Assembly: GCF_000337815.1 (NCBI RefSeq)
Contig: NZ_AOLN01000001.1
Coordinates: 186,001-250,000 of the forward strand
DNA from: Haloferax mucosum ATCC BAA-1512
GTDB lineage: Archaea; Halobacteriota; Halobacteria; Halobacteriales; Haloferacaceae
Length of the DNA: 64,000 nt
Direction of reading: 5' to 3'
The translations under genes and the position numbers were made by a program. Positions 1 to 64,000 of the stretch are shown here, piece by piece. The notes beneath the pieces were generated by a model. The model had not been told where the DNA came from and did not search any database. It saw nothing but the letters and a program-made list of their open reading frames with translations. Numbering within the stretch: position 1 is the first letter of the stretch; every line of letters begins with the position of its first letter.

Positions 1-504
1 CACGAGCGGGCCGAGAACGACGCCCGCGGCGATGCCGAACACGACGCCGACACCGCGAGCGTCCGCGAAGCCGAACAGCAACTCGCCGGCCATCTGCATC
101 TTTTCGACGAGTCCCATCCGCCGCCAGAAGCGTTGGATGGTCGTCTGAATATTTCGGTCCACGAGCGCCACGTCGATGCCGTGTGACTCGGCGGTCTCGA
201 CCGCGGCGAGCATGTCTGCACCGGGCTGTACGTCGAATTTTTCTCCCATCTGCGCTTGGACGTACGACAGCATCCAGTAGGCGATAAATTGGAAGACGGT
301 GTTACCGCGAAGGAGGTCGCTCGCTTCGATATCTTCCGGGGACCCGCCTTTCAACTGACGATAGCGTCCTTCGTCGAGTTCGACCGCGACAACGTCCGGT
401 TGCTCCGCTTCGATGGTCTCTTCGACCTCACGGACGCTGTCGGCCGAGACGTGGGCCGTGCCGACGACGCGGACGTGGCCCTCGCCGGGCGACGAATCGT
501 TCAT
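1..504 (-). CDS. TraB family protein, C-terminus outside window
   Basis: The visible 168 codons begin MNDSSPGEGHVRVVGTAHVS. The GTAHVS motif at residues 15-20, the following VVAVELDEGRY segment and the later LVDRNIQTTIQRFW stretch are typical of the TraB/PrgY (pheromone shutdown) family, which is widespread in haloarchaea. TraB-type proteins carry a conserved N-terminal domain and C-terminal membrane helices. The first hydrophobic helix (FGIAAGVVLGPLV) is just starting where the window ends. The biochemical role in archaea is unknown; a peptidase-like or membrane regulatory role is sometimes proposed. The gene is divergent from the glycerate kinase gene with only about 53 bases between the starts, so the two promoters must overlap. 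The family call is firm, the function is not. Confidence 0.85.
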   Translation of the reverse strand, partial: MNDSSPGEGHVRVVGTAHVSADSVREVEETIEAEQPDVVAVELDEGRYRQLKGGSPEDIEASDLLRGNTVFQFIAYWMLSYVQAQMGEKFDVQPGADMLAAVETAESHGIDVALVDRNIQTTIQRFWRRMGLVEKMQMAGELLFGFADARGVGVVFGIAAGVVLGPLV

Positions 505-557
505 CGCCGGGTGTACCGGCCCACGACTTTTATCCGTGTCGGCATCTCCCACGAATC

Positions 558-1898
558 ATGCAGGGATTCGACGCACGAACCCCGACATCCGACCACGAGG
601 CCGCAATCGACTGCCTGCGGGCCGGCGTCGAAGCCGTTCTCCCGGAGCGAGTCGTCCACGAGTCGGTTTCGCTCGACGGTGACGCGCTCACGGTCGCAGA
701 CGCGACGTACGACCTCTCGGTCTACGACCGCCTCCTCGTCGTCGGCGGCGGGAAAGCGACCGACGGCATCGCGGACGCGCTCGAATCTATCCTCGGCGAC
801 CGAATCGACGCCGGTGTCGTCGTGACGCCACGACGCCCTGATGAGACCGCGCACGACGACGCACATCGAATCGAACGTCTCCCCGGCGACCACCCGGTTC
901 CGTCCGCCCGCGGCGTCGAAAGCACGACTCGACTCGTCTCTCTCCTCTCGGACCTCGACGAACGAACGCTCGTTCTCGTCGCCGTCACCGGTGGTGCGAG
1001 CGCGGTCCTCCCCGCACCGGCCGACGGCATCCCGCTTTCGGACCTTCGGGAGACGACCGACCGACTCCTCGAAAGCGGAGCTGAAATTCACGACCTCAAC
1101 GCGGTCAGGAAACACCTCTCGACGCTCAAAGGCGGCGGTCTCGCCAGACTCGCCGCGCCCGCGACGGTTGTCGGACTCGTCCTCTCGGACGTCGTCGGAA
1201 ACGACCTCGGCGTCATCGCCTCGGGACCGACCGCGCCCGACGAGACGACCTACGACGACGCCCTCGACGTGCTCGACCGGTTCGACCTCGACGTGCCGCG
1301 GGCGGTGAGAACCCACCTCGCCCGCGGGTCGGCCGGCGAACGACCGGAGACGCCATCCCCCGGCGATTCGGTGTTCGAGCGCGTCACGAACCACGTGCTC
1401 GCGGACACGTTCACGGCCCTCGACGCCGCCCGCGACGTGGCCCGCGACCGCGGCTACGACACGCTCGTACTCTCGTCTAGCGTGCGCGGCGAGGCCCGAG
1501 AGGCGGCGAAAACCCACGTCGCCGTCGTGGAAGAAGTTGTGGCGACCGGGAACCCAATCGACGCGCCCGCAGTGATTCTCTCCGGCGGCGAGTGTACCGT
1601 GACCGTCCGCGGTGACGGGTCCGGCGGCCCGAACCTCGAATTTTGCCTCGCCGCCGCGCCGGAACTGCCTGCGCGCGCCGTTCTCGCCAGCATCGACAGC
1701 GACGGCCGCGACGGTGGAACCGACGTGGCTGGCGCAATCGTCGATGCGGACACGGTTTCTGAGCGCGCCGCGCGCGCCGCGTTGGCGAACAACGACGCAC
1801 TGCCGAAGCTCCGCGACGCAGACGCGCTCGTCAGGTCGGGCGCGACGGGAACGAACGTCAACGATTTGCGGGTGTTGGTCGTCGGCGCGGGCGAGTGA
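558..1898 (+). CDS. Glycerate 2-kinase (DUF4147/MOFRL family)
   Basis: The 446-residue protein has the two-domain layout of the MOFRL-type glycerate kinases. The N-terminal DUF4147 domain contains VVGGGKATDGIADAL and VTGGASAVLPAPADGI. The C-terminal MOFRL domain contains LSGGECTVTVRGDGSGGPN and SIDSDGRDGGTDVAGA. In characterised archaea this family phosphorylates D-glycerate to 2-phosphoglycerate, which joins glycolysis below the phosphoglycerate mutase step. A TATA-like box (CTTTTATC, around 527-534) lies 27 bases before the ATG, fitting a leaderless mRNA and supporting this start. It stands apart from the glycerol genes downstream but fits the three-carbon metabolism theme of the window. 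Length and motifs are normal for the family. Confidence 0.9.
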   Translation: MQGFDARTPTSDHEAAIDCLRAGVEAVLPERVVHESVSLDGDALTVADATYDLSVYDRLLVVGGGKATDGIADALESILGDRIDAGVVVTPRRPDETAHDDAHRIERLPGDHPVPSARGVESTTRLVSLLSDLDERTLVLVAVTGGASAVLPAPADGIPLSDLRETTDRLLESGAEIHDLNAVRKHLSTLKGGGLARLAAPATVVGLVLSDVVGNDLGVIASGPTAPDETTYDDALDVLDRFDLDVPRAVRTHLARGSAGERPETPSPGDSVFERVTNHVLADTFTALDAARDVARDRGYDTLVLSSSVRGEAREAAKTHVAVVEEVVATGNPIDAPAVILSGGECTVTVRGDGSGGPNLEFCLAAAPELPARAVLASIDSDGRDGGTDVAGAIVDADTVSERAARAALANNDALPKLRDADALVRSGATGTNVNDLRVLVVGAGE

Positions 1899-1964
1899 TA
1901 CCTCGGGGTCACGACCGACGCGACGGACAACAAGTTTGTATCCTCCCGTGCAGTAACGCCTCTC

Positions 1965-2591
1965 ATGGCCGGTTTATTGCCCTCCGCACCGGACACTTCC
2001 GCCGCCGACGAGCCGTCGCCTCGCGTTATCGGACTCGACGACGACGAGGCGTCGGAACTCCTCTCGGCGCTCTCGTCGGGGACGGCCCGGCGCGTGCTCG
2101 CTGAACTCCACGAAGAACCGACGAACGCCGCCGAACTCGCCGAGCGCGTGGACACGTCCCTACAGAACGTCCAGTACCACCTCGGAAAACTCGACGACGC
2201 CGGCCTCATCGAAGTCGTCGATACCGTCTACTCCGAGAAAGGCCGCGAGATGAAAGTCTACGCGCCCGCGGACCGCCCGCTCGTCGTCGTCGCGGCGGGC
2301 GAAGAGACGCGAACCGGACTGGCGAGTATGGTGACGAGCCTGCTCGGCGGCGTCGCCGTCTTGGGTCTCCTCTCGGCGCTCGTCCAGTGGATTGCGACCC
2401 GCGGTCCCGGCGCGTTCCTTCCGGCCGCCGAAACGGGAAGCGCCGACGGCGGCGACGTGACGATGATGGCTTCGGAAGCCGCGCCCGCGGCGACACAGAC
2501 CATCCCGCCGGGAGTGGCGTTCTTCGCCGGCGGACTGGTCATCATCCTCGCAATCGTGGTTTTCCAGTACGTGCGCCAGCGTCGGGCGTAA
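1965..2591 (+). CDS. Membrane-anchored winged-helix regulator, ArsR-like
   Basis: The 208-residue protein starts with a winged-helix DNA-binding domain (about residues 25-100). This contains LSSGTARRVLAELHEEPTNAAELAERV, the recognition-helix region SLQNVQYHLGKLDDAGLIEVVDTVYSEKGREMKVYAP, and a wing ending in the phosphate-contact-like KGREMKVY. Two hydrophobic helices follow: SLLGGVAVLGLLSALVQWIA, and FFAGGLVIILAIVVFQYV near the C-terminus, separated by a Gly/Ala/Ser-rich loop. The layout predicts a transcription factor held at the membrane by two C-terminal helices, as in many haloarchaeal helix-turn-helix proteins. No target is evident. A weak TATA-like run (AGTTTGTAT, about 1933-1941) lies about 28 bases before the ATG. 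It is a single gene with no obvious operon partner. Confidence 0.8.
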   Translation: MAGLLPSAPDTSAADEPSPRVIGLDDDEASELLSALSSGTARRVLAELHEEPTNAAELAERVDTSLQNVQYHLGKLDDAGLIEVVDTVYSEKGREMKVYAPADRPLVVVAAGEETRTGLASMVTSLLGGVAVLGLLSALVQWIATRGPGAFLPAAETGSADGGDVTMMASEAAPAATQTIPPGVAFFAGGLVIILAIVVFQYVRQRRA

Positions 2592-2648
2592 CGCACCCCG
2601 GTCTCGCTGTGGGGTAATTATTCGTACTCTCCGCGACTACTGCATAGC

Positions 2649-3092
2649 ATGAAACACCGTGCCGTGGTTCACGGTATCGGGGTCGGTGTCGGTGAAGACG
2701 GGTCGAACGTCCCCGCGGTCGTTCTCGAAGCTCGGGACGAGTTCTTACCCATCGTCATCACCTCGGACCAGGCCCAAGCGATCCAACTCGGTCTCTCCGG
2801 CGAACAGTTCGAACGCCCGCTGACGCACGATTTGCTCGCCGAGATGGTGACTGAGTTCGGGGGCGCGATAGATAGCATCCGCATCGACGACCTCTCGAAC
2901 GGCACGTTCTACGCGAAAGTTGACGCCGAACGGTATCACGATGGCGAGGCGCGGACGTTCGTCTTCGACGCGCGCCCCAGCGATGCCATCGCACTCGCAA
3001 TCCGGGTCGATTGCCCGATTCTCATCTCCGACGAAGTGCTCGACGCCGCCGGACAGCCGCCCGAAGCGTTCGATACGGACTTCGACGACTGA
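2649..3092 (+). CDS. Bifunctional nuclease family protein (DUF151)
   Basis: The 147-residue protein matches the DUF151 / bifunctional nuclease (BFN) family across its whole length. It begins with a beta-rich half containing PAVVLEARDEFLPIVITSDQAQAIQLGL and continues with RPLTHDLLAEMVTEFGG. The conserved C-terminal stretch is FVFDARPSDAIALAIRVDCPI, in which the A-R-P-S-D-A-I-A-L-A block is the family signature. A plant member has been reported to have DNase and RNase activity; the role in archaea is not established. An AT-rich box (GGTAATTATTCG, around 2613-2624) lies about 30 bases before the ATG. The family call is firm; enzymatic activity is inferred. Confidence 0.85.
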   Translation: MKHRAVVHGIGVGVGEDGSNVPAVVLEARDEFLPIVITSDQAQAIQLGLSGEQFERPLTHDLLAEMVTEFGGAIDSIRIDDLSNGTFYAKVDAERYHDGEARTFVFDARPSDAIALAIRVDCPILISDEVLDAAGQPPEAFDTDFDD

Positions 3093-3153
3093 CTCTCAGA
3101 CGGGCCAGTTCGCGTCCCACGATTTCAAGCCCCCCCAGTGCGACGCCTCTCGC

Positions 3154-3639
3154 ATGAGCAACCCCACTGCGACGCTCGCCGAATCGCGCACTGAGATGAC
3201 CGAACTGCTCTTACCGAACGACACGAACAATCTCGGCCGCGCGCTCGGTGGGGCCGTCCTGCACTGGATGGACATCTGCGGTGCCATCGCGGCGATGCGC
3301 TTTTCCAACCGGCAGTGTGTCACCGCGTCGATGGACCACGTCGATTTCATCGGCCCGATCGACCTCGGCGAAGTCGCCGTGATGGACGCCTATGTCTTCA
3401 ACGTCGGCCGGACGAGCGTTGACGTGAAAGTCGATGTCCACGCCGAGAACCCGAAGACCGACGAACGCCGGAAGACGACCACGTCGTTTCTGACGTTCGT
3501 CGCGCTCGACGACGACGGCCACCCGACGCCGGTGCCGAAACTCGTCTGCGAGACCGACGAGGAAGCGGAACTCCGCGAGCAAGCGGTCGCAGAGCGCGCC
3601 GCCCAACTGGAATCCGTCATCGAACGGATGGAAGACTAA
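3154..3639 (+). CDS. Acyl-CoA thioesterase, hotdog fold (YciA-like)
   Basis: The 161-residue protein is a single hotdog domain. Residues 8-40 (ESRTEMTELLLPNDTNNLGR, then ALGGAVLHWMDI) contain the N-x-x-G-R-x-x-G-G motif and the D of the HWMDICGAIAAMRF helix that are typical of YciA/BACH acyl-CoA thioesterases. SMDHVDFIGPIDLGE and TTSFLTFVALDDDG are the other conserved segments. It is expected to hydrolyse acyl-CoA thioesters in the cytoplasm. The reading frame is open further upstream, but the ATG at 3154 is preferred because the N-terminus then matches family members. It is a single gene between the DUF151 gene and an unknown gene. Confidence 0.88.
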   Translation: MSNPTATLAESRTEMTELLLPNDTNNLGRALGGAVLHWMDICGAIAAMRFSNRQCVTASMDHVDFIGPIDLGEVAVMDAYVFNVGRTSVDVKVDVHAENPKTDERRKTTTSFLTFVALDDDGHPTPVPKLVCETDEEAELREQAVAERAAQLESVIERMED

Positions 3640-3708
3640 GCGACGCGCGGGCCGTCGGACCGTCCCGTCCGGCGAACGCTTATCCGGGACCGCGACCCAC
3701 TGCCGAGC

Positions 3709-4164
3709 ATGCTCGACGTTCCCGTCCCCGACCCGCCGTCGCTTCCGAAAGTGGACCCGAACCAGTACGACGACGCGGAGGTCGCCGTCGATGCCGACTT
3801 CAAGCGAACCGAACTCGAAGCGTTCCTCGTCGAGGGCGCGTGGGCCGACGCGTTCGAGTCGTGGGCCGCGGAGACTCCTGTCACCGAAGCACAGTGGCAG
3901 ATAGTCCTCGACCTCGACTTACTCACGTACTTCGACTTCTTCTGGGACGACTTCGCCGACCGCGTCGGCTACCACGCTCCCGGTCTCCCCGAAGACTGGA
4001 AGGAACGCGAGTTACACCCCGAGTTGACCTCGTGGGGGCAGGTGTCGTCGATAAACGCCGGACTCACCGAACTCGGCCAAGCGGTGTGTGACGTGCTCAA
4101 AGACGACTACATCGACTGGGAGTCTGAATACGAAGCCCCCGACGACCTGCCGGATTTCGGGTAG
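3709..4164 (+). CDS. Conserved haloarchaeal protein of unknown function
   Basis: This is a 151-residue, strongly acidic, soluble protein rich in Trp and aromatic residues (WADAFESWAAETPVTEAQWQI, then TYFDFFWDDFADRVGY). It has no signal peptide or membrane helix. I do not recognise a named domain. The acidic composition, GC-rich codon choice at third positions and a TATA-like box (GCTTATCC, about 3678-3685) near 28 bases before the ATG all support a real gene. It is monocistronic, between the thioesterase and the DUF4397 lipoprotein. No function can be inferred. Confidence 0.75.
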   Translation: MLDVPVPDPPSLPKVDPNQYDDAEVAVDADFKRTELEAFLVEGAWADAFESWAAETPVTEAQWQIVLDLDLLTYFDFFWDDFADRVGYHAPGLPEDWKERELHPELTSWGQVSSINAGLTELGQAVCDVLKDDYIDWESEYEAPDDLPDFG

Positions 4165-4344
4165 CGACTCCCGCGTTCAGCGGTCGAATCAGCCTCCGTC
4201 AGAATTTGGCATCACTGGGTTTATTCTGGATAAAAACAATCTACTAGTCGGATAGTGGCTCCATTGGCGTCTGAATCTGGAGGCATTCTGGCTGAATTTG
4301 GGAAAATCCTCATCTTTGCTTCGCCGAATCCATCTCTCGTCGCT

Positions 4345-5739
4345 ATGACGAACATGAAGCGCCGAGATATGCTCCGTGGAATCGGCGGTGTCGCCATCGT
4401 TGGTGGACTCGCAGGTTGCATGGGCAGTGGCACAGCAGACGACGACGAGATGGAGACGACCACCACACCAACGCCGACACCGACGCCGGAACCGGAGATG
4501 GCGATGGTGCGCGTGGCACACCTTTCGCCGGACGCGCCGAACGTTGACGTGTACGTCGATGACTCGATGGCCCTCTCAGACGTGCCGTTCGGGGCGGTGA
4601 GCGACTACCTCTCGGTTCCGGTCGGGGTGCGGACGGTGAAGATAACGGCCGCGGGCGACGACTCGACGGTCGCCTTCGAGGGCGACCTCGACGTTGCCGA
4701 GGCGACCTACACCGTCGCCGCAGTCGGCGAACTCTCCGAAGAGACGTTCGAACCGCTCGTACTCGAAGACGACGTCTCGGTCCCTTCCGACGACACCGCC
4801 CGCGTTCGCGTCGTTCACGCCTCGCCGGACGCGCCTGCCGTGGACATCACTGCGGGCGACCAGACGCTCTTCGACGGCGTCGAATTCACCCAGTCCGGAA
4901 GCGTCGAAGTGCCAGCCAACACCTACACGCTCCAGGTCAGAGGCGACACGGAATCGAACGACGGCGACGCGGTCGCCGAGTTCGACGTCGAATTCGTCGG
5001 CGGGACCGTCTACACGGTGTTTGCCGCGGGGTACCTGACGTCCGACGACGAACCGATGGACGAAGCCTTCCGGCCCATCGCGGCCGTTGACGCCGGTGCC
5101 GGCGGCGGCGGTCTCGTCCAGCGTGACGTCTTCTTCCGCGCCGCGCACCTCTCGCCGGACGCGCCGAACGTGGACGTGGTCGTTGACGGCGCGGTCGCCC
5201 TCTCTGACGTGCCGTTCGGTGCCGTAAGCGACTACCTCGCGCTGACCACCGGGATGCATCAAGTGACGATTCGCGCGACCGACGCACCCGATACCGTCGT
5301 CTTCGACGAGGAACTCGACCTCGCGGCCGGTGCGTACACCGCCGCGGCGCTCGGCGAACTCGACTCGATGGCCGACAACGCCTTCGCAGTCTCGCTCCTC
5401 GAAGACGACCGCTCGGCCCCCGCTGACGATACGGCCCGTATCCGCGTCCTCCACGCCTCGCCCGACGCACCCGCGGTCGATGTGGCTGTCGCGGGTTCAG
5501 GAGACGCTCTCGTTGACGGCGCGGCCTTCGGCGACGCCGCGACAGTTGAGGTCCCCGCCGGAGACTACACACTCCAGATTCGGGGCGACACGGAGTCCAA
5601 CGACGGCGACGTGGTTGCCGAATTCGACGTGTCGGCCGAAGGCGGCCGCGCCTACACCGCGATCGCACTTGGCTACCTGACGCCCGACGACGAACCCGGA
5701 GACGCGGGATTCGACCTCAGCGTCGTCGCCGACAACTAA
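4345..5739 (+). CDS. Tat-exported DUF4397 lipoprotein with four repeats
   Basis: The 464-residue protein begins MTNMKRRDMLRGIGG, a twin-arginine signal. A hydrophobic stretch ends in the lipobox LAGC, so the product is probably a lipid-anchored cell-surface protein. A Thr/Pro linker (TPTPTPTPEPE) follows. The rest is two tandem copies of a roughly 200-residue unit, each made of two DUF4397 beta-domains. The first half of each copy starts with AHLSPDAPNVDV and has ALSDVPFGAVSDYL. The second half starts with HASPDAPAVD and has YTLQ(V/I)RGDTESNDGD. The ATG at 4345 is chosen because the Tat motif follows directly; the open frame extends upstream to 4255. DUF4397 domains are surface modules of unknown ligand. 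The two copies are similar enough to suggest a recent internal duplication. Confidence 0.88.
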   Translation: MTNMKRRDMLRGIGGVAIVGGLAGCMGSGTADDDEMETTTTPTPTPTPEPEMAMVRVAHLSPDAPNVDVYVDDSMALSDVPFGAVSDYLSVPVGVRTVKITAAGDDSTVAFEGDLDVAEATYTVAAVGELSEETFEPLVLEDDVSVPSDDTARVRVVHASPDAPAVDITAGDQTLFDGVEFTQSGSVEVPANTYTLQVRGDTESNDGDAVAEFDVEFVGGTVYTVFAAGYLTSDDEPMDEAFRPIAAVDAGAGGGGLVQRDVFFRAAHLSPDAPNVDVVVDGAVALSDVPFGAVSDYLALTTGMHQVTIRATDAPDTVVFDEELDLAAGAYTAAALGELDSMADNAFAVSLLEDDRSAPADDTARIRVLHASPDAPAVDVAVAGSGDALVDGAAFGDAATVEVPAGDYTLQIRGDTESNDGDVVAEFDVSAEGGRAYTAIALGYLTPDDEPGDAGFDLSVVADN

Positions 5740-5914
5740 CTGACAGTCGTCTCGGGTTCGAGACCGAGGCCGGGTCTGTGTACGAGGACGGAGACGGGCG
5801 CAGAGTTGCGAACCCGAACCGACCGTCCCAACTCGGTTCGTTTCGACCGCACTGCGCCCACCGACAGTCGGCAACAGAATGTCAGTCGAAAATACGACGA
5901 CAGTTGGTACCAGC

Positions 5915-5930
5915 CGACGTACTTACGTCG
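5915..5930. promoter_or_regulatory. Perfect palindrome at promoter of winged-helix gene
   Basis: CGACGTA-CT-TACGTCG is a 16-base perfect inverted repeat centred about 30 bases before the ATG of the small winged-helix regulator at 5953. That is where the TATA/BRE region would lie for a leaderless gene. This position and symmetry fit an autoregulatory operator for a dimeric ArsR-type repressor. The symmetry is seen directly; the binding role is inferred. Confidence 0.55.
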
Positions 5931-5952
5931 CTTTCGTCCGTAATAGCGGTGG

Positions 5953-6231
5953 ATGGAGGGCGTTCTCTGGTACGTACTGACCGGCACGCGCGGCGGTGCG
6001 AACCGAATCAGAATCCTCCGCGAACTATCGGCCCGTCCGCAAAACGCCAACCGACTCGCCGAGGAACTGCAACTCGACTACAAGACGGTTCGTCACCACC
6101 TCGACGTGCTCGTGAAAAACGGCGTCGTCGAAAACGGCGGCGACGGCTACGGAACGGTCTACATCCCCTCCGGACGGACGAGACAGCATTGGGACACCAT
6201 CGAGCAAATCATCGCACAGGTGAGTGAATGA
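5953..6231 (+). CDS. Small winged-helix (ArsR-type) transcriptional regulator
   Basis: The 92-residue protein is little more than one winged-helix domain. RGGANRIRILRELSARPQNA forms the first helices, NRLAEELQLDYKTVRHHLDV the helix-turn-helix with a KTVRHHLDVL recognition helix, and VENGGDGYGTVYIPS the wing. A C-terminal helix could dimerise. No metal-binding Cys/His cluster of classical ArsR sensors is visible, so the signal is unknown. Its stop overlaps the GTG start of the next gene by 8 bases, so a short operon encodes the regulator and a small membrane protein. A perfect palindrome lies over the likely core promoter (5915-5930), which suggests autoregulation. Confidence 0.82.
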   Translation: MEGVLWYVLTGTRGGANRIRILRELSARPQNANRLAEELQLDYKTVRHHLDVLVKNGVVENGGDGYGTVYIPSGRTRQHWDTIEQIIAQVSE

Positions 6232-6586
6232 CGACAACACAGAGACCACGACGCGGACTGCCCCACACGGAGCGATGGCCATGAGCATCTGGGTCGATAT
6301 CGCTCGGCTCTCGGTCGGCCTGAGTGCCGCGTTCCTCGTCGTCATGCTCGGAATTTGGGGACGGAATTACCTGACCTTCCGGTCAAAACACGCTCTCGGC
6401 CTGCTCGTGTTCGGGTTCTTCCTCCTCGTACAGAGCCTGTTCACCCTGTATTACTACCTCGTTGACCCTACGCTTTCGGTGTGGTTCGCCACGCAGATGC
6501 CCGCTGTCGCGTGGCGCGTCCTGATGGGGATTCACGTCCTCCAAGCGGTCGCGCTGGGAATCCTCCTGTGGATTACGTGGGACTGA
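6224..6586 (+). CDS. Small three-helix membrane protein
   Basis: The 120-residue protein has three hydrophobic segments: IARLSVGLSAAFLVVMLGIW, ALGLLVFGFFLLVQSLFTLY and VLMGIHVLQAVALGILLWIT. The GTG start at 6224 overlaps the stop of the regulator gene by 8 bases, which suggests translational coupling; an in-frame ATG at 6275 (MAMSIWVDI) is the alternative start. No family is recognised beyond a generic haloarchaeal membrane protein. Its pairing with a small winged-helix protein suggests that the two act together, perhaps with the membrane protein as sensor or target, but this is inference. Confidence 0.7.
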   Translation: MNDDNTETTTRTAPHGAMAMSIWVDIARLSVGLSAAFLVVMLGIWGRNYLTFRSKHALGLLVFGFFLLVQSLFTLYYYLVDPTLSVWFATQMPAVAWRVLMGIHVLQAVALGILLWITWD

Positions 6587-6671
6587 GCGGTCTCTCCGAG
6601 CGGCCCCCCGCTTTCATCACCGGAGAGCGGTGGTGTCGCCCTCGGAGTAAGGGTTATCTGCTCCGAGACAC

Positions 6672-6677
6672 ACGTGT
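6672..6677 (+). promoter_or_regulatory. ACGTGT element before ileS leader ORF
   Basis: The hexamer ACGTGT ends exactly 8 bases before the leader-ORF ATG at 6686. The same hexamer stands at exactly the same distance before the ilvB leader ORF (48254-48259). Here it lies within the dyad ACACGTGT. A TATA-like GGTTATCTG is at about 6652-6660. A shared promoter-proximal or 5'-end element is inferred. Confidence 0.4.
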
Positions 6678-6685
6678 CACGTATT

Positions 6686-6781
6686 ATGCGACGGCACCGG
6701 ACTGAACACCGCTCGCTTGCGGTCTCTCAGTCCCGACTGTCCACCGTCGCCGTCGACTCGCTCATTATTGCGGGGCAGTAG
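6686..6781 (+). CDS. Putative ileS leader peptide ending SLIIAGQ
   Basis: This 31-codon ORF begins MRRHRTEH and ends VDSLIIAGQ, with Leu-Ile-Ile written CTC ATT ATT. Isoleucine in the surrounding genes is mostly ATC, so the tandem ATT pair stands out. The 13 bases TCGCTCATTATTG recur exactly in the leader ORF upstream of ilvB. Spacing from a TATA-like box suggests a leaderless start. A GC hairpin covers the stop codon (6770-6787), and a C-rich spacer leads to a second short ORF. It is unlikely to have a cellular function as a protein. A role as an isoleucine-sensing leader peptide controlling ileS is inferred from the architecture shared with ilvB. Confidence 0.55.
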   Translation: MRRHRTEHRSLAVSQSRLSTVAVDSLIIAGQ

Positions 6782-6787
6782 CCTCGC
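6770..6787 (+). promoter_or_regulatory. Hairpin over the stop codon of ileS leader ORF
   Basis: GCGGGG (6770-6775) can pair with CCTCGC (6782-6787) with one G-U pair. The six-base loop CAGTAG holds the TAG stop. It starts directly after the second ATT codon. The equivalent site at ilvB also forms a hairpin around its TAG stop. A ribosome paused at the ATT codons would be expected to block it. Confidence 0.4.
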
Positions 6788-6845
6788 ACAACTCTCCAAC
6801 TCCGTATCCCGCCCGAATCGTCTCTGAGCACCCGCAGTACATCGT

Positions 6846-6962
6846 ATGGAACGACACACGACTCACACCCGACACGAGTATCGACCGCAGACTGAACCCA
6901 CTGCGTTCGGACGGTGGCGACGAGCCACCCGTCCGCCGCGACGGAGCCGTGACCATGTCTGA
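6846..6962 (+). CDS. Second short upstream ORF before ileS, tentative
   Basis: This 38-codon ORF starts MERHTTHTRHEYRP and is rich in Arg, His and Thr. It begins 64 bases after the leader-ORF stop. Its TGA (6960-6962) overlaps an in-frame upstream ATG of the ileS frame (6955). The ilvB 5' region has a matching second ORF starting ME, 68 bases after its leader stop and overlapping the ilvB ATG. The correspondence supports a role in translational coupling, but coding evidence alone is weak for such a short, basic ORF in high-GC DNA. Confidence 0.3.
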   Translation: MERHTTHTRHEYRPQTEPTAFGRWRRATRPPRRSRDHV

Positions 6963-7007
6963 GAGCGACGCGACAGAACGTCCGACGGACGCGGACGAGA
7001 CCCGCCG

Positions 7008-7020
7008 TTTTGATATATAT
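7008..7020 (+). promoter_or_regulatory. ileS: TATA box that fixes the ileS start
   Basis: TTTTGATATATAT is centred 25 bases before the ATG at 7039, the standard distance for a leaderless archaeal transcript. It lies inside the longer open frame that would otherwise allow starts at 6949 or 6955. It therefore supports the shorter IleS and implies an ileS promoter separate from that of the leader ORF. Confidence 0.6.
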
Positions 7021-7038
7021 CCGCGAGAACGTCGGGGT

Positions 7039-10000
7039 ATGGAAGACATCGCAGACCAGTACACGCCGGCGGATGTCGAGTCCGTAGTCGGCGAGTACTG
7101 GGACGAGAACGACGCGTACGAGGCGACGAAGGAGGCACACGCCGACGACCCGTCGTTCTTCTTCGTTGACGGTCCACCGTACACGTCCGGCCAGATGCAC
7201 CTCGGCACGGCCTGGAACAAGACGCTGAAGGACGCCGCCATCCGCTTCAAGCGCATGACGGGGCACCACGTCACCGACCGCCCCGGCTACGACATGCACG
7301 GGCTTCCCATCGAGGTGAAAGTCGAAGAGGAACTCGGCTTTACCTCGAAGCGCGATATCGAGGAGTTCGGTATGGAGGCGTTCATCGACAAGTGCAAGGA
7401 GTTCGCCGTCCGCAACCGCGAGGCGATGGACGAGGACTTCAAGTCCATCGGCACGTGGATGGACTGGGACAACCCCTACGAGACGCTATCGCCGGAGTAC
7501 ATGGAGGCCGCGTGGTGGGCGTTCTCCAACGTTGCCGACAACGGACTCGTCGAGCAGGGCAAACGCTCTGTCAATTACTGCCCGCGCTGTCAGACCGCCA
7601 TCGCCGCCAACGAGGTCGAATACGACGAAATCACCTCGCCGTCTATCTACGTCAAGTTCCCGTTGCAGGGCCGCGAGGGTAACCTCGTCATCTGGACGAC
7701 GACCCCGTGGACCATCCCGGCGAACACCTTCGTCGCCGTCTCCGAGGAGATGACCTACCAGGCGGTCCGCGCCGAGAAAGACGGCGAGAGCGAAGTGCTC
7801 TACGTCGCCGAACCCTGCGTCGAGGACGTGCTCAAGAAGGGTCGTTACGAGGACTTCGAGGTTCTCGATGAGGTTACCGGCGAAGAGATGGTCGGCTGGG
7901 AGTACGACCACCCGCTGGCACCCGTGCTCACCGAGTTCGCCGACTTCGAGGGTGCCGGACAGGTCTACACCGCCGACTACGTCGAAGCCGACCGAACCGG
8001 TCTCGTCCACTCCGCGCCCGGCCACGGTCAAGAGGACTTCGCCCGCGGGCAGGAACTCGGTCTCGACGTGTTCGTCCCCGTTGACGACAAAGGCGAGTTC
8101 ACGGAACAGGCCGGCGACTACGCCGGCACGTTCGTCCGCGACGCCAACCCGGCGGTCATGGACGACCTCGAAGCGAACGGCCACCTACTCCACGCAGGCG
8201 AGCACGACCACCGCTACGGTCACTGTTGGCGCTGTGACACGGACATCATCTTCCTCGCCACGGACCAGTGGTTCATCACGGTCACAGACATCAAAGACCA
8301 ACTCTTGGACAACATCGAGGAGTCCGAGTGGCACCCGCAATGGGCGCGCGACAACCGCTTCCGTGACTTCGTGAGCGACGCCCCCGACTGGAACATCTCC
8401 CGCCAGCGCTACTGGGGCATCCCGCTTCCCATCTGGGTTCCGGAAGACCCCGACGCCGAGGGCGCAAAAGAGATGCTTGTCGTCGGCACCCGCGAAGAAC
8501 TCGCCGAGCGCGCCGACCAAGATATCGACCCCGACGAAATCGACCTTCACCGACCGTCGGTTGACCCCCTCACCATCACCGAAGACGGCGTGACCTACGA
8601 GCGCGTCCCCGACGTGTTCGACGTGTGGATCGACTCCTCTGTCGCCACGTGGGGCACCCTCGATTACCCCGGCGAAACCGATAACTTCGAGGAGCTGTGG
8701 CCCGCCGACCTCATCATCGAGGCCCACGACCAGACCCGCGGGTGGTTCTGGTCGCAACTCGGCATGGGAACCGCCGCGACGGGCGAGTCGCCGTACAAGG
8801 AGGTTCTCATGCACGGGTTCGCAAACGACAAGGACGGCCGCAAGATGTCGAAGTCCGTCGGCAACATCGTCACGCCCGAGGAGGCTATCGACCGCGCCGG
8901 CCGCGACCCGCTTCGCGCGTACCTCCTGAGCCACGACCAGCAGGGCGTTGACCTCTCGTTCGACTGGGACGGTCTCGCGGACATGCAGTCCACGCTCAAC
9001 ATCTTCTGGAACGTCTTCCGCTTCCCGCTTCCGTACATGGACCTCGACGGCTACGACCCCGCCGAGACCGACCTCTCGGAGGGCGAACTCACCATCGTTG
9101 ACGAGTGGGTGCTCTCGCGGCTTCAGACCGTGAAAGCCGAGATGCACGACGCGTGGGACGACTACGAGGTCTCCACCGCGCTGAACACGCTTCTCGACTT
9201 CATCACCGAAGACGTGTCTCGGTTCTACGTGAAAGCCATCCGCGAGCGTATGTGGGACGAAGAGGATTCGGACTCCAAACTCGGCGCGTACGCGACGCTT
9301 TCGACCGTCCTCACCGAGTCCATCCAACTCATCGCGCCCTACACGCCCTACATGGCCGAGCGCATGTACCAGCGACTCGACGGCTCCGAGACGACCGTCC
9401 ACATGCTCTCGTACCCCGAATCCGACGACGACCTCCGAAACGAGGAACTGGAGACCAACATGGCGGTTCTCCGTGATGTCGAGGAGGCCGCGGCCCACGC
9501 TCGCCAACTCGGCGGCCGCAAACTCCGCTGGCCCGTCTCGCGTATCGTCGTCGAGTCCGACGACGACGAGGTTACCGAGGCGGTCGAAGCCCTCTCGGAC
9601 CTCCTCTCTGAGCGCGTGAACACGCGGGCCGTCGAAGTCGTCGAAGTGTTCGACGAACTCGTCGAGACGGCTGAACCGCAGATGAGCGTCATCGGGCCGG
9701 AGTTCGGCGCTGACGCCCAGAAAATCATGGGTGCCGTCGAAGGTCGTTCCCGCGCCGACGTCGAATCCGGCGTCGAAGTCGATGGCGAGACCTACGAACT
9801 CACCGACGAGATGGTCAGCTATCGCGCCGAACCGCCGGAACACGTCTCCGGTGCTGACTTCGAGGGCGGCACCGTCTACGTTGATACCGAACTCTCAGAC
9901 GACATCGAGTCCGAGGGCTACGCCCGCGACGTTATCCGCCGAATCCAGGAGATGCGCAAGCAACTCGACCTCGACGTCGAAGCCGAAATCGACGTGGAAA

Positions 10001-10170
10001 TCGACGTCGCGGACGACCGCGTAGCCGCCTTCGTCGAGGAGAACCACGACCTCATCGCCGAGGAAGTCCGCGCTCGCACGCTCGAACTCGGACGCGCAGA
10101 GGGCGAGACCGTCGAGACGTGGGACGTCGAAGACGTGTCCGTGACCATCGCGGTCACGCAACTCGACTGA
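7039..10170 (+). CDS. ileS: Isoleucyl-tRNA synthetase
   Basis: The 1043-residue class I synthetase charges tRNA-Ile. The ATP-binding HIGH-type motif is in VDGPPYTSGQMHLGTAWNK, with HLGT as is usual for this branch. The KMSKS loop is DGRKMSKSVGNIV. The large insertion between them (about residues 200-400) is the editing domain. An anticodon-binding region begins near EWVLSRLQTVKAEMHDAWDDY, and a zinc-ligand pair is seen in YCPRCQTA. The start at 7039 (MEDIADQYTPADVE) is chosen from the TATA position and because haloarchaeal IleRS proteins begin close to the DQY motif; ATG 6955 would add 28 residues. Upstream lie a putative isoleucine leader ORF and a second short ORF, and a hairpin with six T follows the gene. 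Confidence 0.97.
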   Translation: MEDIADQYTPADVESVVGEYWDENDAYEATKEAHADDPSFFFVDGPPYTSGQMHLGTAWNKTLKDAAIRFKRMTGHHVTDRPGYDMHGLPIEVKVEEELGFTSKRDIEEFGMEAFIDKCKEFAVRNREAMDEDFKSIGTWMDWDNPYETLSPEYMEAAWWAFSNVADNGLVEQGKRSVNYCPRCQTAIAANEVEYDEITSPSIYVKFPLQGREGNLVIWTTTPWTIPANTFVAVSEEMTYQAVRAEKDGESEVLYVAEPCVEDVLKKGRYEDFEVLDEVTGEEMVGWEYDHPLAPVLTEFADFEGAGQVYTADYVEADRTGLVHSAPGHGQEDFARGQELGLDVFVPVDDKGEFTEQAGDYAGTFVRDANPAVMDDLEANGHLLHAGEHDHRYGHCWRCDTDIIFLATDQWFITVTDIKDQLLDNIEESEWHPQWARDNRFRDFVSDAPDWNISRQRYWGIPLPIWVPEDPDAEGAKEMLVVGTREELAERADQDIDPDEIDLHRPSVDPLTITEDGVTYERVPDVFDVWIDSSVATWGTLDYPGETDNFEELWPADLIIEAHDQTRGWFWSQLGMGTAATGESPYKEVLMHGFANDKDGRKMSKSVGNIVTPEEAIDRAGRDPLRAYLLSHDQQGVDLSFDWDGLADMQSTLNIFWNVFRFPLPYMDLDGYDPAETDLSEGELTIVDEWVLSRLQTVKAEMHDAWDDYEVSTALNTLLDFITEDVSRFYVKAIRERMWDEEDSDSKLGAYATLSTVLTESIQLIAPYTPYMAERMYQRLDGSETTVHMLSYPESDDDLRNEELETNMAVLRDVEEAAAHARQLGGRKLRWPVSRIVVESDDDEVTEAVEALSDLLSERVNTRAVEVVEVFDELVETAEPQMSVIGPEFGADAQKIMGAVEGRSRADVESGVEVDGETYELTDEMVSYRAEPPEHVSGADFEGGTVYVDTELSDDIESEGYARDVIRRIQEMRKQLDLDVEAEIDVEIDVADDRVAAFVEENHDLIAEEVRARTLELGRAEGETVETWDVEDVSVTIAVTQLD

Positions 10171-10181
10171 GACACCGTCGG

Positions 10182-10201
10182 CGACGACGGCGTCGTTTTT
10201 T
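10182..10201 (+). terminator. Hairpin plus T6 after ileS
   Basis: CGACG-ACGG-CGTCG (10182-10195), followed by six T (10196-10201), starts 12 bases after the ileS stop codon. The T-run is the usual archaeal termination signal. Confidence 0.6.
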
Positions 10202-10275
10202 GGCCCGTGACTGCCAGCCGAGTGCTCCGGCTGACCAACACTTTTGCCCTAATCGACCATTCTAGTACGTGAATC

Positions 10276-11274
10276 ATGAAGAAATTGATCAACGAACCGA
10301 GCGCGGTAGTTGACGAAATGCTCGACGGGATGGTGGCCGCACACCCCGAACTGCGCCGCCTCGACGGCACGTCGGTACTCGTTAGAGACGACGCGCCGGT
10401 CGATGGGAAGGTCGCGGTCGTCTCCGGTGGGGGGTCGGGCCACGAACCGACACACGCGGGCTATCTCGGCGAGGGCATGCTCGACGGCGCGGCGGCGGGC
10501 GAGGTGTTCACGTCGCCGACGGCGGACCAGATAGATGAGATGATTCAGGCGACCGACGCAGGCGAGGGCGTCCTCTGTGTCGTCAAGAACTACGAAGGCG
10601 ACGTGATGAACTTCGACACCGCCGCCGAGATGGCGTCGATGGAGGGCGTCGAAGTCGAGCAAGTCGTCGTCAACGACGACGTTTCGGTCGAAGACTCGCT
10701 ATACACCTCGGGCCGCCGCGGCGTCGCAGGAACCATCTTCGTCCACAAGTGCGCTGGCGCGAAGGCGGCCGCAGGCGGCGACCTCGGCGAGGTCACGGCG
10801 GTCGCAGAGAAGGTCATCGACAACGTCCGCACGATGGGGATGGCGCTCACCTCGTGTGTCACGCCCGACAAGGGAGAACCGACGTTCGACCTCGGCGAGG
10901 ACGAAATCGAACTCGGAATCGGCATCCACGGCGAACCCGGAACCGAGCGCGCGGACATCATGAGCGCCGACGAGATAACCGAACACCTGACCGAAAACGT
11001 CCTCTCGGACCTCGAACTCGACGAGGGCGAGGAGGTCGTGACAATGGTCAACGGTATGGGCGGCACGCCGCTTTCGGAACTCTACATCGTCAATCGAAAA
11101 CTCCAGTCCATCCTCGACGACCACGGCGTCGAGACGTGGGACGCGTGGGTCGGCGACTACATGACCTCGCTGGACATGATGGGCTGTTCGGTCTCGGTCC
11201 TCCGGGTTGACGACGAACTGAAAACACTGCTCGGCGCGCCCGCGGAAACGCCCGCGCTCACCGTCTCCGAGTAA
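10276..11274 (+). CDS. dhaK: Dihydroxyacetone kinase subunit DhaK
   Basis: DhaK binds dihydroxyacetone covalently and presents it for phosphorylation by DhaL. The 332-residue protein contains VVSGGGSGHEPTHAGYLGEG (residues 48-67) and CVVKNYEGDVMNFDTAAEMA. The catalytic histidine is in GIGIHGEPG, at residue 218, the position reported for the E. coli enzyme. Length is normal. It is the first gene of dhaK-dhaL-dhaM, all on the plus strand, with an 89-base gap before dhaL that may hold a second promoter. The partner DhaM shows that this is the PEP-dependent type, not the ATP-dependent single-chain kinase. Confidence 0.96.
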   Translation: MKKLINEPSAVVDEMLDGMVAAHPELRRLDGTSVLVRDDAPVDGKVAVVSGGGSGHEPTHAGYLGEGMLDGAAAGEVFTSPTADQIDEMIQATDAGEGVLCVVKNYEGDVMNFDTAAEMASMEGVEVEQVVVNDDVSVEDSLYTSGRRGVAGTIFVHKCAGAKAAAGGDLGEVTAVAEKVIDNVRTMGMALTSCVTPDKGEPTFDLGEDEIELGIGIHGEPGTERADIMSADEITEHLTENVLSDLELDEGEEVVTMVNGMGGTPLSELYIVNRKLQSILDDHGVETWDAWVGDYMTSLDMMGCSVSVLRVDDELKTLLGAPAETPALTVSE

Positions 11275-11363
11275 ATCGCCCGTCCGACAACCCGCAACCC
11301 AATTTTCAGGCGGAACACTCCACCGTGGCAAGGGCTTAACGACTCGGTTACGAAGGTGAACCT

Positions 11364-12062
11364 ATGGCCGATGCTGAGACGGAACGCGACGCGGTACTGG
11401 ACGCGCTCGATAACGTGGCGGCGCGACTCGCCGACGAGAAGTCGTATCTCACCGACCTCGACTCCGCAATCGGTGACGCGGACCACGGCGCGAACATGCA
11501 ACGCGGCTTCGGTAAGGCGGCCGAAAAACGCGACGAGTTCGAGGAGCTGGACCCGAACGAGGTCGTACAGAACGTCGGTAAGACGCTCATTTCGAACGTC
11601 GGCGGTGCCGCCGGACCGCTCTACGGCGGCTCTATCATGTTCGCCAGTCAAGAACTCGAAGACGGCATCACTGCGGACACGTCGGTCGCCTTCGCGGAGA
11701 CGTACCTCGACAAGGTCAAAGACCGCGGTGGGGCGGAAGTCGGGTCGAAGACGATGGTTGACGCGCTCGTCCCCGCGGTCCACACCTACAAGAAGTCCAT
11801 CGAACAGGACGACCTCCCGCCGCTTTCGGCCCTCGCCAAAGCGGTCGATGCGGCCGAACGCGGCGTCGCGTTCACCGTCCCGCTCAAGGCGTTGAAGGGC
11901 CGCGCATCGTTCCTCGATTGGCGCTCTGTCGGCCATCAGGACCCCGGCGCGACGAGTACACTGTTCATTCTCGAAGCACTGCTTGCGACCGCCGAAACGT
12001 ACCTCGACGGTGCTGTCGAGCGCGACGCACACGCCGCCGACGCCGCGCGGAGGGACGAATGA
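11364..12062 (+). CDS. dhaL: Dihydroxyacetone kinase subunit DhaL (ADP-binding)
   Basis: DhaL carries a tightly bound ADP that is rephosphorylated by DhaM and then passes phosphate to dihydroxyacetone on DhaK. The 232-residue protein has the Mg-binding aspartates in DLDSAIGDADHGANM (D33, D38 and D40) and the nucleotide-binding NVGGAAGPLYGGSIMF segment. GSKTMVDALVPA and WRSVGHQDPGATS are further conserved blocks. The stop codon overlaps the dhaM start (ATGA), indicating coupled translation. The C-terminus is slightly long (AVERDAHAADAARRDE). Nothing unusual is seen in the catalytic residues. Confidence 0.95.
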   Translation: MADAETERDAVLDALDNVAARLADEKSYLTDLDSAIGDADHGANMQRGFGKAAEKRDEFEELDPNEVVQNVGKTLISNVGGAAGPLYGGSIMFASQELEDGITADTSVAFAETYLDKVKDRGGAEVGSKTMVDALVPAVHTYKKSIEQDDLPPLSALAKAVDAAERGVAFTVPLKALKGRASFLDWRSVGHQDPGATSTLFILEALLATAETYLDGAVERDAHAADAARRDE

Positions 12063-12445
12063 TCGGTCTCGTCGTCGTCTCGCACAGCGCGAAGGCCGCC
12101 GAAGGTATCGCAGACGTGGCCGCACAGATGGGCGGCGGAAACGCCAGAATCGTCCCTGCCGGCGGCGACGAAGCCGGTATCGGCACGTCTCCGGACCGAA
12201 TCCGCGAGGGTATCGAGTCGGCCGACGACGGTGACGGCGTCGTCGTCCTCGTTGACCTCGGAAGCGCCGTGATGAACGCCGAACTCGCCATCGAGATGGC
12301 CGCGGACGTTCCGGCCGTCATCGCCGACGCGCCGATTTTAGAGGGAACGCTCAACGCGGCGGTCGAGACGACGAGTTCGAAGGCGACGCTCGATTCGGTC
12401 GTCGAGCGGGCCGAAGACGCCCGCGACTATCGGAAACTGAATTGA
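12059..12445 (+). CDS. dhaM: PTS-dependent DHA kinase phosphotransferase DhaM
   Basis: The 128-residue protein is a single EIIA-Man-type domain with the phosphorylatable histidine in VVVSHSAKAAEG (H9), and LVDLGSAVMNAELA further on. It receives phosphate from HPr and passes it to the ADP bound to DhaL. E. coli DhaM also carries HPr-like and EI-like domains; these are absent here, so the protein must depend on separate HPr (ptsH2 next door, or ptsH1) and on EI (ptsI at 60.5 kb). The start overlaps dhaL by four bases. It converges with ptsH2, with a short inverted repeat between them. Confidence 0.93.
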   Translation: MIGLVVVSHSAKAAEGIADVAAQMGGGNARIVPAGGDEAGIGTSPDRIREGIESADDGDGVVVLVDLGSAVMNAELAIEMAADVPAVIADAPILEGTLNAAVETTSSKATLDSVVERAEDARDYRKLN

Positions 12446-12456
12446 ACCGGTCGCAC

Positions 12457-12475
12457 AGTCCGACCCAGTCGGGCT
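12457..12475. terminator. Inverted repeat between convergent dhaM and ptsH2
   Basis: AGTCCGAC and GTCGGGCT pair (one G-U) around a CCA loop, 11 bases after the dhaM stop. The plus strand is followed by AAAA, so on the minus strand the T4 comes before the hairpin. It could act as a two-way end for both converging transcripts, but no clear T-tract follows on the plus strand. Confidence 0.35.
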
Positions 12476-12492
12476 GAAAAGCGAGTCTCGCG

Positions 12493-12765
12493 TCACTCGT
12501 CGCCGCGTTCCGGCGTCGAGAGTACGTCTTCGAGCGCGTCCAAAGCGGCCGCCGCGTCGTCACCCTCGGCGACTAGCTTGACGAGTTCGTCGTGGCGGAC
12601 GCCGAGACCGGTGACGGCGAGCATGCTCGCCGCGGGAACGAGTTCGCCGTCGTCCGCGCGGCCGATTCGAATCTCCGCGTCGAACGAGTTTGCAGTCTCA
12701 ACGAACATGGATGCCGGGCGAGCGTGAAGCCCGTCTTCCGGAACGACGGTGACGATGCGCTCCAT
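12493..12765 (-). CDS. ptsH2: Phosphocarrier protein HPr, second copy
   Basis: The 90-residue HPr has the active-site histidine at residue 14 in GLHARPAS and a conserved AASMLAVTGLG helix region around residue 47. HPr takes phosphate from EI (PtsI) and hands it to EIIA domains. This copy ends the glpK-side cluster, is convergent with dhaM, and is clearly related to ptsH1 at 60193 (same VTVVPEDGLHARPAS start). From its position it may serve DhaM, whereas ptsH1 serves the fructose EIIA; specificity is inferred. It lies 146 bases downstream of the membrane-protein gene at 12912 on the same strand and may share its transcript. Confidence 0.94.
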   Translation of the reverse strand: MERIVTVVPEDGLHARPASMFVETANSFDAEIRIGRADDGELVPAASMLAVTGLGVRHDELVKLVAEGDDAAAALDALEDVLSTPERGDE

Positions 12766-12911
12766 ACACAGCCTCTCGGCCGTGCTGAGTTAGCACTGAC
12801 GGTCGTGGGGGGGTTGCGACCCGAAAAAATCACGTCGGCCGCCGTCGGCGACCGACTCGTGAGCCGCGAGCGGTGCGACGGTACGTCCGAAGCGGGTACT
12901 GCTTGGGTGCG

Positions 12912-13970
12912 TCAGAGGTACGCCGCGTTGGGAATCACGTTCAGCAGGTGTAGCACGCCGATGGCGAGCGAGTAAATCGTAATCGACATCGCGGGGGGGT
13001 CCACGTGGGTCCCCGAATGCGAGTATGCGACGCGCTGTGTCACCTCGCCGAGAAGCGCGCCGACGAGACCGCCGACGGCTCCGGCGACGATAATCAGCGG
13101 TTCGCTTCCGCCGACAATCGGGGCGGCGACGGCCGCGAACGCCGAGCCACCGAGCGTGATGTGGTGGGTGACGGGGAAGTTCTCGACGCCGAGGTTCAAG
13201 AACAACAGGCTCGCCGCTGAGATGCCGTAGCCGAGGAAGAAGCTCCCGGTGATGAGCCACGCCCAGCCACCGAGGATACCGGCACCGAGTCCGAGCACGG
13301 AGACGTTGAGCCACTTGTACTGTTGGGGAAGCCACGGTTCGACAGCCGGGCGGCCGCTTCCGTCGCGCCGCAGTTCGTCGCGTTCGAACGGCGTCATGTC
13401 GAGGAAGCCGTCGCCGGCGGGGCTTCCGAGAAGCGGGTAGCCGAACACCGGCCGCGCGATGAGCGCGGTCGTCATGACCGACAGAGCGATGCCGTCCAGC
13501 GGTAGTCCGAGGCCCGACGCGGTGCGGGCGATGAGCAGACCGAGGACGCCGAACAGGCCGCCGACGGCGAGAATGTCCGGCTTCGTGCCGAAGGCGTAGA
13601 GAATGTCTTTTCCGAAGTGGAAGTCCCAGCCGTCGGGTTCCATCTCGGGGTAGCGCTTGGCCGCGTACGCCGTCGCCGCGACACCGCCGGCGAAGGCGAT
13701 GTGGGGACCGACGAACGGGCCGAATCCGATACTACCGGTGATTCCGGTCCCGAGTTCGCCAGCGGTGAGTATCTCGGTGCCTTCTAACTGTCGGATGACG
13801 GTTCCGGCGGTCTCACCGAGGAGGACGACGAATCCAGTGAAGATAAACGAGGGGAGCGCGCCGATTGCCGCTCCGAACATCCCACCGGCGAACGCCGCGA
13901 GGAGGAGCGCGAGAAAGCGCTCGACTTCGAGACCGAGAACCGGAATCTGGAGCGGGAGCGTCTCGAACAT
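12912..13970 (-). CDS. Multi-helix membrane protein, candidate glycerol carrier
   Basis: The 352-residue protein is very hydrophobic with about eight to ten membrane helices. Examples are ALLLAAFAGGMFGAAIGALP, SFIFTGFVVLLGETAG and WLNVSVLGLGAGILGGWAWL. It has Gly-rich loops, including TGSIGFGPFVGPHIAFAGG and HHITLGGSAFAAVAAPIVGG. It lacks the two NPA boxes of aquaporin-type GlpF. The start ATG at 13970 follows the glpK stop after a single base, so the two genes are almost certainly co-transcribed and translationally linked. From its place between glpK and ptsH2, glycerol uptake is the obvious guess. I recall the H. volcanii counterpart being annotated only as a glpK-linked membrane protein. 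The function is inferred from context alone. Confidence 0.75.
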   Translation of the reverse strand: MFETLPLQIPVLGLEVERFLALLLAAFAGGMFGAAIGALPSFIFTGFVVLLGETAGTVIRQLEGTEILTAGELGTGITGSIGFGPFVGPHIAFAGGVAATAYAAKRYPEMEPDGWDFHFGKDILYAFGTKPDILAVGGLFGVLGLLIARTASGLGLPLDGIALSVMTTALIARPVFGYPLLGSPAGDGFLDMTPFERDELRRDGSGRPAVEPWLPQQYKWLNVSVLGLGAGILGGWAWLITGSFFLGYGISAASLLFLNLGVENFPVTHHITLGGSAFAAVAAPIVGGSEPLIIVAGAVGGLVGALLGEVTQRVAYSHSGTHVDPPAMSITIYSLAIGVLHLLNVIPNAAYL

Positions 13971-13971
13971 C

Positions 13972-15504
13972 TTAGCTCTCCCGTGCCCAATCGAGCGACC
14001 GCTCGACCGCTTCTTGCCAGCGGCCGTAGCGGTGCTCGACGTTCTGTGGGTCCTTCGGTTCGAACTCGCGGTCAACCTGCCAGTTCGCGCGGAGTTCGTC
14101 CATGGTCTCCCAGTAGCCGACGGCGAGACCGGCGGCGTAGGCCGCACCGAGCGCCGTGGTCTCGTCAACCTGCGGGCGGACGATTTCGGTGTCGAGGATG
14201 TTCGACTGGAGTTGACAGAGGAAGTTGTTCTTGACCGCGCCGCCGTCAACGCGGAGACTGGAGAGGTCGATGTCGCTGTCGGACTCCATCGCTTCGGCCA
14301 CGTCGCGGGTTTGGAACGCGATGGATTCGAGTGTGGCGCGAACGATGTGTTCGCGGCGGGTACCACGCGTCATGCCGACGATGGTGCCGCGGGCGCGCTG
14401 GTCCCAGTGCGGCGCGCCAAGCCCGGCGAACGCGGGCACGAAGTAGACGCCGTCGGTCGAATCGACAGAACGGGCGAGTTTTTCGGACTCGGTGGCGCTC
14501 TCGATGAGTGTCATATCTTCGAGCCACTCGATAGCCGCGCCGGTGATGAAGATCGAACCTTCGAGGGCGTACTGAACGGGTTCGCCGGTACGCTGGAAGC
14601 CGACGGTGGTAAGCAGGCCGTGTTCCGACATGACGGCCTCGTCACCGGTGTTCATGAGCATGAACGAACCGGTCCCGTAGGTGTTCTTCGCGTCACCGGC
14701 GTCGAAACATGTCTGACCGAACAGGGCGGCCTGCTGGTCGCCGAGCGCGCCCGTGACGGGGACTTCGGCACCGAGGAAGCCGTCGGCGTCGGTCTCGCCG
14801 TAGTGGTCGTCGTCGGACGACGGGCGAACTTCGGGGAGAACCTCGCGGGGGACGGTGAACTCGTCGAGGAGGTCGTCGTCCCACTCCATGTCGTGGATGT
14901 TGAACAACATGGTCCGCGACGCGTTGGTGACGTCCGTGATGTGGTTCCCCGTCAGTTTGTAGATGAGCCACGTGTCGATGGTCCCGAAGGCGAGTTCGCC
15001 GTCTCTCGCTCGGTCGCGGATGTCTTCGGGCCGCGAGCGCTGGAGTTTGATGGGGTCTGAGTTGTCGAGTAGCCACTCGGCTTTCGTCGCAGAGAAGTAC
15101 GCGTCTGGTTCGAGTCCCGTCTTGGCCCGCACGTCGTCCGTCTTGTCGTCCGCGTCGAGCGTCTCGATGCGGTCTGTCGTTCGGCGGTCCTGCCAGACGA
15201 TGGCGTTGTGAATCGGCTGTCCGGTCTCTCGGTCCCAGATAATGGTCGTCTCGCGTTGATTCGTGATACCGATCGCTTCGAGTTGTTCCGCGTCGAGAAG
15301 GGCGTCGTCGAGCGCCTCGTTGATGACGACCTTCGTATTCTCCCAAATCTCGTTCGGGTCGTGTTCGACCCAGCCGGGTTCGGGGTAGATTTGCTCGTGT
15401 TTCTCGTATGCGTTTGCGACCACCTTGCCGTCGTGGTCGAACACCATGAACCGTGTACCTGTGGTACCTTGGTCGATGGCGCCGACATATGTTTTTTCTG
15501 ACAT
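13972..15504 (-). CDS. glpK: Glycerol kinase
   Basis: The 510-residue FGGY-family kinase makes sn-glycerol 3-phosphate from glycerol and ATP. The N-terminal ATPase signature is GAIDQGTTGTRFMVFDHDG, followed by the substrate-contacting GWVEHDPNEIW. Later blocks are GALGDQQAALFGQTCF, NTYGTGSFMLMNTG and RVDGGAVKNNFLCQLQSNIL. The ATG at 15504 (MSEKTYVG) is used; the frame continues to a TTG three codons upstream. The stop is one base from the start of the following membrane protein gene. Upstream is a long AT-rich region with a leader of about 45 bases carrying an inverted repeat, unlike the leaderless neighbours. Haloferax uses glycerol as a preferred carbon source through this enzyme. Confidence 0.97.
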   Translation of the reverse strand: MSEKTYVGAIDQGTTGTRFMVFDHDGKVVANAYEKHEQIYPEPGWVEHDPNEIWENTKVVINEALDDALLDAEQLEAIGITNQRETTIIWDRETGQPIHNAIVWQDRRTTDRIETLDADDKTDDVRAKTGLEPDAYFSATKAEWLLDNSDPIKLQRSRPEDIRDRARDGELAFGTIDTWLIYKLTGNHITDVTNASRTMLFNIHDMEWDDDLLDEFTVPREVLPEVRPSSDDDHYGETDADGFLGAEVPVTGALGDQQAALFGQTCFDAGDAKNTYGTGSFMLMNTGDEAVMSEHGLLTTVGFQRTGEPVQYALEGSIFITGAAIEWLEDMTLIESATESEKLARSVDSTDGVYFVPAFAGLGAPHWDQRARGTIVGMTRGTRREHIVRATLESIAFQTRDVAEAMESDSDIDLSSLRVDGGAVKNNFLCQLQSNILDTEIVRPQVDETTALGAAYAAGLAVGYWETMDELRANWQVDREFEPKDPQNVEHRYGRWQEAVERSLDWARES

Positions 15505-15523
15505 TTTGACCAACCTCGATGCG

Positions 15524-15542
15524 AACTCTCAGCACGAGAGTT
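15524..15542 (-). promoter_or_regulatory. Inverted repeat in glpK 5' leader
   Basis: AACTCTC-AGCAC-GAGAGTT is a perfect 7+7 inverted repeat with a five-base spacer, 20-38 bases before the glpK ATG and inside the inferred 5' UTR. It could be a DNA operator or an RNA hairpin just upstream of the GAGG motif. Confidence 0.45.
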
Positions 15543-15877
15543 CTGCCACTACAAACGTGCACAAATTATATGATAAACCTTTCTTTACTGACGATTCGAA
15601 ATAAGGGGTGACTATATCGTTCTAAATCGCTTGTACGGCTCAATTTCGAGGGATTATTTTCTTACTACCACCCTGAAATCGTCGTTTTTCGAATGTGTTG
15701 CGCTGAGCGGCCGCGACGAGTTCGAGCGCCGCGCGGTGACGTAACTCCGAACTGGTGAATTCTGGCTCAAAAGCCCCTCAAACAGATGAATAGCAGTTTT
15801 TCACTCGACCGTGCGCGCTGGACGCCCGCGACCGACGAACGACGATTTCGGCAGTGATTATTGGTACCGCGGCGCGT

Positions 15878-15893
15878 GCGCGCTATCGCGCGC
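15878..15893 (-). terminator. GC hairpin immediately after glpC
   Basis: GCGCGC-TATC-GCGCGC starts within a few bases of the glpC stop on the minus strand. No T-run follows, so it may mark the 3' end or protect the glpABC mRNA rather than terminate it. Confidence 0.35.
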
Positions 15894-15896
15894 GCC

Positions 15897-17207
15897 TCAC
15901 ACCACCGCTTCTTCGAGGAGTTGAAGCGGGTGTTTGATGTCGTATCCAGTTCCGTGTTCCATCTGCATCGAACACGTCGGACACTCGGTCATCCCGACAT
16001 CGCCTTGGGCGTGGTCCATGTGGTCGAACATGTCCGCGCCGATCTGCATCGACTTGTCGTACTTCTCTTCTTTCCAGCCGTAGGTGCCGGAGATGCCGGA
16101 ACAGGAGTCGCCCACGTCCTCGATTTCGACGCCGTCGAGTTCGCGGAACAGTTCGACCGCCTGCCGGTCGAGACCTTGATTGCGGGCGTGACACGGCGCG
16201 TGGTAGGCGAACGCCTGGTCTTCGACGGACGACGTTCGGACCTCGCTTTCGAGGTCCTCGTGGATGCGGAGGTATTCGAGCGCTTCGTAGGTGTGTTTGG
16301 ACACGTCTTTGATGCCGTCGATGTCGAACAGTTCGGGGTACTCCTGTCGGAGCGACATCGAACACGAGGTACACGAGGCGATGATGTCGTAACCCTCGTT
16401 GAGAAGCCCCGAGAAGTTCTCGACGTTGATGCCGGCGGCGCGCTTCGCGTCTTCCAGCATCCCGTTTGCGAACATCGGCGTCCCCGAACAGCGCTGTTTA
16501 GGGACGACGACCTCGTAGCCGAACGATTCGAAGACGCGTACCATCGCCTTGCCGACTTCGGGCGTGTTGTAGTTAGAGTAACAGCCGTGGAAGTAGGCGA
16601 CGCGCTTTTCTTCGGAGCGGACCTTCGGACCGCCGCGTTCGTTCCACCACTCGCGGAACGTCTGTGTGGCGAAGTCGGGGAACTCGCGCTCGGCGGTGAT
16701 GCCGAGGACCTTCTCGTTGATCTGTTGGACGACCGAGTTACCCATGATGGCGTTCGTCAGACGCGGGAACATGCTTCCGAGTTGCGCGAGCGTCCCGTAG
16801 TTGGCGAGGATGCGGTTGCGGATGTACTCCCGCGAGAGTTTGTCCATCTCCTCTTCGACGTACTCGCCGCGGGCCGTGTTGTGCATCTGGCTGAGCGGGA
16901 CGCCCGACGGACAGGCGTCGTCACAGCGCATACAGTTCGAACACGACATGATGGAGTCGTCAACGGCGGCGTCGTCCTTGCGCTTGAGACGCCACTGTTC
17001 CGGCCCTTGGAACTTCGGCCCGGGGAACTCGTCGTCAACTTCGGCGACCGGACAGGACACGTCGCAGGCGGTACACTTGTAACAGTTGTCCGCGCCGGGA
17101 CGGAGGTCCATGTCGGTGCTCTCGGAGAACACCTCGACGGCTTCGAAGTCGTCTGTCTGTGCGCCGGGACTAAGATTCGGATTTGTCGGTGACTCTGCGT
17201 CGCTCAT
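15897..17207 (-). CDS. glpC: Glycerol-3-phosphate dehydrogenase subunit C (Fe-S)
   Basis: The 436-residue protein has two 4Fe-4S ferredoxin motifs, CYKCTACDVSCP (C42, C45, C48, C52) and CSNCMRCDDACP (C89, C92, C95, C99). Two CCG domains follow, seen in YFHGCYSNYNTPEVGKAMV, QRCSGTPMFANG, CTSCSMSL and SCSGISGTYGWKEEKY. It is the electron-transfer and membrane-attachment subunit of the anaerobic-type GlpABC complex, passing electrons from glycerol 3-phosphate to the quinone pool. The start overlaps the glpB stop by four bases (ATGA). It is the last gene of glpA-glpB-glpC; a GC hairpin follows. Confidence 0.95.
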   Translation of the reverse strand: MSDAESPTNPNLSPGAQTDDFEAVEVFSESTDMDLRPGADNCYKCTACDVSCPVAEVDDEFPGPKFQGPEQWRLKRKDDAAVDDSIMSCSNCMRCDDACPSGVPLSQMHNTARGEYVEEEMDKLSREYIRNRILANYGTLAQLGSMFPRLTNAIMGNSVVQQINEKVLGITAEREFPDFATQTFREWWNERGGPKVRSEEKRVAYFHGCYSNYNTPEVGKAMVRVFESFGYEVVVPKQRCSGTPMFANGMLEDAKRAAGINVENFSGLLNEGYDIIASCTSCSMSLRQEYPELFDIDGIKDVSKHTYEALEYLRIHEDLESEVRTSSVEDQAFAYHAPCHARNQGLDRQAVELFRELDGVEIEDVGDSCSGISGTYGWKEEKYDKSMQIGADMFDHMDHAQGDVGMTECPTCSMQMEHGTGYDIKHPLQLLEEAVV

Positions 17208-18472
17208 TGGGTTGCCTCCTCGCCCGCGAGGCGTCCGGCGACCGCACCGGTGGCCAGCGAGACGCCGCTCGCGGATTTTTCGCGTGCCACGTCAGCGCCG
17301 CCGACGACGCCGCCCGCCGCACGCAAGTTCTCGAACTGTACCGCTCCGTCTTCGTCGGTCGGTCGCAGTTCGTCGTCGGGGACGACGCCGAAGCGCGCGA
17401 ACGCGTGGTCCCCGAACGCCTCGGGTTCGGACCAGTCGTAGCGGTCCTCGGGATGCGGCACGTGGCACCCGAAGACGGGTTCGGTGATGTGCTCGCGGTC
17501 CGAATCGAGACCCTTGCCGACTAAGCCGCCCGTTGCGAGGACGATTTGGTCGGCCTCGTAGGGTGTCATTCGGTGTTTCTGGTCTACGATGACCGTCTCG
17601 ATGCGTCCGTCTTCGGTCTCGAAATCGACCGCCGGGTTACCGGTCGAAATGCGGACGCCCGCTTCGTCGAGGGCGTCGAACAGCATATCTTCGAGTTTGA
17701 GACCGAGAAGGCTCGGCGGGCCGGTCGGGACTTCGAAGACCGGGACGCCGAGTCGGTCTGCGAGTTCGTCGCGGACCTCGTCGTCGTGGTCGTCGCCGAG
17801 CATCGCCGGGAAGCCGACGCGGGTTTCGCCGTCGAGTTCGGCCGCGATAGCGTCGGCGAGGTCGGATCGAACCGTCCCGCCGGACACCGATTCGTCACGG
17901 TCCAGTGCCTTTGCGAAGCGCGTGACCTTGGCGTCGGAACGGAACGATTTGGGGAACTCGACGGTGACGCCACGAACCGAAAACGGAACGTTGGCGGCCG
18001 CGAGGTGGTCGGCCGCGACGGGTGCGTCGAAGTCGGTCAGACTCTCGAAGCCGACGAGAAGCATGTCGCCGGACGAACTGGCGAGTCCGGGCGCGACCGA
18101 CTCGGGGTAGCGAGCGGTCGGCTTCATCGTCCCGCCGTGCGTCATCACGAGTGCGTTCGCGTCCGTGTGGCCGCCCTGATAGGCGTCGCCGACGGCCTCG
18201 TCGAAGAGGCGAAGCCCGTCGCGGATGCCGTCTTCGCCGACGACGTGATACGGGTGGTCGTCGGAAAGCGCGTCGAGTCCGTCGTACGGCTCCGCGAAGG
18301 GACCGTCGCCGCCGGCGTAGCCGAGTACGTCCACGAGACCGCTGGCCTGTCGGAGCGTGCTCTTCTTGTGTGCGAGGAGGCGGACGCGAGCGCCCGTCTC
18401 CGCGGCGGAAAGTGCGGCCGTGCAGGCGGCGAGACCGCCACCGACGACGAGCACGTCGTCAGTTATCGCCAT
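17204..18472 (-). CDS. glpB: Glycerol-3-phosphate dehydrogenase subunit B
   Basis: The 422-residue flavoprotein starts [20 protein letters not shown], a Rossmann GxGxxA-type dinucleotide-binding fold. Later blocks include [20 protein letters not shown] and a C-terminal FAD-contacting segment, [20 protein letters not shown]. GlpB is the second flavin subunit of the GlpABC complex. The ATG at 18472 overlaps the end of glpA by 14 bases. The frame is open further upstream, but the Rossmann motif should start right at the N-terminus, so the short form is used. The stop overlaps glpC by four bases, indicating tight operon coupling. Confidence 0.94.
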
Positions 18473-20234
18473 CGGCACCTCCCGTGTCGTCCGCGGTGGA
18501 GACGCGACCGCCATCGGCGACAGCGCCGCCGGACGACCCATCTGAAGCGCTTCCACCTTCGGACTGATTGCCGTCGTCGAACGCGGCGAAGTCGAGTGCG
18601 TCGTCCGACGCGGCCGGGTCTTCGTCGCGGTTCATCGTCGTCGCGTGCAACATGTGTTTGAGCGCGCTCTGTGAGAGCTGTTCGCCCCACATCGCGTGGC
18701 GCTCGCCCTTCCAGCGCTCCTGATAGAGGTCGTCGAGCGAGGAGCGAACGATGTCTTCGTCGTACTCGGGTGCGAGTTCGTTCGCCATCCGGTGACAGCA
18801 AATCGCCCCCTGACAGTTGCCCATCGAGGCGCGCGTCTGGATGCGAACGGAGTTGAGGTCAGTGCCCGCGGTGTCGAGCGCGTCGTGAATCTCGGCGCGG
18901 GTGACGGCCTCGCACTCGCAGACGACCGGGTTCGGGTCGATACTGTTGAGCACGTCGTCGGCCCGCGAGCCGAGTCGCTGAACCGAGCGGCGGCCAATCG
19001 GCGACCGGAGACCGAAGTCCTCCATGTAGTCGCGGAGGACGGAGAAGTCCTCGCTCCCCGGAAGTGGCTCGTCGGCGGTGCGGCACTCGGCTTCGACGTC
19101 GAGTTTCTCGCAGACGTGGTCGGAAATCTTCTCGGCCATCATCCGGTAGGTCGTGAGCTTTCCGCCGACGATGCTCGTCATGCCCGGCAGGTCGTCGCGG
19201 TCGGCGTGGTCGAGAAGGAAGAACTCGCGCGTGATGTCCGTCGGGTCTTCGGTGCCCGTCCCCGGCGGTTCGTACAGCGGGCGGACGCCCCAGAACGACC
19301 GAATCGTCCGTGCATCTTCCAGCATCGGAACGAGTTCCGAGAGCGTTTCGATCATCAGGTCAACTTCCCAGCCCTCCTCGGGGTAGTCTTCGGGGTCTTC
19401 GACCTCTTCGTCGGTGGTCCCGAGGATGCACGTCGTCTCGTGGGGAACGATGATGTCAGCGTCGCCTTTCGGCCGACAACGGTTGACGACCGTATCGACC
19501 TGTCGGGTGTTCATGATGGTCATAACGCCCTTCGACGGCCGCACTTCGACATCGACGCCGGCGAGGTCGCCGATTTGCCCCGCCCACGCGCCAGTCGCGT
19601 TGACGACGTAGTCGGCGTATATCTCTTCGACTTCGCCGGGCTTTCCGTGGACGTACGGCCCGGTCCCGCTCTGGTGGGTCACTTCGACGCCGACGACTTC
19701 GCCGTCTTCGACGAGCACGTCTGTGACCTCCGAGTGTGTCTCGACGCGCGCGCCGTGTTCGACGGCACTCGCGGCGTTCGAAACACAGAGTCGGAACGGG
19801 TCAACAGCCCCGTCGGGGACCTTGATAGCTCGCTTGATGTCCGTTGCGAGGTACGGCTCTATCTCCCGAGCCTCTTCGGCCGAGAGGACTTCAGCGGGAA
19901 TCCCGCACTCGCGGCATCCCGCTAGCTTCTTTTCGAAATACTCGTCGGAGTCTTCGGGTCGCTGGACGAACAGGCCACCCGTCATCTCGACGCAGTGGCC
20001 CGCGATTCGTCGTAGGACGCGATTTTCTACGATACACTCCTTGGCCGACGCTTGGTCGGATACTGCGTACCGCCCGCCGCTGTGGAGGAGGCCGTGCATC
20101 CGCCCCGTCGTCCCATGTGTGAGATTCCCCTTCTCGACGAGGGTCACATCCAGCCCGCGCATCGCCAGGTCCCGTGCGATGCCCGTACCAGTCGAACCCC
20201 CGCCAATGACGAGGACGCTCGGCGATTTATTCAT
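18459..20234 (-). CDS. glpA: Glycerol-3-phosphate dehydrogenase subunit A
   Basis: The 591-residue catalytic subunit oxidises sn-glycerol 3-phosphate to dihydroxyacetone phosphate. The FAD-binding N-terminus is [20 protein letters not shown], followed by [16 protein letters not shown]. The C-terminal part has the BFD-like 2Fe-2S motif, [13 protein letters not shown] with [12 protein letters not shown]. The last 40 residues are a Ser/Gly/Asp-rich tail, common in haloarchaeal GlpA. The ATG at 20234 (MNKSPSV) is preferred to a start ten codons upstream. On the minus strand a TATA-like GTAAAATAAAG lies about 30-40 bases upstream. It is the first gene of glpABC and divergent from the Cdc6-like gene. 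Confidence 0.96.
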
Positions 20235-20588
20235 CTGTCTTTCGTGAGGTAGGACCGACGGCACTTTATTTTACCTTCACTCGATTCCGCCTCGATTCAC
20301 CTCAGTACTCGGACCTCTTTCGGTGAGCGAATGCCAACGTTCTGCTCGTAGAATACCGTAGCTTGGTGTTTGTGTTGCGAATTTAAACGACGAATATAAT
20401 TCAAAATCATCTTTCATATTAGTTACGGACGATTCGTCAACCGGTCGGTTCAGGAACCTCTCAGCTGGCTTTGAGGCGTGTTTTCCAGAATAGTTCATGA
20501 ATAATGTTCTCTCACACCACGGCCGTCCGTGGAGTAGTTCGCTTTTTAATCGTGCGCCGGATACCCTTGGTACGAGACACTCTCCGAC
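20235..20588. other. 354-base divergent intergenic region, glpA and Cdc6-like gene
   Basis: No gene is seen. The centre (20380-20440) is unusually AT-rich. The glpA promoter lies at the left end. At the right end the GC hairpin CCACGG-CCGT-CCGTGG (20517-20532) is followed by a T5-containing run that is probably the TATA box of the ATPase gene (about 20541-20550). I found no G-rich origin-recognition-box repeats. Confidence 0.4.
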
Positions 20589-21758
20589 ATGCGCCTCGAA
20601 GACAGAATCACTCGACGGCGGCAACGTGGTGGGACTCGACGCCGCCTCGTCCGTGACCTGAGCGCGTTAGCCCCGACTACCCATCCCGACGAGCCGACAG
20701 GCCGCGGGCCGACGCTCGAACGCATCCTCGACCATCTCGACCCGGTTTTCGACGGCGACCTCCCGTCGAACGCCCACATCGACGGTCCCAAGGGGGCGGG
20801 GAAATCCGCCGTCGTGACGTCGCTCTTCGAGCATCTCTCGCGTGCCGTCCCCTCCCAACAATCCGTCATCCACACGACGACCCGTACGTCCGGGTCACCG
20901 ACGACCTCGTTCGCGTACGTCGATGCCCGCGACGCGTCAACCGAGTTCGCGCTCCTGCATTCGACGCTCGACGCGCTGTCCGACGAGTCGATTCCCTCGC
21001 AGGGCGTCGGTATCGAGGCGTTGCGCGACAAACTCGGTCGCCGAGTCACGTACGACGAACGCGCTATCGTCGCGGTTGACCACGTCGGCGAACCCGAAAC
21101 GTATGCCGCGACGGCGGCCATCGAGACGCTCGAAGCCGTCTCGCCGCACTTCTCGGTGCTGACGGTCGGTCGAACCGCTCTCGAAGACGACGCCGGTCGA
21201 ATCGGCTCCGTTTCGGTGCCGAGGTACGAACGACACAGCCTCGTCGATATTCTCGTCGCCCGGGCGTCCGACGGCCTCGCGCGCAACGCGCTCACTCATG
21301 ATGCGACGAGCGACGTGGCCGCGTGGGCCGACGGCGACGCTCACGACGCGCTGTCGGCACTGTACGGAGCGGCCACGCTGGCCGCGACCGACGGCGCGGA
21401 CACTATCACCGCCGAACACATCGACGCCGGTATCGACGCGGTTCCGGAGGACGGATGCTCGCTCGGACGCGTCCTCGCGCTCCCTGACAGTCGTCGTCGT
21501 GTCCTCCGAGCTTTCGTCGCGCTCGACGGGGCCGACACGGCGTCGGTGTCGGCCGCGACGGAGGCAATCGCCTCGAACCCGGACGTCTCGCTGTCGGCGG
21601 CGACCATCAGACGCGTCCTCTATGAACTCTCCGACCTCGGCATCGTCCGCCGGGTTTCGGGACGCGATTCGTCCGACGGACCGGGGCGTCCGGCGACGCG
21701 CCCGATTCCGAATTTCTCGACGCTGGTGTTCCGCGGACTGGACGACACTGACCGCTGA
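20589..21758 (+). CDS. Cdc6/Orc1-like AAA ATPase with winged helix
   Basis: The 389-residue protein resembles the Orc1/Cdc6 family. It has the P-loop DGPKGAGKSAVVTSLFEHL (about residues 65-83). The Walker B-like segment is AIVAVDHVGEPETYA. A lid region has YERHSLVDILVARASDGL. The C-terminal winged-helix-like domain (about residues 295-375) includes SRRRVLRAFVALDGADTASV and SLSAATIRRVLYELSDLGIVRR. Walker B reads D-H rather than the usual D-E, so ATP hydrolysis may be weakened. Haloarchaeal genomes carry many such paralogues, several of which are not origin-linked. Nothing nearby looks like an origin, so a regulatory or remodelling role is as likely as replication initiation. Confidence 0.78.
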   Translation: MRLEDRITRRRQRGGTRRRLVRDLSALAPTTHPDEPTGRGPTLERILDHLDPVFDGDLPSNAHIDGPKGAGKSAVVTSLFEHLSRAVPSQQSVIHTTTRTSGSPTTSFAYVDARDASTEFALLHSTLDALSDESIPSQGVGIEALRDKLGRRVTYDERAIVAVDHVGEPETYAATAAIETLEAVSPHFSVLTVGRTALEDDAGRIGSVSVPRYERHSLVDILVARASDGLARNALTHDATSDVAAWADGDAHDALSALYGAATLAATDGADTITAEHIDAGIDAVPEDGCSLGRVLALPDSRRRVLRAFVALDGADTASVSAATEAIASNPDVSLSAATIRRVLYELSDLGIVRRVSGRDSSDGPGRPATRPIPNFSTLVFRGLDDTDR

Positions 21759-21788
21759 CTCTTTTTGCCCCCTCCCCGAACGGCGGGT

Positions 21789-22457
21789 ATGGTTCCACCG
21801 CTGGTACTCGATATCGACGGGACGCTTACCGACGCACAGAGCCGACTCGACCCGCGAGCCTTCGACGTGCTCCCGTCGTGGGACGCACCCGTCATCCTCG
21901 CCACCGGCAAGGCCTTTCCGTACCCCGTCTCGCTTTGTCACTACCTCGGGCTTCCCGAGACGGTCATCGCCGAAAACGGCGGCGTCGTGCTCGTCGATGG
22001 CGACGTGACTTTCGCGGGAGACCGCGAGGCCGCACAGGCCGCCGCGGACGAGTTCACCGCTCGCGGCGGCGATCTCGGGTGGGGTGCCGCCGACACCGTC
22101 AACCGCTGGCGCGAGACCGAAATCGCCGTCAATCTCGACGCCGACGAAGCCCTCCTTCGAACCGTCGCCGACGAGTTCGACCTCGAAGTCATCGACACCG
22201 GCTTCGCCTACCACGTCAAATCTCACGGCGTCGAGAAGGGTGTCGGTCTCGAACACGTCTGCGAGACGATGTCGTACGACCCCGAGGACTTCGTCGCGGT
22301 CGGCGACAGCGAAAACGACGCCTCGACGTTCCGCGTCGTCGGGCAGTCGTACGCCGTCGCCAACGCCGACGACGTAGCCAAGGCGGCGGCTGACGAAGTA
22401 CTGGCGCAGTCGTACATGGACGGCACGCTCTCCGTACTCGACGCACTTCGAGAATAG
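21789..22457 (+). CDS. Phosphoglycolate phosphatase, HAD family
   Basis: The 222-residue HAD-IIB hydrolase starts MVPPLVLDIDGTLTDAQSRL, with the nucleophile aspartate and general acid in DIDGT. Motif II is VILATGK. The cap domain follows, and motifs III/IV are KGVGLEHVCE and VAVGDSENDASTF. Archaeal proteins of this type are annotated as phosphoglycolate phosphatases, which clean up 2-phosphoglycolate from DNA repair; related sugar phosphatases are possible. The ATG at 21789 is chosen over one eight codons upstream because the catalytic motif should lie near the N-terminus. It begins 30 bases after the Cdc6-like gene on the same strand. Confidence 0.85.
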   Translation: MVPPLVLDIDGTLTDAQSRLDPRAFDVLPSWDAPVILATGKAFPYPVSLCHYLGLPETVIAENGGVVLVDGDVTFAGDREAAQAAADEFTARGGDLGWGAADTVNRWRETEIAVNLDADEALLRTVADEFDLEVIDTGFAYHVKSHGVEKGVGLEHVCETMSYDPEDFVAVGDSENDASTFRVVGQSYAVANADDVAKAAADEVLAQSYMDGTLSVLDALRE

Positions 22458-22484
22458 CTGATTTCGTGACCCGTCGGAGTCGAG

Positions 22485-22787
22485 TTACCGAACTTCGTTT
22501 TCGACCCAGTCGGCGTACTCGCCGAGGACGTGCGACTCGTCGAATCGCTCGATACAGGGCACGTCGTACGGATGGAGTTCGACGACGCGAGCCACGAGGT
22601 CGTCGTAGCGGTCGGCGGTCGTTTTGGCGAGGAGAATCGTCTCCTCGTCGTCGTGAACCTCGCCGTTCCAGCGGTAGACCGACTCGCAGGGGACGCGATT
22701 CACACAGGCCGCGAGTCGCTCTTCGACGAGCGTTCGAGCGAGTTCGTCGCTCGCAGTAGACGGGGTAGTGATGTAGACAGTCGGCAT
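22485..22787 (-). CDS. cutA: CutA divalent-cation tolerance protein
   Basis: The 100-residue protein matches CutA1 end to end: TVYITTPSTASDELARTLVE at the start, ERLAACVNRVP(C)ESVYRWNGEV with the conserved A-A-C-V and Y-x-W-x-G-x-V blocks, LLAKTTADRYDDLVARVVEL, and HPYDVPCIERF. CutA forms stable trimers and has been linked to copper and divalent-metal tolerance, but its molecular function is uncertain. It converges with the phosphatase gene and may share a transcript with the small HEWD gene 36 bases upstream on the same strand. Confidence 0.93.
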   Translation of the reverse strand: MPTVYITTPSTASDELARTLVEERLAACVNRVPCESVYRWNGEVHDDEETILLAKTTADRYDDLVARVVELHPYDVPCIERFDESHVLGEYADWVENEVR

Positions 22788-22823
22788 CTCAGATTCGCCT
22801 CCGGGAATCGTCCACGCGTCGGG

Positions 22824-23012
22824 TCAGGCCGGTTCTTCGAACGGTGCGAAGCGACCGTTGATGTCCCACTCGTGGATGCAATACGGACTCCCGACCAGTT
22901 TGTCACCGTCTTCGGACGTGACTACCCACGTCGTGGCGTCTTCGTCCCAGCGTTCGACCCGGCCACAGCGCTCACAGGCGCGCCGCGTGGGTCGCCGAAG
23001 TTGGGGTTCCAT
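22824..23012 (-). CDS. Small HEWD-family protein
   Basis: The 62-residue protein contains ACERCGRVERWDEDATTWVV and ends SPYCIHEWDINGRFAPFEEP. The Cys pair in CERCG plus the later Cys-x-His suggests a possible zinc site, and the HEWD-I-N-G motif gives the haloarchaeal family its name. The function is unknown. The start is supported by a TATA-like GGATTTTTTGT (minus strand, about 23035-23045) about 28 bases before the ATG. Such tiny zinc-finger-like proteins are common in haloarchaea and often affect growth or biofilm formation; no specific role can be given. Confidence 0.75.
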   Translation of the reverse strand: MEPQLRRPTRRACERCGRVERWDEDATTWVVTSEDGDKLVGSPYCIHEWDINGRFAPFEEPA

Positions 23013-23161
23013 ACGTGGAGGACTATCGGCCGACACAAAAAATCCCACCGTCAAGGCAGATTCGGAGCCACAGCCGCGGCATCGACACCCGGTCGTGCAT
23101 GGTTCACGCACGTTTCTTCCGGAACCGATGGGACTTACCGGACTCCGAGCGGAGTGAGAAC

Positions 23162-23716
23162 ATGGGCTTTCACACCTTCGACGTCGATGCGGCGGCGAAA
23201 CTCGACGACCCCGCACGGTACCGATTCGTCTCTCGGGAGGAACTGCTGTCTCATCTGCATCCGTCGTCCGAAAGCACGGTCGCAGACCTCGGAAGCGGAA
23301 CCGGATTCTTCACCGACGACGTCGCTCCGCACGTCGGCACGCTGTACGCCGTCGATGTCCAAGCGGAGATGCACGACTTTTACCGCGAGAACGGCGCGCC
23401 GGAGAACGTCGAGTTCGTCACCGCCGACGTTGCGAGCCTTCCGTTCGACGACGACGACCTCGACGCGGCGTTTTCGACGATGACGTACCACGAGTTTGCG
23501 ACGGACGAATCGCTCGCCGAACTCGCGCGCGTCGTCCGCCCGGGCGGCACCGTGGTTGTGGTCGATTGGTCCACAGCCGGCGACGGAAATGCCGGCCCGC
23601 CGATTGACCACCGCTTCGGTCTCGGTGACGCGGCGGACGCCTTCGAATCGGTTGGCTTTACCGTCACACACGGCGAGACGAGACACGAGACGTTCGTCTG
23701 CGTCGCTCGTCGCTGA
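23162..23716 (+). CDS. Class I SAM-dependent methyltransferase
   Basis: The 184-residue protein is a Rossmann-fold methyltransferase. Motif I is VADLGSGTGFFTDDVAPHVG, and the acidic residue of motif II is in LYAVDVQAEM. FVTADVASLPFDDDDLDAAF is motif III/IV, and LARVVRPGGTVVVVDW is the motif V region. It is UbiE/COQ5-like (methyltransferase 11 or 25). The substrate is unknown. The open frame extends upstream to 23015, but MGFHTFDVDAAAKLDDPAR fits relatives. A perfect ACTCCG-AG-CGGAGT dyad (23142-23155) lies 7 bases before the ATG. It is a single gene with no operon partner. Confidence 0.85.
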   Translation: MGFHTFDVDAAAKLDDPARYRFVSREELLSHLHPSSESTVADLGSGTGFFTDDVAPHVGTLYAVDVQAEMHDFYRENGAPENVEFVTADVASLPFDDDDLDAAFSTMTYHEFATDESLAELARVVRPGGTVVVVDWSTAGDGNAGPPIDHRFGLGDAADAFESVGFTVTHGETRHETFVCVARR

Positions 23717-23779
23717 CGAGGGATTCGAGATTTTCAGGCCTTCTACTACCCGATTCGCATACTCGGAGTCGAGGGTCGC

Positions 23780-24748
23780 TTACGACTCGATGACGCTGGT
23801 GTAGCGGTCAACGAGCAACACGAGAGCCGCGCCGACGACCGCCGCGGCGACGAAGATGACGACGAGTTCCGTCGTCCACGACTGGCCCAACTCGGCGAGT
23901 TGCTCGCTACTTTTGGCGACCGGCGCGCGGAGCGCACCGACGATGAGGCTCACGAGGAACGCGAGCGTCGCGCGTCGATAGTGTTCGAGCGCCCAGCGGA
24001 CGGCGTGTGCGATGGTGAGCAGGCCGACGACCGCACCGCCCATGAACGTCACGACCACGGTCCCCGGTTCGACGACGGCGGCGACAGAGCCGCCGTTTAC
24101 GACGCCGATGAGGCTATCGACGAACGCGTTGAGCGTGTTTGTCATGTACTGGTACTGGCCGAGTATCAACAGGAGGAGCGACCCGGAGATACCGGGGAGA
24201 ATCATCGCGCTGACGGCGACTGCGCCCGCGAGCGCTGTCGCGGGAAGCGAGTGTCCGAGCGCGTTACCGACCGTCCCCGACGCGATGAACGCGACGGAGA
24301 AACCGGCGATTGCGGCGGCGATTTGGCGCGGACCGTCGAGGGAGACCTGCGCGTACAGCACGACCGCCGAGGCCGCGATGAGGCCGAAAAAGAAGCCGAA
24401 CGTCGGTACCGGCTGTTGCTCGATGGCGATTTCGAGGACGCGCATGATGGTGACGACGGCGGTTGCGATGCCGGCACCGAGCGCGAGTAAGAATCCGACA
24501 TCGACCTCGCGCATCGCCGCAATCGCATCGTCTCGATTTCCGGGGGCGACGCCGCGGAACACTCGCTTGATTCGTCCCGGTGTGATGGCCGTGACGGCAC
24601 CGATGAGGCGCTCGTAAATACCGGTGATGAGCGCGATAGTGCCGCCGGAGACGCCGGGGACGGCGTCGGCGGCACCCATGCAGATACCTTTGAGGTAGAC
24701 GACGAGCCACGAAAAACTGGGTGGGCGCTCGTCAGTGTGCTTCGACAT
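23780..24748 (-). CDS. DUF368 membrane protein, polyprenyl-phosphate carrier candidate
   Basis: The 322-residue membrane protein has about eight to ten helices and the two family signatures in inverted-repeat halves: GAADAVPGVSGGTIALITG near the N-terminus and MILPGISGSLLLLILGQYQY in the middle. Bacterial DUF368 proteins have recently been identified as undecaprenyl-phosphate transporters that recycle the lipid carrier across the membrane. Here the gene lies directly downstream of aglB on the same strand, about 95 bases away. The equivalent archaeal job would be returning dolichyl phosphate to the cytoplasmic face after AglB transfers its glycan. Membership of DUF368 is clear; the dolichol role is inference from bacterial work and gene position. 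Confidence 0.85.
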   Translation of the reverse strand: MSKHTDERPPSFSWLVVYLKGICMGAADAVPGVSGGTIALITGIYERLIGAVTAITPGRIKRVFRGVAPGNRDDAIAAMREVDVGFLLALGAGIATAVVTIMRVLEIAIEQQPVPTFGFFFGLIAASAVVLYAQVSLDGPRQIAAAIAGFSVAFIASGTVGNALGHSLPATALAGAVAVSAMILPGISGSLLLLILGQYQYMTNTLNAFVDSLIGVVNGGSVAAVVEPGTVVVTFMGGAVVGLLTIAHAVRWALEHYRRATLAFLVSLIVGALRAPVAKSSEQLAELGQSWTTELVVIFVAAAVVGAALVLLVDRYTSVIES

Positions 24749-24810
24749 TTCGTTGTCGGCTTCTCTGCCGCGAAGAATATCAGTCCACCGTTATCCCGAG
24801 TGAGACTATG

Positions 24811-24826
24811 AAAAAAGACCGCGGTC
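24811..24826 (-). terminator. Palindrome plus T6 after aglB
   Basis: On the minus strand the palindrome GACCGCGGTC (24817-24826) is followed directly by six T (24811-24816), about 20-34 bases after the aglB stop. This fits a transcription end for aglB and argues that DUF368 has its own promoter. Confidence 0.5.
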
Positions 24827-24844
24827 GAGCGATTCGTCGCCGAG

Positions 24845-27800
24845 TTAGGCGGCGACCGGAATCGCGTCAGCGTCGATGGATGCGGACGCCGACTCGTTCG
24901 TCGTCGAGTCGTCCGCGCTCGAATTGTCGCCGCCCGATTCCGTCAGGGAGAACTCCTGTTCGTTCCGTTCGAGCGAGACCTGTACGGTGCCGTCTTCAGC
25001 GCCGTTGACGAGGCCTTCCTCGACGGAGACGTTCGTCGCTTGGTAGCTGACGATGGTGTTGTTCCCCGTGAAGGACGTCGGTCCGGAGAAGCTGTAGTCG
25101 TCCACTGCGCGGACACTGACGTTCGTGTACCCGTTGTCGGGACCGTAGTTGTCGTAGCCCGTCGTGGAGTACGGAAGCGTCATGGTGAACTCACCGTTGG
25201 CGTCAACCTGCGCCTGCTGGGTGTAGTTGAACGTCGTTCCCGAGTCGGGGTCGCGCAGCTGGACGCGAGCGGTCACCGTCGAGTTGGCCGGGGCACCGTC
25301 GCCTTCGACCGTCGCGCCGGGGACGCGCTCGAACGTCTTGACCCACGAGGGGTTGCTACCGATGAGACCACGCGGCTGGATGCCGTAGGTGTTGCCGCTC
25401 CGGATGAGCGAGTTCTGGTACGACGCGGAGCGAAGCGCCGAACTGTTCGACGACTTCACGAGGCGGTAGTGTTCGAGGGCGGCGACGCGTTCCTCGGGGA
25501 ACTCGCCGAGACCGCCAATCTGCGAGGTCGTGTCGTTTGCGACGTACGACTTCGCGGCGTCCATGGTCCGGAACGTCTTGACCGGCTGGCCGTCACTCGG
25601 CGTTACCTTGTAGGTGACAGAGCCGTCCTGCGACACGCGCTCTTCCCAGTCAACGACGATTGGCGAGGGCGCGCGAGCACTGCCGTGGTACTTGTAGAGG
25701 CGGACCATCAGGCTCTCGTAGTAGCGCTGGTCTTTGACGTCTGCGGTCGAGGTGATGCGCTCTTGTCCGTTCTGCGTTTGCAGTCCGTAGAGCGTGCTGT
25801 AGAAGTCAGTCGTACTGACGTTCTGTCTGTTGTAGAAGATGGTCGGCGCACCGAACTTCGAGTCGGTCGAAGCCATCTGCCAATCGACCATGACGTAGCG
25901 GGTGTCTTCACCCTCTTCGCTCTGGTCTGCGAGGACGTCGGCGGCTTGCGTCTCGTTCGGCGACAGGAGGAAGTTTGCCGCCCCCTTTGCGCCCTGCTGG
26001 AACGGGTTGGCGTTCGGGATGCGTTCGCCGAGGACCGTAATCCAGTGACCGTAGTCCCACCACGACATGACGCCGTAGGTGCCGTCCGCGTACTCGAAGT
26101 CGTTCGTCGCCTTGTACGTGCCGTAGTACTCCATGTCGTTGGACGCGCCGCCGAACTCACCCTCTTCGGGGGTGTTGTTCTGCATCCAATCGAAGGTGCC
26201 CTGCCACTGGGTGACACCGCCGGGACCGTCCTGTGAGGACTGCAGTGCGTTACTGCTGGTTCCCGCGTTGCCGAGTTGAATCGGCACCATGAGAACCGGT
26301 GTGAGGACGAGGAGCAACGCGATGGCGACGACGGCGACCGTCCCGAGCGAGACGTCGTCGAGGCGGTCCACGTCGGCGAGACCGATAACGTCGAAAGAGA
26401 GAATCTCGCGGAGGAGGTACGCGTTCATCACCGCGACCGTGACTGCGAGATAGTAATTGAAACGAACCTGCGTGAAGGCGGCGGACGTGATGATGGCCGC
26501 CCAGACGAGTACGAAGAGCTGTTCGCTCTCGTAGTCGGCCTGCAACACTGCACCGACGATAAGAGCGGTGACGATGGCGAGGCTGACGAGTGCGGAGTCG
26601 ATGCCGACAGCGGAACCGATTCCGGCGGGGATGGCGGGCAGGAGGAAGATGAGTCCGATGACCGCCAGACTACCGAAGACGTATCCGACTTTTCGGACGT
26701 CGCCGTCTTTGACGAGCGGCTTGCCGACGAGCCAAATCGCACCGACGAGTCCGGTGAAGAACGTGAATCCGTATTCGGACATGATGCGTTCGGCCGCCGT
26801 CATGCCCGTAGACTGGAGCGTGTTTGCCGCGAGGAACGGCTGTGCCTCACCGATCGTTCGCGTCGCCGCACCGGCGCTGAAACCGACGGTACGGAGGAAG
26901 TTCCGTGCGATGCTGTTGAACGCGTCGGGGAGGACGACCGAAACGAGGACGATACCGGCGACCGCCAGTCCGCCGACCGCGACGGGGTAGCCACGGTCGT
27001 CAACGTCGTTGCGCTCCCAGAAGCGAGCCAGTCCGGCGAGGAAGACAGCGCCCAGTGCGATGACGAACGACACGACGGGCTGCAGCAGGCTGAAGCTCGT
27101 CGCGCTGAAGGACATCTCGTGAAGCGGGACGAACATCAGCAGTCCCGCGACGCCGAGCGAGACGGCACCGACGAACGCAACGTGTTCCGGGGACCGACCG
27201 CGGACGTAGTCCGCGACCATCTGTAGGACCAAGAAGAGACCGAAGATACCGACGAGAAGGACGCCCGGAGGCCACGACCACATGTACATGGCGATGGCGA
27301 CGCCGGCGAGCGCCGACCACAGCAGGGTCGAACGCAGTGCGTCGAGGTCCCGGGCGGCGACGAGTTCCCAAACCGGCTTTTCGCGGTTCGCAACCGTGAG
27401 GGCGATCATAATCGCCAGCACGGCGAAGCCCTGGAAGAACGGCTCTGCGATGTTGTGGTCGGCGAAGCCGACGAGACCGCGTCGCAGGAACGTTCCCGGC
27501 AGGAGCGCCAGAATGAGAACGCCGAAGAGACCGCCGAGGCGACCACCGAGGCGGCGACCGATGAGGAACGTCGGAATCGCAACGAGCGTCCCGAAGACCG
27601 CCGGTGCGACGAGAAGCGTCTTCGCAACGAGGTCGGGCGACGGACTCCCGAGACCGACGATGAGAGCGGCGGTCGCAATGATTTGGTCGTAAATCGTCCC
27701 GAACTGTCCGACGCTCGTTCCGAACGGGAAGTAGGTCCACGGGTCGAACGGCATCGTCGAAGGCCAGTTTTGGACCGTGTACGTCACCTCCCGAAGGTGG

Positions 27801-27985
27801 TACCAAGCGTCGTTTCCTGAGAAGAGGACTTCACCACCTCTAATGAAATTACTGTACGACCGAAGGCGAATGGTCAACATACCGACCAGTATCACGAGGA
27901 GGGCGGGTACGTGATACCAGTCTTTGGCGAGTTCGAGGACCGACTTCGCGTCGGAGTCCTCGATTCGCTCAGTGTCTACGCTCAT
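24845..27985 (-). CDS. aglB: Archaeal oligosaccharyltransferase AglB
   Basis: The 1046-residue STT3-family enzyme transfers the dolichol-linked glycan to Asn in N-x-S/T sequons on the outer membrane face. The N-terminal half has about 11-13 membrane helices. The first acidic motif is FSGNDAWYHLREVTYTV (G-N-D), and a TIYDQIIAT loop follows. The catalytic WWDYG motif is in GVMSWWDYGHWITVLGERIP. The C-terminal half is a soluble beta-rich outer domain ending in a Ser/Asp-rich tail. It has its own promoter region (palindromic CATAAGCCTTATG at 28011-28023) separated from the flippase gene upstream. Length and motifs are normal for Haloferax AglB. It anchors one end of the glycosylation locus. Confidence 0.97.
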   Translation of the reverse strand: MSVDTERIEDSDAKSVLELAKDWYHVPALLVILVGMLTIRLRSYSNFIRGGEVLFSGNDAWYHLREVTYTVQNWPSTMPFDPWTYFPFGTSVGQFGTIYDQIIATAALIVGLGSPSPDLVAKTLLVAPAVFGTLVAIPTFLIGRRLGGRLGGLFGVLILALLPGTFLRRGLVGFADHNIAEPFFQGFAVLAIMIALTVANREKPVWELVAARDLDALRSTLLWSALAGVAIAMYMWSWPPGVLLVGIFGLFLVLQMVADYVRGRSPEHVAFVGAVSLGVAGLLMFVPLHEMSFSATSFSLLQPVVSFVIALGAVFLAGLARFWERNDVDDRGYPVAVGGLAVAGIVLVSVVLPDAFNSIARNFLRTVGFSAGAATRTIGEAQPFLAANTLQSTGMTAAERIMSEYGFTFFTGLVGAIWLVGKPLVKDGDVRKVGYVFGSLAVIGLIFLLPAIPAGIGSAVGIDSALVSLAIVTALIVGAVLQADYESEQLFVLVWAAIITSAAFTQVRFNYYLAVTVAVMNAYLLREILSFDVIGLADVDRLDDVSLGTVAVVAIALLLVLTPVLMVPIQLGNAGTSSNALQSSQDGPGGVTQWQGTFDWMQNNTPEEGEFGGASNDMEYYGTYKATNDFEYADGTYGVMSWWDYGHWITVLGERIPNANPFQQGAKGAANFLLSPNETQAADVLADQSEEGEDTRYVMVDWQMASTDSKFGAPTIFYNRQNVSTTDFYSTLYGLQTQNGQERITSTADVKDQRYYESLMVRLYKYHGSARAPSPIVVDWEERVSQDGSVTYKVTPSDGQPVKTFRTMDAAKSYVANDTTSQIGGLGEFPEERVAALEHYRLVKSSNSSALRSASYQNSLIRSGNTYGIQPRGLIGSNPSWVKTFERVPGATVEGDGAPANSTVTARVQLRDPDSGTTFNYTQQAQVDANGEFTMTLPYSTTGYDNYGPDNGYTNVSVRAVDDYSFSGPTSFTGNNTIVSYQATNVSVEEGLVNGAEDGTVQVSLERNEQEFSLTESGGDNSSADDSTTNESASASIDADAIPVAA

Positions 27986-28010
27986 CGCTTCGATGGACTG
28001 GGAAAACGCG

Positions 28011-28042
28011 CATAAGCCTTATGATAGCGACCCTTGCGAGGG
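28011..28042 (-). promoter_or_regulatory. aglB: aglB promoter with two short dyads
   Basis: CATAAG-C-CTTATG (28011-28023) lies about 32 bases before the aglB ATG and contains the likely TATA sequence (CTTAT). CCCT-TGCG-AGGG (28031-28042) lies between it and the flippase stop. The position gives aglB a separate leaderless transcript; the dyads may be operators or chance. Confidence 0.4.
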
Positions 28043-28050
28043 CCGATAAC

Positions 28051-29514
28051 TCACGTACGACCCTCGTAGAGGTCTTTTGCGATCCAAAACACGTCGTTTC
28101 GGATGCTCGAACTCGATACGACGAGAAGCGCGAAGTAAACGACCGCACCGGTTAGAATCACGGCCGTAAGCCGGATAGCACCCGCCGAACCGCCGAGCAC
28201 GGACACGGTTGCCGTGGTTGCGAAGTACATCGCGCTCGCGGCGAACACCTGCGCGCCCACGTCGGTCAAAGACGAGGCGGACGGCCGGTAATTCAGTGTC
28301 GTTGACAGCACGCCGACACACGCGAGGAAACTAATCGTAGTTGTCCACCCGAGGCCCAGCGCGCCGAACCAGACCGTCAGCGGGTAGACGAACGCGACGT
28401 ACGTCCCGATGAGTGCGAGGCTTCCGAGGACGACCGGCCGCGGCCTGTCGATGCCGAGGAAGTAGCTATCGAGCGTTCCGCGGTAGCCGTTGAACAGATT
28501 CGCCAGTGCGAGTGTTGCGATGAGCGCGCTGGCGAGTCCGATTTCACCGACGAACGGAATTCCGACCGTTCCGGGCGAAATTTGGTAGACGGTCCGTAGC
28601 AGGTCGTTTCCGACCACCAACGCCCCCGCGATGAGCGGAATCGAGAACACGCCGCTGTAGGCGACGACGCGGTCGAAGAGCCGATGAACCTGCTCGTGAC
28701 GCTCTTCGGCCGTCAGCCTGGAGAATTCGGGGAACGATACCTTCGAGAGGGCGGCCGAAAACAGCATCGACGACTCCGAGATGGTAAACGAGACGCGGTA
28801 AATCCCCGCCGCGCCCGGGCCGAGAAGCCGGCCGATGACGATGTAGTCGGCCTGTTTGAAAAACTGCCCCGCGAGGGACTGGATGTAGGTGTTCTTGGAG
28901 AAGGTCACAAACGTTACCAGCGTCTCGCGTGTCGGGAGCGCCGGGCGGACTCGGGCGAAGCCGAAGTACGCGACGACGAACGTGAGCAGTTGGCCGAGAA
29001 TCAGCCCCCAGAGGAGACCCAGCACCTCGAACCCGCCGACGACGAACACCGTCTGAATACCCACGATGGCGACGTATCGGCCGTTTTCTAACATCCCACT
29101 GAGAGCGACGCGACCCTCACCTTCGAGAAACGCACCGGTCACTCTGAACAGGCTCCAACTGACGACGCCCAACGGGAGTAACAACGCGGCGTCAACGCCC
29201 AACGTCTCGTTTATCGGGCCGCGGAACAGCACCGACACGATCGCCGAAAGCAGGCCGCCGAGGGCGACGATAAAGAGCGCGGCGGTAAAGTGGCGTGCCT
29301 CGTCGTCACTGCCGCTGACGAACTTTGTGACGGTTACGAAGATGCCGAACCCGAAGGTAGCCCCCATGAGCATCTGAATGCTCTGGAAGATGGCGAACAC
29401 ACCGATGCCTTCGGCACCGAGGACGCGGGCGAAGTATATCGTCCCGAGGAATCCCGCGAGCGTGCCGAGGACGTTGGTGATGAACCGCTTGGAAACCTCG
29501 GCACCGACTTTCAT
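28051..29514 (-). CDS. Polysaccharide-type flippase (AglR-like)
   Basis: The 487-residue protein is a MATE/Wzx-type oligosaccharide exporter with 12-14 helices. It starts MKVGAEVSKRFITNVLGTLA, then GFLGTIYFARVLGAEGIGVF, as in the polysaccharide biosynthesis C-terminal family. In H. volcanii, AglR of this kind contributes to flipping dolichyl phosphate-mannose. Here it is the only flippase in the locus, so it probably moves the lipid-linked glycan to the outer face for AglB. Its start overlaps the stop of the upstream phosphodiesterase-like gene by four bases (ATGA), so the two are translated together. Confidence 0.88.
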   Translation of the reverse strand: MKVGAEVSKRFITNVLGTLAGFLGTIYFARVLGAEGIGVFAIFQSIQMLMGATFGFGIFVTVTKFVSGSDDEARHFTAALFIVALGGLLSAIVSVLFRGPINETLGVDAALLLPLGVVSWSLFRVTGAFLEGEGRVALSGMLENGRYVAIVGIQTVFVVGGFEVLGLLWGLILGQLLTFVVAYFGFARVRPALPTRETLVTFVTFSKNTYIQSLAGQFFKQADYIVIGRLLGPGAAGIYRVSFTISESSMLFSAALSKVSFPEFSRLTAEERHEQVHRLFDRVVAYSGVFSIPLIAGALVVGNDLLRTVYQISPGTVGIPFVGEIGLASALIATLALANLFNGYRGTLDSYFLGIDRPRPVVLGSLALIGTYVAFVYPLTVWFGALGLGWTTTISFLACVGVLSTTLNYRPSASSLTDVGAQVFAASAMYFATTATVSVLGGSAGAIRLTAVILTGAVVYFALLVVSSSSIRNDVFWIAKDLYEGRT

Positions 29515-31058
29515 TCGAGATACCCGAGTTCTCGGAGTCTGTCTTTCACCTCGTCTTCTCCTTCTTCGTCACCCGACAGACCGCCGCCGGTCACGGCGTC
29601 GGACCCTGTGAAGTCGTAGTACGATGGCGACCGAGTCGCGGGCTCCGAGCCGGGTTCGAACACGTCGAGGACGTCCCCGCTCGTGAGTTCGGGAATCTCG
29701 TAGCCGAGCGTGTGGAGAATCGTCGGCGCGACGTCCGTGATGTGTGCGCCTTCGACGGAGCCGGTTCGGAACGACGGGCCTCGCGCGAAGAAAACGCCGT
29801 CGCGGGCGTGTCCGCTCGTATCAACGTCGATGAGTGCCGAATCGGTATCGAGTCGGGACGACGCGTGAATCTCCGGCGTCTCGATTATCATTGCAAGGTC
29901 GGGCGTGTGGGGACCGCCGCGTTCGAGGCGTTTGAACGAGACGTCGAGACCGACGTCAGTCGCGCCCCGTCGGAGCGTCGCTTCCGCCTCGTCGCAAATC
30001 GCGTCCACTTGGGATTCGTCGTCCGAGAGCGCGTACACGAGCGTCGTCTTCTGTCCGACGTCACAGACTGCCTTCGTTCGGTCGAAGTCGATTCGGCCGA
30101 GGTTGATGGCGTTGTCGAGGCTCAGTGTATCCCCGGACGGGAGGCTGTTCACGAAGTCTTCAGGGACGACCTTGCGGGCGAACGAGAGCAAGCCGACCGT
30201 TCCGAGTGCGGTGCTCGCGTAATCCTTCAGCGACCCGAGCGTCGCTTTCGTGCTGTCGCCGGAGTCGGTCAGGTGAATGAACCCGTCGTCGGCGAGTACC
30301 TTGTTCGGCATGAACTTCCCGGTGACTTTCTCGAAGCCGTGGTCGCTCATGATGACGATGTCTTCGTCGTCGTGGGAATCGAGGAACTCGCTGAGACGTT
30401 CGTCAACCCGCTTGTACACCTGCAAGAGAGCGTTGTCGTCCGATACCTCCGTCTCCCAGTAGTGGTGTGCGACGCGGTCTGTCGCACGGATGAGACCGAC
30501 TGCGAGGTCGGGGTCTTCGGATTCGATGAAGTGTTCGAAGCCAGTGAACCGCTTGTCCACCAGTTCGAGGCTCAGATCGACGTAGGCTTGCGACCCCGGA
30601 ACCTTGTCGTTTCGGAGTTTGTACCCATCGACGAGTTCGACGAGTTCGTCCCACTTCTCCGGAGGGTGTGAGTACTCTTCTTTGTACTCCGGCGCGGCGG
30701 CGATAATCGCACCGTCGATAGCCTGCCACGGGTACGACCCGGGGATGTTGAAGACGACGCTTCGTCCGTCTTGGTCGTCTATCGCGTCCCACATCTTGCC
30801 GCGGACGAACTCGTCGTGACTCAAGTCGAGTTCGTTGGTATCGCGGTTGAAGTGGGTAAAACCGTACATATCGAACGATTCGGGGTCTCGCCCGGTGGCG
30901 AATGCGGGCCACGCGGGGACCGTGATTTCGGGGACTGTGCTCTCTAACTCTCCGTGAACACTCTCGTCCAGCAATCTGCTGAACGTCGGAAGGGCACCAG
31001 CCTCTACCCAAGGGCGAATAAGAGAGAAGGTGGCACCGTCGAGGCCGAGGACAATCAT
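29511..31058 (-). CDS. Phosphodiesterase-type alkaline phosphatase superfamily enzyme A
   Basis: The 515-residue protein belongs to the type I phosphodiesterase / nucleotide pyrophosphatase group. Metal-binding D is in MIVLGLDGATFSLI, the nucleophile Thr in EITVPAWPAFATGRDP, and a second metal site in IMSDHGFEKV. It has no signal peptide or membrane helix, so it should act in the cytoplasm. It ends LRELGYLE, a tail shared with five other enzymes of this locus. The start is set at the ATG 31058 directly before the VLGLDG strand and about 30 bases from an AT-rich box near 31085-31092; ATG 31079 is possible. It is coupled to the flippase. The substrate is unknown; a phosphate ester or diphosphate bond on a sugar or lipid carrier is the best guess. 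Confidence 0.82.
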   Translation of the reverse strand: MIVLGLDGATFSLIRPWVEAGALPTFSRLLDESVHGELESTVPEITVPAWPAFATGRDPESFDMYGFTHFNRDTNELDLSHDEFVRGKMWDAIDDQDGRSVVFNIPGSYPWQAIDGAIIAAAPEYKEEYSHPPEKWDELVELVDGYKLRNDKVPGSQAYVDLSLELVDKRFTGFEHFIESEDPDLAVGLIRATDRVAHHYWETEVSDDNALLQVYKRVDERLSEFLDSHDDEDIVIMSDHGFEKVTGKFMPNKVLADDGFIHLTDSGDSTKATLGSLKDYASTALGTVGLLSFARKVVPEDFVNSLPSGDTLSLDNAINLGRIDFDRTKAVCDVGQKTTLVYALSDDESQVDAICDEAEATLRRGATDVGLDVSFKRLERGGPHTPDLAMIIETPEIHASSRLDTDSALIDVDTSGHARDGVFFARGPSFRTGSVEGAHITDVAPTILHTLGYEIPELTSGDVLDVFEPGSEPATRSPSYYDFTGSDAVTGGGLSGDEEGEDEVKDRLRELGYLE

Positions 31059-31169
31059 CGTCCTGTGAGGCGTGTGCATCGCTGAAAAATAGTTCGGTCG
31101 TTAGCGGTTCAGTCACAGGACGCCCGTACACGCCGTTTACGGCCGATTACAACGGGCAACCAGACTCGG

Positions 31170-32774
31170 CTATTCGAGGTAGCCGAGGTCCGCGAGTCGT
31201 TCTTCGACCGACTCGTCGTCGGTCTGCATCCGCGCTTCGACTTCGAACTCGGGGTACGACTTGGGTTCGACTCCCTCGACCGCCGGGAGCGTCGTGCCGT
31301 CCATCTCCTCGTCAGGCGCGATGCCGAACGTCGAGAGCACCGTCGGCGCGACGTCGAACAAGTGCGCATCCGAGAGGTCAGCGGCTGTGTCAACCCCGTC
31401 GCCAGCGACGGCGACGATACCATCAGGTTTGTGATTCCACGGCTCTGGCGCGCCGAACGCGTCGCCGATGTGGACCGAAAGCGAGTTTTCGAAGTCGCGT
31501 GGGACACACAGAATATCGACCGCGTCGTCCGCGTACGGGCCGTGAATATACGTCTCGCGCGGGACGACCTCGTCGAAGACGGGGCGTCCCTCGGGGTCGG
31601 TCAGCGCGTCGAGTACCGAGATGATGTCGTCTCTGACGGACTCGTACTCCGATTCGGGGATGACGCCCGCGGGGTCGCGTCCGTCCACGTTCAGTCGAAC
31701 GCCGAGTTCCGACCCCGACCGGAGATAGCCGCTCGACGACTCGAACGAGACACTCTCGCTGGCGGCGAAGACCGCGCCGACGGGGACGTGTTTCCCGACG
31801 AACTCGGCGAGACCGAGGCGGTCGAGGATGGCTTTTCCGCGTTGGTAGGTCAGGCCGCCCTTGGCGGCGACGACGGCGAGGCGTTCGAGAAGCGTCGGGC
31901 CGTCTGCTTCGCCGTCGCCGTCAACCAGTCGTTCGTCTTTGATCTGGAACCACGAGGGAACGCCGCGACCGTCTGTGGAGGTGTTCAGAAAGCCTTCCTG
32001 TCGAAGGACCTCGTTGACGCGGACCTCGTGGCCGTCGTACTCGCCCATGCCGTGGTCGGACGCGACGACGACCACGTCGGGGTCGCAGGCCGACAGAATC
32101 TCGCCGAGTTGCTCGTCAACGGTTTCGTAGACCTCGCGGGCTTTGTCCAACTCGCCGGGAAAGTCGTGAAACACGGCGTCGGTCTTCTGGAACTGGACGA
32201 ACCCGAAGTCGGGGTCGAAGCGGTCTGCGAGGTAGCGGAACGTCTCCCCGCGGAGTTCCGTGAGTCGGAGGTACTCGCGGAATTTTGCGTCGTCATCGAC
32301 GCGTTCGTCGGTTTCGCGTTCGGCGTAGACGCGGTACTCGCCGACCGCCTCGCGGATGTCGTCGAGGATTCCTTCTGGGTGGCAGTCGGGTTCGTCGGGG
32401 GCGAGATAGCCCGGAACGACGGCACCGTCGATATGCCGCGGCGGGTGCGTGACGGGGGCGTTGACGACGACACTCGACAGGTCGTTCTCGTCGAGGTAGT
32501 CCCACATCGTTCGGGCCTTCACGTCCGAGCCATTGACCACGTCCCAGTCGTAGCCGTCGAACGCGAGGAAATCAAACACTCCGTGTTTGCCGGGATTCTT
32601 CCCGGTGTACAGCGACGGCCACGCGCTCGCGGTCCATGGAGGGATTTGGGACCGGAGTGGGCCAGTCGCCGCGTCCTCGAAGAGAGATGCAAGATTCGGC
32701 AGTGCGCCGTCCTCGAAGAGTGGATCGAGGACCGGCGCACAGGCCGCGTCGAGGCCAACGAGTAGCGTGCGCAT
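31170..32774 (-). CDS. Phosphodiesterase-type alkaline phosphatase superfamily enzyme B
   Basis: The 534-residue protein has the same fold signals as its neighbour: MRTLLVGLDAACAPVLDPL (first metal Asp), nucleophile Thr in PPWTASAWPSLYTGKNPGKH, and VVVASDHGMGEYDGHEV (second metal site). It ends VEERLADLGYLE. No export signal is present. The ATG at 32774 is chosen because a TATA-like TATGTAAAAAT (32795-32805, read on the minus strand) is centred 26 bases upstream; longer in-frame starts would put that box inside the gene. The NPGKHGVFDFLAF segment after the nucleophile is shared with the enzyme at 35597. The substrate is unknown; the context is N-glycan assembly. Confidence 0.82.
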   Translation of the reverse strand: MRTLLVGLDAACAPVLDPLFEDGALPNLASLFEDAATGPLRSQIPPWTASAWPSLYTGKNPGKHGVFDFLAFDGYDWDVVNGSDVKARTMWDYLDENDLSSVVVNAPVTHPPRHIDGAVVPGYLAPDEPDCHPEGILDDIREAVGEYRVYAERETDERVDDDAKFREYLRLTELRGETFRYLADRFDPDFGFVQFQKTDAVFHDFPGELDKAREVYETVDEQLGEILSACDPDVVVVASDHGMGEYDGHEVRVNEVLRQEGFLNTSTDGRGVPSWFQIKDERLVDGDGEADGPTLLERLAVVAAKGGLTYQRGKAILDRLGLAEFVGKHVPVGAVFAASESVSFESSSGYLRSGSELGVRLNVDGRDPAGVIPESEYESVRDDIISVLDALTDPEGRPVFDEVVPRETYIHGPYADDAVDILCVPRDFENSLSVHIGDAFGAPEPWNHKPDGIVAVAGDGVDTAADLSDAHLFDVAPTVLSTFGIAPDEEMDGTTLPAVEGVEPKSYPEFEVEARMQTDDESVEERLADLGYLE

Positions 32775-32858
32775 ACTGGCGACGACGACCATAGTATGTA
32801 AAAATCTCCCGTTCGGGTGACCGGACACGACGGTTCGACCCGACCGCCCGCACTCTCG

Positions 32859-34319
32859 TCAGCCGAGATAGCCCAGTTCGCGGAGGTTCCGCTCGACCGC
32901 GTCGCTGAACTCTCGGTCACCGCCGTCGTCCCCGCCGAACCCGTCGCCGAGGGTGTCAACGAGACGGTCTCGAAGCGACTCGACGAGTTCGGGGTCGGGG
33001 TCAGAGACGACCGTCTCGCCCGGCAGTTCGTAGAGCGCTTCACTCCCGTCCGAACGAATTTCGAATCGGTAGTCGGTCGTTCGGATGCTCTTTCGTCCCA
33101 GTTCGAGCGCGGTAACCGTCTCCGCTGAGACGTCGTCTGCGGCCGCGAGTTCGCGCTCGTCGGTCGGCGCGCGCTCACCGAACACGACGTCGCGCGCCTC
33201 GTCGCCGAAGAGGTCGATACCGGAGGTCGGCGGGCACTCGACATCACAGCACCCACACACGGTTGCGAACACGTCTGCGAGCGAGACCAAGTCCTCGCGG
33301 GTCTCGCCCGACGGGACACCCGGCCCAGAGATGAGAAGTGGGACGTGTAGAACCTCGTCGTACAGGAAGTCGCCATGACTCAATCCACCGTGTTCTCCGA
33401 AGTACTCGCCGTGGTCACTCGTGAGAATCAAGACGGTGTCGTCCAGTTTCCCCTGCGCTTCGAGCCAATCGAGGACACGGCCCACCTGGTCGTCGAGGTA
33501 CCGGACTGAGGCGTCGTACCATTGCTCGACGATGCCGAGTTCGCTGTCGGTGACGTACGAGCGGTCGTCTAAATAGCGCAATCGGATGTCTTGGATGTGT
33601 TCGCCGTCAGCGACGCCGAACACACGGTCTTCTCGAACGTCGTCGCGGTCGAGGCTCCCGCTCGTCGTGAACTCTTCGAGAATCGGGAGTCGAGGTCGAG
33701 ACAGTTCCGGTGTCTCCGCTTCCTTGTACGGACGCGGCGGGTCGTACGGGGCGTGGACGGTCGTGAGGTTCATCATCCCGAAGAACGGATTCGTCGTCTC
33801 CGCGAGACCCTCTTGGAACTTCTCGATTCGAAGCTCGTTGTAGTAGTCGTTGCCGCGGGTCAGTATCCGAATAAAGTCGCGCCGAATCGCGGGGTCGGTG
33901 AGGAGTTGTTTGAACCACGCCGCAGATGGCCGTTTAGCAACTGCCTCGTACGCCTCGTAGTACCAATCGAATCCGCGGTCGAGTCCCGTCGCCGACGCCA
34001 TCTTCGCCGGACCCGGGACGCCAACGGTGTCGTAACCGTTGTCTCGAAGCACCTCCGCGAGAAGCGGCACGCTCTCGTCCATCCACGGCATGCCGCCAGT
34101 AAATCCGGTTTCCGACGGCCATCGCCCGGAAAAGAGTGTTCCGTGTGCGGGGGGCGTCCACGGCCCGGCGGAGAACGCGTTTTCGAAGCGGACTCCCTCT
34201 TCTGCGACGCGGTCGATATTCGGCGTCTCGACGGCGTCGTCACTGTAACACGAGAGTGCATCGACTCGGAGCGTATCAAAGATGAGGAGAACTACGTTAG
34301 GGTGACGGGGAGAGACCAT
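32859..34319 (-). CDS. Sulfatase-fold enzyme with Thr in place of formylglycine Cys
   Basis: The 486-residue protein has the sulfatase (PF00884-type) fold: VVLLIFDTLRVDALSCY with the metal Asp pair, and LTSDHGEYFGEHGGLSHGDF with the second metal site. In true sulfatases the nucleophile motif is Cys/Ser-x-Pro-x-Arg. Here the aligned segment is AGPWTPPAHGTLFSGRWP, with Thr and no Arg. It is therefore unlikely to be a formylglycine sulfatase and more like phospho-transferring members such as phosphoglycerol transferases. There is no signal peptide. It ends NLRELGYLG. Minus-strand AACTTATCATT around 34343-34353 gives a TATA box about 29 bases before the ATG. It is divergent from the glycosyltransferase at 34538. 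Confidence 0.82.
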   Translation of the reverse strand: MVSPRHPNVVLLIFDTLRVDALSCYSDDAVETPNIDRVAEEGVRFENAFSAGPWTPPAHGTLFSGRWPSETGFTGGMPWMDESVPLLAEVLRDNGYDTVGVPGPAKMASATGLDRGFDWYYEAYEAVAKRPSAAWFKQLLTDPAIRRDFIRILTRGNDYYNELRIEKFQEGLAETTNPFFGMMNLTTVHAPYDPPRPYKEAETPELSRPRLPILEEFTTSGSLDRDDVREDRVFGVADGEHIQDIRLRYLDDRSYVTDSELGIVEQWYDASVRYLDDQVGRVLDWLEAQGKLDDTVLILTSDHGEYFGEHGGLSHGDFLYDEVLHVPLLISGPGVPSGETREDLVSLADVFATVCGCCDVECPPTSGIDLFGDEARDVVFGERAPTDERELAAADDVSAETVTALELGRKSIRTTDYRFEIRSDGSEALYELPGETVVSDPDPELVESLRDRLVDTLGDGFGGDDGGDREFSDAVERNLRELGYLG

Positions 34320-34500
34320 ATCGGGCGGTTCGTTCTCCTCAATGATAAGTTGAAATGTCTGTCAACAACGGTGAGGGTAGCTACCATGGTGAGGGGACGA
34401 GTTCGCACGACTGGACGCCCCCCCAACCAGTCAGTCCCGGTTACGAATGTGTCCGTCTCACTGACTTCTTCGATGCGGCTGTCCCCCGTACGTCCGCTTC

Positions 34501-34510
34501 CTTTTTATCC
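34501..34510 (+). promoter_or_regulatory. TATA box fixing the glycosyltransferase start at 34538
   Basis: CTTTTTATCC is centred 32 bases before ATG 34538 and lies inside the longer open frame that begins at 34355. It therefore supports the shorter protein. Confidence 0.5.
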
Positions 34511-34537
34511 GATGCCGCGACTCGTTCAGGATATACT

Positions 34538-35572
34538 ATGGACCTCGATTCCGCTCGCGTGGCCATGCTCTTTCAGGACCCGCACCCGGCACACCGGGGG
34601 TTCGCCGAGGCCATCGGCGCGGACCTCGTCGACTTCCGTGGCTTTTCGCCCGACGTTCTCGGCGACGGCATCCCGGCCGACGTGGTCAACGGCATCCGCG
34701 CCCCGAAGTACGACGTGTATCTCGTCGAGGGGTCCCGCCCGCTCTACGCCGCACTGGTCAACCGTGTGATTCGAGGCTCCAAACTCGTGTATCTCTGTGC
34801 CGACCACGGATTGTACAGTCTCGGCCGCGACGACTTCGAGGGAAGTTCGGCGGTGAAATCGCTGGTCGGTCGGTTCGGCCAGCCCCTCGTCCGAACGATT
34901 GGGTCGCGTTACATCGACGGTGTGGTCGCAGTCTCCGACTTCGCGGCCGACTTCACTCGCCCTATCGTCGGCGAGGACACGCCGATTGCCGTCTCCCACC
35001 CCTTCGTCCAGCCGGACGTGTTCGAGGCGCTCGGCTCGGTAACGCCGGATATCGAGAGCAAGGTCGCCGTCACGGTCGGTCGGCCGGAGCGATACAAGGG
35101 CGTTGACCTGCTCGTCGAGGCGTGGCCGATGGTCAGAGAGCGCCACCCCGAGGCCGAACTCCACGTCGTCGGCGGTGGTCATCCGGAGTCGTACGAACGG
35201 ACCGAGGGAGTCACCGTCCGCGGCTACGTCGAGGCCCTCGAAGATGCGTTCGAACCGGCGTCCCTGTACGTGCAACCGTCGCGTATGGACACTTTCCCGG
35301 TAAGCGTGCTCGAAGCGATGCGCGCCGGACTGCCGCCGGTCGTGACCGACGCGACGGGAACGAAATCCGAAGTGCGCGAACTCGACCCATCGCTCGTGGT
35401 TGAACCCACGCCGTCGGCACTCGCAACCGGCGTGGCAACGTACTTCGACCGAACGCCCTCCGAGCGCCGTCGCCTCTCCGAAAACGCAAGCGCGCGCGGT
35501 GCGACGTTCGACGCCGAATCGAGACAGGACGCGTTCAGAGCGGCATTCGCCAGTGTACTCGAAGAATTTTAA
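34538..35572 (+). CDS. Family 4 glycosyltransferase
   Basis: The 344-residue GT-B enzyme has an N-terminal acceptor domain (MDLDSARVAMLFQDPHPAHR; DVYLVEGSRPLYAALVNRVI). Its C-terminal donor domain contains VAVTVGRPERYKGVDLLVEA and the donor-binding block ASLYVQPSRMDTFPVSVLEA. The E-x7-E-like motif (SRMDTFPVSVLEA) is modified at the first position. It has no membrane helix. The next gene starts 24 bases downstream with its own TATA box (AATTTTAAAC, about 35565-35574) overlapping the end of this gene. The donor sugar and acceptor are unknown. In context it probably adds one sugar of the dolichol-linked glycan. Confidence 0.85.
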   Translation: MDLDSARVAMLFQDPHPAHRGFAEAIGADLVDFRGFSPDVLGDGIPADVVNGIRAPKYDVYLVEGSRPLYAALVNRVIRGSKLVYLCADHGLYSLGRDDFEGSSAVKSLVGRFGQPLVRTIGSRYIDGVVAVSDFAADFTRPIVGEDTPIAVSHPFVQPDVFEALGSVTPDIESKVAVTVGRPERYKGVDLLVEAWPMVRERHPEAELHVVGGGHPESYERTEGVTVRGYVEALEDAFEPASLYVQPSRMDTFPVSVLEAMRAGLPPVVTDATGTKSEVRELDPSLVVEPTPSALATGVATYFDRTPSERRRLSENASARGATFDAESRQDAFRAAFASVLEEF

Positions 35573-35596
35573 ACGTCTACCGACGAGACTCAATCC

Positions 35597-37150
35597 ATGA
35601 CCGTATACGTCGTCGGGCTCGACGGGGCCGATTGGTCGCTCCTCCGACGGTGGATGGACGACGGGGGTCTCCCCGCCTTCGAACGCCTCTGTTCGGGCGG
35701 CGTCGATGCCGACCTCGAAAGTACACTGCCGCCGATTACGTTCCCCGCGTGGAAGTGCTACTCCACGGGGAAGACACCCGGAAAACTCGGCGTCTACGAG
35801 TGGTTCTCGTTCGACCACGACACCTGCGATATCTCGACGAACGACTCCTCGGACTTCCGCTCGCGCGAGTACTGGGACGTGCTCGTCGATGCGGGCGTGA
35901 AACCGGGCGTGGTGAACATGCCGACGACGCACCCGCCGCGGACGACAGACGGCGTGCTCACTATCGCCGGGAGTCCCGCCTCGGAGCGCGGCGAGTTCAC
36001 GTCGCCCGCATCGCTCAAAGCCGACCTTCTCGATGCAATCCCCTCGTACCGGGTCAAACCGAACCTCGTCCTCAGCGAGGCGTCGCCGGACGAACTGATA
36101 ACGGAGGCTCAGACGCTCGCAGACCAGCGCTTCGAGGCCGCCGAGTGGCTGGCGACCGACCGCGACTGCGACTTCGTGCACACGACGGTATTCATCACAG
36201 ACACCGTCCAGCACCGTCTTTGGGACCGCCCGGACCACATCCGCCGTCTCTACGAGCGAATCGACGCTCGCCTCGGCGAACTCCTCGACCGCGACGACAC
36301 GGAGGCGGTCTTCCTGATGAGCGACCACGGATTCGTCGAAATCGACGAGACGTTCCTCGTCAACCAGTGGCTCGCAGAGCGAGACGACCTCATCGTCGAA
36401 GCGGAGTCGTCTCGGAACCTACTCGCGTCGGTCGGGCTCACCGAAGAACGCCTCAAACGCGTGGTCGATACGCTCGGTCTCGTCAGTCTCGCACAGGCCG
36501 TCGTTCCCGAATCGGTCCAGCGGTGGTTCCCGAGTGAGAGCGGTCGCATCTCGATTCAGGACGCCGCAATCGACTGGGACGAGACGAAAGCCATCTCGCT
36601 CGGCCGCGGCCCGGTCTACGTCAACGACCGCGCGTTCGACTCCGACGCCGACAAGGACGCGTACGTCGCGGACCTCACCGCGGCGTTCGAATCGCTCGAA
36701 ACGCCCGACGGAACGCCCGTCGCCGAGGCCGTCCACGACCCCGCCGACATCTACACGGGTTCGATGCCGCTCTCGCCGGACCTCCTCGTCGAGTACACGA
36801 CTGGCGTCGATGCCCCCGAATCCCTCGGCGGCGACGTGTTCGGCGAGCAGTTGGTCTGGCTTGCGACCCACCGCCACCACGGGGTGTTCGCCGCGTGGGG
36901 CGACGACATCGCCGCAGACGATGTCGCTATCGACCCGACGCTGTACGACCTCGCCCCGACCATCCTCCACTACCTCGGCGTTCCGATGCCGGAGGACGCA
37001 GACGGGTCAGTGCTCTCGTCGCTTTTCACCGGCGACGTCGCCGACAGACCGGTCGAGACGGGACCTGCGACTGCGACCGATGTCGGCGACAATCGCGCCG
37101 ACCAACGCGACGTCGAGGAGACGCTGAAGAGTTTGGGGTACGTTGAATAA
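35597..37150 (+). CDS. Phosphodiesterase-type alkaline phosphatase superfamily enzyme C
   Basis: The 517-residue protein starts MTVYVVGLDGADWSLLRRWM (first metal Asp). The nucleophile Thr is in PPITFPAWKCYSTGKTPGKL, and FLMSDHGFVEIDETFLVNQW is the second metal site. The later TRH-type region is WLATHRHHGVFAAWGDD. It has no export signal and ends ETLKSLGYVE. It is closely related to enzymes A and B of this locus. The stop is one base from the ATG of the next gene, so it is co-translated with a sulfatase-fold partner. A leaderless promoter lies in the tail of the preceding glycosyltransferase gene. The substrate is unknown. Confidence 0.82.
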   Translation: MTVYVVGLDGADWSLLRRWMDDGGLPAFERLCSGGVDADLESTLPPITFPAWKCYSTGKTPGKLGVYEWFSFDHDTCDISTNDSSDFRSREYWDVLVDAGVKPGVVNMPTTHPPRTTDGVLTIAGSPASERGEFTSPASLKADLLDAIPSYRVKPNLVLSEASPDELITEAQTLADQRFEAAEWLATDRDCDFVHTTVFITDTVQHRLWDRPDHIRRLYERIDARLGELLDRDDTEAVFLMSDHGFVEIDETFLVNQWLAERDDLIVEAESSRNLLASVGLTEERLKRVVDTLGLVSLAQAVVPESVQRWFPSESGRISIQDAAIDWDETKAISLGRGPVYVNDRAFDSDADKDAYVADLTAAFESLETPDGTPVAEAVHDPADIYTGSMPLSPDLLVEYTTGVDAPESLGGDVFGEQLVWLATHRHHGVFAAWGDDIAADDVAIDPTLYDLAPTILHYLGVPMPEDADGSVLSSLFTGDVADRPVETGPATATDVGDNRADQRDVEETLKSLGYVE

Positions 37151-37151
37151 G

Positions 37152-38501
37152 ATGGTCTCTCTCAAACGATTCCCACGGCTCAACAATATGTGGGTGAACA
37201 CGAAGCACAAACTCGCCCACTGGCGCGAACGACGGGGACGAGCGACCGCTCACGAGGTGCGCGTCGGAGCACCCCAAAACGTCCTGTTCGTCGTCATCGA
37301 CTGTCTGCGAGCGGACCACGTCTCCGGATTCGGACACGACAGGCCGACGACACCCACGCTCGATTCGTTCGACGGCCGGTCCTTTTCGACGGCGACCGCG
37401 ACGAGTACGTGGACGTTCCCGTCTATCGCGTCGCTCGTCTCCGGTCGGTATCCACACGAACACGGCGGTCGATTCGACACTGACCCGCGAGACCTCTCGT
37501 CTGAGCAGTTCCCAACGCGCCCGCGGTCGGACGTGCCGACACTCCCCGAACTGCTCGAATCGGCGGGTTACGACACCGCGATGGTCAGCGCCATCCCGAT
37601 GGCCGAAAAATCGGTCGGCGACCGGTTCCAGTCGGTCGATATCAAGTACACTGACGCCACAGAGCGCGTGGACGCGGCGCTCGATTGGACCGACTCCCGC
37701 GACCGTTGGTTCCTTCATCTCCAACTCGGTGACCCGCACGCGCCGCTCGACATTCCAGCGAGACACCGCGAGCGATTCGGCGTTCCCGACGTTGAAGGAC
37801 TCGAAGATTGGCGCTTCCGAGAATCGACCGACGGTGCTGACTTCGAAGAATACCGAGATGCCCGGAAGCGCGCGTACGACGCGGGTATTCGCGGCGCGGA
37901 CGACGAACTCGGACGGCTCTTCGAGGCGGTTCCGGACGACACCATCGTCGTCGTCTGTGGCGACCACGGCGAGGCGTTCTGGGAACACACCGACCTCGAA
38001 CGACGCCTGAACGACGACCCAAGAGGGTTCTACGGCACCGACCACGGCCACAGTGTCTTCGAAGAGACCGCAACGGTTCCGCTGTGGATCGATGCGCCGA
38101 CCGTCGAACCCGGTCGAGACGACACGCGCGTCTCGCTCGTCGATGTCGTTCCGACCGTCGCCGACGCGCTCGAACTCGAAAACGCACCGGAGTTCTCCGG
38201 ACGTCCGCTCTCGCAGGACTCGGAGTCGCCAACACCGATTCTGTGCGAGGAGACCGGGTACGGCTACAACCAACGCGCCGTCTGGCTCAGCGACCGAAAA
38301 CTCATCGACGTGCCCGAGACGGGGACGACCGTGTGGTTCGACCTCGGCGACGACCCGAAAGAGGCGACCACGCGCGACGACCCGCCGGCGGACCTCCGCG
38401 AGGCGTACGAGACGTTCGGCATGGGCGTCCACGGTGACGAAAAGATGGAGGTCGATTCGGCGACGCGCGGCAGACTCGAAGAACTCGGCTATCTGGAGTG
38501 A
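37152..38501 (+). CDS. Sulfatase-fold enzyme, Thr nucleophile, coupled to enzyme C
   Basis: The 449-residue protein has a basic N-terminal leader (MVSLKRFPRLNNMWVNTKHK), then NVLFVVIDCLRADHVSGFGH with the metal Asp and VVVCGDHGEAFWEHTD with the second site. The nucleophile segment is TSTWTFPSIASLVSGRYPHE, with Thr rather than the sulfatase Cys. It ends LEELGYLE. The basic leader is not a signal peptide; it could be an amphipathic membrane-surface helix. The ATG at 37152 follows the preceding stop after one base, so the pair is translationally linked. It converges with the gene at 38632, with a tandem repeat between them. Confidence 0.82.
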   Translation: MVSLKRFPRLNNMWVNTKHKLAHWRERRGRATAHEVRVGAPQNVLFVVIDCLRADHVSGFGHDRPTTPTLDSFDGRSFSTATATSTWTFPSIASLVSGRYPHEHGGRFDTDPRDLSSEQFPTRPRSDVPTLPELLESAGYDTAMVSAIPMAEKSVGDRFQSVDIKYTDATERVDAALDWTDSRDRWFLHLQLGDPHAPLDIPARHRERFGVPDVEGLEDWRFRESTDGADFEEYRDARKRAYDAGIRGADDELGRLFEAVPDDTIVVVCGDHGEAFWEHTDLERRLNDDPRGFYGTDHGHSVFEETATVPLWIDAPTVEPGRDDTRVSLVDVVPTVADALELENAPEFSGRPLSQDSESPTPILCEETGYGYNQRAVWLSDRKLIDVPETGTTVWFDLGDDPKEATTRDDPPADLREAYETFGMGVHGDEKMEVDSATRGRLEELGYLE

Positions 38502-38553
38502 GAACTCTCGAATTCGTCGATTCAGAATCCGACGGTTCGACTGTTTGTCCGAA

Positions 38554-38643
38554 GCGACTAGTTTCCGAACAGCGCTATTCCGGTAGCGACTTTCGAACGG
38601 TTTTATTCGAGGGAGCGGTTTCCGAGCGATTCTATTCGAGGTA
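38554..38643. repeat. Three imperfect tandem repeats of about 30 bases
   Basis: The region between two convergent genes consists of three related units starting GCGAC or GCGGT and containing TTTCGAAC, then TATTC and GAGG or CGGT (starts near 38554, 38586 and 38615). The third unit runs into the last codons of the minus-strand gene, where its TATTCGAGGTAG encodes Tyr-Leu-Glu-stop in reverse. The end of the gene appears to have been copied outwards. Confidence 0.5.
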
Positions 38644-39996
38644 GCCTAACTCGCGGAGGTGCTCTTCGACCATCTCTTCGCCTTCATCGACGCCGCCGAC
38701 GCCGCTTCTGAGGTCCGCCATCTCTTGCATGTGTTTGTCGAGGACGGCGGAGAGTTCGTCGTACTCCGGCACGCCGTCGCCCGAGCGGTCGTCTTCGGGG
38801 CGTTCGTCGGGTGTCTCCGTGATGTCGAAACAGAACTCGCCGTCGTCGGCGTGGCGGAGGAGTTTCCACCCGTCGCTCCGGCGGACGTAACACCGCTTGT
38901 AGTCGATTTGCCGGCCGACGCCACCGAAGGCAAACTCGCGGCTCTCGACGGTGCCGCGGGCGACATCGAGCGCGGATTCCCCGTTCCACTCGGGGGGTAT
39001 CTCCAGTCCGACCGCGTCGGTCAACGTCGGTGCCGTATCGAGGAGGCGAATCTGTCCTTCGACCGTTCCGGTTTCGTCCACGCCGCTCAGGATGAAGGGA
39101 ACACGAACGGTCCCTTCCCAGAACTCGGCGGGGTGGCCTGCATTGCCGTGTTCGCCGACGAGTTCGCCGTGGTCGGCGGTGAAACAGATGGTCGTGTCGT
39201 CTACGACTCCGCGCTGGTCGAGTTCGCCCATGAACGATTCGAACTGGTCGTCAACGTAGGCGCACTCGGCGTCGTACAGGTTACGAATCAGTTCCCACTC
39301 TTCGTCTGTCACCTCTTCGGGGTGGTGTGTGCCCTTCCGCGAGAGCCGACGACAGTCGGCAACCCCAACCGGTTCGCCGAGGAACTGCCGCTGATACTCT
39401 TCGGGGGCCTCGTAAGGGTGATGGACGTCCATGTAGTGGAGCCAGACGAACCAGTCTTCGCCTTCCTCGCGTTCGTCTATCCAATCGAGCGCGCGACGGT
39501 TGAGCGAGGCGGCCCGCTCGTACTCGCTTTCGTTGCCGACGGTCGTAGACCACATGGCATCGACCTGCGTGTAGACCCGCTCGATGGTCTTGAACAGGAC
39601 GCCCTCCTTGTCGAGGTTCGACTGGACGAACTGCTTGAGCTTTCCGGCCTCGGCGGAGCCGCTGGCGTCGTGCATCGTGTCGAAGCCTCTGTCGAAGTGG
39701 TAAGACCCACTGGTGAAGTGGTTGTCAGTGTAGCCCGAGGTAGCAAAGCCAGCGTCGCGGAGTCGTTCTGCGAGGGTCACGATGTCGCGTCCGCCAGCGG
39801 GAAGCCCAAGACCGTCGATGCTGGCGAAATGGCGACTCGCGTGGATTGACGGGAACGAAGCGGGAGTCGATGGGCCGTTCGCAACACACTGGGTAAACTC
39901 CAGCGAATCGTCCGCGAAAGACCGCGTAAACGGCATGACCCGCTCGTTCACGCGGTCGTATCTGAGAGAGTCCACAGTGACGAGCAGCACGTTCAT
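38632..39996 (-). CDS. Sulfatase-fold enzyme with STP nucleophile segment
   Basis: The 454-residue protein starts MNVLLVTVDSLRYDRVNERV (metal Asp) and has TICFTADHGELVGEHGNAGH (second metal site). The nucleophile region is ANGPSTPASFPSIHASRHF; Ser or Thr could serve, and there is no Cys-x-Pro-x-Arg. WFVWLHYMDVHHPYEAPEEY is a conserved substrate-side segment. It ends EHLRELGYLE. There is no signal peptide. It is transcribed towards the enzyme at 37152 and away from the methyltransferase side. It may hydrolyse or transfer a phosphate or sulfate ester on a glycan intermediate; which one cannot be told from sequence alone. Confidence 0.8.
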   Translation of the reverse strand: MNVLLVTVDSLRYDRVNERVMPFTRSFADDSLEFTQCVANGPSTPASFPSIHASRHFASIDGLGLPAGGRDIVTLAERLRDAGFATSGYTDNHFTSGSYHFDRGFDTMHDASGSAEAGKLKQFVQSNLDKEGVLFKTIERVYTQVDAMWSTTVGNESEYERAASLNRRALDWIDEREEGEDWFVWLHYMDVHHPYEAPEEYQRQFLGEPVGVADCRRLSRKGTHHPEEVTDEEWELIRNLYDAECAYVDDQFESFMGELDQRGVVDDTTICFTADHGELVGEHGNAGHPAEFWEGTVRVPFILSGVDETGTVEGQIRLLDTAPTLTDAVGLEIPPEWNGESALDVARGTVESREFAFGGVGRQIDYKRCYVRRSDGWKLLRHADDGEFCFDITETPDERPEDDRSGDGVPEYDELSAVLDKHMQEMADLRSGVGGVDEGEEMVEEHLRELGYLE

Positions 39997-40055
39997 ACTG
40001 TACGCATCTCACGAGCAGGTAAAAAGGACACTGGACAGTCCCGGCTGTGCTCCAG

Positions 40056-40625
40056 TTATTTCGATTGAGATGTCGGGGTAACGACGACCTCGAAGCCGGA
40101 GACGCCCTGTCCGAAACTATCGGCGAGCCACAGCGCCGCCGCGTCGGGGAGGGGTTTCGCCCACCGAACCTTATCAACCGTGAGGTCGATGACGTCGAAC
40201 TTGTCGCTCATGAGGTAGTGTTCGAAGGTCCGTGGGTCGAACGGACGGGTGTGGGTGGGGTCGATCCACGCGCCGGCGGAGTTCCAGTGCGGCCCGGCAA
40301 TCTTCGCTGTCCCACCGACGCGAGTGATGCGGTGAATCTCTTCGAGCGCCGCGTAGTGGTCGTCGAGGTGTTCGAGAACGTTGTCCAAAAGCACCTCGTC
40401 GAAGGCGTCGTCCGGGAACGGCCACGGGTAATCGTTGAAGTCCCAGACGGCATCTGGGTCAACCGTGTCCCGAATGTCTACGTTGTACCAGCCCTCTTTG
40501 TACTCGTCTCCGCATCCGAGGTTGGCGCGGTCGAAGTCCTCGATTTCGCTATCGTAATGCTCGACCGTCCCACCAACGCTCTCGATAGTCGCCCCCTGCG
40601 TTGGGTCCCCTTCCAAAGTCGCCAT
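40056..40625 (-). CDS. SAM-dependent methyltransferase of the glycosylation locus
   Basis: The 189-residue protein has motif I in ANLGCGDEYKEGWYNVD, the WDFNDYPWPFPDDAFDEVLL strand-4 region and LEHLDDHYAALEEIHRITR. PHWNSAGAWIDPTHTRPFDP is a conserved substrate loop. This is the small methyltransferase type common in polysaccharide loci (predicted SAM-dependent methylase, LPS-associated). In H. volcanii the unrelated-in-position AglP methylates a hexuronic acid of the S-layer glycan; a similar sugar O-methylation is likely here. A composite dyad lies 22-52 bases before the ATG. It is on the minus strand, between a sulfatase-fold gene and a glycosyltransferase. Confidence 0.83.
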   Translation of the reverse strand: MATLEGDPTQGATIESVGGTVEHYDSEIEDFDRANLGCGDEYKEGWYNVDIRDTVDPDAVWDFNDYPWPFPDDAFDEVLLDNVLEHLDDHYAALEEIHRITRVGGTAKIAGPHWNSAGAWIDPTHTRPFDPRTFEHYLMSDKFDVIDLTVDKVRWAKPLPDAAALWLADSFGQGVSGFEVVVTPTSQSK

Positions 40626-40646
40626 ATTCGGGTGTCACGACTCTCT

Positions 40647-40677
40647 AATGTCAATGTTTGGTGCCAATAATGACATT
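40647..40677 (-). promoter_or_regulatory. Nested dyad upstream of the methyltransferase
   Basis: Outer arms AATGTCA (40647-40653) and TGACATT (40671-40677) are perfect complements and enclose an inner TTGG-TG-CCAA dyad (40658-40667). The centre lies about 37 bases before the methyltransferase ATG in an AT-rich gap of 136 bases. It is a candidate operator of the local regulatory system. Confidence 0.5.
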
Positions 40678-40761
40678 TGATAATTAGTCCGTTGACGGGT
40701 TCACTCGGAGAATTCGTCCGATTTGACATTCGAGTCGGTATCGCTCGACGCGGCGGTTCGG

Positions 40762-41802
40762 TCAGGCGTACACGTCGAGAAGTCGTTCGACGACGGTGTC
40801 CCAGTCGATGACCGTCTCCGCCGCGGGATTCGTCCGTTTGCTCGCCTCTCGTACCGCCGAGGCGACGCGCGCTGACTCGGTGTCTGAGACGCCGACGACG
40901 CCGGGTTCCGTCGTCCAGTCGGTGAGCGCGGCGGCGTTGAGGACGACACAGGGCGTCCCCGCGGTTAGCGCCTCTGCGACGGTCATTCCGTACGCTTCGA
41001 ATTCGCTGAGCGTCACGTATGCCGCGGCCCCCGCGTAGAGTCCGGGGAGGTCCTCGTCGGCGACGTAGCCGAGGAATTCGACGCGGTCGGAAACGCCCGC
41101 TCGGGCGGCGATTTGCTCCAACTCGTCGCGGTAGTCGCCGCTTCCGGCGACAAGTAGGTCGTACTCCGGAAGCTCCGAAAGCGCCCGAATCGCGTGTTGG
41201 ACGCCTTTGTACTCCTCTAACCGGCCGACGGTCAGTACGTACGGTCGGTTCCGTTCGGTCGCCGTCGCCGACGCGAATCGGTCGCGTTCCAGCCCGTTCG
41301 GAATGACCGTCGCATCGACGCCGAAGTCGGCTTCGAGATGCGAGCGCTCCCAGTCGCTCACGGCGACCACTCGGTCCGCACGGCGAACCGCCCACCGGCC
41401 GACCGGATGGTACAGCGACAGGAGTCGGTCACGGATCGAACTCGCGCTCGCGCCGTGGTAGTGCGGCGTCGCCACGAACCGCCGGTCGCCGACGCCGAGG
41501 GCCGCGAAAAAAAGCGGGAACGAGTGATAGTTGTGTGCGTGTACGACGTCGGCGTCGGCCTGTCTCACCGCGCGGGCGACGTGCGGGCAGATGTGCATCG
41601 CACCGCCGGGTGCGACGCCTCGGAGCCGGCGCACGCGAACGCCGTTGCGTCGCTCGCGGTGAAAGCCGTCGCCACCGGCGTCGGCGGTGACGACGGTCAC
41701 GTCGTGACCGCGGTTGACGAGACGTTCCGACACTTCGCGGACGTGCGTTTCGACACCGCCGGACTGCGGCGGATACCGCGGCGTCACCTGCAGTATCTTC
41801 AT
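40762..41802 (-). CDS. Family 4 glycosyltransferase (second)
   Basis: The 346-residue GT-B enzyme starts MKILQVTPRYPPQSGGVETH, the classic N-terminal glycine-rich loop of GT4 enzymes. It continues with VVHAHNYHSFPLFFAALGVG and the mid-segment VIPNGLERDRF. The donor domain has LTVGRLEEYKGVQHAIRALS and the E-x7-E motif in LSEFEAYGMTVAEALTAGTP. It is complete and has no membrane helix. It lies 36 bases downstream of the family 2 glycosyltransferase on the same strand, so the two probably form an operon. The sugar specificity is unknown. It should act on the cytoplasmic face in building the lipid-linked glycan. Confidence 0.9.
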   Translation of the reverse strand: MKILQVTPRYPPQSGGVETHVREVSERLVNRGHDVTVVTADAGGDGFHRERRNGVRVRRLRGVAPGGAMHICPHVARAVRQADADVVHAHNYHSFPLFFAALGVGDRRFVATPHYHGASASSIRDRLLSLYHPVGRWAVRRADRVVAVSDWERSHLEADFGVDATVIPNGLERDRFASATATERNRPYVLTVGRLEEYKGVQHAIRALSELPEYDLLVAGSGDYRDELEQIAARAGVSDRVEFLGYVADEDLPGLYAGAAAYVTLSEFEAYGMTVAEALTAGTPCVVLNAAALTDWTTEPGVVGVSDTESARVASAVREASKRTNPAAETVIDWDTVVERLLDVYA

Positions 41803-41838
41803 GATGCTATCGGTCGGTCCGGTGGTTGCGTCGGCGAT

Positions 41839-42993
41839 TCATTCGTAGACATCCCGCAGTTCCTCGTCAACGTCCCAGATGGCCGAGCCTTCGCCGCGGA
41901 GGAGTTTCACGGCGGCGAAAAGCAGGGAGACCTGCGTGTCGAAGATGGCGTACACTGGCTGGAGCGAGCCAAGCAGGTCGCGCGAGCCAAGGAACGTGAA
42001 CGCGCCGAGTGCTGTGGGAATTGCGAGTCCGAGCGGACCGGAGACGAGGAGACCGGCGAGCGTCGTCAGCCCGATTGCGCCCGCGAGGAGCCACGGCGAG
42101 ACGACCATGAACCACCAGTTGAACGGGAGGACGACACCGCCGTAGAGACCGTGGCGGCCAATGGCGTCGCGGTGCTGGAAGAGCAGGCGAATCAGGCCCA
42201 TCGCGCGGCGGTCTTTCTGCGTGCGGCGCTTTCCGAACTCGGAGTGCGACGCCTCCATATACTGTACGTCCGGGTCGAAGACGACGCGCTTGCCGTTGCG
42301 TCGAATCTTCAGCGCCAACTCGGTATCGTCGGCGATCGAATCCGGGTCGATGGGGACGATTTCGTCCCGTTCGAACGCCGAAAACGGACCGTGGAAGATG
42401 AGCGTCGAGTCGATGTGCGACTCCAGCGTCTGGATTGTGGCTTGGACGTCGCGGTAGCCCTCTTCGACGTCACTGCCGCCGAGGACTTCGACGTTGCGGC
42501 CGGTCACCGCACCGATGTCGGGGTCTGCGAGGTTCGCGGCGGCTTCGCGGAGCGCGTTGGGAGCAACCTTGGAGTCGCAGTCGGTCTTGACGACCATCTC
42601 GTTTTTCGTGGCGGCGTAGGCGTCGTTGAGCGCGGGCGCGAGACCGCGGCGTTCGTCCTCTTCGAGGAGCGTCAACTCGGGCGTCTCGCGGTCGGCGAAG
42701 AAGTTGCGGATGATGTCGCGGGTGTCGTCGTCACTGGAGTCAACGACGACGACTTCGACCTTGTCCATCGGGTAGTCGAGCGACACGAGGTCGCGGAGTT
42801 TGTTCTCGACGATTCGTTCTTCGTTGTACGTCGGGAGGACGATGCTGACTGACGGCTCCGCCGGGCGCTTGTCCGCGGGCGACCCCTGCGGGTTCCACAC
42901 TTTTGCAAGGAGGAGGTAGATAGCGTACGGGAGCCCCGTAAGAGAGAGGAGCGCCGTAACGGCACCGGCGAGACGTTTGACGAGTCTGCGCAT
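41839..42993 (-). CDS. Membrane-bound family 2 glycosyltransferase
   Basis: The 384-residue enzyme has one N-terminal helix (AGAVTALLSLTGLPYAIYLL). A GT-A catalytic domain follows, with SVSIVLPTYNEERIVENKL, VVVVDSSDDDTRDIIRNFF, the D-x-D-like VVKTDCDSKVAPNAL and the base-containing DDTELALKIRRNGKRVVFD. Three or four C-terminal helices include WLLAGAIGLTTLAGLLVSGP. The topology is like that of processive or polyprenyl-linked transferases. The ATG at 42993 is chosen because a TATA-like GGGATTTTTGTC (minus strand, about 43015-43026) is 28 bases upstream. It is divergent from aglJ, with about 100 bases between them. The sugar is unknown. Confidence 0.88.
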   Translation of the reverse strand: MRRLVKRLAGAVTALLSLTGLPYAIYLLLAKVWNPQGSPADKRPAEPSVSIVLPTYNEERIVENKLRDLVSLDYPMDKVEVVVVDSSDDDTRDIIRNFFADRETPELTLLEEDERRGLAPALNDAYAATKNEMVVKTDCDSKVAPNALREAAANLADPDIGAVTGRNVEVLGGSDVEEGYRDVQATIQTLESHIDSTLIFHGPFSAFERDEIVPIDPDSIADDTELALKIRRNGKRVVFDPDVQYMEASHSEFGKRRTQKDRRAMGLIRLLFQHRDAIGRHGLYGGVVLPFNWWFMVVSPWLLAGAIGLTTLAGLLVSGPLGLAIPTALGAFTFLGSRDLLGSLQPVYAIFDTQVSLLFAAVKLLRGEGSAIWDVDEELRDVYE

Positions 42994-43095
42994 GGTCCGC
43001 CCTTGACGGACTGCGACAAAAATCCCGACGGTCCGCTCGGAGCGCGCACCGGGTTTCGGAACCACTTTTAAGCATCCCCCTCACAGGTACGGCCG

Positions 43096-44022
43096 ATGGA
43101 TTACGCGGACGTTTGCGTCCTCGTCCCGACCTACAACGAAGCGGAGACTATCGCCGAGGTCGTCGCCGACTACCGAGACGAGGGATTCGGAAACGTCCTC
43201 GTCATCGACGGCGACTCCACGGACGAGACGCGCGAACTCGCCGAGGAAGCCGGCGCACGCGTCGTCGTCCAGTCGGGTGACGGGAAGGGACAAGCAGTCA
43301 GAGAGGCCGTTGAAAAGTACGTCGAAGCCACGTACGTCCTGATGCTCGACGGTGACGGGACCTACGAACCGAGCGACGCGTCGAAGATGCTCGCACCGCT
43401 CGACGACGGATACGAACACGTCATCGGCGACCGCTTTGCCGACATGAAATCCGGCGCGATGACGACGCTGAACAAGATCGGCAACCGAATCATCAACCGA
43501 GCGTTCGCCCTCATTCACGGCCACGACTACCGGGACATTCTCAGCGGCTACCGCGCGTTCACCCGCGAGTCGTTCCTCCAGATGACGCTCACCTCCGACG
43601 GCTTCGGCATCGAGACGGAGATGGCCGTCGAGTGCGCGAAACGCGGCATCGAGACCACGGTGGTGCCGACGAAATACTACCCTCGCCCGGACGGGTCGGA
43701 CACGAACCTCCATCCGATCCGTGACGGGGGCATCATCTTCCTCGAACTCTACCGCCGCGCGAAGACCAACAACCCGCTTTTCTACTTCGGGAGCGTCGGT
43801 CTCGCTTCGACCGCAACGGGGCTTGGTCTCGCCGTGTACGTCGCGTACGAGTGGCTTGTCCGGATGGTCTCGCACGAAGTCATCGCCGTCGTCTCCGCGG
43901 CGGGCATCCTCTTCGGCGTCCAACTCCTGATGTTCGGCGTGCTTTCAGACCTCATCTTGTCGCTCCACCGCGAACAGATGAAGCGCATCAACTCGATCGA
44001 AGACGAGAGCGCAGGCGACTAA
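43096..44022 (+). CDS. aglJ: Dolichyl-phosphate glycosyltransferase AglJ
   Basis: The 308-residue family 2 enzyme resembles dolichyl-phosphate mannose/glucose synthases. Its blocks are DVCVLVPTYNEAETIAEVVA, NVLVIDGDSTDETRELAEEA, VLMLDGDGTYEPSDASKML and the ILSGYRAFTRESFLQM stretch. Two C-terminal helices follow (LASTATGLGLAVYVAYEW; VIAVVSAAGILFGVQLLMF). In H. volcanii AglJ adds the first hexose to dolichyl phosphate, starting the S-layer pentasaccharide. A TATA box (CACTTTTAAGC, about 43061-43071) lies 30 bases before the ATG. It marks the far end of the locus from aglB and is the one glycosyltransferase here that I recognise as shared with H. volcanii. Confidence 0.9.
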   Translation: MDYADVCVLVPTYNEAETIAEVVADYRDEGFGNVLVIDGDSTDETRELAEEAGARVVVQSGDGKGQAVREAVEKYVEATYVLMLDGDGTYEPSDASKMLAPLDDGYEHVIGDRFADMKSGAMTTLNKIGNRIINRAFALIHGHDYRDILSGYRAFTRESFLQMTLTSDGFGIETEMAVECAKRGIETTVVPTKYYPRPDGSDTNLHPIRDGGIIFLELYRRAKTNNPLFYFGSVGLASTATGLGLAVYVAYEWLVRMVSHEVIAVVSAAGILFGVQLLMFGVLSDLILSLHREQMKRINSIEDESAGD

Positions 44023-44180
44023 CCGAGACGAGAGCTGTCGGAATCGGTTCCGCCGGGCAAGAGGACGGGCTAGCGGACTGTCTTGGAGAGGTGTCAGAAC
44101 GATAGACGATTGTGAGGCCGATAGGCGGCCGTTACACCGCCAGACGGGGCATTAGAACGCTTCGGCCGACAGACGGGTCT

Positions 44181-44507
44181 TCAGAACGGTACGAGCGCGC
44201 GGAGCCGCCCCACGAGACTTTTCGACGCTTTCGCGCGATACTCCTCGAACACCGGGTGGAGCGTGTCCAGTAGCTCTCGCCGGGACTCGAAGCGGTCGGT
44301 CGGTGCGACTTCGAGTACCTCGCTCATTCTGACCGTGTTGCCCGCGGCGTCAACCGGGACGGCGACATCGTCGAGCGCCTGCACAATCGACCGTGCGTCT
44401 GCCGGGTAGTCGATGTCGGCCTGTTTGAGGTGGTCGGCCAGTGCGGCGATACCGAACTCGATTGCGTCCGGTTCCGACGTGTCGTTTTGGGGCGGTCTCG
44501 CAGCCAT
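44181..44507 (-). CDS. Conserved haloarchaeal protein (DUF5789-like)
   Basis: The 108-residue acidic protein includes IEFGIAALADHLKQADIDYP, ADARSIVQALDDVAVPVD and RELLDTLHPVFEEYRAKASK. The pattern resembles small haloarchaeal proteins grouped as DUF5789, but I am not certain of the family number. No catalytic motif, signal or membrane helix is seen. It converges with aglJ and has no operon partner. No function can be inferred. Confidence 0.65.
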   Translation of the reverse strand: MAARPPQNDTSEPDAIEFGIAALADHLKQADIDYPADARSIVQALDDVAVPVDAAGNTVRMSEVLEVAPTDRFESRRELLDTLHPVFEEYRAKASKSLVGRLRALVPF

Positions 44508-44616
44508 CGAGTTCGTGTACGTATCCCGTGATGGAAAAACCCCCGACCTCCTGCGATATCGCTGGCGTCCAGTACTGTCAATGCACTGCCTGGAACGTGG
44601 TTTCGGACGGCACCGT

Positions 44617-44630
44617 TGGGGTTAACCCCA
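44617..44630. promoter_or_regulatory. Perfect 14-base palindrome at RHH gene promoter
   Basis: TGGGGTTAACCCCA is perfectly symmetric and centred about 27 bases before the ATG at 44651, exactly where the TATA box would sit (TTAA at its core). Ribbon-helix-helix dimers bind palindromes in this way, so self-repression by the encoded protein is likely. Confidence 0.65.
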
Positions 44631-44650
44631 GTGAGTACCAGTTGCAAGCC

Positions 44651-44863
44651 ATGACGGAGTACACGACGGTATCTATTCCGAAAGAGTTGGCCGCCCGCGT
44701 TGACGATACCTTGGAGGGGACGACGTTTTCCAGCACGAGCGACCTCGTTCGGTTCCTCCTTCGGAGCATCGTCATCCAGCACGAGCGGTCGGGTGGCGAC
44801 CTCTCTGAGTCGGAGTTTCAGGAGATTGCGGAGCAGTTGACCGACCTCGGGTATCTCCGGTAG
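44651..44863 (+). CDS. Ribbon-helix-helix (CopG-type) transcription factor
   Basis: The 70-residue protein begins MTEYTTVSIPKELAARVDDT; the beta-strand YTTVSIPKEL is followed by two helices (DLVRFLLRSIVIQHER), the ribbon-helix-helix fold. FSSTSDLVRFLLR is the typical second-helix start. It ends EQLTDLGYLR, curiously like the tails of the six phosphatase-superfamily enzymes in the nearby glycosylation locus. The ATG at 44651 is used; the open frame runs further upstream, but the fold begins here. A perfect palindrome covers the likely core promoter (44617-44630). Targets are unknown; autoregulation is likely, and control of neighbouring genes is possible. Confidence 0.82.
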   Translation: MTEYTTVSIPKELAARVDDTLEGTTFSSTSDLVRFLLRSIVIQHERSGGDLSESEFQEIAEQLTDLGYLR

Positions 44864-44939
44864 CGACGTCGCGGCCGGTCCGACGACCCGTCATCACACG
44901 CGCACCGTCGCCGTGGTGTCTGACTCGACCACCAACCAC

Positions 44940-45476
44940 TCAGGTGAGTTCTTCTTTCGGCGGTTCGGCATCGACGACGACGAGTTCCAACTTTCGCCCG
45001 GCGCGGTCGAACGCGGCGAGCGTCCGGGACTCCCACGGCGGGACGGCGAGCAGGACGACCGCGGCGAGGTCGTCGCGCTCTGTGAGTTCGAAGGGTCCCT
45101 GTGGGTGCGTGAGGAACCGAGCGCGACCTCTTCCGGCGGGCGTGCCGAGGTCCATCCCGAAGACAGCGCTGACCGACCCACCCGCTTCGGCCATGTAGAA
45201 GTGCGTGAGGACCGGTGTCTCGGGACCGAGTCCGAGGTCGGCGTCGAACTCTCCGGCGGGAGTCGGCGCGAGAACGAGATTCATCGCCGTCGGCTCGGCG
45301 TCCTCGGCCATGTCGAGAAGCAAGTCGATGAGACCGCGGGTCGCGTGAACGCGTCGGCGCTCGTCCGTCGCGGCATTCGTCTCGTCCGCAGTGTGACCGT
45401 GTTCTGACCCACCGGCCGCTGGTGTGTCGTCACCGGTCGAGTAGCCGTCGCTCCCGAGCGTGCTCGTCTCGTCCAT
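44940..45476 (-). CDS. Conserved haloarchaeal protein, unknown function
   Basis: The 178-residue protein has a low-complexity acidic N-terminus of about 35 residues (MDETSTLGSDGYSTGDD). A compact domain follows, with RGLIDLLLDMAEDAEPTAMN, VLTHFYMAEAGGSVSAVFGM and ERDDLAAVVLLAVPPWESRT. No known motif, signal peptide or membrane helix is seen. Its ATG overlaps the stop of the upstream gene by one base (TGATG), so the two form a coupled pair. The function is unknown. Confidence 0.65.
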   Translation of the reverse strand: MDETSTLGSDGYSTGDDTPAAGGSEHGHTADETNAATDERRRVHATRGLIDLLLDMAEDAEPTAMNLVLAPTPAGEFDADLGLGPETPVLTHFYMAEAGGSVSAVFGMDLGTPAGRGRARFLTHPQGPFELTERDDLAAVVLLAVPPWESRTLAAFDRAGRKLELVVVDAEPPKEELT

Positions 45477-46162
45477 CAGTTCGACAGCATCGATTTGAAC
45501 GCCTGCATATAGGCGCTCGGGAGGTTCGTTCGGGCGTTCGAGAGCGCGGTTCTGAGTTCGTCGCCCGCGTTCTCGGAGATGCCCGCCCCGTGACCGACGA
45601 GCAGACGGTCGGGGTCGTAGCCGTACAGTGCCCGTCGCGGCGGAATCGGGCGGAGCATCGGGTGAACGCCCAGTCGCTCACCGGGCGCACAGAAGTAACC
45701 GACCGTCCCGACCGTCTCGGGGACGACGAGCGTGCCGAGTTCTTTGTGGAAGAAGCCGACTTCCTGCCACGGCGGGACAGCGCGGTCTACGATGCGGAAC
45801 GTCTGGAAGCCCGAATCGCCGAGGGAGTTTCCGAAGCGTTCGACGGGCGCGTCGAGTTCGTCGGCGACGCCGGTCATCCACGACGCGACGTACACGGGAA
45901 CCTCGTGACGGGTGGCGATAGTCGCCGCGTCGCGCTTGTGTCTGTCGAGTCCGATTGCGACGCCTGCGACGTCACCGTATTCGGCGAGCAGGTCGTCGAG
46001 TCCGTCGGCGTCAACCGGGTCGAACAGCCACACGTCGCCATCGACTTCGACGGCGTGGCTGGCGCGTTGCATGGTCTCGTCGGGGTACGCGAGCCATCCG
46101 ACACCGTGTTCCCAGCGGTCGATTTCATGGAGTTGCGAACTGCCACGACCTTTCATCGGCAT
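45476..46162 (-). CDS. Conserved haloarchaeal protein, beta-lactamase-fold-like
   Basis: The 228-residue protein has features reminiscent of degenerate metallo-beta-lactamase-fold proteins: DVWLFDPVDADGLDDLLAEY, VAIGLDRHKRDAATIATRHE (H-x-x-D-A-A-x-I-A) and LLVGHGAGISENAGDELRTA near the C-terminus. The usual H-x-H-x-D-H motif is reduced to DRHKRDA, so metal-dependent catalysis is doubtful. A TATA-like CCTTATCC (minus strand, near 46186-46193) lies about 26 bases before the ATG at 46162; the in-frame ATG at 46156 is an alternative. It is coupled to the next gene by a one-base overlap. The function is unknown. Confidence 0.65.
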   Translation of the reverse strand: MPMKGRGSSQLHEIDRWEHGVGWLAYPDETMQRASHAVEVDGDVWLFDPVDADGLDDLLAEYGDVAGVAIGLDRHKRDAATIATRHEVPVYVASWMTGVADELDAPVERFGNSLGDSGFQTFRIVDRAVPPWQEVGFFHKELGTLVVPETVGTVGYFCAPGERLGVHPMLRPIPPRRALYGYDPDRLLVGHGAGISENAGDELRTALSNARTNLPSAYMQAFKSMLSN

Positions 46163-46238
46163 GCCCGTATTGTAGGACGGAACGCGGATAAGGTCTCTCC
46201 CCGCGGCCGATGGACCCGGTTTTTCCGTCGTTGCTCGC

Positions 46239-46526
46239 TCAGAGGTTGTCGGTGTTGATCTTGACGCCCGGCGGGGAGACGACGAGGAACTTCCGGAAAT
46301 GCATCAACTGTCCGTCCATATCCTTGACGTCGCGCGCAAAGCCCGACGCGAGTTTGTTGAGGTCGCCGTCGATTGCCAGCATCAGGACGTTGCCGCGAGC
46401 GACGGTTTCGACCCACTCTTCGGGCGGGGTCGAGCCGTCGAGGACGCCGAGAACGACATCTCCCTCTGCGTCGTCCGTGTCGAGGTGTTCTTCGGCCGTC
46501 TGCAAATTGAGATTGAAGTCGCCCAT
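46239..46526 (-). CDS. Small conserved haloarchaeal protein (DUF5779-like)
   Basis: The 95-residue protein begins MGDFNLNLQTAEEHLDTDDA and continues VVLGVLDGSTPPEEWVETVA, VLMLAIDGDLNKLASGFARD and LMHFRKFLVVSPPGVKINTD. It looks like the small haloarchaeal family I recall as DUF5779; the family number is uncertain. The open frame extends upstream, but a TATA-like CCCTTTTCTC (minus strand, about 46549-46558) is 27 bases from the ATG at 46526, which fixes the short form. It is highly conserved in haloarchaea by recollection, with no assigned function. There is no membrane helix or signal. Confidence 0.72.
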   Translation of the reverse strand: MGDFNLNLQTAEEHLDTDDAEGDVVLGVLDGSTPPEEWVETVARGNVLMLAIDGDLNKLASGFARDVKDMDGQLMHFRKFLVVSPPGVKINTDNL

Positions 46527-46895
46527 ACCCGCCCGGTTGTCGAGCGACGAGAAAAGGGTTCGGTCAATCGGCGAGACCTGTCTCTCGGCACCCTCCGAGA
46601 TTCGTGCGCAACGACCGACCGATTCACAGCCACCGTTTCGGTCTACATCTGTCCAATCCAAAACGCGCACAGCCCGGCCGAACATTAATTTCTAAATTAT
46701 ATAAACTGTATTAAATAGTGGGCTAAGTAGAATCCTGCGTCGGTGTATCAAGTCACTATATGACATGAAATCGTATTAGGTCGTTTAGGTACAGCGATTA
46801 GAAGCGCTAGGTATTGTCATGCGGTCGCTTGTGAACATTCGTGATACTGTCTGGGAGAAACAGTTAAATACGAGTTGCGGCACCTGACTGACACG
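46527..46895. other. 369-base AT-rich region upstream of leuA
   Basis: No gene is supported here. Bases 46680-46800 are strikingly AT-rich for this genome, with several TATA-like runs (AATTATATAAAC, CACTATATGAC). A 22-codon ORF (46819-46887, starting MRSLVNIRD) ends just before leuA but overlaps the leuA TATA box. The AT-rich block may be a regulated promoter region or a small scar of foreign DNA. Confidence 0.4.
46862..46870 (+). promoter_or_regulatory. leuA: TATA box placing the leuA start at 46896
   Basis: AGTTAAATA is centred about 30 bases before ATG 46896. It supports that ATG as the leuA start although the frame shifts 14 codons later. Confidence 0.5.
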
Positions 46896-48138
46896 ATGTC
46901 TCACAACGACACGGAGGATTCGTCGGGTTCCCCGGCGGGTCGAGTTCTTCCAGGGCACGTTAGCCCACCAATCTGAAATCGAAGACGTACGAATCTTCGA
47001 CACGACGCTCCGCGACGGCGAACAGTCTCCGCGAACCTCGTTCAGTTACGAGGAAAAGCGCGACATCGCCCACACCCTCGACGACATGGGGACCCACGTC
47101 ATCGAGGCAGGGTTCCCGGTGAACTCTGATGCGGAGTTCGAAGCGGTCGCCGACATCGCCGCTTCGACGGACACGACGACGTGCGGATTGGCCCGCGTCG
47201 TCGATACGGATATCGAAGCCGCGCTGGACTCTGGCGTGGACATGGTGCACACGTTCGTCAGCACCAGTGACGTCCAGTTGGCCGACTCGATGCACGCCTC
47301 CCGCGAGGAGGCCGTCGAGCGCGCCGTCCGCAGTGTCGAACGCGTCCGCGACGCGGGCGTCGAAGTAATGTTCTCGCCGATGGACGCCACCCGAACCGAC
47401 GAGGCGTTCCTCGTCGAAATCGTCGAAGCCGTCTCCGACGCCGGTGTTGACTGGATTAACCTCCCCGACACCTGCGGCGTGGCGACGCCGACTCGCTTCG
47501 CCCGGATGGTCGAGATGGTCTGCGAACACACCGACGCCCGAATCGACGTGCACGCACACGACGACTTCGGATTGGCGTCGGCCAACGCGATGGCCGGCTT
47601 CGAAGCCGGTGCCACACAGGCGCAGGTGTCCGTCAACGGCATCGGCGAGCGTGCCGGCAACGCCGCCTACGAGGAGGTCGTCATGGCCGCCGAATCCGTC
47701 TACGGCGTTGACACCGGTATCGACACGACGAGAATCACCGAACTGGCTCGCACTGTCGAGCGCGCCTCCGACATCCCGGTCCCGGCGAACAAGCCGGTCG
47801 TTGGACGGAACGCTTTCTCCCACGAAAGCGGCATTCACGCCGCGGGCGTCATCGAGAACGCAGACACGTTCGAACCGGGCGTCATGACTCCGGAGATGGT
47901 CGGCGCGACACGCGAGTTCGTACTCGGCAAGCACACGGGGACACACTCGGTGCGCAAGCGCCTGGCGGACATCGGGTTCGACGCCTCGGACGCCGAGGTC
48001 CGAGAAGTCACCCGCCGCGTCAAGGACCACGGCGCCGAAAAAGAGCGAATCGACGACACGACGCTCGAAACGTTCGCCCGTGACGTGGGAATTACCCACG
48101 AAACAGAGACCGAGAGGGAGGAGGAGGTCCGCGCCTGA
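46896..48138 (+). CDS. leuA: 2-Isopropylmalate synthase family, apparent 5' frameshift
   Basis: The catalytic domain is unmistakable: DVRIFDTTLRDGEQSPR, RTSFSYEEKRDIAHTLDDMG, HVIEAGFPVNSDAEFEAVA, WINLPDTCGVATPTRFARM, DVHAHDDFGLASANAMAGFE and SVNGIGERAGNAAYEEVVM. The promoter points to ATG 46896 (MSHNDTEDSSGSPAG), but that frame stops after 26 codons. The catalytic part is in the +1 frame from about 46936, where no ATG, GTG or TTG occurs before an upstream stop at 46885. One missing base at about 46931-46942 would restore a protein of about 414 residues. The next in-frame ATG (47086) would lose the catalytic RDGEQ motif. The choice is between sequencing error and a real mutation. The protein ends soon after the catalytic region and lacks the LeuA regulatory dimer domain. 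Confidence 0.8.
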
Positions 48139-48253
48139 TGGCGGCGGGCTGTGGCCCTACGGGGCGACCGCCCTGCGCACGTGTCCGGTTTCGGCCACCT
48201 CGCTCGGCGTGCAATCGTTGCCCGCCGCGAAAGGATTATTATACGCCGGACGT

Positions 48254-48259
48254 ACGTGT
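48254..48259 (+). promoter_or_regulatory. ACGTGT element before ilvB leader ORF
   Basis: ACGTGT ends exactly 8 bases before the leader ATG at 48268, matching the spacing at ileS (6672-6677). A strong TATA-like GGATTATTATACG (48233-48245) lies about 30 bases before the same ATG, giving a near-leaderless transcript. Confidence 0.45.
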
Positions 48260-48267
48260 GCGATACG

Positions 48268-48369
48268 ATGACGCAACGCGACGCATCCGTGGCACTCGCC
48301 GCTCCGCAGGTCGGTGCGAGCGCCGCCGCCGTCGTTGCGCTTCGGTCGCTCATTATTGTAGGGGCCTAG
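48268..48369 (+). CDS. Putative ilvB leader peptide ending RSLIIVGA
   Basis: This 33-codon ORF begins MTQRDASVALAAP and ends VVALRSLIIVGA. It is rich in Ala and Val, with a Leu-Ile-Ile-Val run near the end in which both Ile codons are ATT, the less common codon here. TCGCTCATTATTG is identical to the ileS leader ORF. A good TATA box lies about 30 bases upstream, so the ORF should be the first thing translated on the ilvB transcript. A strong hairpin covers its stop codon, and a C-rich spacer follows. A role as a branched-chain amino acid-sensing leader peptide for ilvBNC-leuCD is inferred. Confidence 0.6.
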   Translation: MTQRDASVALAAPQVGASAAAVVALRSLIIVGA

Positions 48370-48374
48370 CCCCC
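48355..48374 (+). promoter_or_regulatory. Strong hairpin over stop codon of ilvB leader ORF
   Basis: GTAGGGG (48355-48361) and CCCCTAC (48368-48374) pair perfectly around a six-base loop, CCTAGC, that contains most of the TAG stop. It begins directly after the second ATT codon, so a ribosome stalled there would cover it and one that terminates normally would release it. Confidence 0.5.
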
Positions 48375-48437
48375 TACCACCCCATCTCTCTGTCCCGCGC
48401 ATTTGCACCGTTTTCAGCCATCCCTGCAGTCCCCACA

Positions 48438-48524
48438 ATGGAGTCTCAGCACCACGCAATCGACCGAAAGCGCCTGTATCGACGACCAACCACACCCCCC
48501 GGAAAGCACGGAGCCAACACATGA
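48438..48524 (+). CDS. Second short upstream ORF overlapping ilvB start, tentative
   Basis: This 28-codon ORF begins MESQHHAIDRKRLYRRPTTP and ends with a TGA that overlaps the ilvB ATG (ATGA), the usual sign of translational coupling. It starts 68 bases after the leader-ORF stop; the ileS region has a matching ORF 64 bases after its leader. The composition is basic and His/Arg-rich. The overlap and the parallel support it; protein-level evidence is absent. Confidence 0.35.
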   Translation: MESQHHAIDRKRLYRRPTTPPGKHGANT

Positions 48525-50278
48525 GCGAACGCACCGCACCTGCGACAGAGCCTGCCCCGGCCGCGACCGAAGCGGAGTCGACGGACACCGAAGTGACGTC
48601 CGGCGCGACGGCGGTCATCCGCGCGCTCGAAAACGCTGACGTCGAAACCGCGTTCGGCGTGCAGGGCGGCGCTATCATGCCAATCTACGACGCGCTGTAC
48701 GATTCCGACATTCGTCACGTGACGATGGCGCACGAGCAGGCCGCGTCCCACGCCGCCGACGCCTACGGTGTCGTCCACGGCGCTCCCGGCGTCTGTCTCG
48801 CCACGTCCGGTCCGGGTGCGACGAACCTCGTGACCGGCATCGCCGACGCCAACATGGACTCCGACGCGGTGCTCGCGCTCACAGGACAGGTCCCATCGGA
48901 CATGGTCGGTTCCGACGCGTTCCAAGAGACGGACACGACGGGCGTCACCGCGCCTATCACGAAACACAACTACTTCGCAACCTCGCCAGACACCGTCGGC
49001 GACACGGTCGGCGAAGCGTTTGCACTCGCCGCCGAAGGACGCCCCGGACCGACACTGGTTGACCTCCCGAAAGACGTCTCGCTCGGCGAGACCGACCGAG
49101 AACCCGGTCCGGGACGGTCCCCGGCGACGTGCCGTCCCCGAACCGAGCCGGCCGACGCCGAAGTCGAGGCCGCGGCCCGCGCAATCGAGCGCGCGGAGAA
49201 ACCGCTCTTGCTATTCGGCGGCGGCGTCGTCAAGGGGAACGCGACCGACGCGGCCCGGCAGTTTGCGACAGAGCACCGGATTCCGGTCGTCACGACGATG
49301 CCCGGAATCGGCGCGATGCCGGAAGACCACGACCTCTGTCTCTCGTGGGCGGGCATGCACGGCACCGGCTACGCGAATATGGCCATCACGCACACCGATT
49401 GTCTCGTCGCGGTCGGCACGCGCTTCGACGACCGTCTGACAGGCGGTATCGACACGTTCGCGCCCGAAGCGGAGGTCGTTCACATCGACATCGACCCGGC
49501 GGAAATATCGAAGAACGTCCACGCGGACTACCCGGTCGTCGGCGACGCCGAGCGCGCAATCGAGCGCGTCGATGCCGAGATGACGGCCAGCCCCGACGCC
49601 CGTGAGTGGTGCGAACAGTGTCTGACGTGGAAAGACGAGTACCCGATGGACTACGCGGCACCGGATACCGAACCGCTCAAGCCGCAGTTCGTCGTCGAGG
49701 CGCTGGACGAAGCCACGCCCGACGAGACCATCGTCACGAGCGGCGTCGGCCAACACCAGATGTGGGCCGCCCAGTACTGGACGTTCCGCGAACCGCGTCG
49801 CTGGGTCTCCTCGCACGGACTCGGCACGATGGGATACGGGCTTCCGGCCGCTATCGGTGCCCGACTCGCGGCCGACGACGACGAAACCGTCGTCTGTGTC
49901 GATGGCGACGCCTCGTTCCTGATGACGATTCAGGAACTGTCGGTCGCCGTCCGCGAGGACCTCGACATCACCGTCGCCATCCTGAACAACGAGTACATCG
50001 GGATGGTCCGCCAGTGGCAGGACGCCTTCTTCGAGGGCCGTCGCATGGCCGCTGGCTACGACTGGTGTCCCCAGTTCGACAAACTCGCAGAAGCCTTCGG
50101 CGCGCGCGGTTGGGCCGTCGATTCTTACGAGGAAGTCCCGGAAGCAATCGAGGCGGCGCTGGCGTACGACGGTCCGTCAGTCATCGACTTCCACGTTGAC
50201 CCCGCGGAGAACGTCTACCCGATGGTCTCGTCGGGCGGTGCGAACGGCAAATTCGCCCTCTCGGAGGACCAGTTATGA
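48521..50278 (+). CDS. ilvB: Acetolactate synthase large subunit
   Basis: The 585-residue thiamine-diphosphate enzyme condenses two pyruvates, or pyruvate and 2-oxobutyrate, in valine, leucine and isoleucine synthesis. The catalytic Glu is in VTMAHEQAASHAADAYG, and AFGVQGGAIMPIYDAL is the N-terminal signature. The Mg/ThDP motif runs from CVDGDASFLMTIQELSVA to VAILNNEYIGMVRQWQDAFF. FAD-region blocks are ILFGGGVV-like (LLLFGGGVVKGNATDAARQF). The N-terminal 25 residues are acidic and Thr-rich. It heads ilvB-ilvN-ilvC-small protein-leuC-leuD. It is preceded by a leader-peptide-like 5' region and its own promoter about 250 bases upstream, so it is not part of the leuA transcript. Confidence 0.96.
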   Translation: MSERTAPATEPAPAATEAESTDTEVTSGATAVIRALENADVETAFGVQGGAIMPIYDALYDSDIRHVTMAHEQAASHAADAYGVVHGAPGVCLATSGPGATNLVTGIADANMDSDAVLALTGQVPSDMVGSDAFQETDTTGVTAPITKHNYFATSPDTVGDTVGEAFALAAEGRPGPTLVDLPKDVSLGETDREPGPGRSPATCRPRTEPADAEVEAAARAIERAEKPLLLFGGGVVKGNATDAARQFATEHRIPVVTTMPGIGAMPEDHDLCLSWAGMHGTGYANMAITHTDCLVAVGTRFDDRLTGGIDTFAPEAEVVHIDIDPAEISKNVHADYPVVGDAERAIERVDAEMTASPDAREWCEQCLTWKDEYPMDYAAPDTEPLKPQFVVEALDEATPDETIVTSGVGQHQMWAAQYWTFREPRRWVSSHGLGTMGYGLPAAIGARLAADDDETVVCVDGDASFLMTIQELSVAVREDLDITVAILNNEYIGMVRQWQDAFFEGRRMAAGYDWCPQFDKLAEAFGARGWAVDSYEEVPEAIEAALAYDGPSVIDFHVDPAENVYPMVSSGGANGKFALSEDQL

Positions 50279-50933
50279 GCGACGGTCAAACGGGATTGCA
50301 GGGTCCCGCGCCCGAAGACCGTCCGCATCCCGACGGACGGCGGAACGCCCAAGGAATCCGCGTTGACCCTGCGGTCGAATCGGAACGCGAGCCGCGCAGA
50401 ACCGTGCTGTCGGCCATCGTCGAGCACGAACCCGGCGTCCTCTCGCGGGTCGCTGGACTGGCCGCGCGCCGGCAGTTCAACATCGAGAGCCTCACGGTCG
50501 GGCCGACGACCGTCGATGGACACGCGCGCATCACGATGGTCGTCGAGGAACCCGACCCCGGCATCGACCAAATCGAAACACAGCTGGCCAAACTGAAGCC
50601 GGTCATCTCCATCGGCGAACTGGACGACGACGCCGTTCGCGCGGAACTCGTCTTGTTGAAAGTCCGCGGTGAAGACCCCGACAAAGTCCACGCAATCACG
50701 GAGATGTACGATGGCAAGACGCTCGACGCCGGCCCGGAGACCATCACGGTCCAACTGACCGGTGACGAGCACAAAATCGACGATGCCGTGGACGCCTTCC
50801 GTCGATTCGGCATCATCGAAATCGCCCGGACCGGCCAGACCGCCCTCGCCCACGGCGGGAAAAAGACAGTCCCCGGAGAGGAGCCCGGAACCTCCGGCGA
50901 ACCGACCAAACCGACGACCAACACTACATCCAA

Positions 50934-50937
<4 letters not shown>
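50275..50937 (+). CDS. ilvN: Acetolactate synthase regulatory subunit
   Basis: The 220-residue subunit has an N-terminal ACT domain, [20 protein letters not shown] with [13 protein letters not shown], which binds valine in known homologues and gives feedback control of IlvB. The second half, [20 protein letters not shown] with [20 protein letters not shown], is the ACT-like C-terminal domain. A roughly 40-residue acidic extension precedes the ACT domain, as is common in haloarchaea. Its ATG overlaps the ilvB stop (ATGA), and its stop overlaps ilvC by four bases. Confidence 0.95.
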
Positions 50938-51980
<1,043 letters not shown>

Positions 51981-52004
51981 CCACCCCCTAACCACCACGT
52001 ACCA

Positions 52005-52289
52005 ATGACGCGAAACGAGACAGCGGACGACGAATCGAACCGAATGCGCAATGTTAACCATACCAACCCCTACACAGGCGAGACGTTCACCACGGTCTAC
52101 GAGCGCGGCCCGGCCGTCACCGACGGCGGCAGGTCCGACTCGCAACCCGCGATGACGGGCGGGTCGGAGACGATGAAACAGGTGGACCACACGCCGCCGT
52201 ACGGCGACGGCACGAACGACGTTTGGCAACGCGGACACACCGAAATCACCGGCCGAAATCGGACGGACACAGGTGACGTAGATGAGTGA
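52005..52289 (+). CDS. Small acidic protein between ilvC and leuC, unknown
   Basis: The 94-residue protein has two related motifs: [20 protein letters not shown] at about residues 15-34 and [20 protein letters not shown] at about 58-77. Both follow V-(N/D)-H-T-x-P-Y-x-x-x-T-x-x-V-(Y/W)-x-R-G, so this is a tandem duplication of a 20-residue unit. It lies in the ilvBNC-leuCD operon and its last codons overlap the leuC start by eight bases. The His, Asp and Tyr residues could bind a ligand or metal. No family is recognised. Conservation within this operon suggests a helper or regulator of branched-chain synthesis, but this is inference. Confidence 0.75.
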
Positions 52290-53703
52290 GGGAACGCTCT
52301 ACGACAAGGTTTGGGAGGAACACACCGTCTCCGAACTCCCAACGGGCCAGACGCAGTTGTTCTGCGGCCTGCACCTCATCCACGAGGTGACGAGTCCGCA
52401 GGCGTTCGGGATGCTCCAAGAGCGCGACCTCGACGTCGCCTATCCCGAGCGGACTCACGCGACGGTAGACCACATCGTCCCCACGTCGGACCAGTCGCGT
52501 CCCTTCCAAGACGACGCCGCCGAAGAGATGATGTCCGAACTCGAACAGAACGTCCGTGACGCGGGCATCAACTTCTCGGACCCGACCTCGGGCGACCAGG
52601 GTATCGTGCACGTCATCGGGCCGGAGCAGGGACTCACCCAACCCGGCACGACCATCGTCTGTGGTGACAGCCACACCTCGACCCACGGCGCGTTCGGCGC
52701 GCTGGCGTTCGGTATCGGAACGAGCCAGATTCGTGACGTGCTGGCGACACAGACCGTCGCCATGGAGAAAAAGAAGGTTCGCAAAATCGAGGTCACGGGC
52801 GAACTCGAACCCGGCGTCGAAGCCAAGGACGTAGTGCTGGAAATCATCCGTCGCCTCGGCACCGAAGGCGGTGTCGGCTACGTCTACGAGTACGCCGGCG
52901 AAGCCATCGAGAGCCTCGACATGGAAGGTCGGATGAGCATCTGCAACATGTCCATCGAGGGCGGCGCTCGCGCGGGCTACGTCAATCCCGACGAGACCAC
53001 CTACGAGTGGCTGAAACAGACCGACTACTTCCAGGAGAACCCCGAGAAGTTCGACGAACTCAAGCCGTACTGGGAGTCAATCCGCTCCGACGAGGACGCC
53101 GAGTACGACGATGTCGTCACCATCGACGGGTCGGAACTCGAACCCGTCGTCACGTGGGGAACCACGCCCGGACAGGGCGTCGGCATCACCGAACCGATTC
53201 CGGCTCCGGAAGACCTGTCCGAAGAAAAACAGGACACCGCCCGGATGTCGCAAGAGCACATGGGCGTCGAACCCGGCGAGACGATGGCGGGCTACGAAAT
53301 CGACGTGGCGTTTCTCGGGTCGTGTACGAATGCTCGGATGCCCGACCTGCGCCGTGCCGCGGAGGTCGTCGAGGGTCGTCAAGTCGCCGACAGCGTCCGC
53401 GCGATGGTCGTCCCCGGCAGTCAGCGCGTCAAGGCCGCCGCCGAGGCGGAAGGTCTCGACGCGGTGTTCGAGGAAGCCGGATTTGAGTGGCGCGAAGCGG
53501 GCTGTTCGATGTGTCTCGGCATGAACGAAGACCAACTGGAGGGCGACGAAGCCTCGGCGTCCTCGTCGAACCGGAACTTCATCGGCCGACAGGGGTCGAA
53601 AGACGGCAAGACCGTGCTGATGAACCCGCGCATGGTGGCCGCGGCGGCCGTGACCGGCCACGTGACTGACGTGCGCGACCTGAAGGAGGTGACAGAAGCA
53701 TGA
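52282..53703 (+). CDS. leuC: 3-Isopropylmalate dehydratase large subunit
   Basis: The 473-residue aconitase-family subunit isomerises 2- to 3-isopropylmalate with LeuD. The 4Fe-4S cluster cysteines are in [20 protein letters not shown] and [17 protein letters not shown]. Other conserved blocks are [20 protein letters not shown]-type ([20 protein letters not shown]), [17 protein letters not shown] and [20 protein letters not shown], with [11 protein letters not shown] near the end. It overlaps the small upstream gene by eight bases and leuD by four. Length is normal for the archaeal/bacterial LeuC type. Confidence 0.95.
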
Positions 53704-54308
53704 CCGACGAAATCCCAGCAATCGACTCCGCCTCGGGGACGGGCGTCCCCATCCGCGGAAACGACATCGACACGGACCAGATAATCCCGGCGCGGTTCAT
53801 GAAGGTCGTCACGTTCGACGGTCTCGGCGAGTTCGCGTTCTTCGACAAGCGGTACGACGAGCACGACGACCCCAAGGACCACCCGATGAACGAGCCGCAC
53901 TTCCAAGAGGCCTCTATCATGGTCGTCAACGCGAACTTCGGCTGTGGCTCGTCACGCGAACACGCCCCGCAGGCGCTCATGCGCTGGGGCATCGACGCCA
54001 TCATCGGCGAGTCCTTCGCGGAAATCTTCGCGGGCAACTGCCTCGCGTTGGGTATCCCGACGGTCACCGCCGACCACGACACCATCGTCGAACTGCAGGA
54101 CTGGGTCGACGAGAACCCCGACGCCGACATCGACGTGGATGTGGAAAACGAGACGGTCACCTACGGCGATACGACCGTGGACGTGACCGTTGACGACGCA
54201 CAGAGAAAGGCGCTCACCGAGGGGGTCTGGGACACGACGGCGCTCATGAAGTCGAACGCCGACGCGGTACAGGACACGGCAGACAGCCTTCCCTACGTGG
54301 ACGGCTGA
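53700..54308 (+). CDS. leuD: 3-Isopropylmalate dehydratase small subunit
   Basis: The 202-residue swivelling subunit pairs with LeuC. It contains [20 protein letters not shown], the substrate-binding loop and the signature [40 protein letters not shown] follows. The start overlaps the leuC stop by four bases (ATGA). It is the last gene of the ilvB transcript; a convergent Nudix-like gene follows about 105 bases away. Length and motifs are typical of the bacterial-type LeuD. Confidence 0.95.
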
Positions 54309-54413
54309 CCGGTCGCTGTTTCTTCGGCAGTCACAGACGCACCGCACTGTTTCTGGCGAGCGTTTCGACCTGATTGTGAGCGTGACGCGACGGCTGCTGT
54401 GTGACTCTGTTGC

Positions 54414-54953
54414 TTACTCGACGAACAGTCGCACGTCGTCGTCGGCTGGGAGGCCACGGTTCGCCTCCGGGACGGCGTCGCGCCATTCGGCGGTCACACC
54501 GTCGGTGTCAGAGTGTGGGTCGTCGTCGGAGACGGGAGCGGCGCTGAGTACGACGTGAGTCGTCGCGTCGATGGACGTGTCCTCGCCTTCGACGTCGTGT
54601 TTGGCGAGCCGACAGCGCTCGATACCCTCGATTTCGACGTCGATGCCGGTCTGTTCGCTGACTCCCCGAACAGCTTCGGCGACGTAGTCGTCGTCCGAGG
54701 CGACTTTCACGTTCGGGAGAACACCGGCCCCGGATTCTTGATGAATTTGCAGGAGAACCTCACCCGCGTCGTTCGTGACGCCGACGATGGCTCGACCGGC
54801 GTAGTCGCGCTCACAGAAGTCGCCGTCTTCGTGGACGAACGTATGCTCGCAGTAGTCGATGTCCTCGCGGTCGGCGAGTACCGCCGGGTCCGGGAGATGT
54901 CGTTCGGTCGCTGATTCGGCTGCAATCTCGTCTGGGTGGGTGTGTTCGGACAT
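54414..54953 (-). CDS. Nudix-like protein with degenerate box
   Basis: The 179-residue protein has a Nudix-type fold pattern: RAIVGVTNDAGEVLLQIHQE, then VKVASDDDYVAEAVRGVSEQ and TGIDVEIEGIERCRL. The standard G-x5-E-x7-R-E-x-x-E-E-x-G box is degenerate (no leading Gly pair; VRGVSEQTG in place of REVxEExG), so hydrolase activity is doubtful. The N-terminus has a CEHTFVHEDGDFCERD segment with two Cys. The ATG at 54953 (MSEHTHPDE) is preferred to a long upstream extension through a repeat region. It converges with leuD and separates leuD from leuB. Its role in leucine synthesis, if any, is unknown. Confidence 0.7.
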   Translation of the reverse strand: MSEHTHPDEIAAESATERHLPDPAVLADREDIDYCEHTFVHEDGDFCERDYAGRAIVGVTNDAGEVLLQIHQESGAGVLPNVKVASDDDYVAEAVRGVSEQTGIDVEIEGIERCRLAKHDVEGEDTSIDATTHVVLSAAPVSDDDPHSDTDGVTAEWRDAVPEANRGLPADDDVRLFVE

Positions 54954-55345
54954 AGCTTGTTGGTGACTCGTGAGCCGGGATGACCGTGTGACTCTTCGTG
55001 TCGAATCGCTGGCTATACGCGTCGCTGTTCGTGTAGCAGACGCTCTTCGTGTCGCGTCGCTGTTCACGTGATAGACGCTTCGCGTGGCAGACGCTCGTAG
55101 ACGGCGAACCCCGACCCACAGAGCAGGTCGTTCCCGGAGGTCGGTGCTCCGGAGCAATAGCTACAGGAACATGATACAAGAAAACACCGATTTATTTTCG
55201 AATACTTCCCACACGTAATTATTCTCACGGAGAGGATAAAAACATTCGGGAAGAAGTCATTTTTGGGCTGAAGTTCACACCCCGGTGAAAGGCGGTTTTC
55301 GGGGGTATCGACACACTCTTTCCGTCGCCCATCCCACGGTTTGAC
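54954..55345. other. 392-base region before leuB with repeats
   Basis: No gene is seen. The left part holds degenerate tandem repeats (54991-55102). The middle (55180-55260) is AT-rich with TATA-like runs (CGATTTATTTTCG, CGTAATTATTCTC, GGATAAAAACATT) that could serve a long leuB leader transcript. The leuB ATG lies about 90-100 bases after the last of them, so leuB may have a 5' UTR of about 70 bases. Confidence 0.4.
54991..55102. repeat. Degenerate 35-base tandem repeats
   Basis: Two 35-base units (55019-55053 and 55054-55088) share GCGTCGCTGTTC, a G/A-rich centre ending AGAC, and TTCG-GTG. Partial copies flank them. They lie between the Nudix-like start and the leuB promoter and may be slippage products. 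Confidence 0.45.
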
Positions 55346-56320
55346 ATGACTCACGAGATTGTCGTCATCCCCGGCGATGGAATCGGGGCGGAGGTCGTCC
55401 CGGCCGCCGTGGACGTACTGAAAGCGGTCGGTCACTTCGAATTCGTCGAAGCCGACGCGGGCGACCACGTGAAAGCAGAAACCGGCGAGGCGCTCCCGCA
55501 GGAGACCTACGACCTCGCGGCAGAGGCCGACGCGACCCTGTTCGGGGCCGCGGGCGAGACGGCGGCGGACGTTATTCTCCCACTTCGAACTGCAGTGGAC
55601 TCCTTCGTCAACGTCCGCCCGGCGAAGGCCTACCCCGGCGTGGACGCCCTGCGCCCGGAGACGGACCTCGTCTTCCTCCGGGAGAACACCGAAGGCGTCT
55701 ACTCGGGTCACGAGGACTGCCTCTCTGAGGACCTCTCGACGCTCACGCGCGTCGTGACCACGTCCGCATCGGAGCGGCTCGCCGAATACGCCTGCGACTA
55801 CGTCGGCGGCGAGGGCGGCAGTTTTCAGGTCGCTCACAAGGCGAACGTGATGCGCGAGACCGACGGCCGTTTCCGTGACGCCGTCGTCTCCGTCGCCGAC
55901 GAGAACGGCGTCGAAGTCGAAGAAGTTCTGATGGACGCGTTCGCAACGCGCGTCTGTCTCGACCCCACGCAGTTCGACACCATCGTCTGTCCGAACCTCG
56001 CGGGCGACGTGCTGTCGGACCTCGCGGCCGGACTCGTCGGCGGTCTCGGCCTACTCCCCTCGGCGAACATCGGTCCGGACAGTGCACTGTTCGAGCCTGT
56101 TCACGGGTCCGCTCCCGACATTGCTGGTGAAGGAATCGCCAACCCGACGGCGACCATCCTCTCGGCCGCCATGTTGCTCGATTACCTCGATTACGAAGCC
56201 GAAGCACAGCAGGTCAGAGCCGCCGTCGAAGGCGTTCTCGCGGACGGTCCACGAACCCCGGACCTCGGTGGCGACGCTTCCACGGAGGACGTGTCCGCGG
56301 CGATTATCGACCGTCTCTAA
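55346..56320 (+). CDS. leuB: 3-Isopropylmalate dehydrogenase
   Basis: The 324-residue enzyme oxidatively decarboxylates 3-isopropylmalate. It starts [20 protein letters not shown]. The substrate-site motif is [15 protein letters not shown], and metal Asp residues lie in [20 protein letters not shown]. The NAD-binding loop is [20 protein letters not shown]. Length suits the short archaeal LeuB/isocitrate dehydrogenase-like group. It has its own promoter, separated from leuD by the Nudix-like gene. It completes the leucine pathway present in this window (leuA, leuC, leuD, leuB). Confidence 0.95.
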
Positions 56321-56773
56321 GCTGTCTGTCGGTCGATAGTCGGTAGTTGGTACTCACTCTCGGACGCCGCTGTCGGACGCGCGTTCACGTTCGAATCCGC
56401 GAAGCCGAATTCGAATCTACATCTGCATCTAAATCTAAATCTGAATCTGAATCTGAATCTGAATCTGAACCTGAGCCTGAATCCGAACTCGATACCGGGT
56501 TGGAGCCGCCTGCCATCGAAGTCCGTCGCTGGGCGCGTTGCCCCTGCCACACCTGCCCGACGCGCGGGCTTCGTTCGATTTTTCGGCATTGCTCTCCGTC
56601 TGTTACTGTTTCTGTCTCACCGCGAGTCGCTTCGTCAGTCACGCTCCCTTCGACGACTTGTCTTCGTTCCTGCGCGTCTATTCGCCCAAACCGAACAAAG
56701 ACGAACGAAATCCAACATAAACAATTAACACTCCCTGCCGACGTACCATCCACCCAACGAGGTACCGCCACTG
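56321..56773. other. 453-base leuB-glpR intergenic region
   Basis: No gene is supported. It contains a hexanucleotide microsatellite (56416-56487) and, near the right end, an AT-rich run AAACAATTAACA (about 56718-56729) about 45-55 bases before the glpR ATG, probably its promoter. CGAGG lies about 18 bases before the ATG. Apparent ORFs here are Ser-Glu or Arg-Phe repeat translations of the microsatellite. Confidence 0.45.
56416..56487. repeat. Hexanucleotide microsatellite (about 12 TCTGAA-like units)
   Basis: Twelve consecutive six-base units run from TCTACA through TCTGCA, two TCTAAA and five exact TCTGAA to CCTGAG, CCTGAA and TCCGAA. The centre is exact and the edges are decayed, the mark of slippage expansion. 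It lies between leuB and glpR. Confidence 0.7.
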
Positions 56774-57541
56774 ATGTTACCAGCAGAGCGCAAACGTCGC
56801 ATTGTCGAACTCGTCGCCGATTCAGACGGTCGGTCCGTCGAATCACTCTCCGAGAACCTGGGATACTCAAAGGCGACGATACGCCGTGACCTACGCGAAC
56901 TCGAAACCCGCGGACTCATCGAACGGTCACACGGTGGGGCCGTCCCGGTGACCTCCGTCGGCCGCGAGCAGACATACGGGCAAAAAGAAGTGCAGAATCT
57001 CGAAGGCAAACGTGCAATCGCCGACAGAGCCGTCGAAGAACTGGCCGAGGGTCACGTCGTCTTCTTCGACGCGGGGACGACCACGATGGAAGTCGCCCGC
57101 AAAGTCCCCAAAGACGGGACGATTCTCGGCGTGACCAACTCGCCGCGTCTCGCGGTCGAGTTGAACGAAGACGACAACGAAGTCAAACTCACCGGCGGGA
57201 CGCTTCGCCGGCGGACGAAAGCGCTCGTCGGGCCGACCGCCGAATCGTTCATGCAACGGACGAACTTCGACGTGCTCTTTCTCGGAACCAACGCCATCGA
57301 CATCGAATCCGGTCTCACGACGCCGAACGAGGACGAAGCGCGGATGAAAGAGCTGATGGTCGAAAAGGCAGAGAAAGTCGTCCTCGTCGCCGATATATCC
57401 AAACTCGGTCGCCGAAGCTTCGTTCAGTTCGCGTCGCTCGCGGACGTTGACCTGTTTATCACCGACGGCACGCTCGACGACGACACCCGCGAAGCCATCG
57501 AGAGCGCCAGCGTCGTCGTCGCCGACGAGGCCGGACAATGA
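56774..57541 (+). CDS. glpR: DeoR-family regulator GlpR
   Basis: The 255-residue DeoR-type repressor has an N-terminal winged helix (RKRRIVELVADSDGRSVESL, then GYSKATIRRDLRELETRGLI). The C-terminal sugar-phosphate-binding DeoRC domain has VFFDAGTTTMEVARKVP and VLFLGTNAIDIESGLTTPNE. In H. volcanii GlpR, next to pfkB, represses fructose and glucose catabolic genes when glycerol is present. Here it overlaps pfkB by four bases, so repressor and first target are co-translated. It probably controls its own operon and the ptf operon downstream. The inducer would be a phosphorylated sugar. Confidence 0.94.
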   Translation: MLPAERKRRIVELVADSDGRSVESLSENLGYSKATIRRDLRELETRGLIERSHGGAVPVTSVGREQTYGQKEVQNLEGKRAIADRAVEELAEGHVVFFDAGTTTMEVARKVPKDGTILGVTNSPRLAVELNEDDNEVKLTGGTLRRRTKALVGPTAESFMQRTNFDVLFLGTNAIDIESGLTTPNEDEARMKELMVEKAEKVVLVADISKLGRRSFVQFASLADVDLFITDGTLDDDTREAIESASVVVADEAGQ

Positions 57542-58455
57542 TTCTCACCGTCACGCCGAACCCGGCGGTTGACCACACGATTCACTTCGACGAACCGCTC
57601 CAAACCGGCGTCGTCCACCGCACCGACGACGCGGTGTTCACCGCCGGAGGTAAGGGAATCAACGTCGCCAAGTACGTCTCGGCACTCGACGCCGACACGA
57701 CCGCGACCGGCTTTCTCGGCGGCCACTTCGGCACGTTCGTCCGCGGCCGACTCGACGACGACGGCGTTCCCTCGGATTTCGTGACCATCGACGCGAACAC
57801 GCGTCTGAACACGACGGTCCTCGCCGAAGACGGCGAATACAAACTCAATCACAACGGCCCGCAGATTTGCGCCGCCGACGTAGACGAACTCGTCGAGACG
57901 GTGCAGGCGAACGAGCCAGACACGCTCTTGGTCGGCGGCAGTCTCCCACCGGGAATGTCGCTGTCGGCGGTCGATAGGCTCGCCCGCGCCGGCGACTGGC
58001 GAACGGCGGTCGATATGGGCGGAGAGTCCCTTTCGAATCTCGAAGCCGACTACTTCGTCTGCAAACCCAACCGGTCGGAACTCGCGGCGGCGACCGGGCG
58101 GGCCGTCGAATCGGACGACGATGCGATTGCGGCCGCCGAAGCGCTTCAGAACCGCGGTTTCGAGTACGTCCTCGCCTCGCTCGGTGCCGACGGCGCACTT
58201 CTCGTCACAGACGACGAAGTGCTCTCGGCACCCGCGGCCGATGTCGAGGTCGTCGATACGGTCGGCGCTGGCGACGCGATTCTCTCGGGATTCCTCGCGG
58301 CCCGCGAACACGGCACGAGCAACGCGGACGCGCTCCGAATGGGTATCTTGACCGCCGCTCGCGTCGTCGGCGTCGCTGGTACCCGCGTCCCACACCTCGA
58401 AGACGTACTCACGAACGAAACGCGCATCGACGTAACCACCGTACGGCGGCGGTAA
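57538..58455 (+). CDS. pfkB: 1-Phosphofructokinase (PfkB family)
   Basis: The 305-residue ribokinase-family enzyme phosphorylates fructose 1-phosphate, the product of the fructose PTS, to fructose 1,6-bisphosphate. It starts MILTVTPNPAVDHTIHFDEP, with the substrate-contact VTPNPAVD of the 1-phosphofructokinases. GGKGINVAKYVSALD and the C-terminal catalytic DTVGAGDAILSGFLAAREH are intact. The start overlaps glpR by four bases. The product feeds Fba at the end of the window. The sequence fits the fructose 1-phosphate kinase subgroup better than 6-phosphofructokinase. Confidence 0.94.
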   Translation: MILTVTPNPAVDHTIHFDEPLQTGVVHRTDDAVFTAGGKGINVAKYVSALDADTTATGFLGGHFGTFVRGRLDDDGVPSDFVTIDANTRLNTTVLAEDGEYKLNHNGPQICAADVDELVETVQANEPDTLLVGGSLPPGMSLSAVDRLARAGDWRTAVDMGGESLSNLEADYFVCKPNRSELAAATGRAVESDDDAIAAAEALQNRGFEYVLASLGADGALLVTDDEVLSAPAADVEVVDTVGAGDAILSGFLAAREHGTSNADALRMGILTAARVVGVAGTRVPHLEDVLTNETRIDVTTVRRR

Positions 58456-58504
58456 GTTCACAATTCAGACTTTTATAAACTATATTTCAATCAGAAATAT
58501 ACAT

Positions 58505-58524
58505 ATTCGAAAGGATTTTTGAAT
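58505..58524. promoter_or_regulatory. Inverted repeat in ptfC upstream region
   Basis: ATTCGAAA-GGAT-TTTTGAAT is an 8+8 inverted repeat with one mismatch, 38-57 bases before the ptfC ATG. It lies downstream of a TATA-like CTTTTATAAACTATATTT (58471-58488). The position just after the core promoter suits a repressor site, with GlpR the obvious candidate. Confidence 0.45.
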
Positions 58525-58561
58525 ACATTTTCGTATGTTTCTGCGTAGGGTTGGCAACATT

Positions 58562-59686
58562 ATGGCAAACGCAGAAGACGCAGTTCGGTCCTACCTGACC
58601 TCGGTGAAGGAGGACTTGATGACAGGGGTATCGTTCATGATTCCGTTCGTGACGATTGGCGGCATTTTCCTCGCGCTGGGCTACGCGGTCGCCTCGTTTT
58701 CGGCAGACGTGCGAAACATCTTCGAGGCGACTGGCACGCCCGGTTGGTTCCTCGCGCAAATCGGGAGCGCGGGACTGACGCTCATGGTTCCGGTACTCGG
58801 CGCGTACATCGCGTACGCCATCGCCGACAGACCGGGACTCGCACCGGGTTTTATTCTCTCGTACGTCATCCAGCAAGGGAACGTCCTCCAAGCGGCTGGC
58901 GACGTTATCGGTCTTCAGGGCGGTTCCGCCGGGGCTGGCTACCTCGGTGCAATCGTGGCTGGTTTCCTCGCCGGGTTCGTCGCCCGCTGGTTCAAACAGC
59001 GCAACGTTCCGGAGTTCGTCGCACCGATGATGCCCGTCCTCCTCATCCCGGTGGCGACGACCGCGGTTCTCGCGCCGGTCATGTTGTTCGTACTCGGCGT
59101 TCCCATCTCCATCGCAAACGCGGGACTCACGGAGTTTCTGAGCAACATGCAGGGCGGCGGGCAGGCGATTCTCCTCGGTGCCATCCTCGGAGCAATGATG
59201 GCATCCGATATGGGCGGTCCAATCAACAAGGTCGCGTACGTGTTCTCCGTCGGCCTCATCTCCGAGGGCGTCACCGCGCCGATGGCGGCGGTCATGATTG
59301 CGGGCATGGTGCCGCCGATTGGACTCTCGCTTTCGAACTTCATCGCGCCGCAGAAGTACGCCGCCGAGATGTACGAAAACGCCAAAAGCGGCGTCTTCCT
59401 CGGCTTTTCGTTTATCACCGAAGGCGCGATTCCGTACGCGGCCGCAGACCCGGCTCGCGTCATTCCGAGCGTCGTCGCAGGGAGCACTGTCGCGGGCGCG
59501 GCCTCGATGGCACTCGGCGTGACGATGCCCGCGCCGCACGGCGGTATCTTCGTCGTGCCACTGTCGAATCAGCCGTTCATGTTCGTCGGCTGTATCCTGC
59601 TCGGGTCGCTCGTCACGGCGACCATTGCGACGGCAATCAAGCCAAACTTCGACGCGAAAATCGCCGCACAGGCCTCCGACGACTGA
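58562..59686 (+). CDS. ptfC: Fructose PTS membrane component EIIC
   Basis: The 374-residue integral membrane permease has eight to ten helices. MTGVSFMIPFVTIGGIFLAL, AYIAYAIADRPGLAPGFILS, MMASDMGGPINKVAYVFSVG (G-G-P-x-N-K) and FITEGAIPYAAADPARVIPS are EIIC-Fru signatures. It carries fructose in and couples to EIIB (ptfB). ATG 58562 is used (MANAEDAVRSYLTSVKEDL); a start nine codons upstream (58535) is less likely. It has its own promoter in a 106-base AT-rich gap after pfkB. It heads ptfC-ptfA-ptsH1-ptsI-ptfB. Confidence 0.95.
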   Translation: MANAEDAVRSYLTSVKEDLMTGVSFMIPFVTIGGIFLALGYAVASFSADVRNIFEATGTPGWFLAQIGSAGLTLMVPVLGAYIAYAIADRPGLAPGFILSYVIQQGNVLQAAGDVIGLQGGSAGAGYLGAIVAGFLAGFVARWFKQRNVPEFVAPMMPVLLIPVATTAVLAPVMLFVLGVPISIANAGLTEFLSNMQGGGQAILLGAILGAMMASDMGGPINKVAYVFSVGLISEGVTAPMAAVMIAGMVPPIGLSLSNFIAPQKYAAEMYENAKSGVFLGFSFITEGAIPYAAADPARVIPSVVAGSTVAGAASMALGVTMPAPHGGIFVVPLSNQPFMFVGCILLGSLVTATIATAIKPNFDAKIAAQASDD

Positions 59687-59728
59687 CGACGAACGCAACC
59701 ACACCTTCCCAGACCCGAACGACGCACC

Positions 59729-60193
59729 ATGGACGCCACAGACATCAGCACCATCACACCACTCGAACTGATTTCACTCGAAGAACCGCCGGCGATGAAG
59801 GAGGACGCTATCGAGTTCCTCCTCGATTTGGCCGTCGATGCGGGCCGCGTCGACGACCGCGAGACCGCCCTCGACGCGCTCCTCGAACGCGAAAACGAGG
59901 CGACGACCGGCGTCGGGTTCGGCATCGGAATCCCACACGCGAAGACCGACACCGTCTCGGAACCGACGGTCGCGTTCGCGCGCTCGACGGACGGTATCGA
60001 CTTCGACGCGATGGACGACGAACCCGCGAGACTCCTCTTTTTGATTCTCGTCCCCGCCGACGGCGGCGAAGACCACCTCCAGATTCTGAGCGCCCTCTCG
60101 CGGTCGCTCATGCACGAAGACGTGCGCGAAGACCTCCTCGAAGCCGAGCGCAAACAGACGGTTCAAGCCGTCCTCGACGAGGTGGTCGCCTGA
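59729..60193 (+). CDS. ptfA: Fructose PTS component EIIA
   Basis: The 154-residue EIIA-Fru domain has its phosphorylatable histidine in VGFGIGIPHAKTDTVSEPTV (H70). It accepts phosphate from HPr (ptsH1) and passes it to EIIB. The upstream TATTGVG-type loop is present (ENEATTGVG). Length fits a free-standing EIIA rather than the fused bacterial FruA. Its stop overlaps the ptsH1 start by one base (TGATG), and it starts 42 bases after ptfC. Confidence 0.95.
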   Translation: MDATDISTITPLELISLEEPPAMKEDAIEFLLDLAVDAGRVDDRETALDALLERENEATTGVGFGIGIPHAKTDTVSEPTVAFARSTDGIDFDAMDDEPARLLFLILVPADGGEDHLQILSALSRSLMHEDVREDLLEAERKQTVQAVLDEVVA

Positions 60194-60462
60194 TGGAACG
60201 AACCGTCACCGTCGTCCCCGAAGACGGGTTGCACGCCCGCCCCGCCTCGCAGTTTGTCGAGACGGCGACCGAGTTTGACGCCGATGTCCGACTTGGACGC
60301 GCGGACGCGGACGACCTCGCACCCGCCGCGAGCATGCTCGCTGTCACCGGACTCGGGGTCAGCCACGGCGAGTCCGTTCGCCTCGTCGCCGAGGGCGACG
60401 ACGCGGAAGCGGCACTCGATGCCCTCGAAGCTATCCTTTCGACGCCCGAAGCCACACACTGA
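60193..60462 (+). CDS. ptsH1: Phosphocarrier protein HPr of the fructose PTS
   Basis: The 89-residue HPr has the active histidine at residue 14 (DGLHARPASQF) and AASMLAVTGLG around Ser47. It is about two-thirds identical by eye to ptsH2 at 12493, so the two are paralogues. It carries phosphate from EI to EIIA. Its start overlaps ptfA by one base; ptsI begins 2 bases after its stop. No HPr kinase is seen in the window. Confidence 0.95.
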   Translation: MERTVTVVPEDGLHARPASQFVETATEFDADVRLGRADADDLAPAASMLAVTGLGVSHGESVRLVAEGDDAEAALDALEAILSTPEATH

Positions 60463-60464
60463 CC

Positions 60465-62162
60465 ATGGCCGAGCGAACTCTCTCCGGTATCGGTGTCACG
60501 CCGCTTTCGGGTGTCGGATCTGTCGTCTGGTATCGCCCGGACGCGGACCTCCCCGAGCCGCCGGAACCGGAAGACGTAGACGTCGGTTCCGAACGTACGC
60601 GCTTCGAAGACGGGCGCGCCACTGCCGAAAGAGAACTCCGAACGGAGCGAACGCGGACTGCCGAGCGGGTCGGCGAAGACGAAGCCGCGGTTTTCGACGC
60701 GCATATTCAGTTTCTCAACGACCCGCAGATAACCGACGGTGTCACCGAGGCAATCAATGGCGGACTGCCGGCCGAACACGCCGTCCAAGAGACCTTCTCG
60801 ACGTTCATCGAGCAGTTCGAAAACATGGGCGGCCGGATGGGCGAACGCGCCGACGACCTCCGCGACGTCCGCGACCGACTCGTTCGCGTTCTCGCCGACA
60901 GCGAGCGAACTGACCTTTCGTCGCTTCCGGCGGGAAGCGTCGTCGTCGCCGAGCGACTCACGCCGAGCGACACGGCCCAACTCGACCCCGAACGCGTCGC
61001 CGGATTCGCCACGGTGACCGGCGGCAGAACGTCGCACGCGGCCATCTTCGCACGGTCGCTCGCCCTGCCCGCAATCGTCGGCATCGGCGAGGAACTCAAT
61101 TCGGTCGAAGACGGCGCAGAAGTCGTCGTTGACGGCGAATCCGGCGAGTTTGTGATTTCACCCGACGCCGAGCGGAAAGACGCCGTCGCGGCCGACGACG
61201 ACGTCGCGGTTCGACCCGACCCGGTCACCACGACCGACGGCGTCGAAATCGAAGTCGCGGCCAACGTCGGGACGCGGTCCGACCTCGGCCCGGCGGTCGA
61301 ACGCGGGGCCGACGGTATCGGGCTGTTCCGCACCGAATTCCTCTTTCTCGACCGCGATTCGCCTCCGAACGAAGACGAGCAGTTCGACGCCTACGTCGAG
61401 GCGGTCGAGGCGTTCGACTCTGGCCGCGTCGTCGTCAGAACGCTCGATATTGGCGGCGACAAGCCGGTTCCGTACCTCGATTTGCCGGACGAGGAAAACC
61501 CGTTCCTCGGCGAGCGCGGTATCCGTCGGTCGCTCGGTCCCGACGCGACTCTCTTCGAGACGCAGATTCGTGCGCTCCTCCGGGCCGCGGCGAGCGCAGA
61601 CGGCGCGAGAATCTCCGTGATGCTCCCGCTCGTCTCGACGGTCGATGAACTCAAGCGGGCGCGCGAGCGGTTCGAGGCGGTCGCAGACGACCTCGCCGAG
61701 GAAGGCATCGACCACGCGATGCCCGAGTTCGGTATCATGGTCGAGACGCCCGCCGCGGCGTTCATGGCCGACCAGTTCGCTCCGCACGTCGATTTCTTCA
61801 GCATCGGCACGAACGACCTCGCACAGTACGTGATGGCCGCAGAGCGCGGCAACGAGCGCGTCGCCGACCTCGGCGACTACCGCCAACCGGCCGTGCTCCG
61901 CGCTATCGACGCCACAGTCTCCGCCGCCGACGGCACCGACTGTTGGGTCGGCATGTGCGGCGAGATGGCTGGCGACCCGAACCTCACTGAACTCCTCGTC
62001 GGTCTCGGTCTCGACGAGTTGAGCATGAGTGCCGTCACGGTGCCGCAGGTCAAAGCGGCCGTTTCGGAGACCGACACCGACGACGCAACGACACTCGCAT
62101 CGCAGGCGTTGCAGGCCGAGACCAAGGCAGAAGTCACGGAACTACTGAGAGAAACACAATGA
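60465..62162 (+). CDS. ptsI: PTS enzyme I
   Basis: The 565-residue enzyme takes phosphate from phosphoenolpyruvate and passes it to HPr. The active histidine is in GGRTSHAAIFARSLALPAIV. The PEP-binding domain has GIGLFRTEFLFLDRDSPPNE, VRTLDIGGDKPVPYLDLPDE, FFSIGTNDLAQYVMAAERGN and the conserved Cys segment DCWVGMCGEMAGDPNLTELL. It is the only EI seen in this window, so it probably serves both the fructose PTS and DhaM. Its stop overlaps the ptfB start by four bases. Confidence 0.96.
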   Translation: MAERTLSGIGVTPLSGVGSVVWYRPDADLPEPPEPEDVDVGSERTRFEDGRATAERELRTERTRTAERVGEDEAAVFDAHIQFLNDPQITDGVTEAINGGLPAEHAVQETFSTFIEQFENMGGRMGERADDLRDVRDRLVRVLADSERTDLSSLPAGSVVVAERLTPSDTAQLDPERVAGFATVTGGRTSHAAIFARSLALPAIVGIGEELNSVEDGAEVVVDGESGEFVISPDAERKDAVAADDDVAVRPDPVTTTDGVEIEVAANVGTRSDLGPAVERGADGIGLFRTEFLFLDRDSPPNEDEQFDAYVEAVEAFDSGRVVVRTLDIGGDKPVPYLDLPDEENPFLGERGIRRSLGPDATLFETQIRALLRAAASADGARISVMLPLVSTVDELKRARERFEAVADDLAEEGIDHAMPEFGIMVETPAAAFMADQFAPHVDFFSIGTNDLAQYVMAAERGNERVADLGDYRQPAVLRAIDATVSAADGTDCWVGMCGEMAGDPNLTELLVGLGLDELSMSAVTVPQVKAAVSETDTDDATTLASQALQAETKAEVTELLRETQ

Positions 62163-62665
62163 AATTCGTCGCAGTCACCTCCTGTCCGACCGGTATCGCA
62201 CACAGCCAGATGGCGGCTGAGAATCTCCTTCAAACCGCAGAACGCCTCGGCCACGACATCGACGTCGAAGTCCAAGGCGCGATGGGGACGCAGGACGAAC
62301 TCGACGCGGACGCCATCACCGACGCCGAGGCGGTCATCATCACTTCGGACACGTCGGTCAACCGCGACCGATTCGAGGGCAAACTCGTCCTCAAAGGCAC
62401 CGTCAAAGACGGTGTCAACAACGCCGAGGCGGTCATCGAGAACGCGGTCGAACTCGTCGAATCGGGTGCGACCGGCGCTGTCTCTTTCGGAAGCGACAGC
62501 GGTGGTGCCGTCACTGACGACGCTGGAGACGCTGACGCCGAAACGGCTGATTCATCGGCGAGCAGTTCGGACGCGGACGAACCGTCCGAATCTGACGAAC
62601 CCGTTCGTCGCGGCGGCGACCCCGAAAAAGGGCTGTTTGCCCGCCTGAAGCGACTGCTCTCGTAG
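62159..62665 (+). CDS. ptfB: Fructose PTS component EIIB with acidic tail
   Basis: The first 100 residues are a EIIB-Fru domain: MKFVAVTSCPTGIAHSQMAA with the phosphorylated cysteine C9, and VEVQGAMGTQDELDADAITD. The remaining 60-70 residues are an Asp/Ser/Glu-rich tail (DDAGDADAETADSSASSSDA) ending in a basic patch (LFARLKRLLS). Such a tail is not part of the bacterial domain and may be a halophilic adaptation or a membrane-surface anchor to reach EIIC. It overlaps ptsI by four bases and ends the operon; fba follows after about 200 bases. Confidence 0.94.
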   Translation: MKFVAVTSCPTGIAHSQMAAENLLQTAERLGHDIDVEVQGAMGTQDELDADAITDAEAVIITSDTSVNRDRFEGKLVLKGTVKDGVNNAEAVIENAVELVESGATGAVSFGSDSGGAVTDDAGDADAETADSSASSSDADEPSESDEPVRRGGDPEKGLFARLKRLLS

Positions 62666-62695
62666 GGTCGCTGTCGGCGACGAGTTTCCGCTATT

Positions 62696-62737
62696 CTGTC
62701 CGTCTGTCTGTCCGCCTACCTGCCTGTCCGTCTGTCT
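62696..62737. repeat. 14-base direct repeat in ptfB-fba gap
   Basis: CTGTCCGTCTGTCT occurs at 62696-62709 and 62724-62737, in a CTGT/CTGC-rich stretch. It is probably a slippage tract with no clear function. Confidence 0.45.
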
Positions 62738-62865
62738 CGTCCGGGACGACCTCTGCGTTGTGAAAATTAACTCGGACACGAACAAACAATAACGTGCAGA
62801 TTCGAAACTGAGTTCCCATAGATTATTATCCTCGCAATCGTTGACGAATCCGAGGTGAACGCATA

Positions 62866-63876
62866 ATGCCGTTCTACGGCGGGGAGGAACTCGCCACAGT
62901 GTACGACGAGGCGCTCGACGAAGGATTCGGTCTCATCGCAAGTAACATCGCAGAGCCGAGTATCATGATGGGACTCATGGAGGGTGCCGACCGGATGAAC
63001 TCGGACCTTCTGTTACAACTCAGCGGCGGGGCCTGCAAGTTCGCGGGCAACGGTGACCCTGTCGCGGGTCTGAAGGCCATGGGGAACTACATCGAGGTCA
63101 TCGCCGAGCAGTACGACATCGGCGTCTTCCTCAACATGGACCACCAGACGGACCTCGAGTTCATCGAGCAACAGATCGAACTCGACATCCCGTCGTCTAT
63201 CATGATCGATGCCTCGCACGCCCCGTTCGAGGAGAACGTCGAAACGAGCCGTGAGGTCGTCGAGATGGTCGAAGCCGCTGACTCCGACACGCTCATCGAA
63301 GCCGAACTCGGCCAAATCAAGGGCGTCGAAGACGAAATCGAGGCCGAAGAGGCGTTCTACACGGACCCCGAACAGGCGGTCGAGTTCGTGGACAGGACGG
63401 GCGCTGACCTGCTCGCTATCTCCGTCGGCACGCAACACGGCGTCGCCAAGGGGAAGGACCTCGAACTCCGTCCCGACCTCGCCCGCGACATCCGACAGGC
63501 GCTCCGCGATCACGGTCTCGACACGCCGCTCGTCCTACACGGTTCCTCGGGCGTCCAGCCCGACCAACTCCAAGAGATGCTCAAACACGGCATCTGCAAG
63601 GTCAACAAGGACACCCGCTATCAGTACGAGTACACGCGGACGGCGTACGACCTCTACAGCGACGACCCGCACGCCATCGTCCCGCCGGAAGGCGTCGAAG
63701 ACGCCCGCGACACGTTCTTCAACGAGACCGACTGGTCGCCGAACAAGTCCGTGTTCGACCCGCGCGTCGTCGGCCGCGACATCCGCGAGCGCATCGCCGA
63801 TGTACACGCCGACCTGACCGAGGTCTCCGGAAGCGCCGGAAAAAGCCTGTACAAGCAACTGTCGTCGAAAGCGTAA
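62866..63876 (+). CDS. fba: Class II fructose-bisphosphate aldolase
   Basis: The 336-residue aldolase cleaves fructose 1,6-bisphosphate, finishing fructose entry to glycolysis. The Zn-binding and active-site blocks are [64 protein letters not shown] and [17 protein letters not shown]. The C-terminal part ([20 protein letters not shown]) is normal. A TATA-like GATTATTATCC (62821-62831) lies about 35-45 bases before the ATG, with GAGG at about 10 bases. It has its own promoter and may also read through from ptfB. Confidence 0.95.
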
Positions 63877-63891
63877 CCGCGAACTGATTTT

Positions 63892-63909
63892 CGTTCAGCC
63901 CGCTGAACG
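63892..63909 (+). terminator. Hairpin after fba
   Basis: CGTTCAGC-CC-GCTGAACG is a perfect 8+8 inverted repeat, 15 bases after the fba stop. A TTTT run lies just before it rather than after. It is a probable 3'-end hairpin. Confidence 0.4.
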
Positions 63910-64000
63910 GTCCGGTAAGACGGTCGTACTCTCCGGTTCAGCGCGCGTCAACACGCGTCGTCGAACGCGCTTTGTTTGGGTCTGAATTCGAACCGAGCGC

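Follow-up and report, generated by a model that had tools for sequence, protein, structure and literature searches.

What might a haloarchaeon gain from six enzymes of the alkaline phosphatase (AP) superfamily that are all encoded between aglB and aglJ, at the heart of an N-glycosylation locus? We addressed this question in a stretch of 64,000 nucleotides from Haloferax mucosum ATCC BAA-1512, hereafter referred to as the window (Table 1). The six AP-superfamily open reading frames (ORFs) are full length and intact, and Pfam searches bear out the division into three phosphodiesterase-type and three sulfatase-fold genes that a preliminary description of this DNA had proposed. PDE-1, PDE-2 and PDE-3 match PF01663, the NPP type (E-values 4.8e-36, 1.6e-33 and 1.1e-34, respectively), and SULF-1, SULF-2 and SULF-3 match PF00884, the sulfatase fold (4.8e-45, 5.5e-32 and 1.2e-32). 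AglB scores above the cut-off of its model and AglJ reaches 454 bits against a cut-off of 325. On the minus strand, the genes follow each other in the order aglB, flippase, PDE-1, PDE-2 and SULF-1; a plus-strand run of GT4, PDE-3 and SULF-2 is succeeded by SULF-3, GT4 and GT2 (minus) and by aglJ (plus). An internal ATG is probably the real start of PDE-2, and SULF-2 has an alternative TTG start codon at position 37143. The transporter gene adjoining aglB has a likely, or at least plausible, function in recycling the dolichol-phosphate carrier.

Table 1. Genes of the aglB-aglJ region of H. mucosum (positions in the window).
Feature	Position	Strand	Remarks
Polyprenyl-phosphate transporter	23780..24748	-	PF04018; adjoins aglB
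AglB oligosaccharyltransferase	24845..27985	-	TIGR04154
Wzx/MOP-type flippase of the cassette	28051..29514	-	4-base overlap with PDE-1
PDE-1, NPP-type AP-fold enzyme	29511..31079	-	Thr53 nucleophile; tail RLRELGYLE
PDE-2, NPP-type AP-fold enzyme	31170..32828	-	PF01663; tail RLADLGYLE
SULF-1, sulfatase-fold enzyme	32859..34319	-	Thr55 at formylglycine position; tail NLRELGYLG
GT4 glycosyltransferase, cassette member	34355..35572	+	70% in Haloprofundus (L017), 64% in Halolamina (L049)
PDE-3, NPP-type AP-fold enzyme	35597..37150	+	PF01663; tail TLKSLGYVE
SULF-2, sulfatase-fold enzyme, basic N-terminal extension	37152..38501	+	tail RLEELGYLE
SULF-3, sulfatase-fold enzyme	38632..39996	-	PF00884; tail HLRELGYLE
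GT4 glycosyltransferase	40762..41802	-	
GT2 glycosyltransferase	41839..43065	-	
AglJ, first-sugar dolichol-phosphate glycosyltransferase	43096..44022	+	TIGR04182

The six proteins appear to operate in the cytosol. Neither a signal peptide nor a membrane helix was predicted in any of them by Kyte-Doolittle analysis over 19 residues, as had been stated before; the best window among the six scores 1.67, located in the first strand of PDE-2 together with its upstream start, versus 2.6-2.8 for the flippase and AglB. Where the preliminary description had left the nucleophile as Thr or Ser/Thr, the alignment column from which we read it, in AP-fold ORFs detected by profile searches, holds Thr in all six. 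This column contains Thr in 116, Ser in 78, Cys in two and Pro in one of 199 sulfatase-fold sequences (two have a gap), and Thr in 31 and Ser in four of 35 NPP-type sequences. The sulfatase-fold profile aligns with formylglycine sulfatases over most of its length, with Thr/Ser at the formylglycine position, onto which Thr55 of SULF-1 falls; the Arg four residues downstream is lost (T55-P-P-A-H in SULF-1 versus S-T-P-A-R in 7oz8). The C/S-x-P-x-R signature with its modified Cys is absent from the six proteins, which have Thr instead and no CxPxR. The earlier statement that the sulfatase-fold members lack the formylglycine Cys is thus correct, and its corollary, that they do not remove sulfate, is supported. 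Intact metal motifs were likewise confirmed. The conserved residues are D15, R18, H189, D302, H303 and H315 in the sulfatase-fold set (SULF-1 numbering), and D14, T53, D201, H205, D246 and H247, along with H424 in most sequences, in the NPP-type set. All three NPP-type proteins of the window possess these residues, including a His at the H424 column; we take the D14-, D201-, H205-, D246- and H247-type residues to be the metal binders of NPPs, and H424 is probably a metal ligand as well. The classical PAPS sulfotransferase fold (PF00685, PF13469 and similar) found no Pfam match in the six proteins, nor did any of them match a defence-system model.

Structure prediction, which had been suggested as a check, yielded AP-type folds for both proteins modelled. 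The PDE-1 model (pLDDT 86.2) has 332 PDB matches at E<=0.001 with ENPPs on top, ENPP1 and ENPP3 being the best, and nucleotide pyrophosphatases, several with bound AMP, among them. The NPP fold is assigned to PDE-1 by its model and to PDE-2 and PDE-3 by PF01663 only; a search with the profile of the NPP-type set hit phosphonoacetate hydrolase as well as NPPs. PDE-1 resembles ENPP1 and the Xanthomonas NPP (7mw8, 7n1s) in fold, Thr nucleophile and Asp/His set (D14, D201, H205, D246, H247 and probably H424), but it differs from these enzymes in being cytosolic, in its glycan cluster, in a C-terminal LGY tail and in an identity of about 14%. The SULF-1 model (pLDDT 84.4) is best matched by the phosphonate monoester hydrolase 4uph, its top match, and by carbohydrate sulfatases. 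The SULF-1 protein shows weak similarity to the LtaS, EptA and MCR family models. Type I formylglycine sulfatases (7oz8, 6pt6, 5g2v) are alike in fold, metal-side Asp, DHG-type motifs and carbohydrate context, whereas the cassette enzymes have Thr for Cys/formylglycine, have lost the Arg at +4, are cytosolic and carry a flexible LGY tail.

Sulfotransferases with a sulfatase fold were reported in 2025 for one archaeon (PMC11980604). In Halobacterium salinarum, the AP-domain proteins VNG1056C (Agl30) and VNG1057C (Agl31), encoded in the aglB cluster, were shown genetically, by deletion and heterologous expression, to be sulfotransferases acting on the third and fourth sugar of the N-glycan; expression of either one alone in Haloferax volcanii leads to sulfation of the glycan of this host, and only basal N-glycan sulfation remains in the double deletion (PMC11980604). 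That paper leaves the mode of action of these enzymes open. In view of Agl30 and Agl31, the earlier argument from a missing Cys to phosphate instead of sulfate does not follow: action of the H. mucosum enzymes on lipid-linked glycan intermediates is probable, but a preference for phosphate or phosphodiester chemistry over sulfate is not supported. H. salinarum Agl30 and Agl31 share with the six proteins the AP-like fold, the aglB-anchored cluster and, as outlined below, the LxxLGY C-terminus; Agl31 is soluble, as predicted here for all six, while Agl30 is membrane-associated. Three AP-domain genes were considered in H. salinarum, with no phosphodiesterase-type gene named, in contrast to three of each type here. 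A possible further counterpart is H. volcanii Agl7 (HVO_2046), which contributes to sulfation of the dolichol-phosphate-bound hexose (PMC3871713). In the portions available of a paper on Haloferax glycosylation clusters, the words sulfatase and phosphodiesterase do not occur (PMC5867893).

All six AP-fold proteins terminate in L-x-x-L-G-Y followed by two residues. This tail on AP-fold enzymes of aglB loci is a new observation; in the literature covered, to which most subscription journals do not belong, we found neither a shared tail nor an AP-fold sulfotransferase mechanism beyond PMC11980604. In 80 named aglB loci (flanks of up to 10 kb, some shorter), LxxLGY lies at most four residues from the stop in 112 of 119 closed AP-fold ORFs and in none of 4051 other ORFs, a lenient background as many of the latter are spurious. 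Within the last 25 residues, it is present in 217 of 237 AP-fold ORFs and in ten of 6002 others, six of which are copies of two CysD-like proteins; these counts from 138 sources (loci plus window) are not independent, as some loci, e.g., L001 and L120, repeat named ones. Across the whole genome, the DNA pattern LxxLGYxx-stop (TAA/TGA) has six matches, all of them AP-fold genes and four in the window (PDE-2 and SULF-3 end in TAG and hence fall outside it), versus one match in the reversed control. Tail and Thr/Ser nucleophile go together. Every scorable tail-bearing AP ORF has Thr or Ser (214/214; SULF: T 109, S 76; PDE: T 29), with a gap at this column in two further tail-bearing SULF rows; tail-less AP ORFs have Cys (2), Thr (7), Ser (4) or Pro (1). 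The only two Cys-type sulfatases in the aligned set are tail-less, as are its Ser-type PDE homologues.

The tail is absent from all 11 AP-fold ORFs read outside the order, in regions from eight of nine same-phylum genomes with a match, although several of these ORFs have the Thr. Two of them form a pair at L179:3002-8463, where one NPP-type and one sulfatase-fold Thr enzyme, both without the LGY tail, flank a flippase and an epimerase close to glycosyltransferases.

The proven sulfotransferases carry the tail as well, since the cloning primers in Table 1 of PMC11980604, translated by us, encode ...HLEDLGYL for VNG1056C and ...LEELGYT for VNG1057C; the motif in these H. salinarum proteins is read from primers and is not a published criterion. 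A validation primer from the same source encodes ...KELGYIE for VNG1063H, the third gene with an AP fold in this H. salinarum cluster, which did not affect N-glycan sulfation (PMC11980604). Not every tail-bearing AP-fold gene of such a cluster is consequently an N-glycan sulfotransferase, a point that weighs against the proposal made below. When 392 genomes of the order were searched for one published primer with a single mismatch allowed, 26 genomes matched with one mismatch and none exactly. Among the loci read were 20 regions from seven of 13 genomes of a genus, g44, that is probably Halobacterium; for 11 primers, no match in any locus had fewer than two mismatches. GLWTPGY, from a qPCR primer frame, was dropped as the nucleophile site of VNG1056C because a search for such a site among AP-fold proteins came up empty.

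These data lead us to propose, with a probability of roughly 60%, that all six enzymes are position-specific, cytosolic, glycan-decorating transferases, the sulfatase-fold three being sulfotransferases of the Agl30/Agl31 type and the NPP-type three phospho- or sulfotransferases. It is supported by three features that all six have in common with the sulfating enzymes Agl30 and Agl31: where the genes lie in the cluster, the AP-superfamily fold and the C-terminal LxxLGY. Further support comes from the pairing of tail and Thr/Ser nucleophile, from the alignment of this residue with the formylglycine position, from the contribution of Agl7 to sulfation, from an rmlABD cluster of another Haloferax genome with four tail-bearing AP-fold ORFs and from the retention of the cassette as a unit. 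Taken by themselves, the sulfatase-fold three are, by analogy, quite likely to be sulfotransferases. The NPP-type three are most likely glycan-decorating transferases for either phosphate or sulfate; transfer of a phosphate group is quite possible. They resemble phosphodiesterases, and their fold does not, therefore, indicate sulfate transfer.

For the donor, the acceptor sugars, a covalent sulfo-Thr step and the reaction of the NPP-type enzymes, we infer the following scheme. The dolichol-phosphate-linked N-glycan would be decorated in the cytosol. In SULF-1, Thr55 beside one divalent metal (Asp15, Asp302, His303) would be sulfurylated by an activated sulfate donor and hand the group on to a sugar hydroxyl rather than to water, because Thr cannot release sulfate in the way hydrated formylglycine does. 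With their two-metal set and Thr nucleophile, the NPP-type enzymes would decorate other positions of the glycan with a second kind of acidic substituent, namely a phosphate ester, or with sulfate once more. The decorated lipid-linked glycan would then be flipped by the cassette flippase and used by AglB.

Other assignments of the six enzymes have to be weighed against this proposal. If all of them were phosphate-group enzymes, that is, phosphoglycerol-, phosphoethanolamine- or phosphosugar-type transferases, their Thr would work as in LtaS or EptA, to which SULF-1 is weakly similar; its top structural match, the phosphonate monoester hydrolase, and the NPP fold of PDE-1 would agree, as would the uniform Thr nucleophile. 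LtaS, EptA and the GPI-ethanolamine-phosphate transferases are indeed AP-superfamily enzymes that use a Thr nucleophile to place a group on a glycan that is lipid-linked or exposed at the surface. They are, however, membrane-anchored, with an N-terminal membrane domain in LtaS and EptA, and act outside the cell or in the lumen, whereas the six proteins lack any hydrophobic helix. As experiments on enzymes alike in fold, type of cluster and tail have shown addition of sulfate and not of phosphate (PMC11980604), and as the passages of the literature cited here contain no phosphorylated haloarchaeal N-glycan, we consider this assignment unlikely.

A division of labor, with the sulfatase-fold enzymes adding sulfate and the NPP-type ones performing housekeeping through cleavage of donor nucleotide by-products or trimming of pyrophosphate-linked intermediates, would fit the AMP-bound nucleotide pyrophosphatases matched by PDE-1 and the conserved NPP-like metal residues. 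We nevertheless find it doubtful, as three adjacent NPP-type enzymes from separate orthologous groups with a common tail suggest three substrates and not one clean-up reaction. A scavenging role of the six, as conventional sulfatases or phosphatases of catabolism, is what their top Pfam and NCBIfam names, sulfatase and phosphodiesterase, would imply; it appears highly improbable for six proteins devoid of both an export signal and a formylglycine Cys, whose genes sit within the aglB-aglJ cluster and whose tail is missing from the Cys-type sulfatases and Ser-type PDE homologues of the aligned set.

Decoration by sulfotransferases presupposes an activated sulfate donor, and here the genome offers a counterpoint: ATP sulfurylase (PF01747) has no match in it, and its sole PF01583 match, considered as a candidate APS kinase, is FtsY. 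Two tandem CysD-like proteins (PF01507) are encoded at L109:6498-8737; their nearest solved relative is 1zun_A, the sulfate adenylyltransferase subunit 2. Of 59 genomes searched in the order, 56 contain homologues and eight have two copies; both proteins end in RLRDLGYM, a C-terminus present in 37 of 37 CysD-like copies from 30 loci. The tail pattern with one residue after the Tyr has two matches in the H. mucosum genome and four in the reversed control, so this count is uninformative, and weight attaches solely to the conservation within CysD-like copies. Bacterial CysD ends in ...GYF; the alignment with 1zun_A did not extend to its tail. Descent from a common CysD ancestor is therefore as probable an explanation as a partner shared with the AP enzymes, and this likeness of sequence may serve as a lead only.

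In the PDE-1 and SULF-1 models, the tail is a helix predicted with low confidence that follows a disordered linker, an arrangement that would fit a docking element without proving one. One could imagine that LxxLGY, at the end of a flexible tether, acts as a docking tag through which sulfatase- and NPP-type glycan transferases alike reach a common partner. Because the ten C-terminal residues of the CysD-like protein are nearly identical (M-x-R-L-R-D-L-G-Y-M), sulfate activation and hand-over may be what this tag is for; adenylyl sulfate itself or an unrecognized donor would then supply all six enzymes, as sulfotransferases with two sub-folds, in the absence of a recognizable Sat or APS kinase. 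We offer this as a speculation that is, on balance, rather improbable.

The preliminary description regarded six copies for one glycan as excessive. This argument is weak, as other loci contain up to seven AP-fold ORFs at a distance of at most about 10 kb from aglB, and 50 of the 80 named loci contain at least one. The six are, moreover, not the organism's whole AP set, because genome-wide searches returned five strong PF00884 and about eight strong PF01663 genes; a PDE-2 paralogue with 53% identity is encoded elsewhere in the genome (L113). The survey of haloarchaeal agl loci that had been suggested found most of the cassette, in conserved order, in Haloprofundus marisrubri (L017), with orthologues of PDE-1 (69%), PDE-2 (68%), SULF-1 (54%), PDE-3 (67%), GT4 and the flippase (53%). 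The cassette is best kept there and in Halolamina rubra (L049), which has orthologues of PDE-2, PDE-3, SULF-2 and GT4 at 60-64%. Among the named aglB loci, it is Haloferax that has the nearest relatives of the window's AglB, with identities of up to 81%. In the remaining Haloferax loci that were read, there are no cassette orthologues at 45% or more, except for PDE-2 relatives at 53-57%, found in this genome (L113) and in two others (L133, L134); a suspected cassette in another Haloferax genome (L118) was rejected by this threshold. Such distant orthologues, together with the absence from other Haloferax loci read, would fit horizontal exchange of a decoration module.

The locus suggests that sulfatase-fold transferases are encoded in mixed sets, together with relatives of the NPP type, and that a single short tail makes them recognizable. 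If this is true, many haloarchaeal genes annotated as sulfatases or phosphodiesterases would be biosynthetic, glycan sulfation patterns would become more predictable from sequence, and the shared tail would offer a direct handle on the sulfate donor route.

In another Haloferax genome, rmlA, rmlB and rmlD lie with four tail-bearing AP-fold ORFs within 16 kb (L123:1056-16848), an rmlABD cluster that calls to mind the genes for the low-salt glycan in H. volcanii. SULF-2 has a Lys/Arg-rich N-terminal extension of about 40 residues (37143-37290), atypical for an acidic haloarchaeal protein, which may provide peripheral membrane contact; N-terminal extensions are also present on some AP-fold ORFs in other Haloferax loci (L123, L122).

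Follow-up and report, generated by a model that had tools for sequence, protein, structure and literature searches.

In bacteria, attenuation by leader peptides is textbook knowledge. To our knowledge, no leader-peptide attenuator has been described in Archaea so far, and our search of the open-access literature found none. Among the bacterial systems closest to the locus reported here, the ilvB-II motif of Corynebacterium also has a short uORF that lies 5' of ilvB, is rich in Ile, Val and Leu codons and overlaps RNA stems, and ilvBNC expression in this genus follows the supply of branched-chain amino acids (PMC10272879). Likewise, runs of Ile, Val and Leu codons overlap a hairpin in the ilvB leaders of Streptomyces and Mycobacterium, as they do here, and altering the candidate regulatory codons of the Streptomyces coelicolor ilvB leader had no effect (PMC1262725); codon content is therefore no proof of attenuation. 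Two further systems share single features with this locus. Before ermB, stalling on the first leader, ermBL, alters the RNA structure, and a second leader ORF, ermBL2, is required for induction (PMC8274638). Before actinobacterial ileS, a translation-level T-box likewise controls ileS at the RNA level (PMC1262725). In this study, we describe a leader conserved upstream of haloarchaeal ilvB that is probably a ribosome-mediated attenuator sensing charged Ile- and Val-tRNA.

Results

The leader was found in a 64,000-nt stretch of Haloferax mucosum DNA (hereafter the window, in whose coordinates all positions are given). Its first reading frame, ORF1 (48268..48369, + strand), has 33 codons, is translated as MTQRDASVALAAPQVGASAAAVVALRSLIIVGA followed by a stop, and ends in Leu-Ile-Ile-Val-Gly-Ala, with the putative sensor codons ATT ATT GTA at 48352-48360; the 13 aligned Haloferax ORF1 sequences show zero indels. 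The TATA box of the leader promoter, TTATTATA (48236..48243, + strand), begins with TTATTA at 48236, 32 nt 5' of the ORF1 ATG, and from this spacing the transcript is predicted to be leaderless or nearly so. Of 79 leaders from across the order, 46 have a spacing of exactly 32 nt, and all 79 fall within 29-35 nt. A hairpin, GTAGGGG-CCTAGC-CCCCTAC (48358..48377, + strand; 7-bp stem, -10.8 kcal/mol), begins immediately 3' of the second ATT, at the Val codon, and holds the stop codon TAG in its loop. Thus the ORF with its tandem ATT codons, the TATA box before it and the seven-base stem over its stop are all present as the original prediction had described them from the sequence.

Two elements had escaped that prediction, a palindrome upstream and a second ORF that overlaps the start of ilvB. 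The palindrome GCAATCGTTGC (48211..48221) lies 25 nt 5' of the TATA box, and GCAA-N3-TTGC or a close variant occurs in 34/79 ilvB leader promoters of the order at a nearly constant distance 5' of the leader ATG (57 nt, and 54-60 nt in a few), in a regex search that tolerated partly degenerate right halves. It is a likely transcription-factor operator and, as such, would add a second layer of control. ORF2 (48438..48524, + strand; 28 codons, MESQHHAIDRKRLYRRPTTPPGKHGANT and a stop) ends on the ilvB start, the stop and the start codon overlapping as ATGA, and contains a Shine-Dalgarno-like GGAG (48510..48513, + strand) 5' of the ilvB ATG that is kept in the aligned Haloferax sequences. The operon continues with ilvB itself (48521..50278, + strand; acetolactate synthase large subunit, TIGR00118 above cut-off) and with ilvN, ilvC, a 94-aa ORF, leuC and leuD (50275..54308, + strand), all of which match NCBIfam or Pfam models above cut-off except the 94-aa ORF. 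The latter (52005-52289), between ilvC and leuC, is without a Pfam or NCBIfam match and overlaps the leuC start. The first ~30 codons of IlvB (48521-48610 and related loci) encode 1-8% Ile, Leu and Val, compared with ~20% beyond codon 40; this N-terminus could form a disordered tail or belong to a starvation-proof start.

The leader is widespread in the order. IlvB was sought in 147 of its genomes and found in 139, and the DNA 5' of 89 ilvB loci, picked by IlvB and not by leader, was read. GTAGGGG...CCCC lies at most 800 nt upstream in 82 of these 89 loci, almost always ending an ORF of the form I-V-G-A/V-(x)-stop, and in 78 of the 82 an in-frame stop lies inside the element, 9 nt (40 loci) or 12 nt (38 loci) from GTA. 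Judged by this conservation, chance occurrence of the element can be excluded. Most of the seven exceptional loci retain a degenerate leader, with endings such as SIIGASY (L095) and VFVGA (L109) before the stop; L077 and L079 have a diverged leader with the hairpin kept, and L111-L113, of the deep families f9 and f11, have no leader, ilvB abutting the upstream gene. In L077 and L079 (family f12), Ile-Val-Gly-Ala is lost while the ORF (ending SIRVRAAPAH) and the hairpin (GGGCCGC..GGCCC) are kept, and it is possible that their sensor codons have changed. Eighty named species, examined as a second set, all carry the element; 75 of them fit at once, and in five the in-frame stop comes just beyond the hairpin. 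A strict pattern gave 20 matches in 247 genomes of the phylum, all of them haloarchaeal and located at ilvB coordinates wherever such coordinates were listed; no genome outside the haloarchaeal order matched. An ORF missing where ilvB is kept, the outcome that the original prediction had named as contrary to it, is not the pattern found, the ORF being conserved across the order.

What is conserved order-wide is the core Ile-Val-Gly-Ala/Val with zero or one further residue before the stop; the residue after Gly is Ala in 65 and Val in 17 of 82 leaders. Within Haloferax, third-position (synonymous) bias is absent in both ORF1 and ORF2, and the peptides themselves are therefore not conserved. Counting from the GTA (Val) codon, which is found in 82/82 leaders, the preceding codon is Ile in 77/82, the one before it Ile in 43/82, and the third Leu in 22/82. 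The search pattern permitted GTN at the first of these positions and fixed the GGG that follows (82/82). The sensor core thus appears to be Ile-Val, with Leu-Ile as a local elaboration of Haloferax and some relatives. The original prediction pointed to all three branched-chain amino acids in the last eight residues and proposed to examine aligned leaders for the Leu-Ile-Ile codons: Ile and Val are borne out, and Leu, at its position in so few leaders, was ruled out as a sensed residue; the Leu-Ile-Ile run is kept in Haloferax and some relatives only, and not order-wide. Across 154 distinct leaders, ATT serves as the Ile codon in 113/149 and GTA is invariant, although both codons are rare in the genes of the window (ATT, 13% of Ile codons; GTA, 3.6% of Val codons). 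The pairing partner of GTA, TAC, is kept in only 57/154 leaders; pairing alone is therefore insufficient to account for the invariant GTA, and a constraint at the codon level explains it.

The hairpin is present in the minimum free energy fold of 82/82 leaders (mean -12.7 kcal/mol). The pair that follows GGGG covaries (C-G 102, T-A 12, T-G 5, C-A 0; Fisher 6.5e-13, with relatedness not corrected for), a compensating stem change of the kind that the original prediction had proposed to look for. The change from C to T in this pair turns Ala into Val, and structure therefore outweighs the residue. Starting at the Val codon and enclosing the stop, the hairpin has a geometry compatible with dependence on ribosome position.

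Downstream of the ilvB leader hairpin no terminator-like site or U-tract terminator was found, and TTTTT occurs within 120 nt in only 8/156 leaders; an intrinsic terminator was ruled out on these grounds. No conserved antiterminator or alternative pairing of the hairpin arms was found across the leaders; the long-range helix described below encloses the hairpin. Rfam covariance models gave no match at gathering thresholds in the whole window and none at E<=5 in 48150-48600, and the ilvB leader belongs to no Rfam family. With no terminator/antiterminator pair found, the reading as an attenuator draws its support from the codons, the frame and the hairpin.

In an ungapped helix test, the ORF1 tail was complementary to the region hairpin+35..72 beyond permuted partners (z = -4.8, 69 clusters). 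Of the control regions, hairpin+0..37 gave p = 0.62 and an upstream ORF1 segment p = 0.09, and a middle ORF1 segment had a weaker effect (p = 0.006); a gapped duplex test, which was too permissive, gave no signal. The long-range helix stands out in some families only, the clearest cases being GTCGAGCGCGTG/CACGCGCTCGAC and GTGGCTGTCGG/CCGACAGCCAC. A general pairing between the ORF1 tail and the ilvB start codon was rejected, as it is no better than mismatched pairs across groups (p = 0.51); local pairings of this kind are TCGCTCAT with ATGAGCGA in Haloferax and GCGTTCGC with GCGAACGC in the f7 genera. A simulated ribosome on the Ile codon raised accessibility from 0.56 to 0.58 at the ORF2 start (p = 0.004) and from 0.39 to 0.42 at the ilvB start (p = 0.002), small but consistent effects, and one placed 12 codons further upstream left accessibility unaffected.

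An ATGA-coupled ORF2 is found at the ilvB start in 97/154 leaders, whereas the two alternative frames give 2 and 7; the remaining 57 leaders have no recognisable one. ORF2 begins 46-94 nt, mostly 61-70 nt, past the CCCC of the hairpin, and gaps in the aligned Haloferax ORF2 sequences are all multiples of three. Its Ile/Leu/Val content is 2.8% in frame, as against 11.8% and 8.6% for the same DNA in shifted frames. In Haloferax volcanii, every ATGA gene pair tested to date shows strict coupling through termination-reinitiation (PMC6728339), and we infer that translation of ilvB would be coupled to ORF2 through ATGA in the same way. Spacings above 30 nt give little or no coupling (PMC12548453); ORF1 is therefore too distant to feed ORF2 directly, which makes initiation at ORF2 a plausible regulated step. 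In the 60 nt after the ilvB leader hairpin, the motif CGYAYCG is enriched ~22x over a base shuffle (~83 occurrences in 156 leaders) and peaks 25-39 nt beyond the hairpin; a similar sequence encodes a Tyr-Arg motif of ORF2.

Each of 15/15 Haloferax genomes has exactly two matches to the signature in a genome pattern search, upstream of ilvB and of ileS, and the reversed pattern gave no match in the same 15 genomes. The two-member regulon of the original prediction is exact as far as the signature goes, and the ileS leader on which it drew is real. ORF1 of the ileS leader (6686..6781, + strand) has 31 codons, ends VDSLIIAGQ before the stop and is preceded by a TATA box starting at 6654, 32 nt before the ATG; the C-terminus IIAG[QRH] is conserved at 14/14 Haloferax ileS loci examined, with Ile-Ile in all 14. 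Its hairpin, GCGGGGC-AGTA-GCCTCGC (6770..6787, + strand), again lies over the stop codon, GCG/CGC replacing the outer pairs GTA/TAC of the ilvB hairpin. The ileS leaders carry ATTATTGCGGGGC..TAGCCTCGC, that is, Ile-Ile is retained, Val is changed to Ala and the opposite arm compensates. This copy looks as would be expected of an Ile-only sensor before the gene for Ile-tRNA synthetase. A block CGGAGTAAgcGTTAT (6640-6665) lies 5' of the ileS leader in most Haloferax and is unlike the ilvB leader promoter.

A second ORF follows here as well (MERHTTHTRHEYRP...DHV and a stop; 6846..6962, + strand), overlapping the codon at which an N-terminally extended IleS begins (ATG 6955). This layout and the Y-R (Tyr-Arg) motif recur at 14/14 Haloferax ileS loci examined, and most of the ORF2 ends overlap extended starts of the (A/G)TG-TCTGA type, a few lying 6 nt further. 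An internal TATA box, TTTTGATATATATCC (7008..7022, + strand; core identical at 14/14 Haloferax loci), is located ~30 nt 5' of the ATG of a short IleS (7039). The conserved in-frame N-terminal extension of Haloferax IleS, (M/V)SESD..ERPTDADETRRFDIYPRE.RG (6955-7041), overlaps this internal promoter. The arrangement suggests two forms of IleS, a long, regulated one and a short, constitutive one. An order-wide ileS leader was ruled out, the leader being absent from 29/29 ileS loci outside Haloferax, and leuS and the probable valS of the same genome have TATA-proximal starts and no such leader.

Discussion

The codons, frame and hairpin argue for an attenuator at this locus; the step by which it would act on ilvB we infer. 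The scheme that we favour, tentatively and at somewhat less than an even chance, is a terminator-free attenuator of two ORFs, in which ORF1 would sense the charging of Ile- and Val-tRNA and ORF2, free of branched-chain codons, would relay ribosomes to ilvB. The near-leaderless mRNA would start at ORF1, which ends in the rare codons ATT (Ile) and GTA (Val). With Ile and Val plentiful, the ribosome would reach the ORF1 stop and leave, the hairpin would close, in several families along with a longer helix that joins the ORF1 tail to the region upstream of ORF2, and ilvB would be poorly expressed. With Ile- or Val-tRNA short, the ribosome would stall on ATT or GTA, and its footprint on the 5' arm would prevent the hairpin; ORF2, nearly free of Ile, Leu and Val codons, could then be translated, and termination-reinitiation at ATGA would hand its ribosomes to ilvB. 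The second copy present in Haloferax would sense Ile alone and control the N-extended IleS. Blocking of ORF2 initiation in the closed state is the output step we prefer, if by a judgement that falls a little short of even; exposure of untranslated, C-rich RNA to premature termination in that state is possible but rather unlikely.

This second output defines a version of the same explanation that is closer to bacterial transcription attenuation, which we consider improbable though deserving of attention. Here, RNA polymerase would terminate before ilvB, intrinsically or through FttA/aCPSF1, in response either to closure of the hairpin or to the C-rich spacer left exposed once the ribosome has been released from ORF1, and a stalled ribosome would prevent this. 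The anatomy of the sensor would be identical, the spacer is indeed C-rich and mostly 100-250 nt long, transcription-translation coupling has been proposed for haloarchaea (PMC8576121), and archaeal polarity has been attributed to FttA (PMC12548453). However, there is no terminator-like site and U-tracts are rare 3' of the hairpin, whereas archaeal terminators require U-tracts (PMC8716108), and a conserved, coupled ORF2 would be unnecessary in such a model.

Arrest by the nascent peptide is very unlikely. In this reading, the Ile-Val-Gly-Ala C-terminus would itself stall the ribosome from within the exit tunnel, with a small molecule and not tRNA charging as the signal, as the near-invariant IVG[AV] and stop might suggest. 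Arrest peptides usually need upstream residues, and those of ORF1 vary freely; moreover, Ala and Val after Gly switch along with the base pairing, the ileS leaders end in IIAG[QRH], and the bases are held more tightly than the amino acids demand (GTA GGG invariant). We give hardly any credence to GTAGGGG...CCCCTAC being a DNA operator or a protein-bound RNA hairpin with ORF1 incidental to it: the sequence is palindromic and its left half highly conserved, but the spacer between the arms varies in length while the stop stays in frame, conservation of the arms is asymmetric (left half invariant, TAC in 57/154), the TATA-ATG spacing and the frame are conserved, and at ileS the same structure is built from another sequence. 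Equally far-fetched is a translated, unregulated upstream ORF that merely lowers ilvB expression, since, common as leaderless starts are in haloarchaea (PMC8576121), it leaves the Ile-Val codons, the hairpin and the exactly one further copy, at ileS, unexplained.

If real, the proposed attenuator would be the first of the leader-peptide kind in Archaea, order-wide and copied to ileS in Haloferax, and it would show how attenuation can dispense with an intrinsic terminator and operate with archaeal RNA polymerase. How transcription and translation are coupled in archaea is, according to a 2021 paper, a subject on which almost nothing is known (PMC8576121). For this question, an Ile/Val leader conserved on near-leaderless mRNAs of haloarchaea would provide a natural and genetically tractable reporter; transposon mutants in ilvB or ilvC exist for Haloferax volcanii (PMC4300041). 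The ilvB/ileS pair would be a built-in codon-swap control.

Compared with the described systems, the haloarchaeal leader shows neither the terminator nor the antiterminator that mark classical attenuation. In Corynebacterium ilvB-II, a P2 terminator bearing a U-tract is accompanied by an antiterminator and a uORF of 15-17 codons (PMC10272879), and the leaders of Streptomyces and Mycobacterium also have U-tract terminators (PMC1262725); the haloarchaeal leader is without a U-tract. T-boxes bind tRNA directly, whereas the Haloferax ileS leader is an ORF with no Rfam T-box match. In the ermB system, stalling depends on a drug and not on amino-acid starvation, and ermBL2 overlaps ermBL (PMC8274638), whereas the haloarchaeal ORF2 sits 60-70 nt further on and overlaps the structural gene. 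Relative to ilvB-II, the haloarchaeal leader is distinguished by a stop codon within the hairpin, an ORF2 joined to ilvB through ATGA, a near-leaderless start and an archaeal host.
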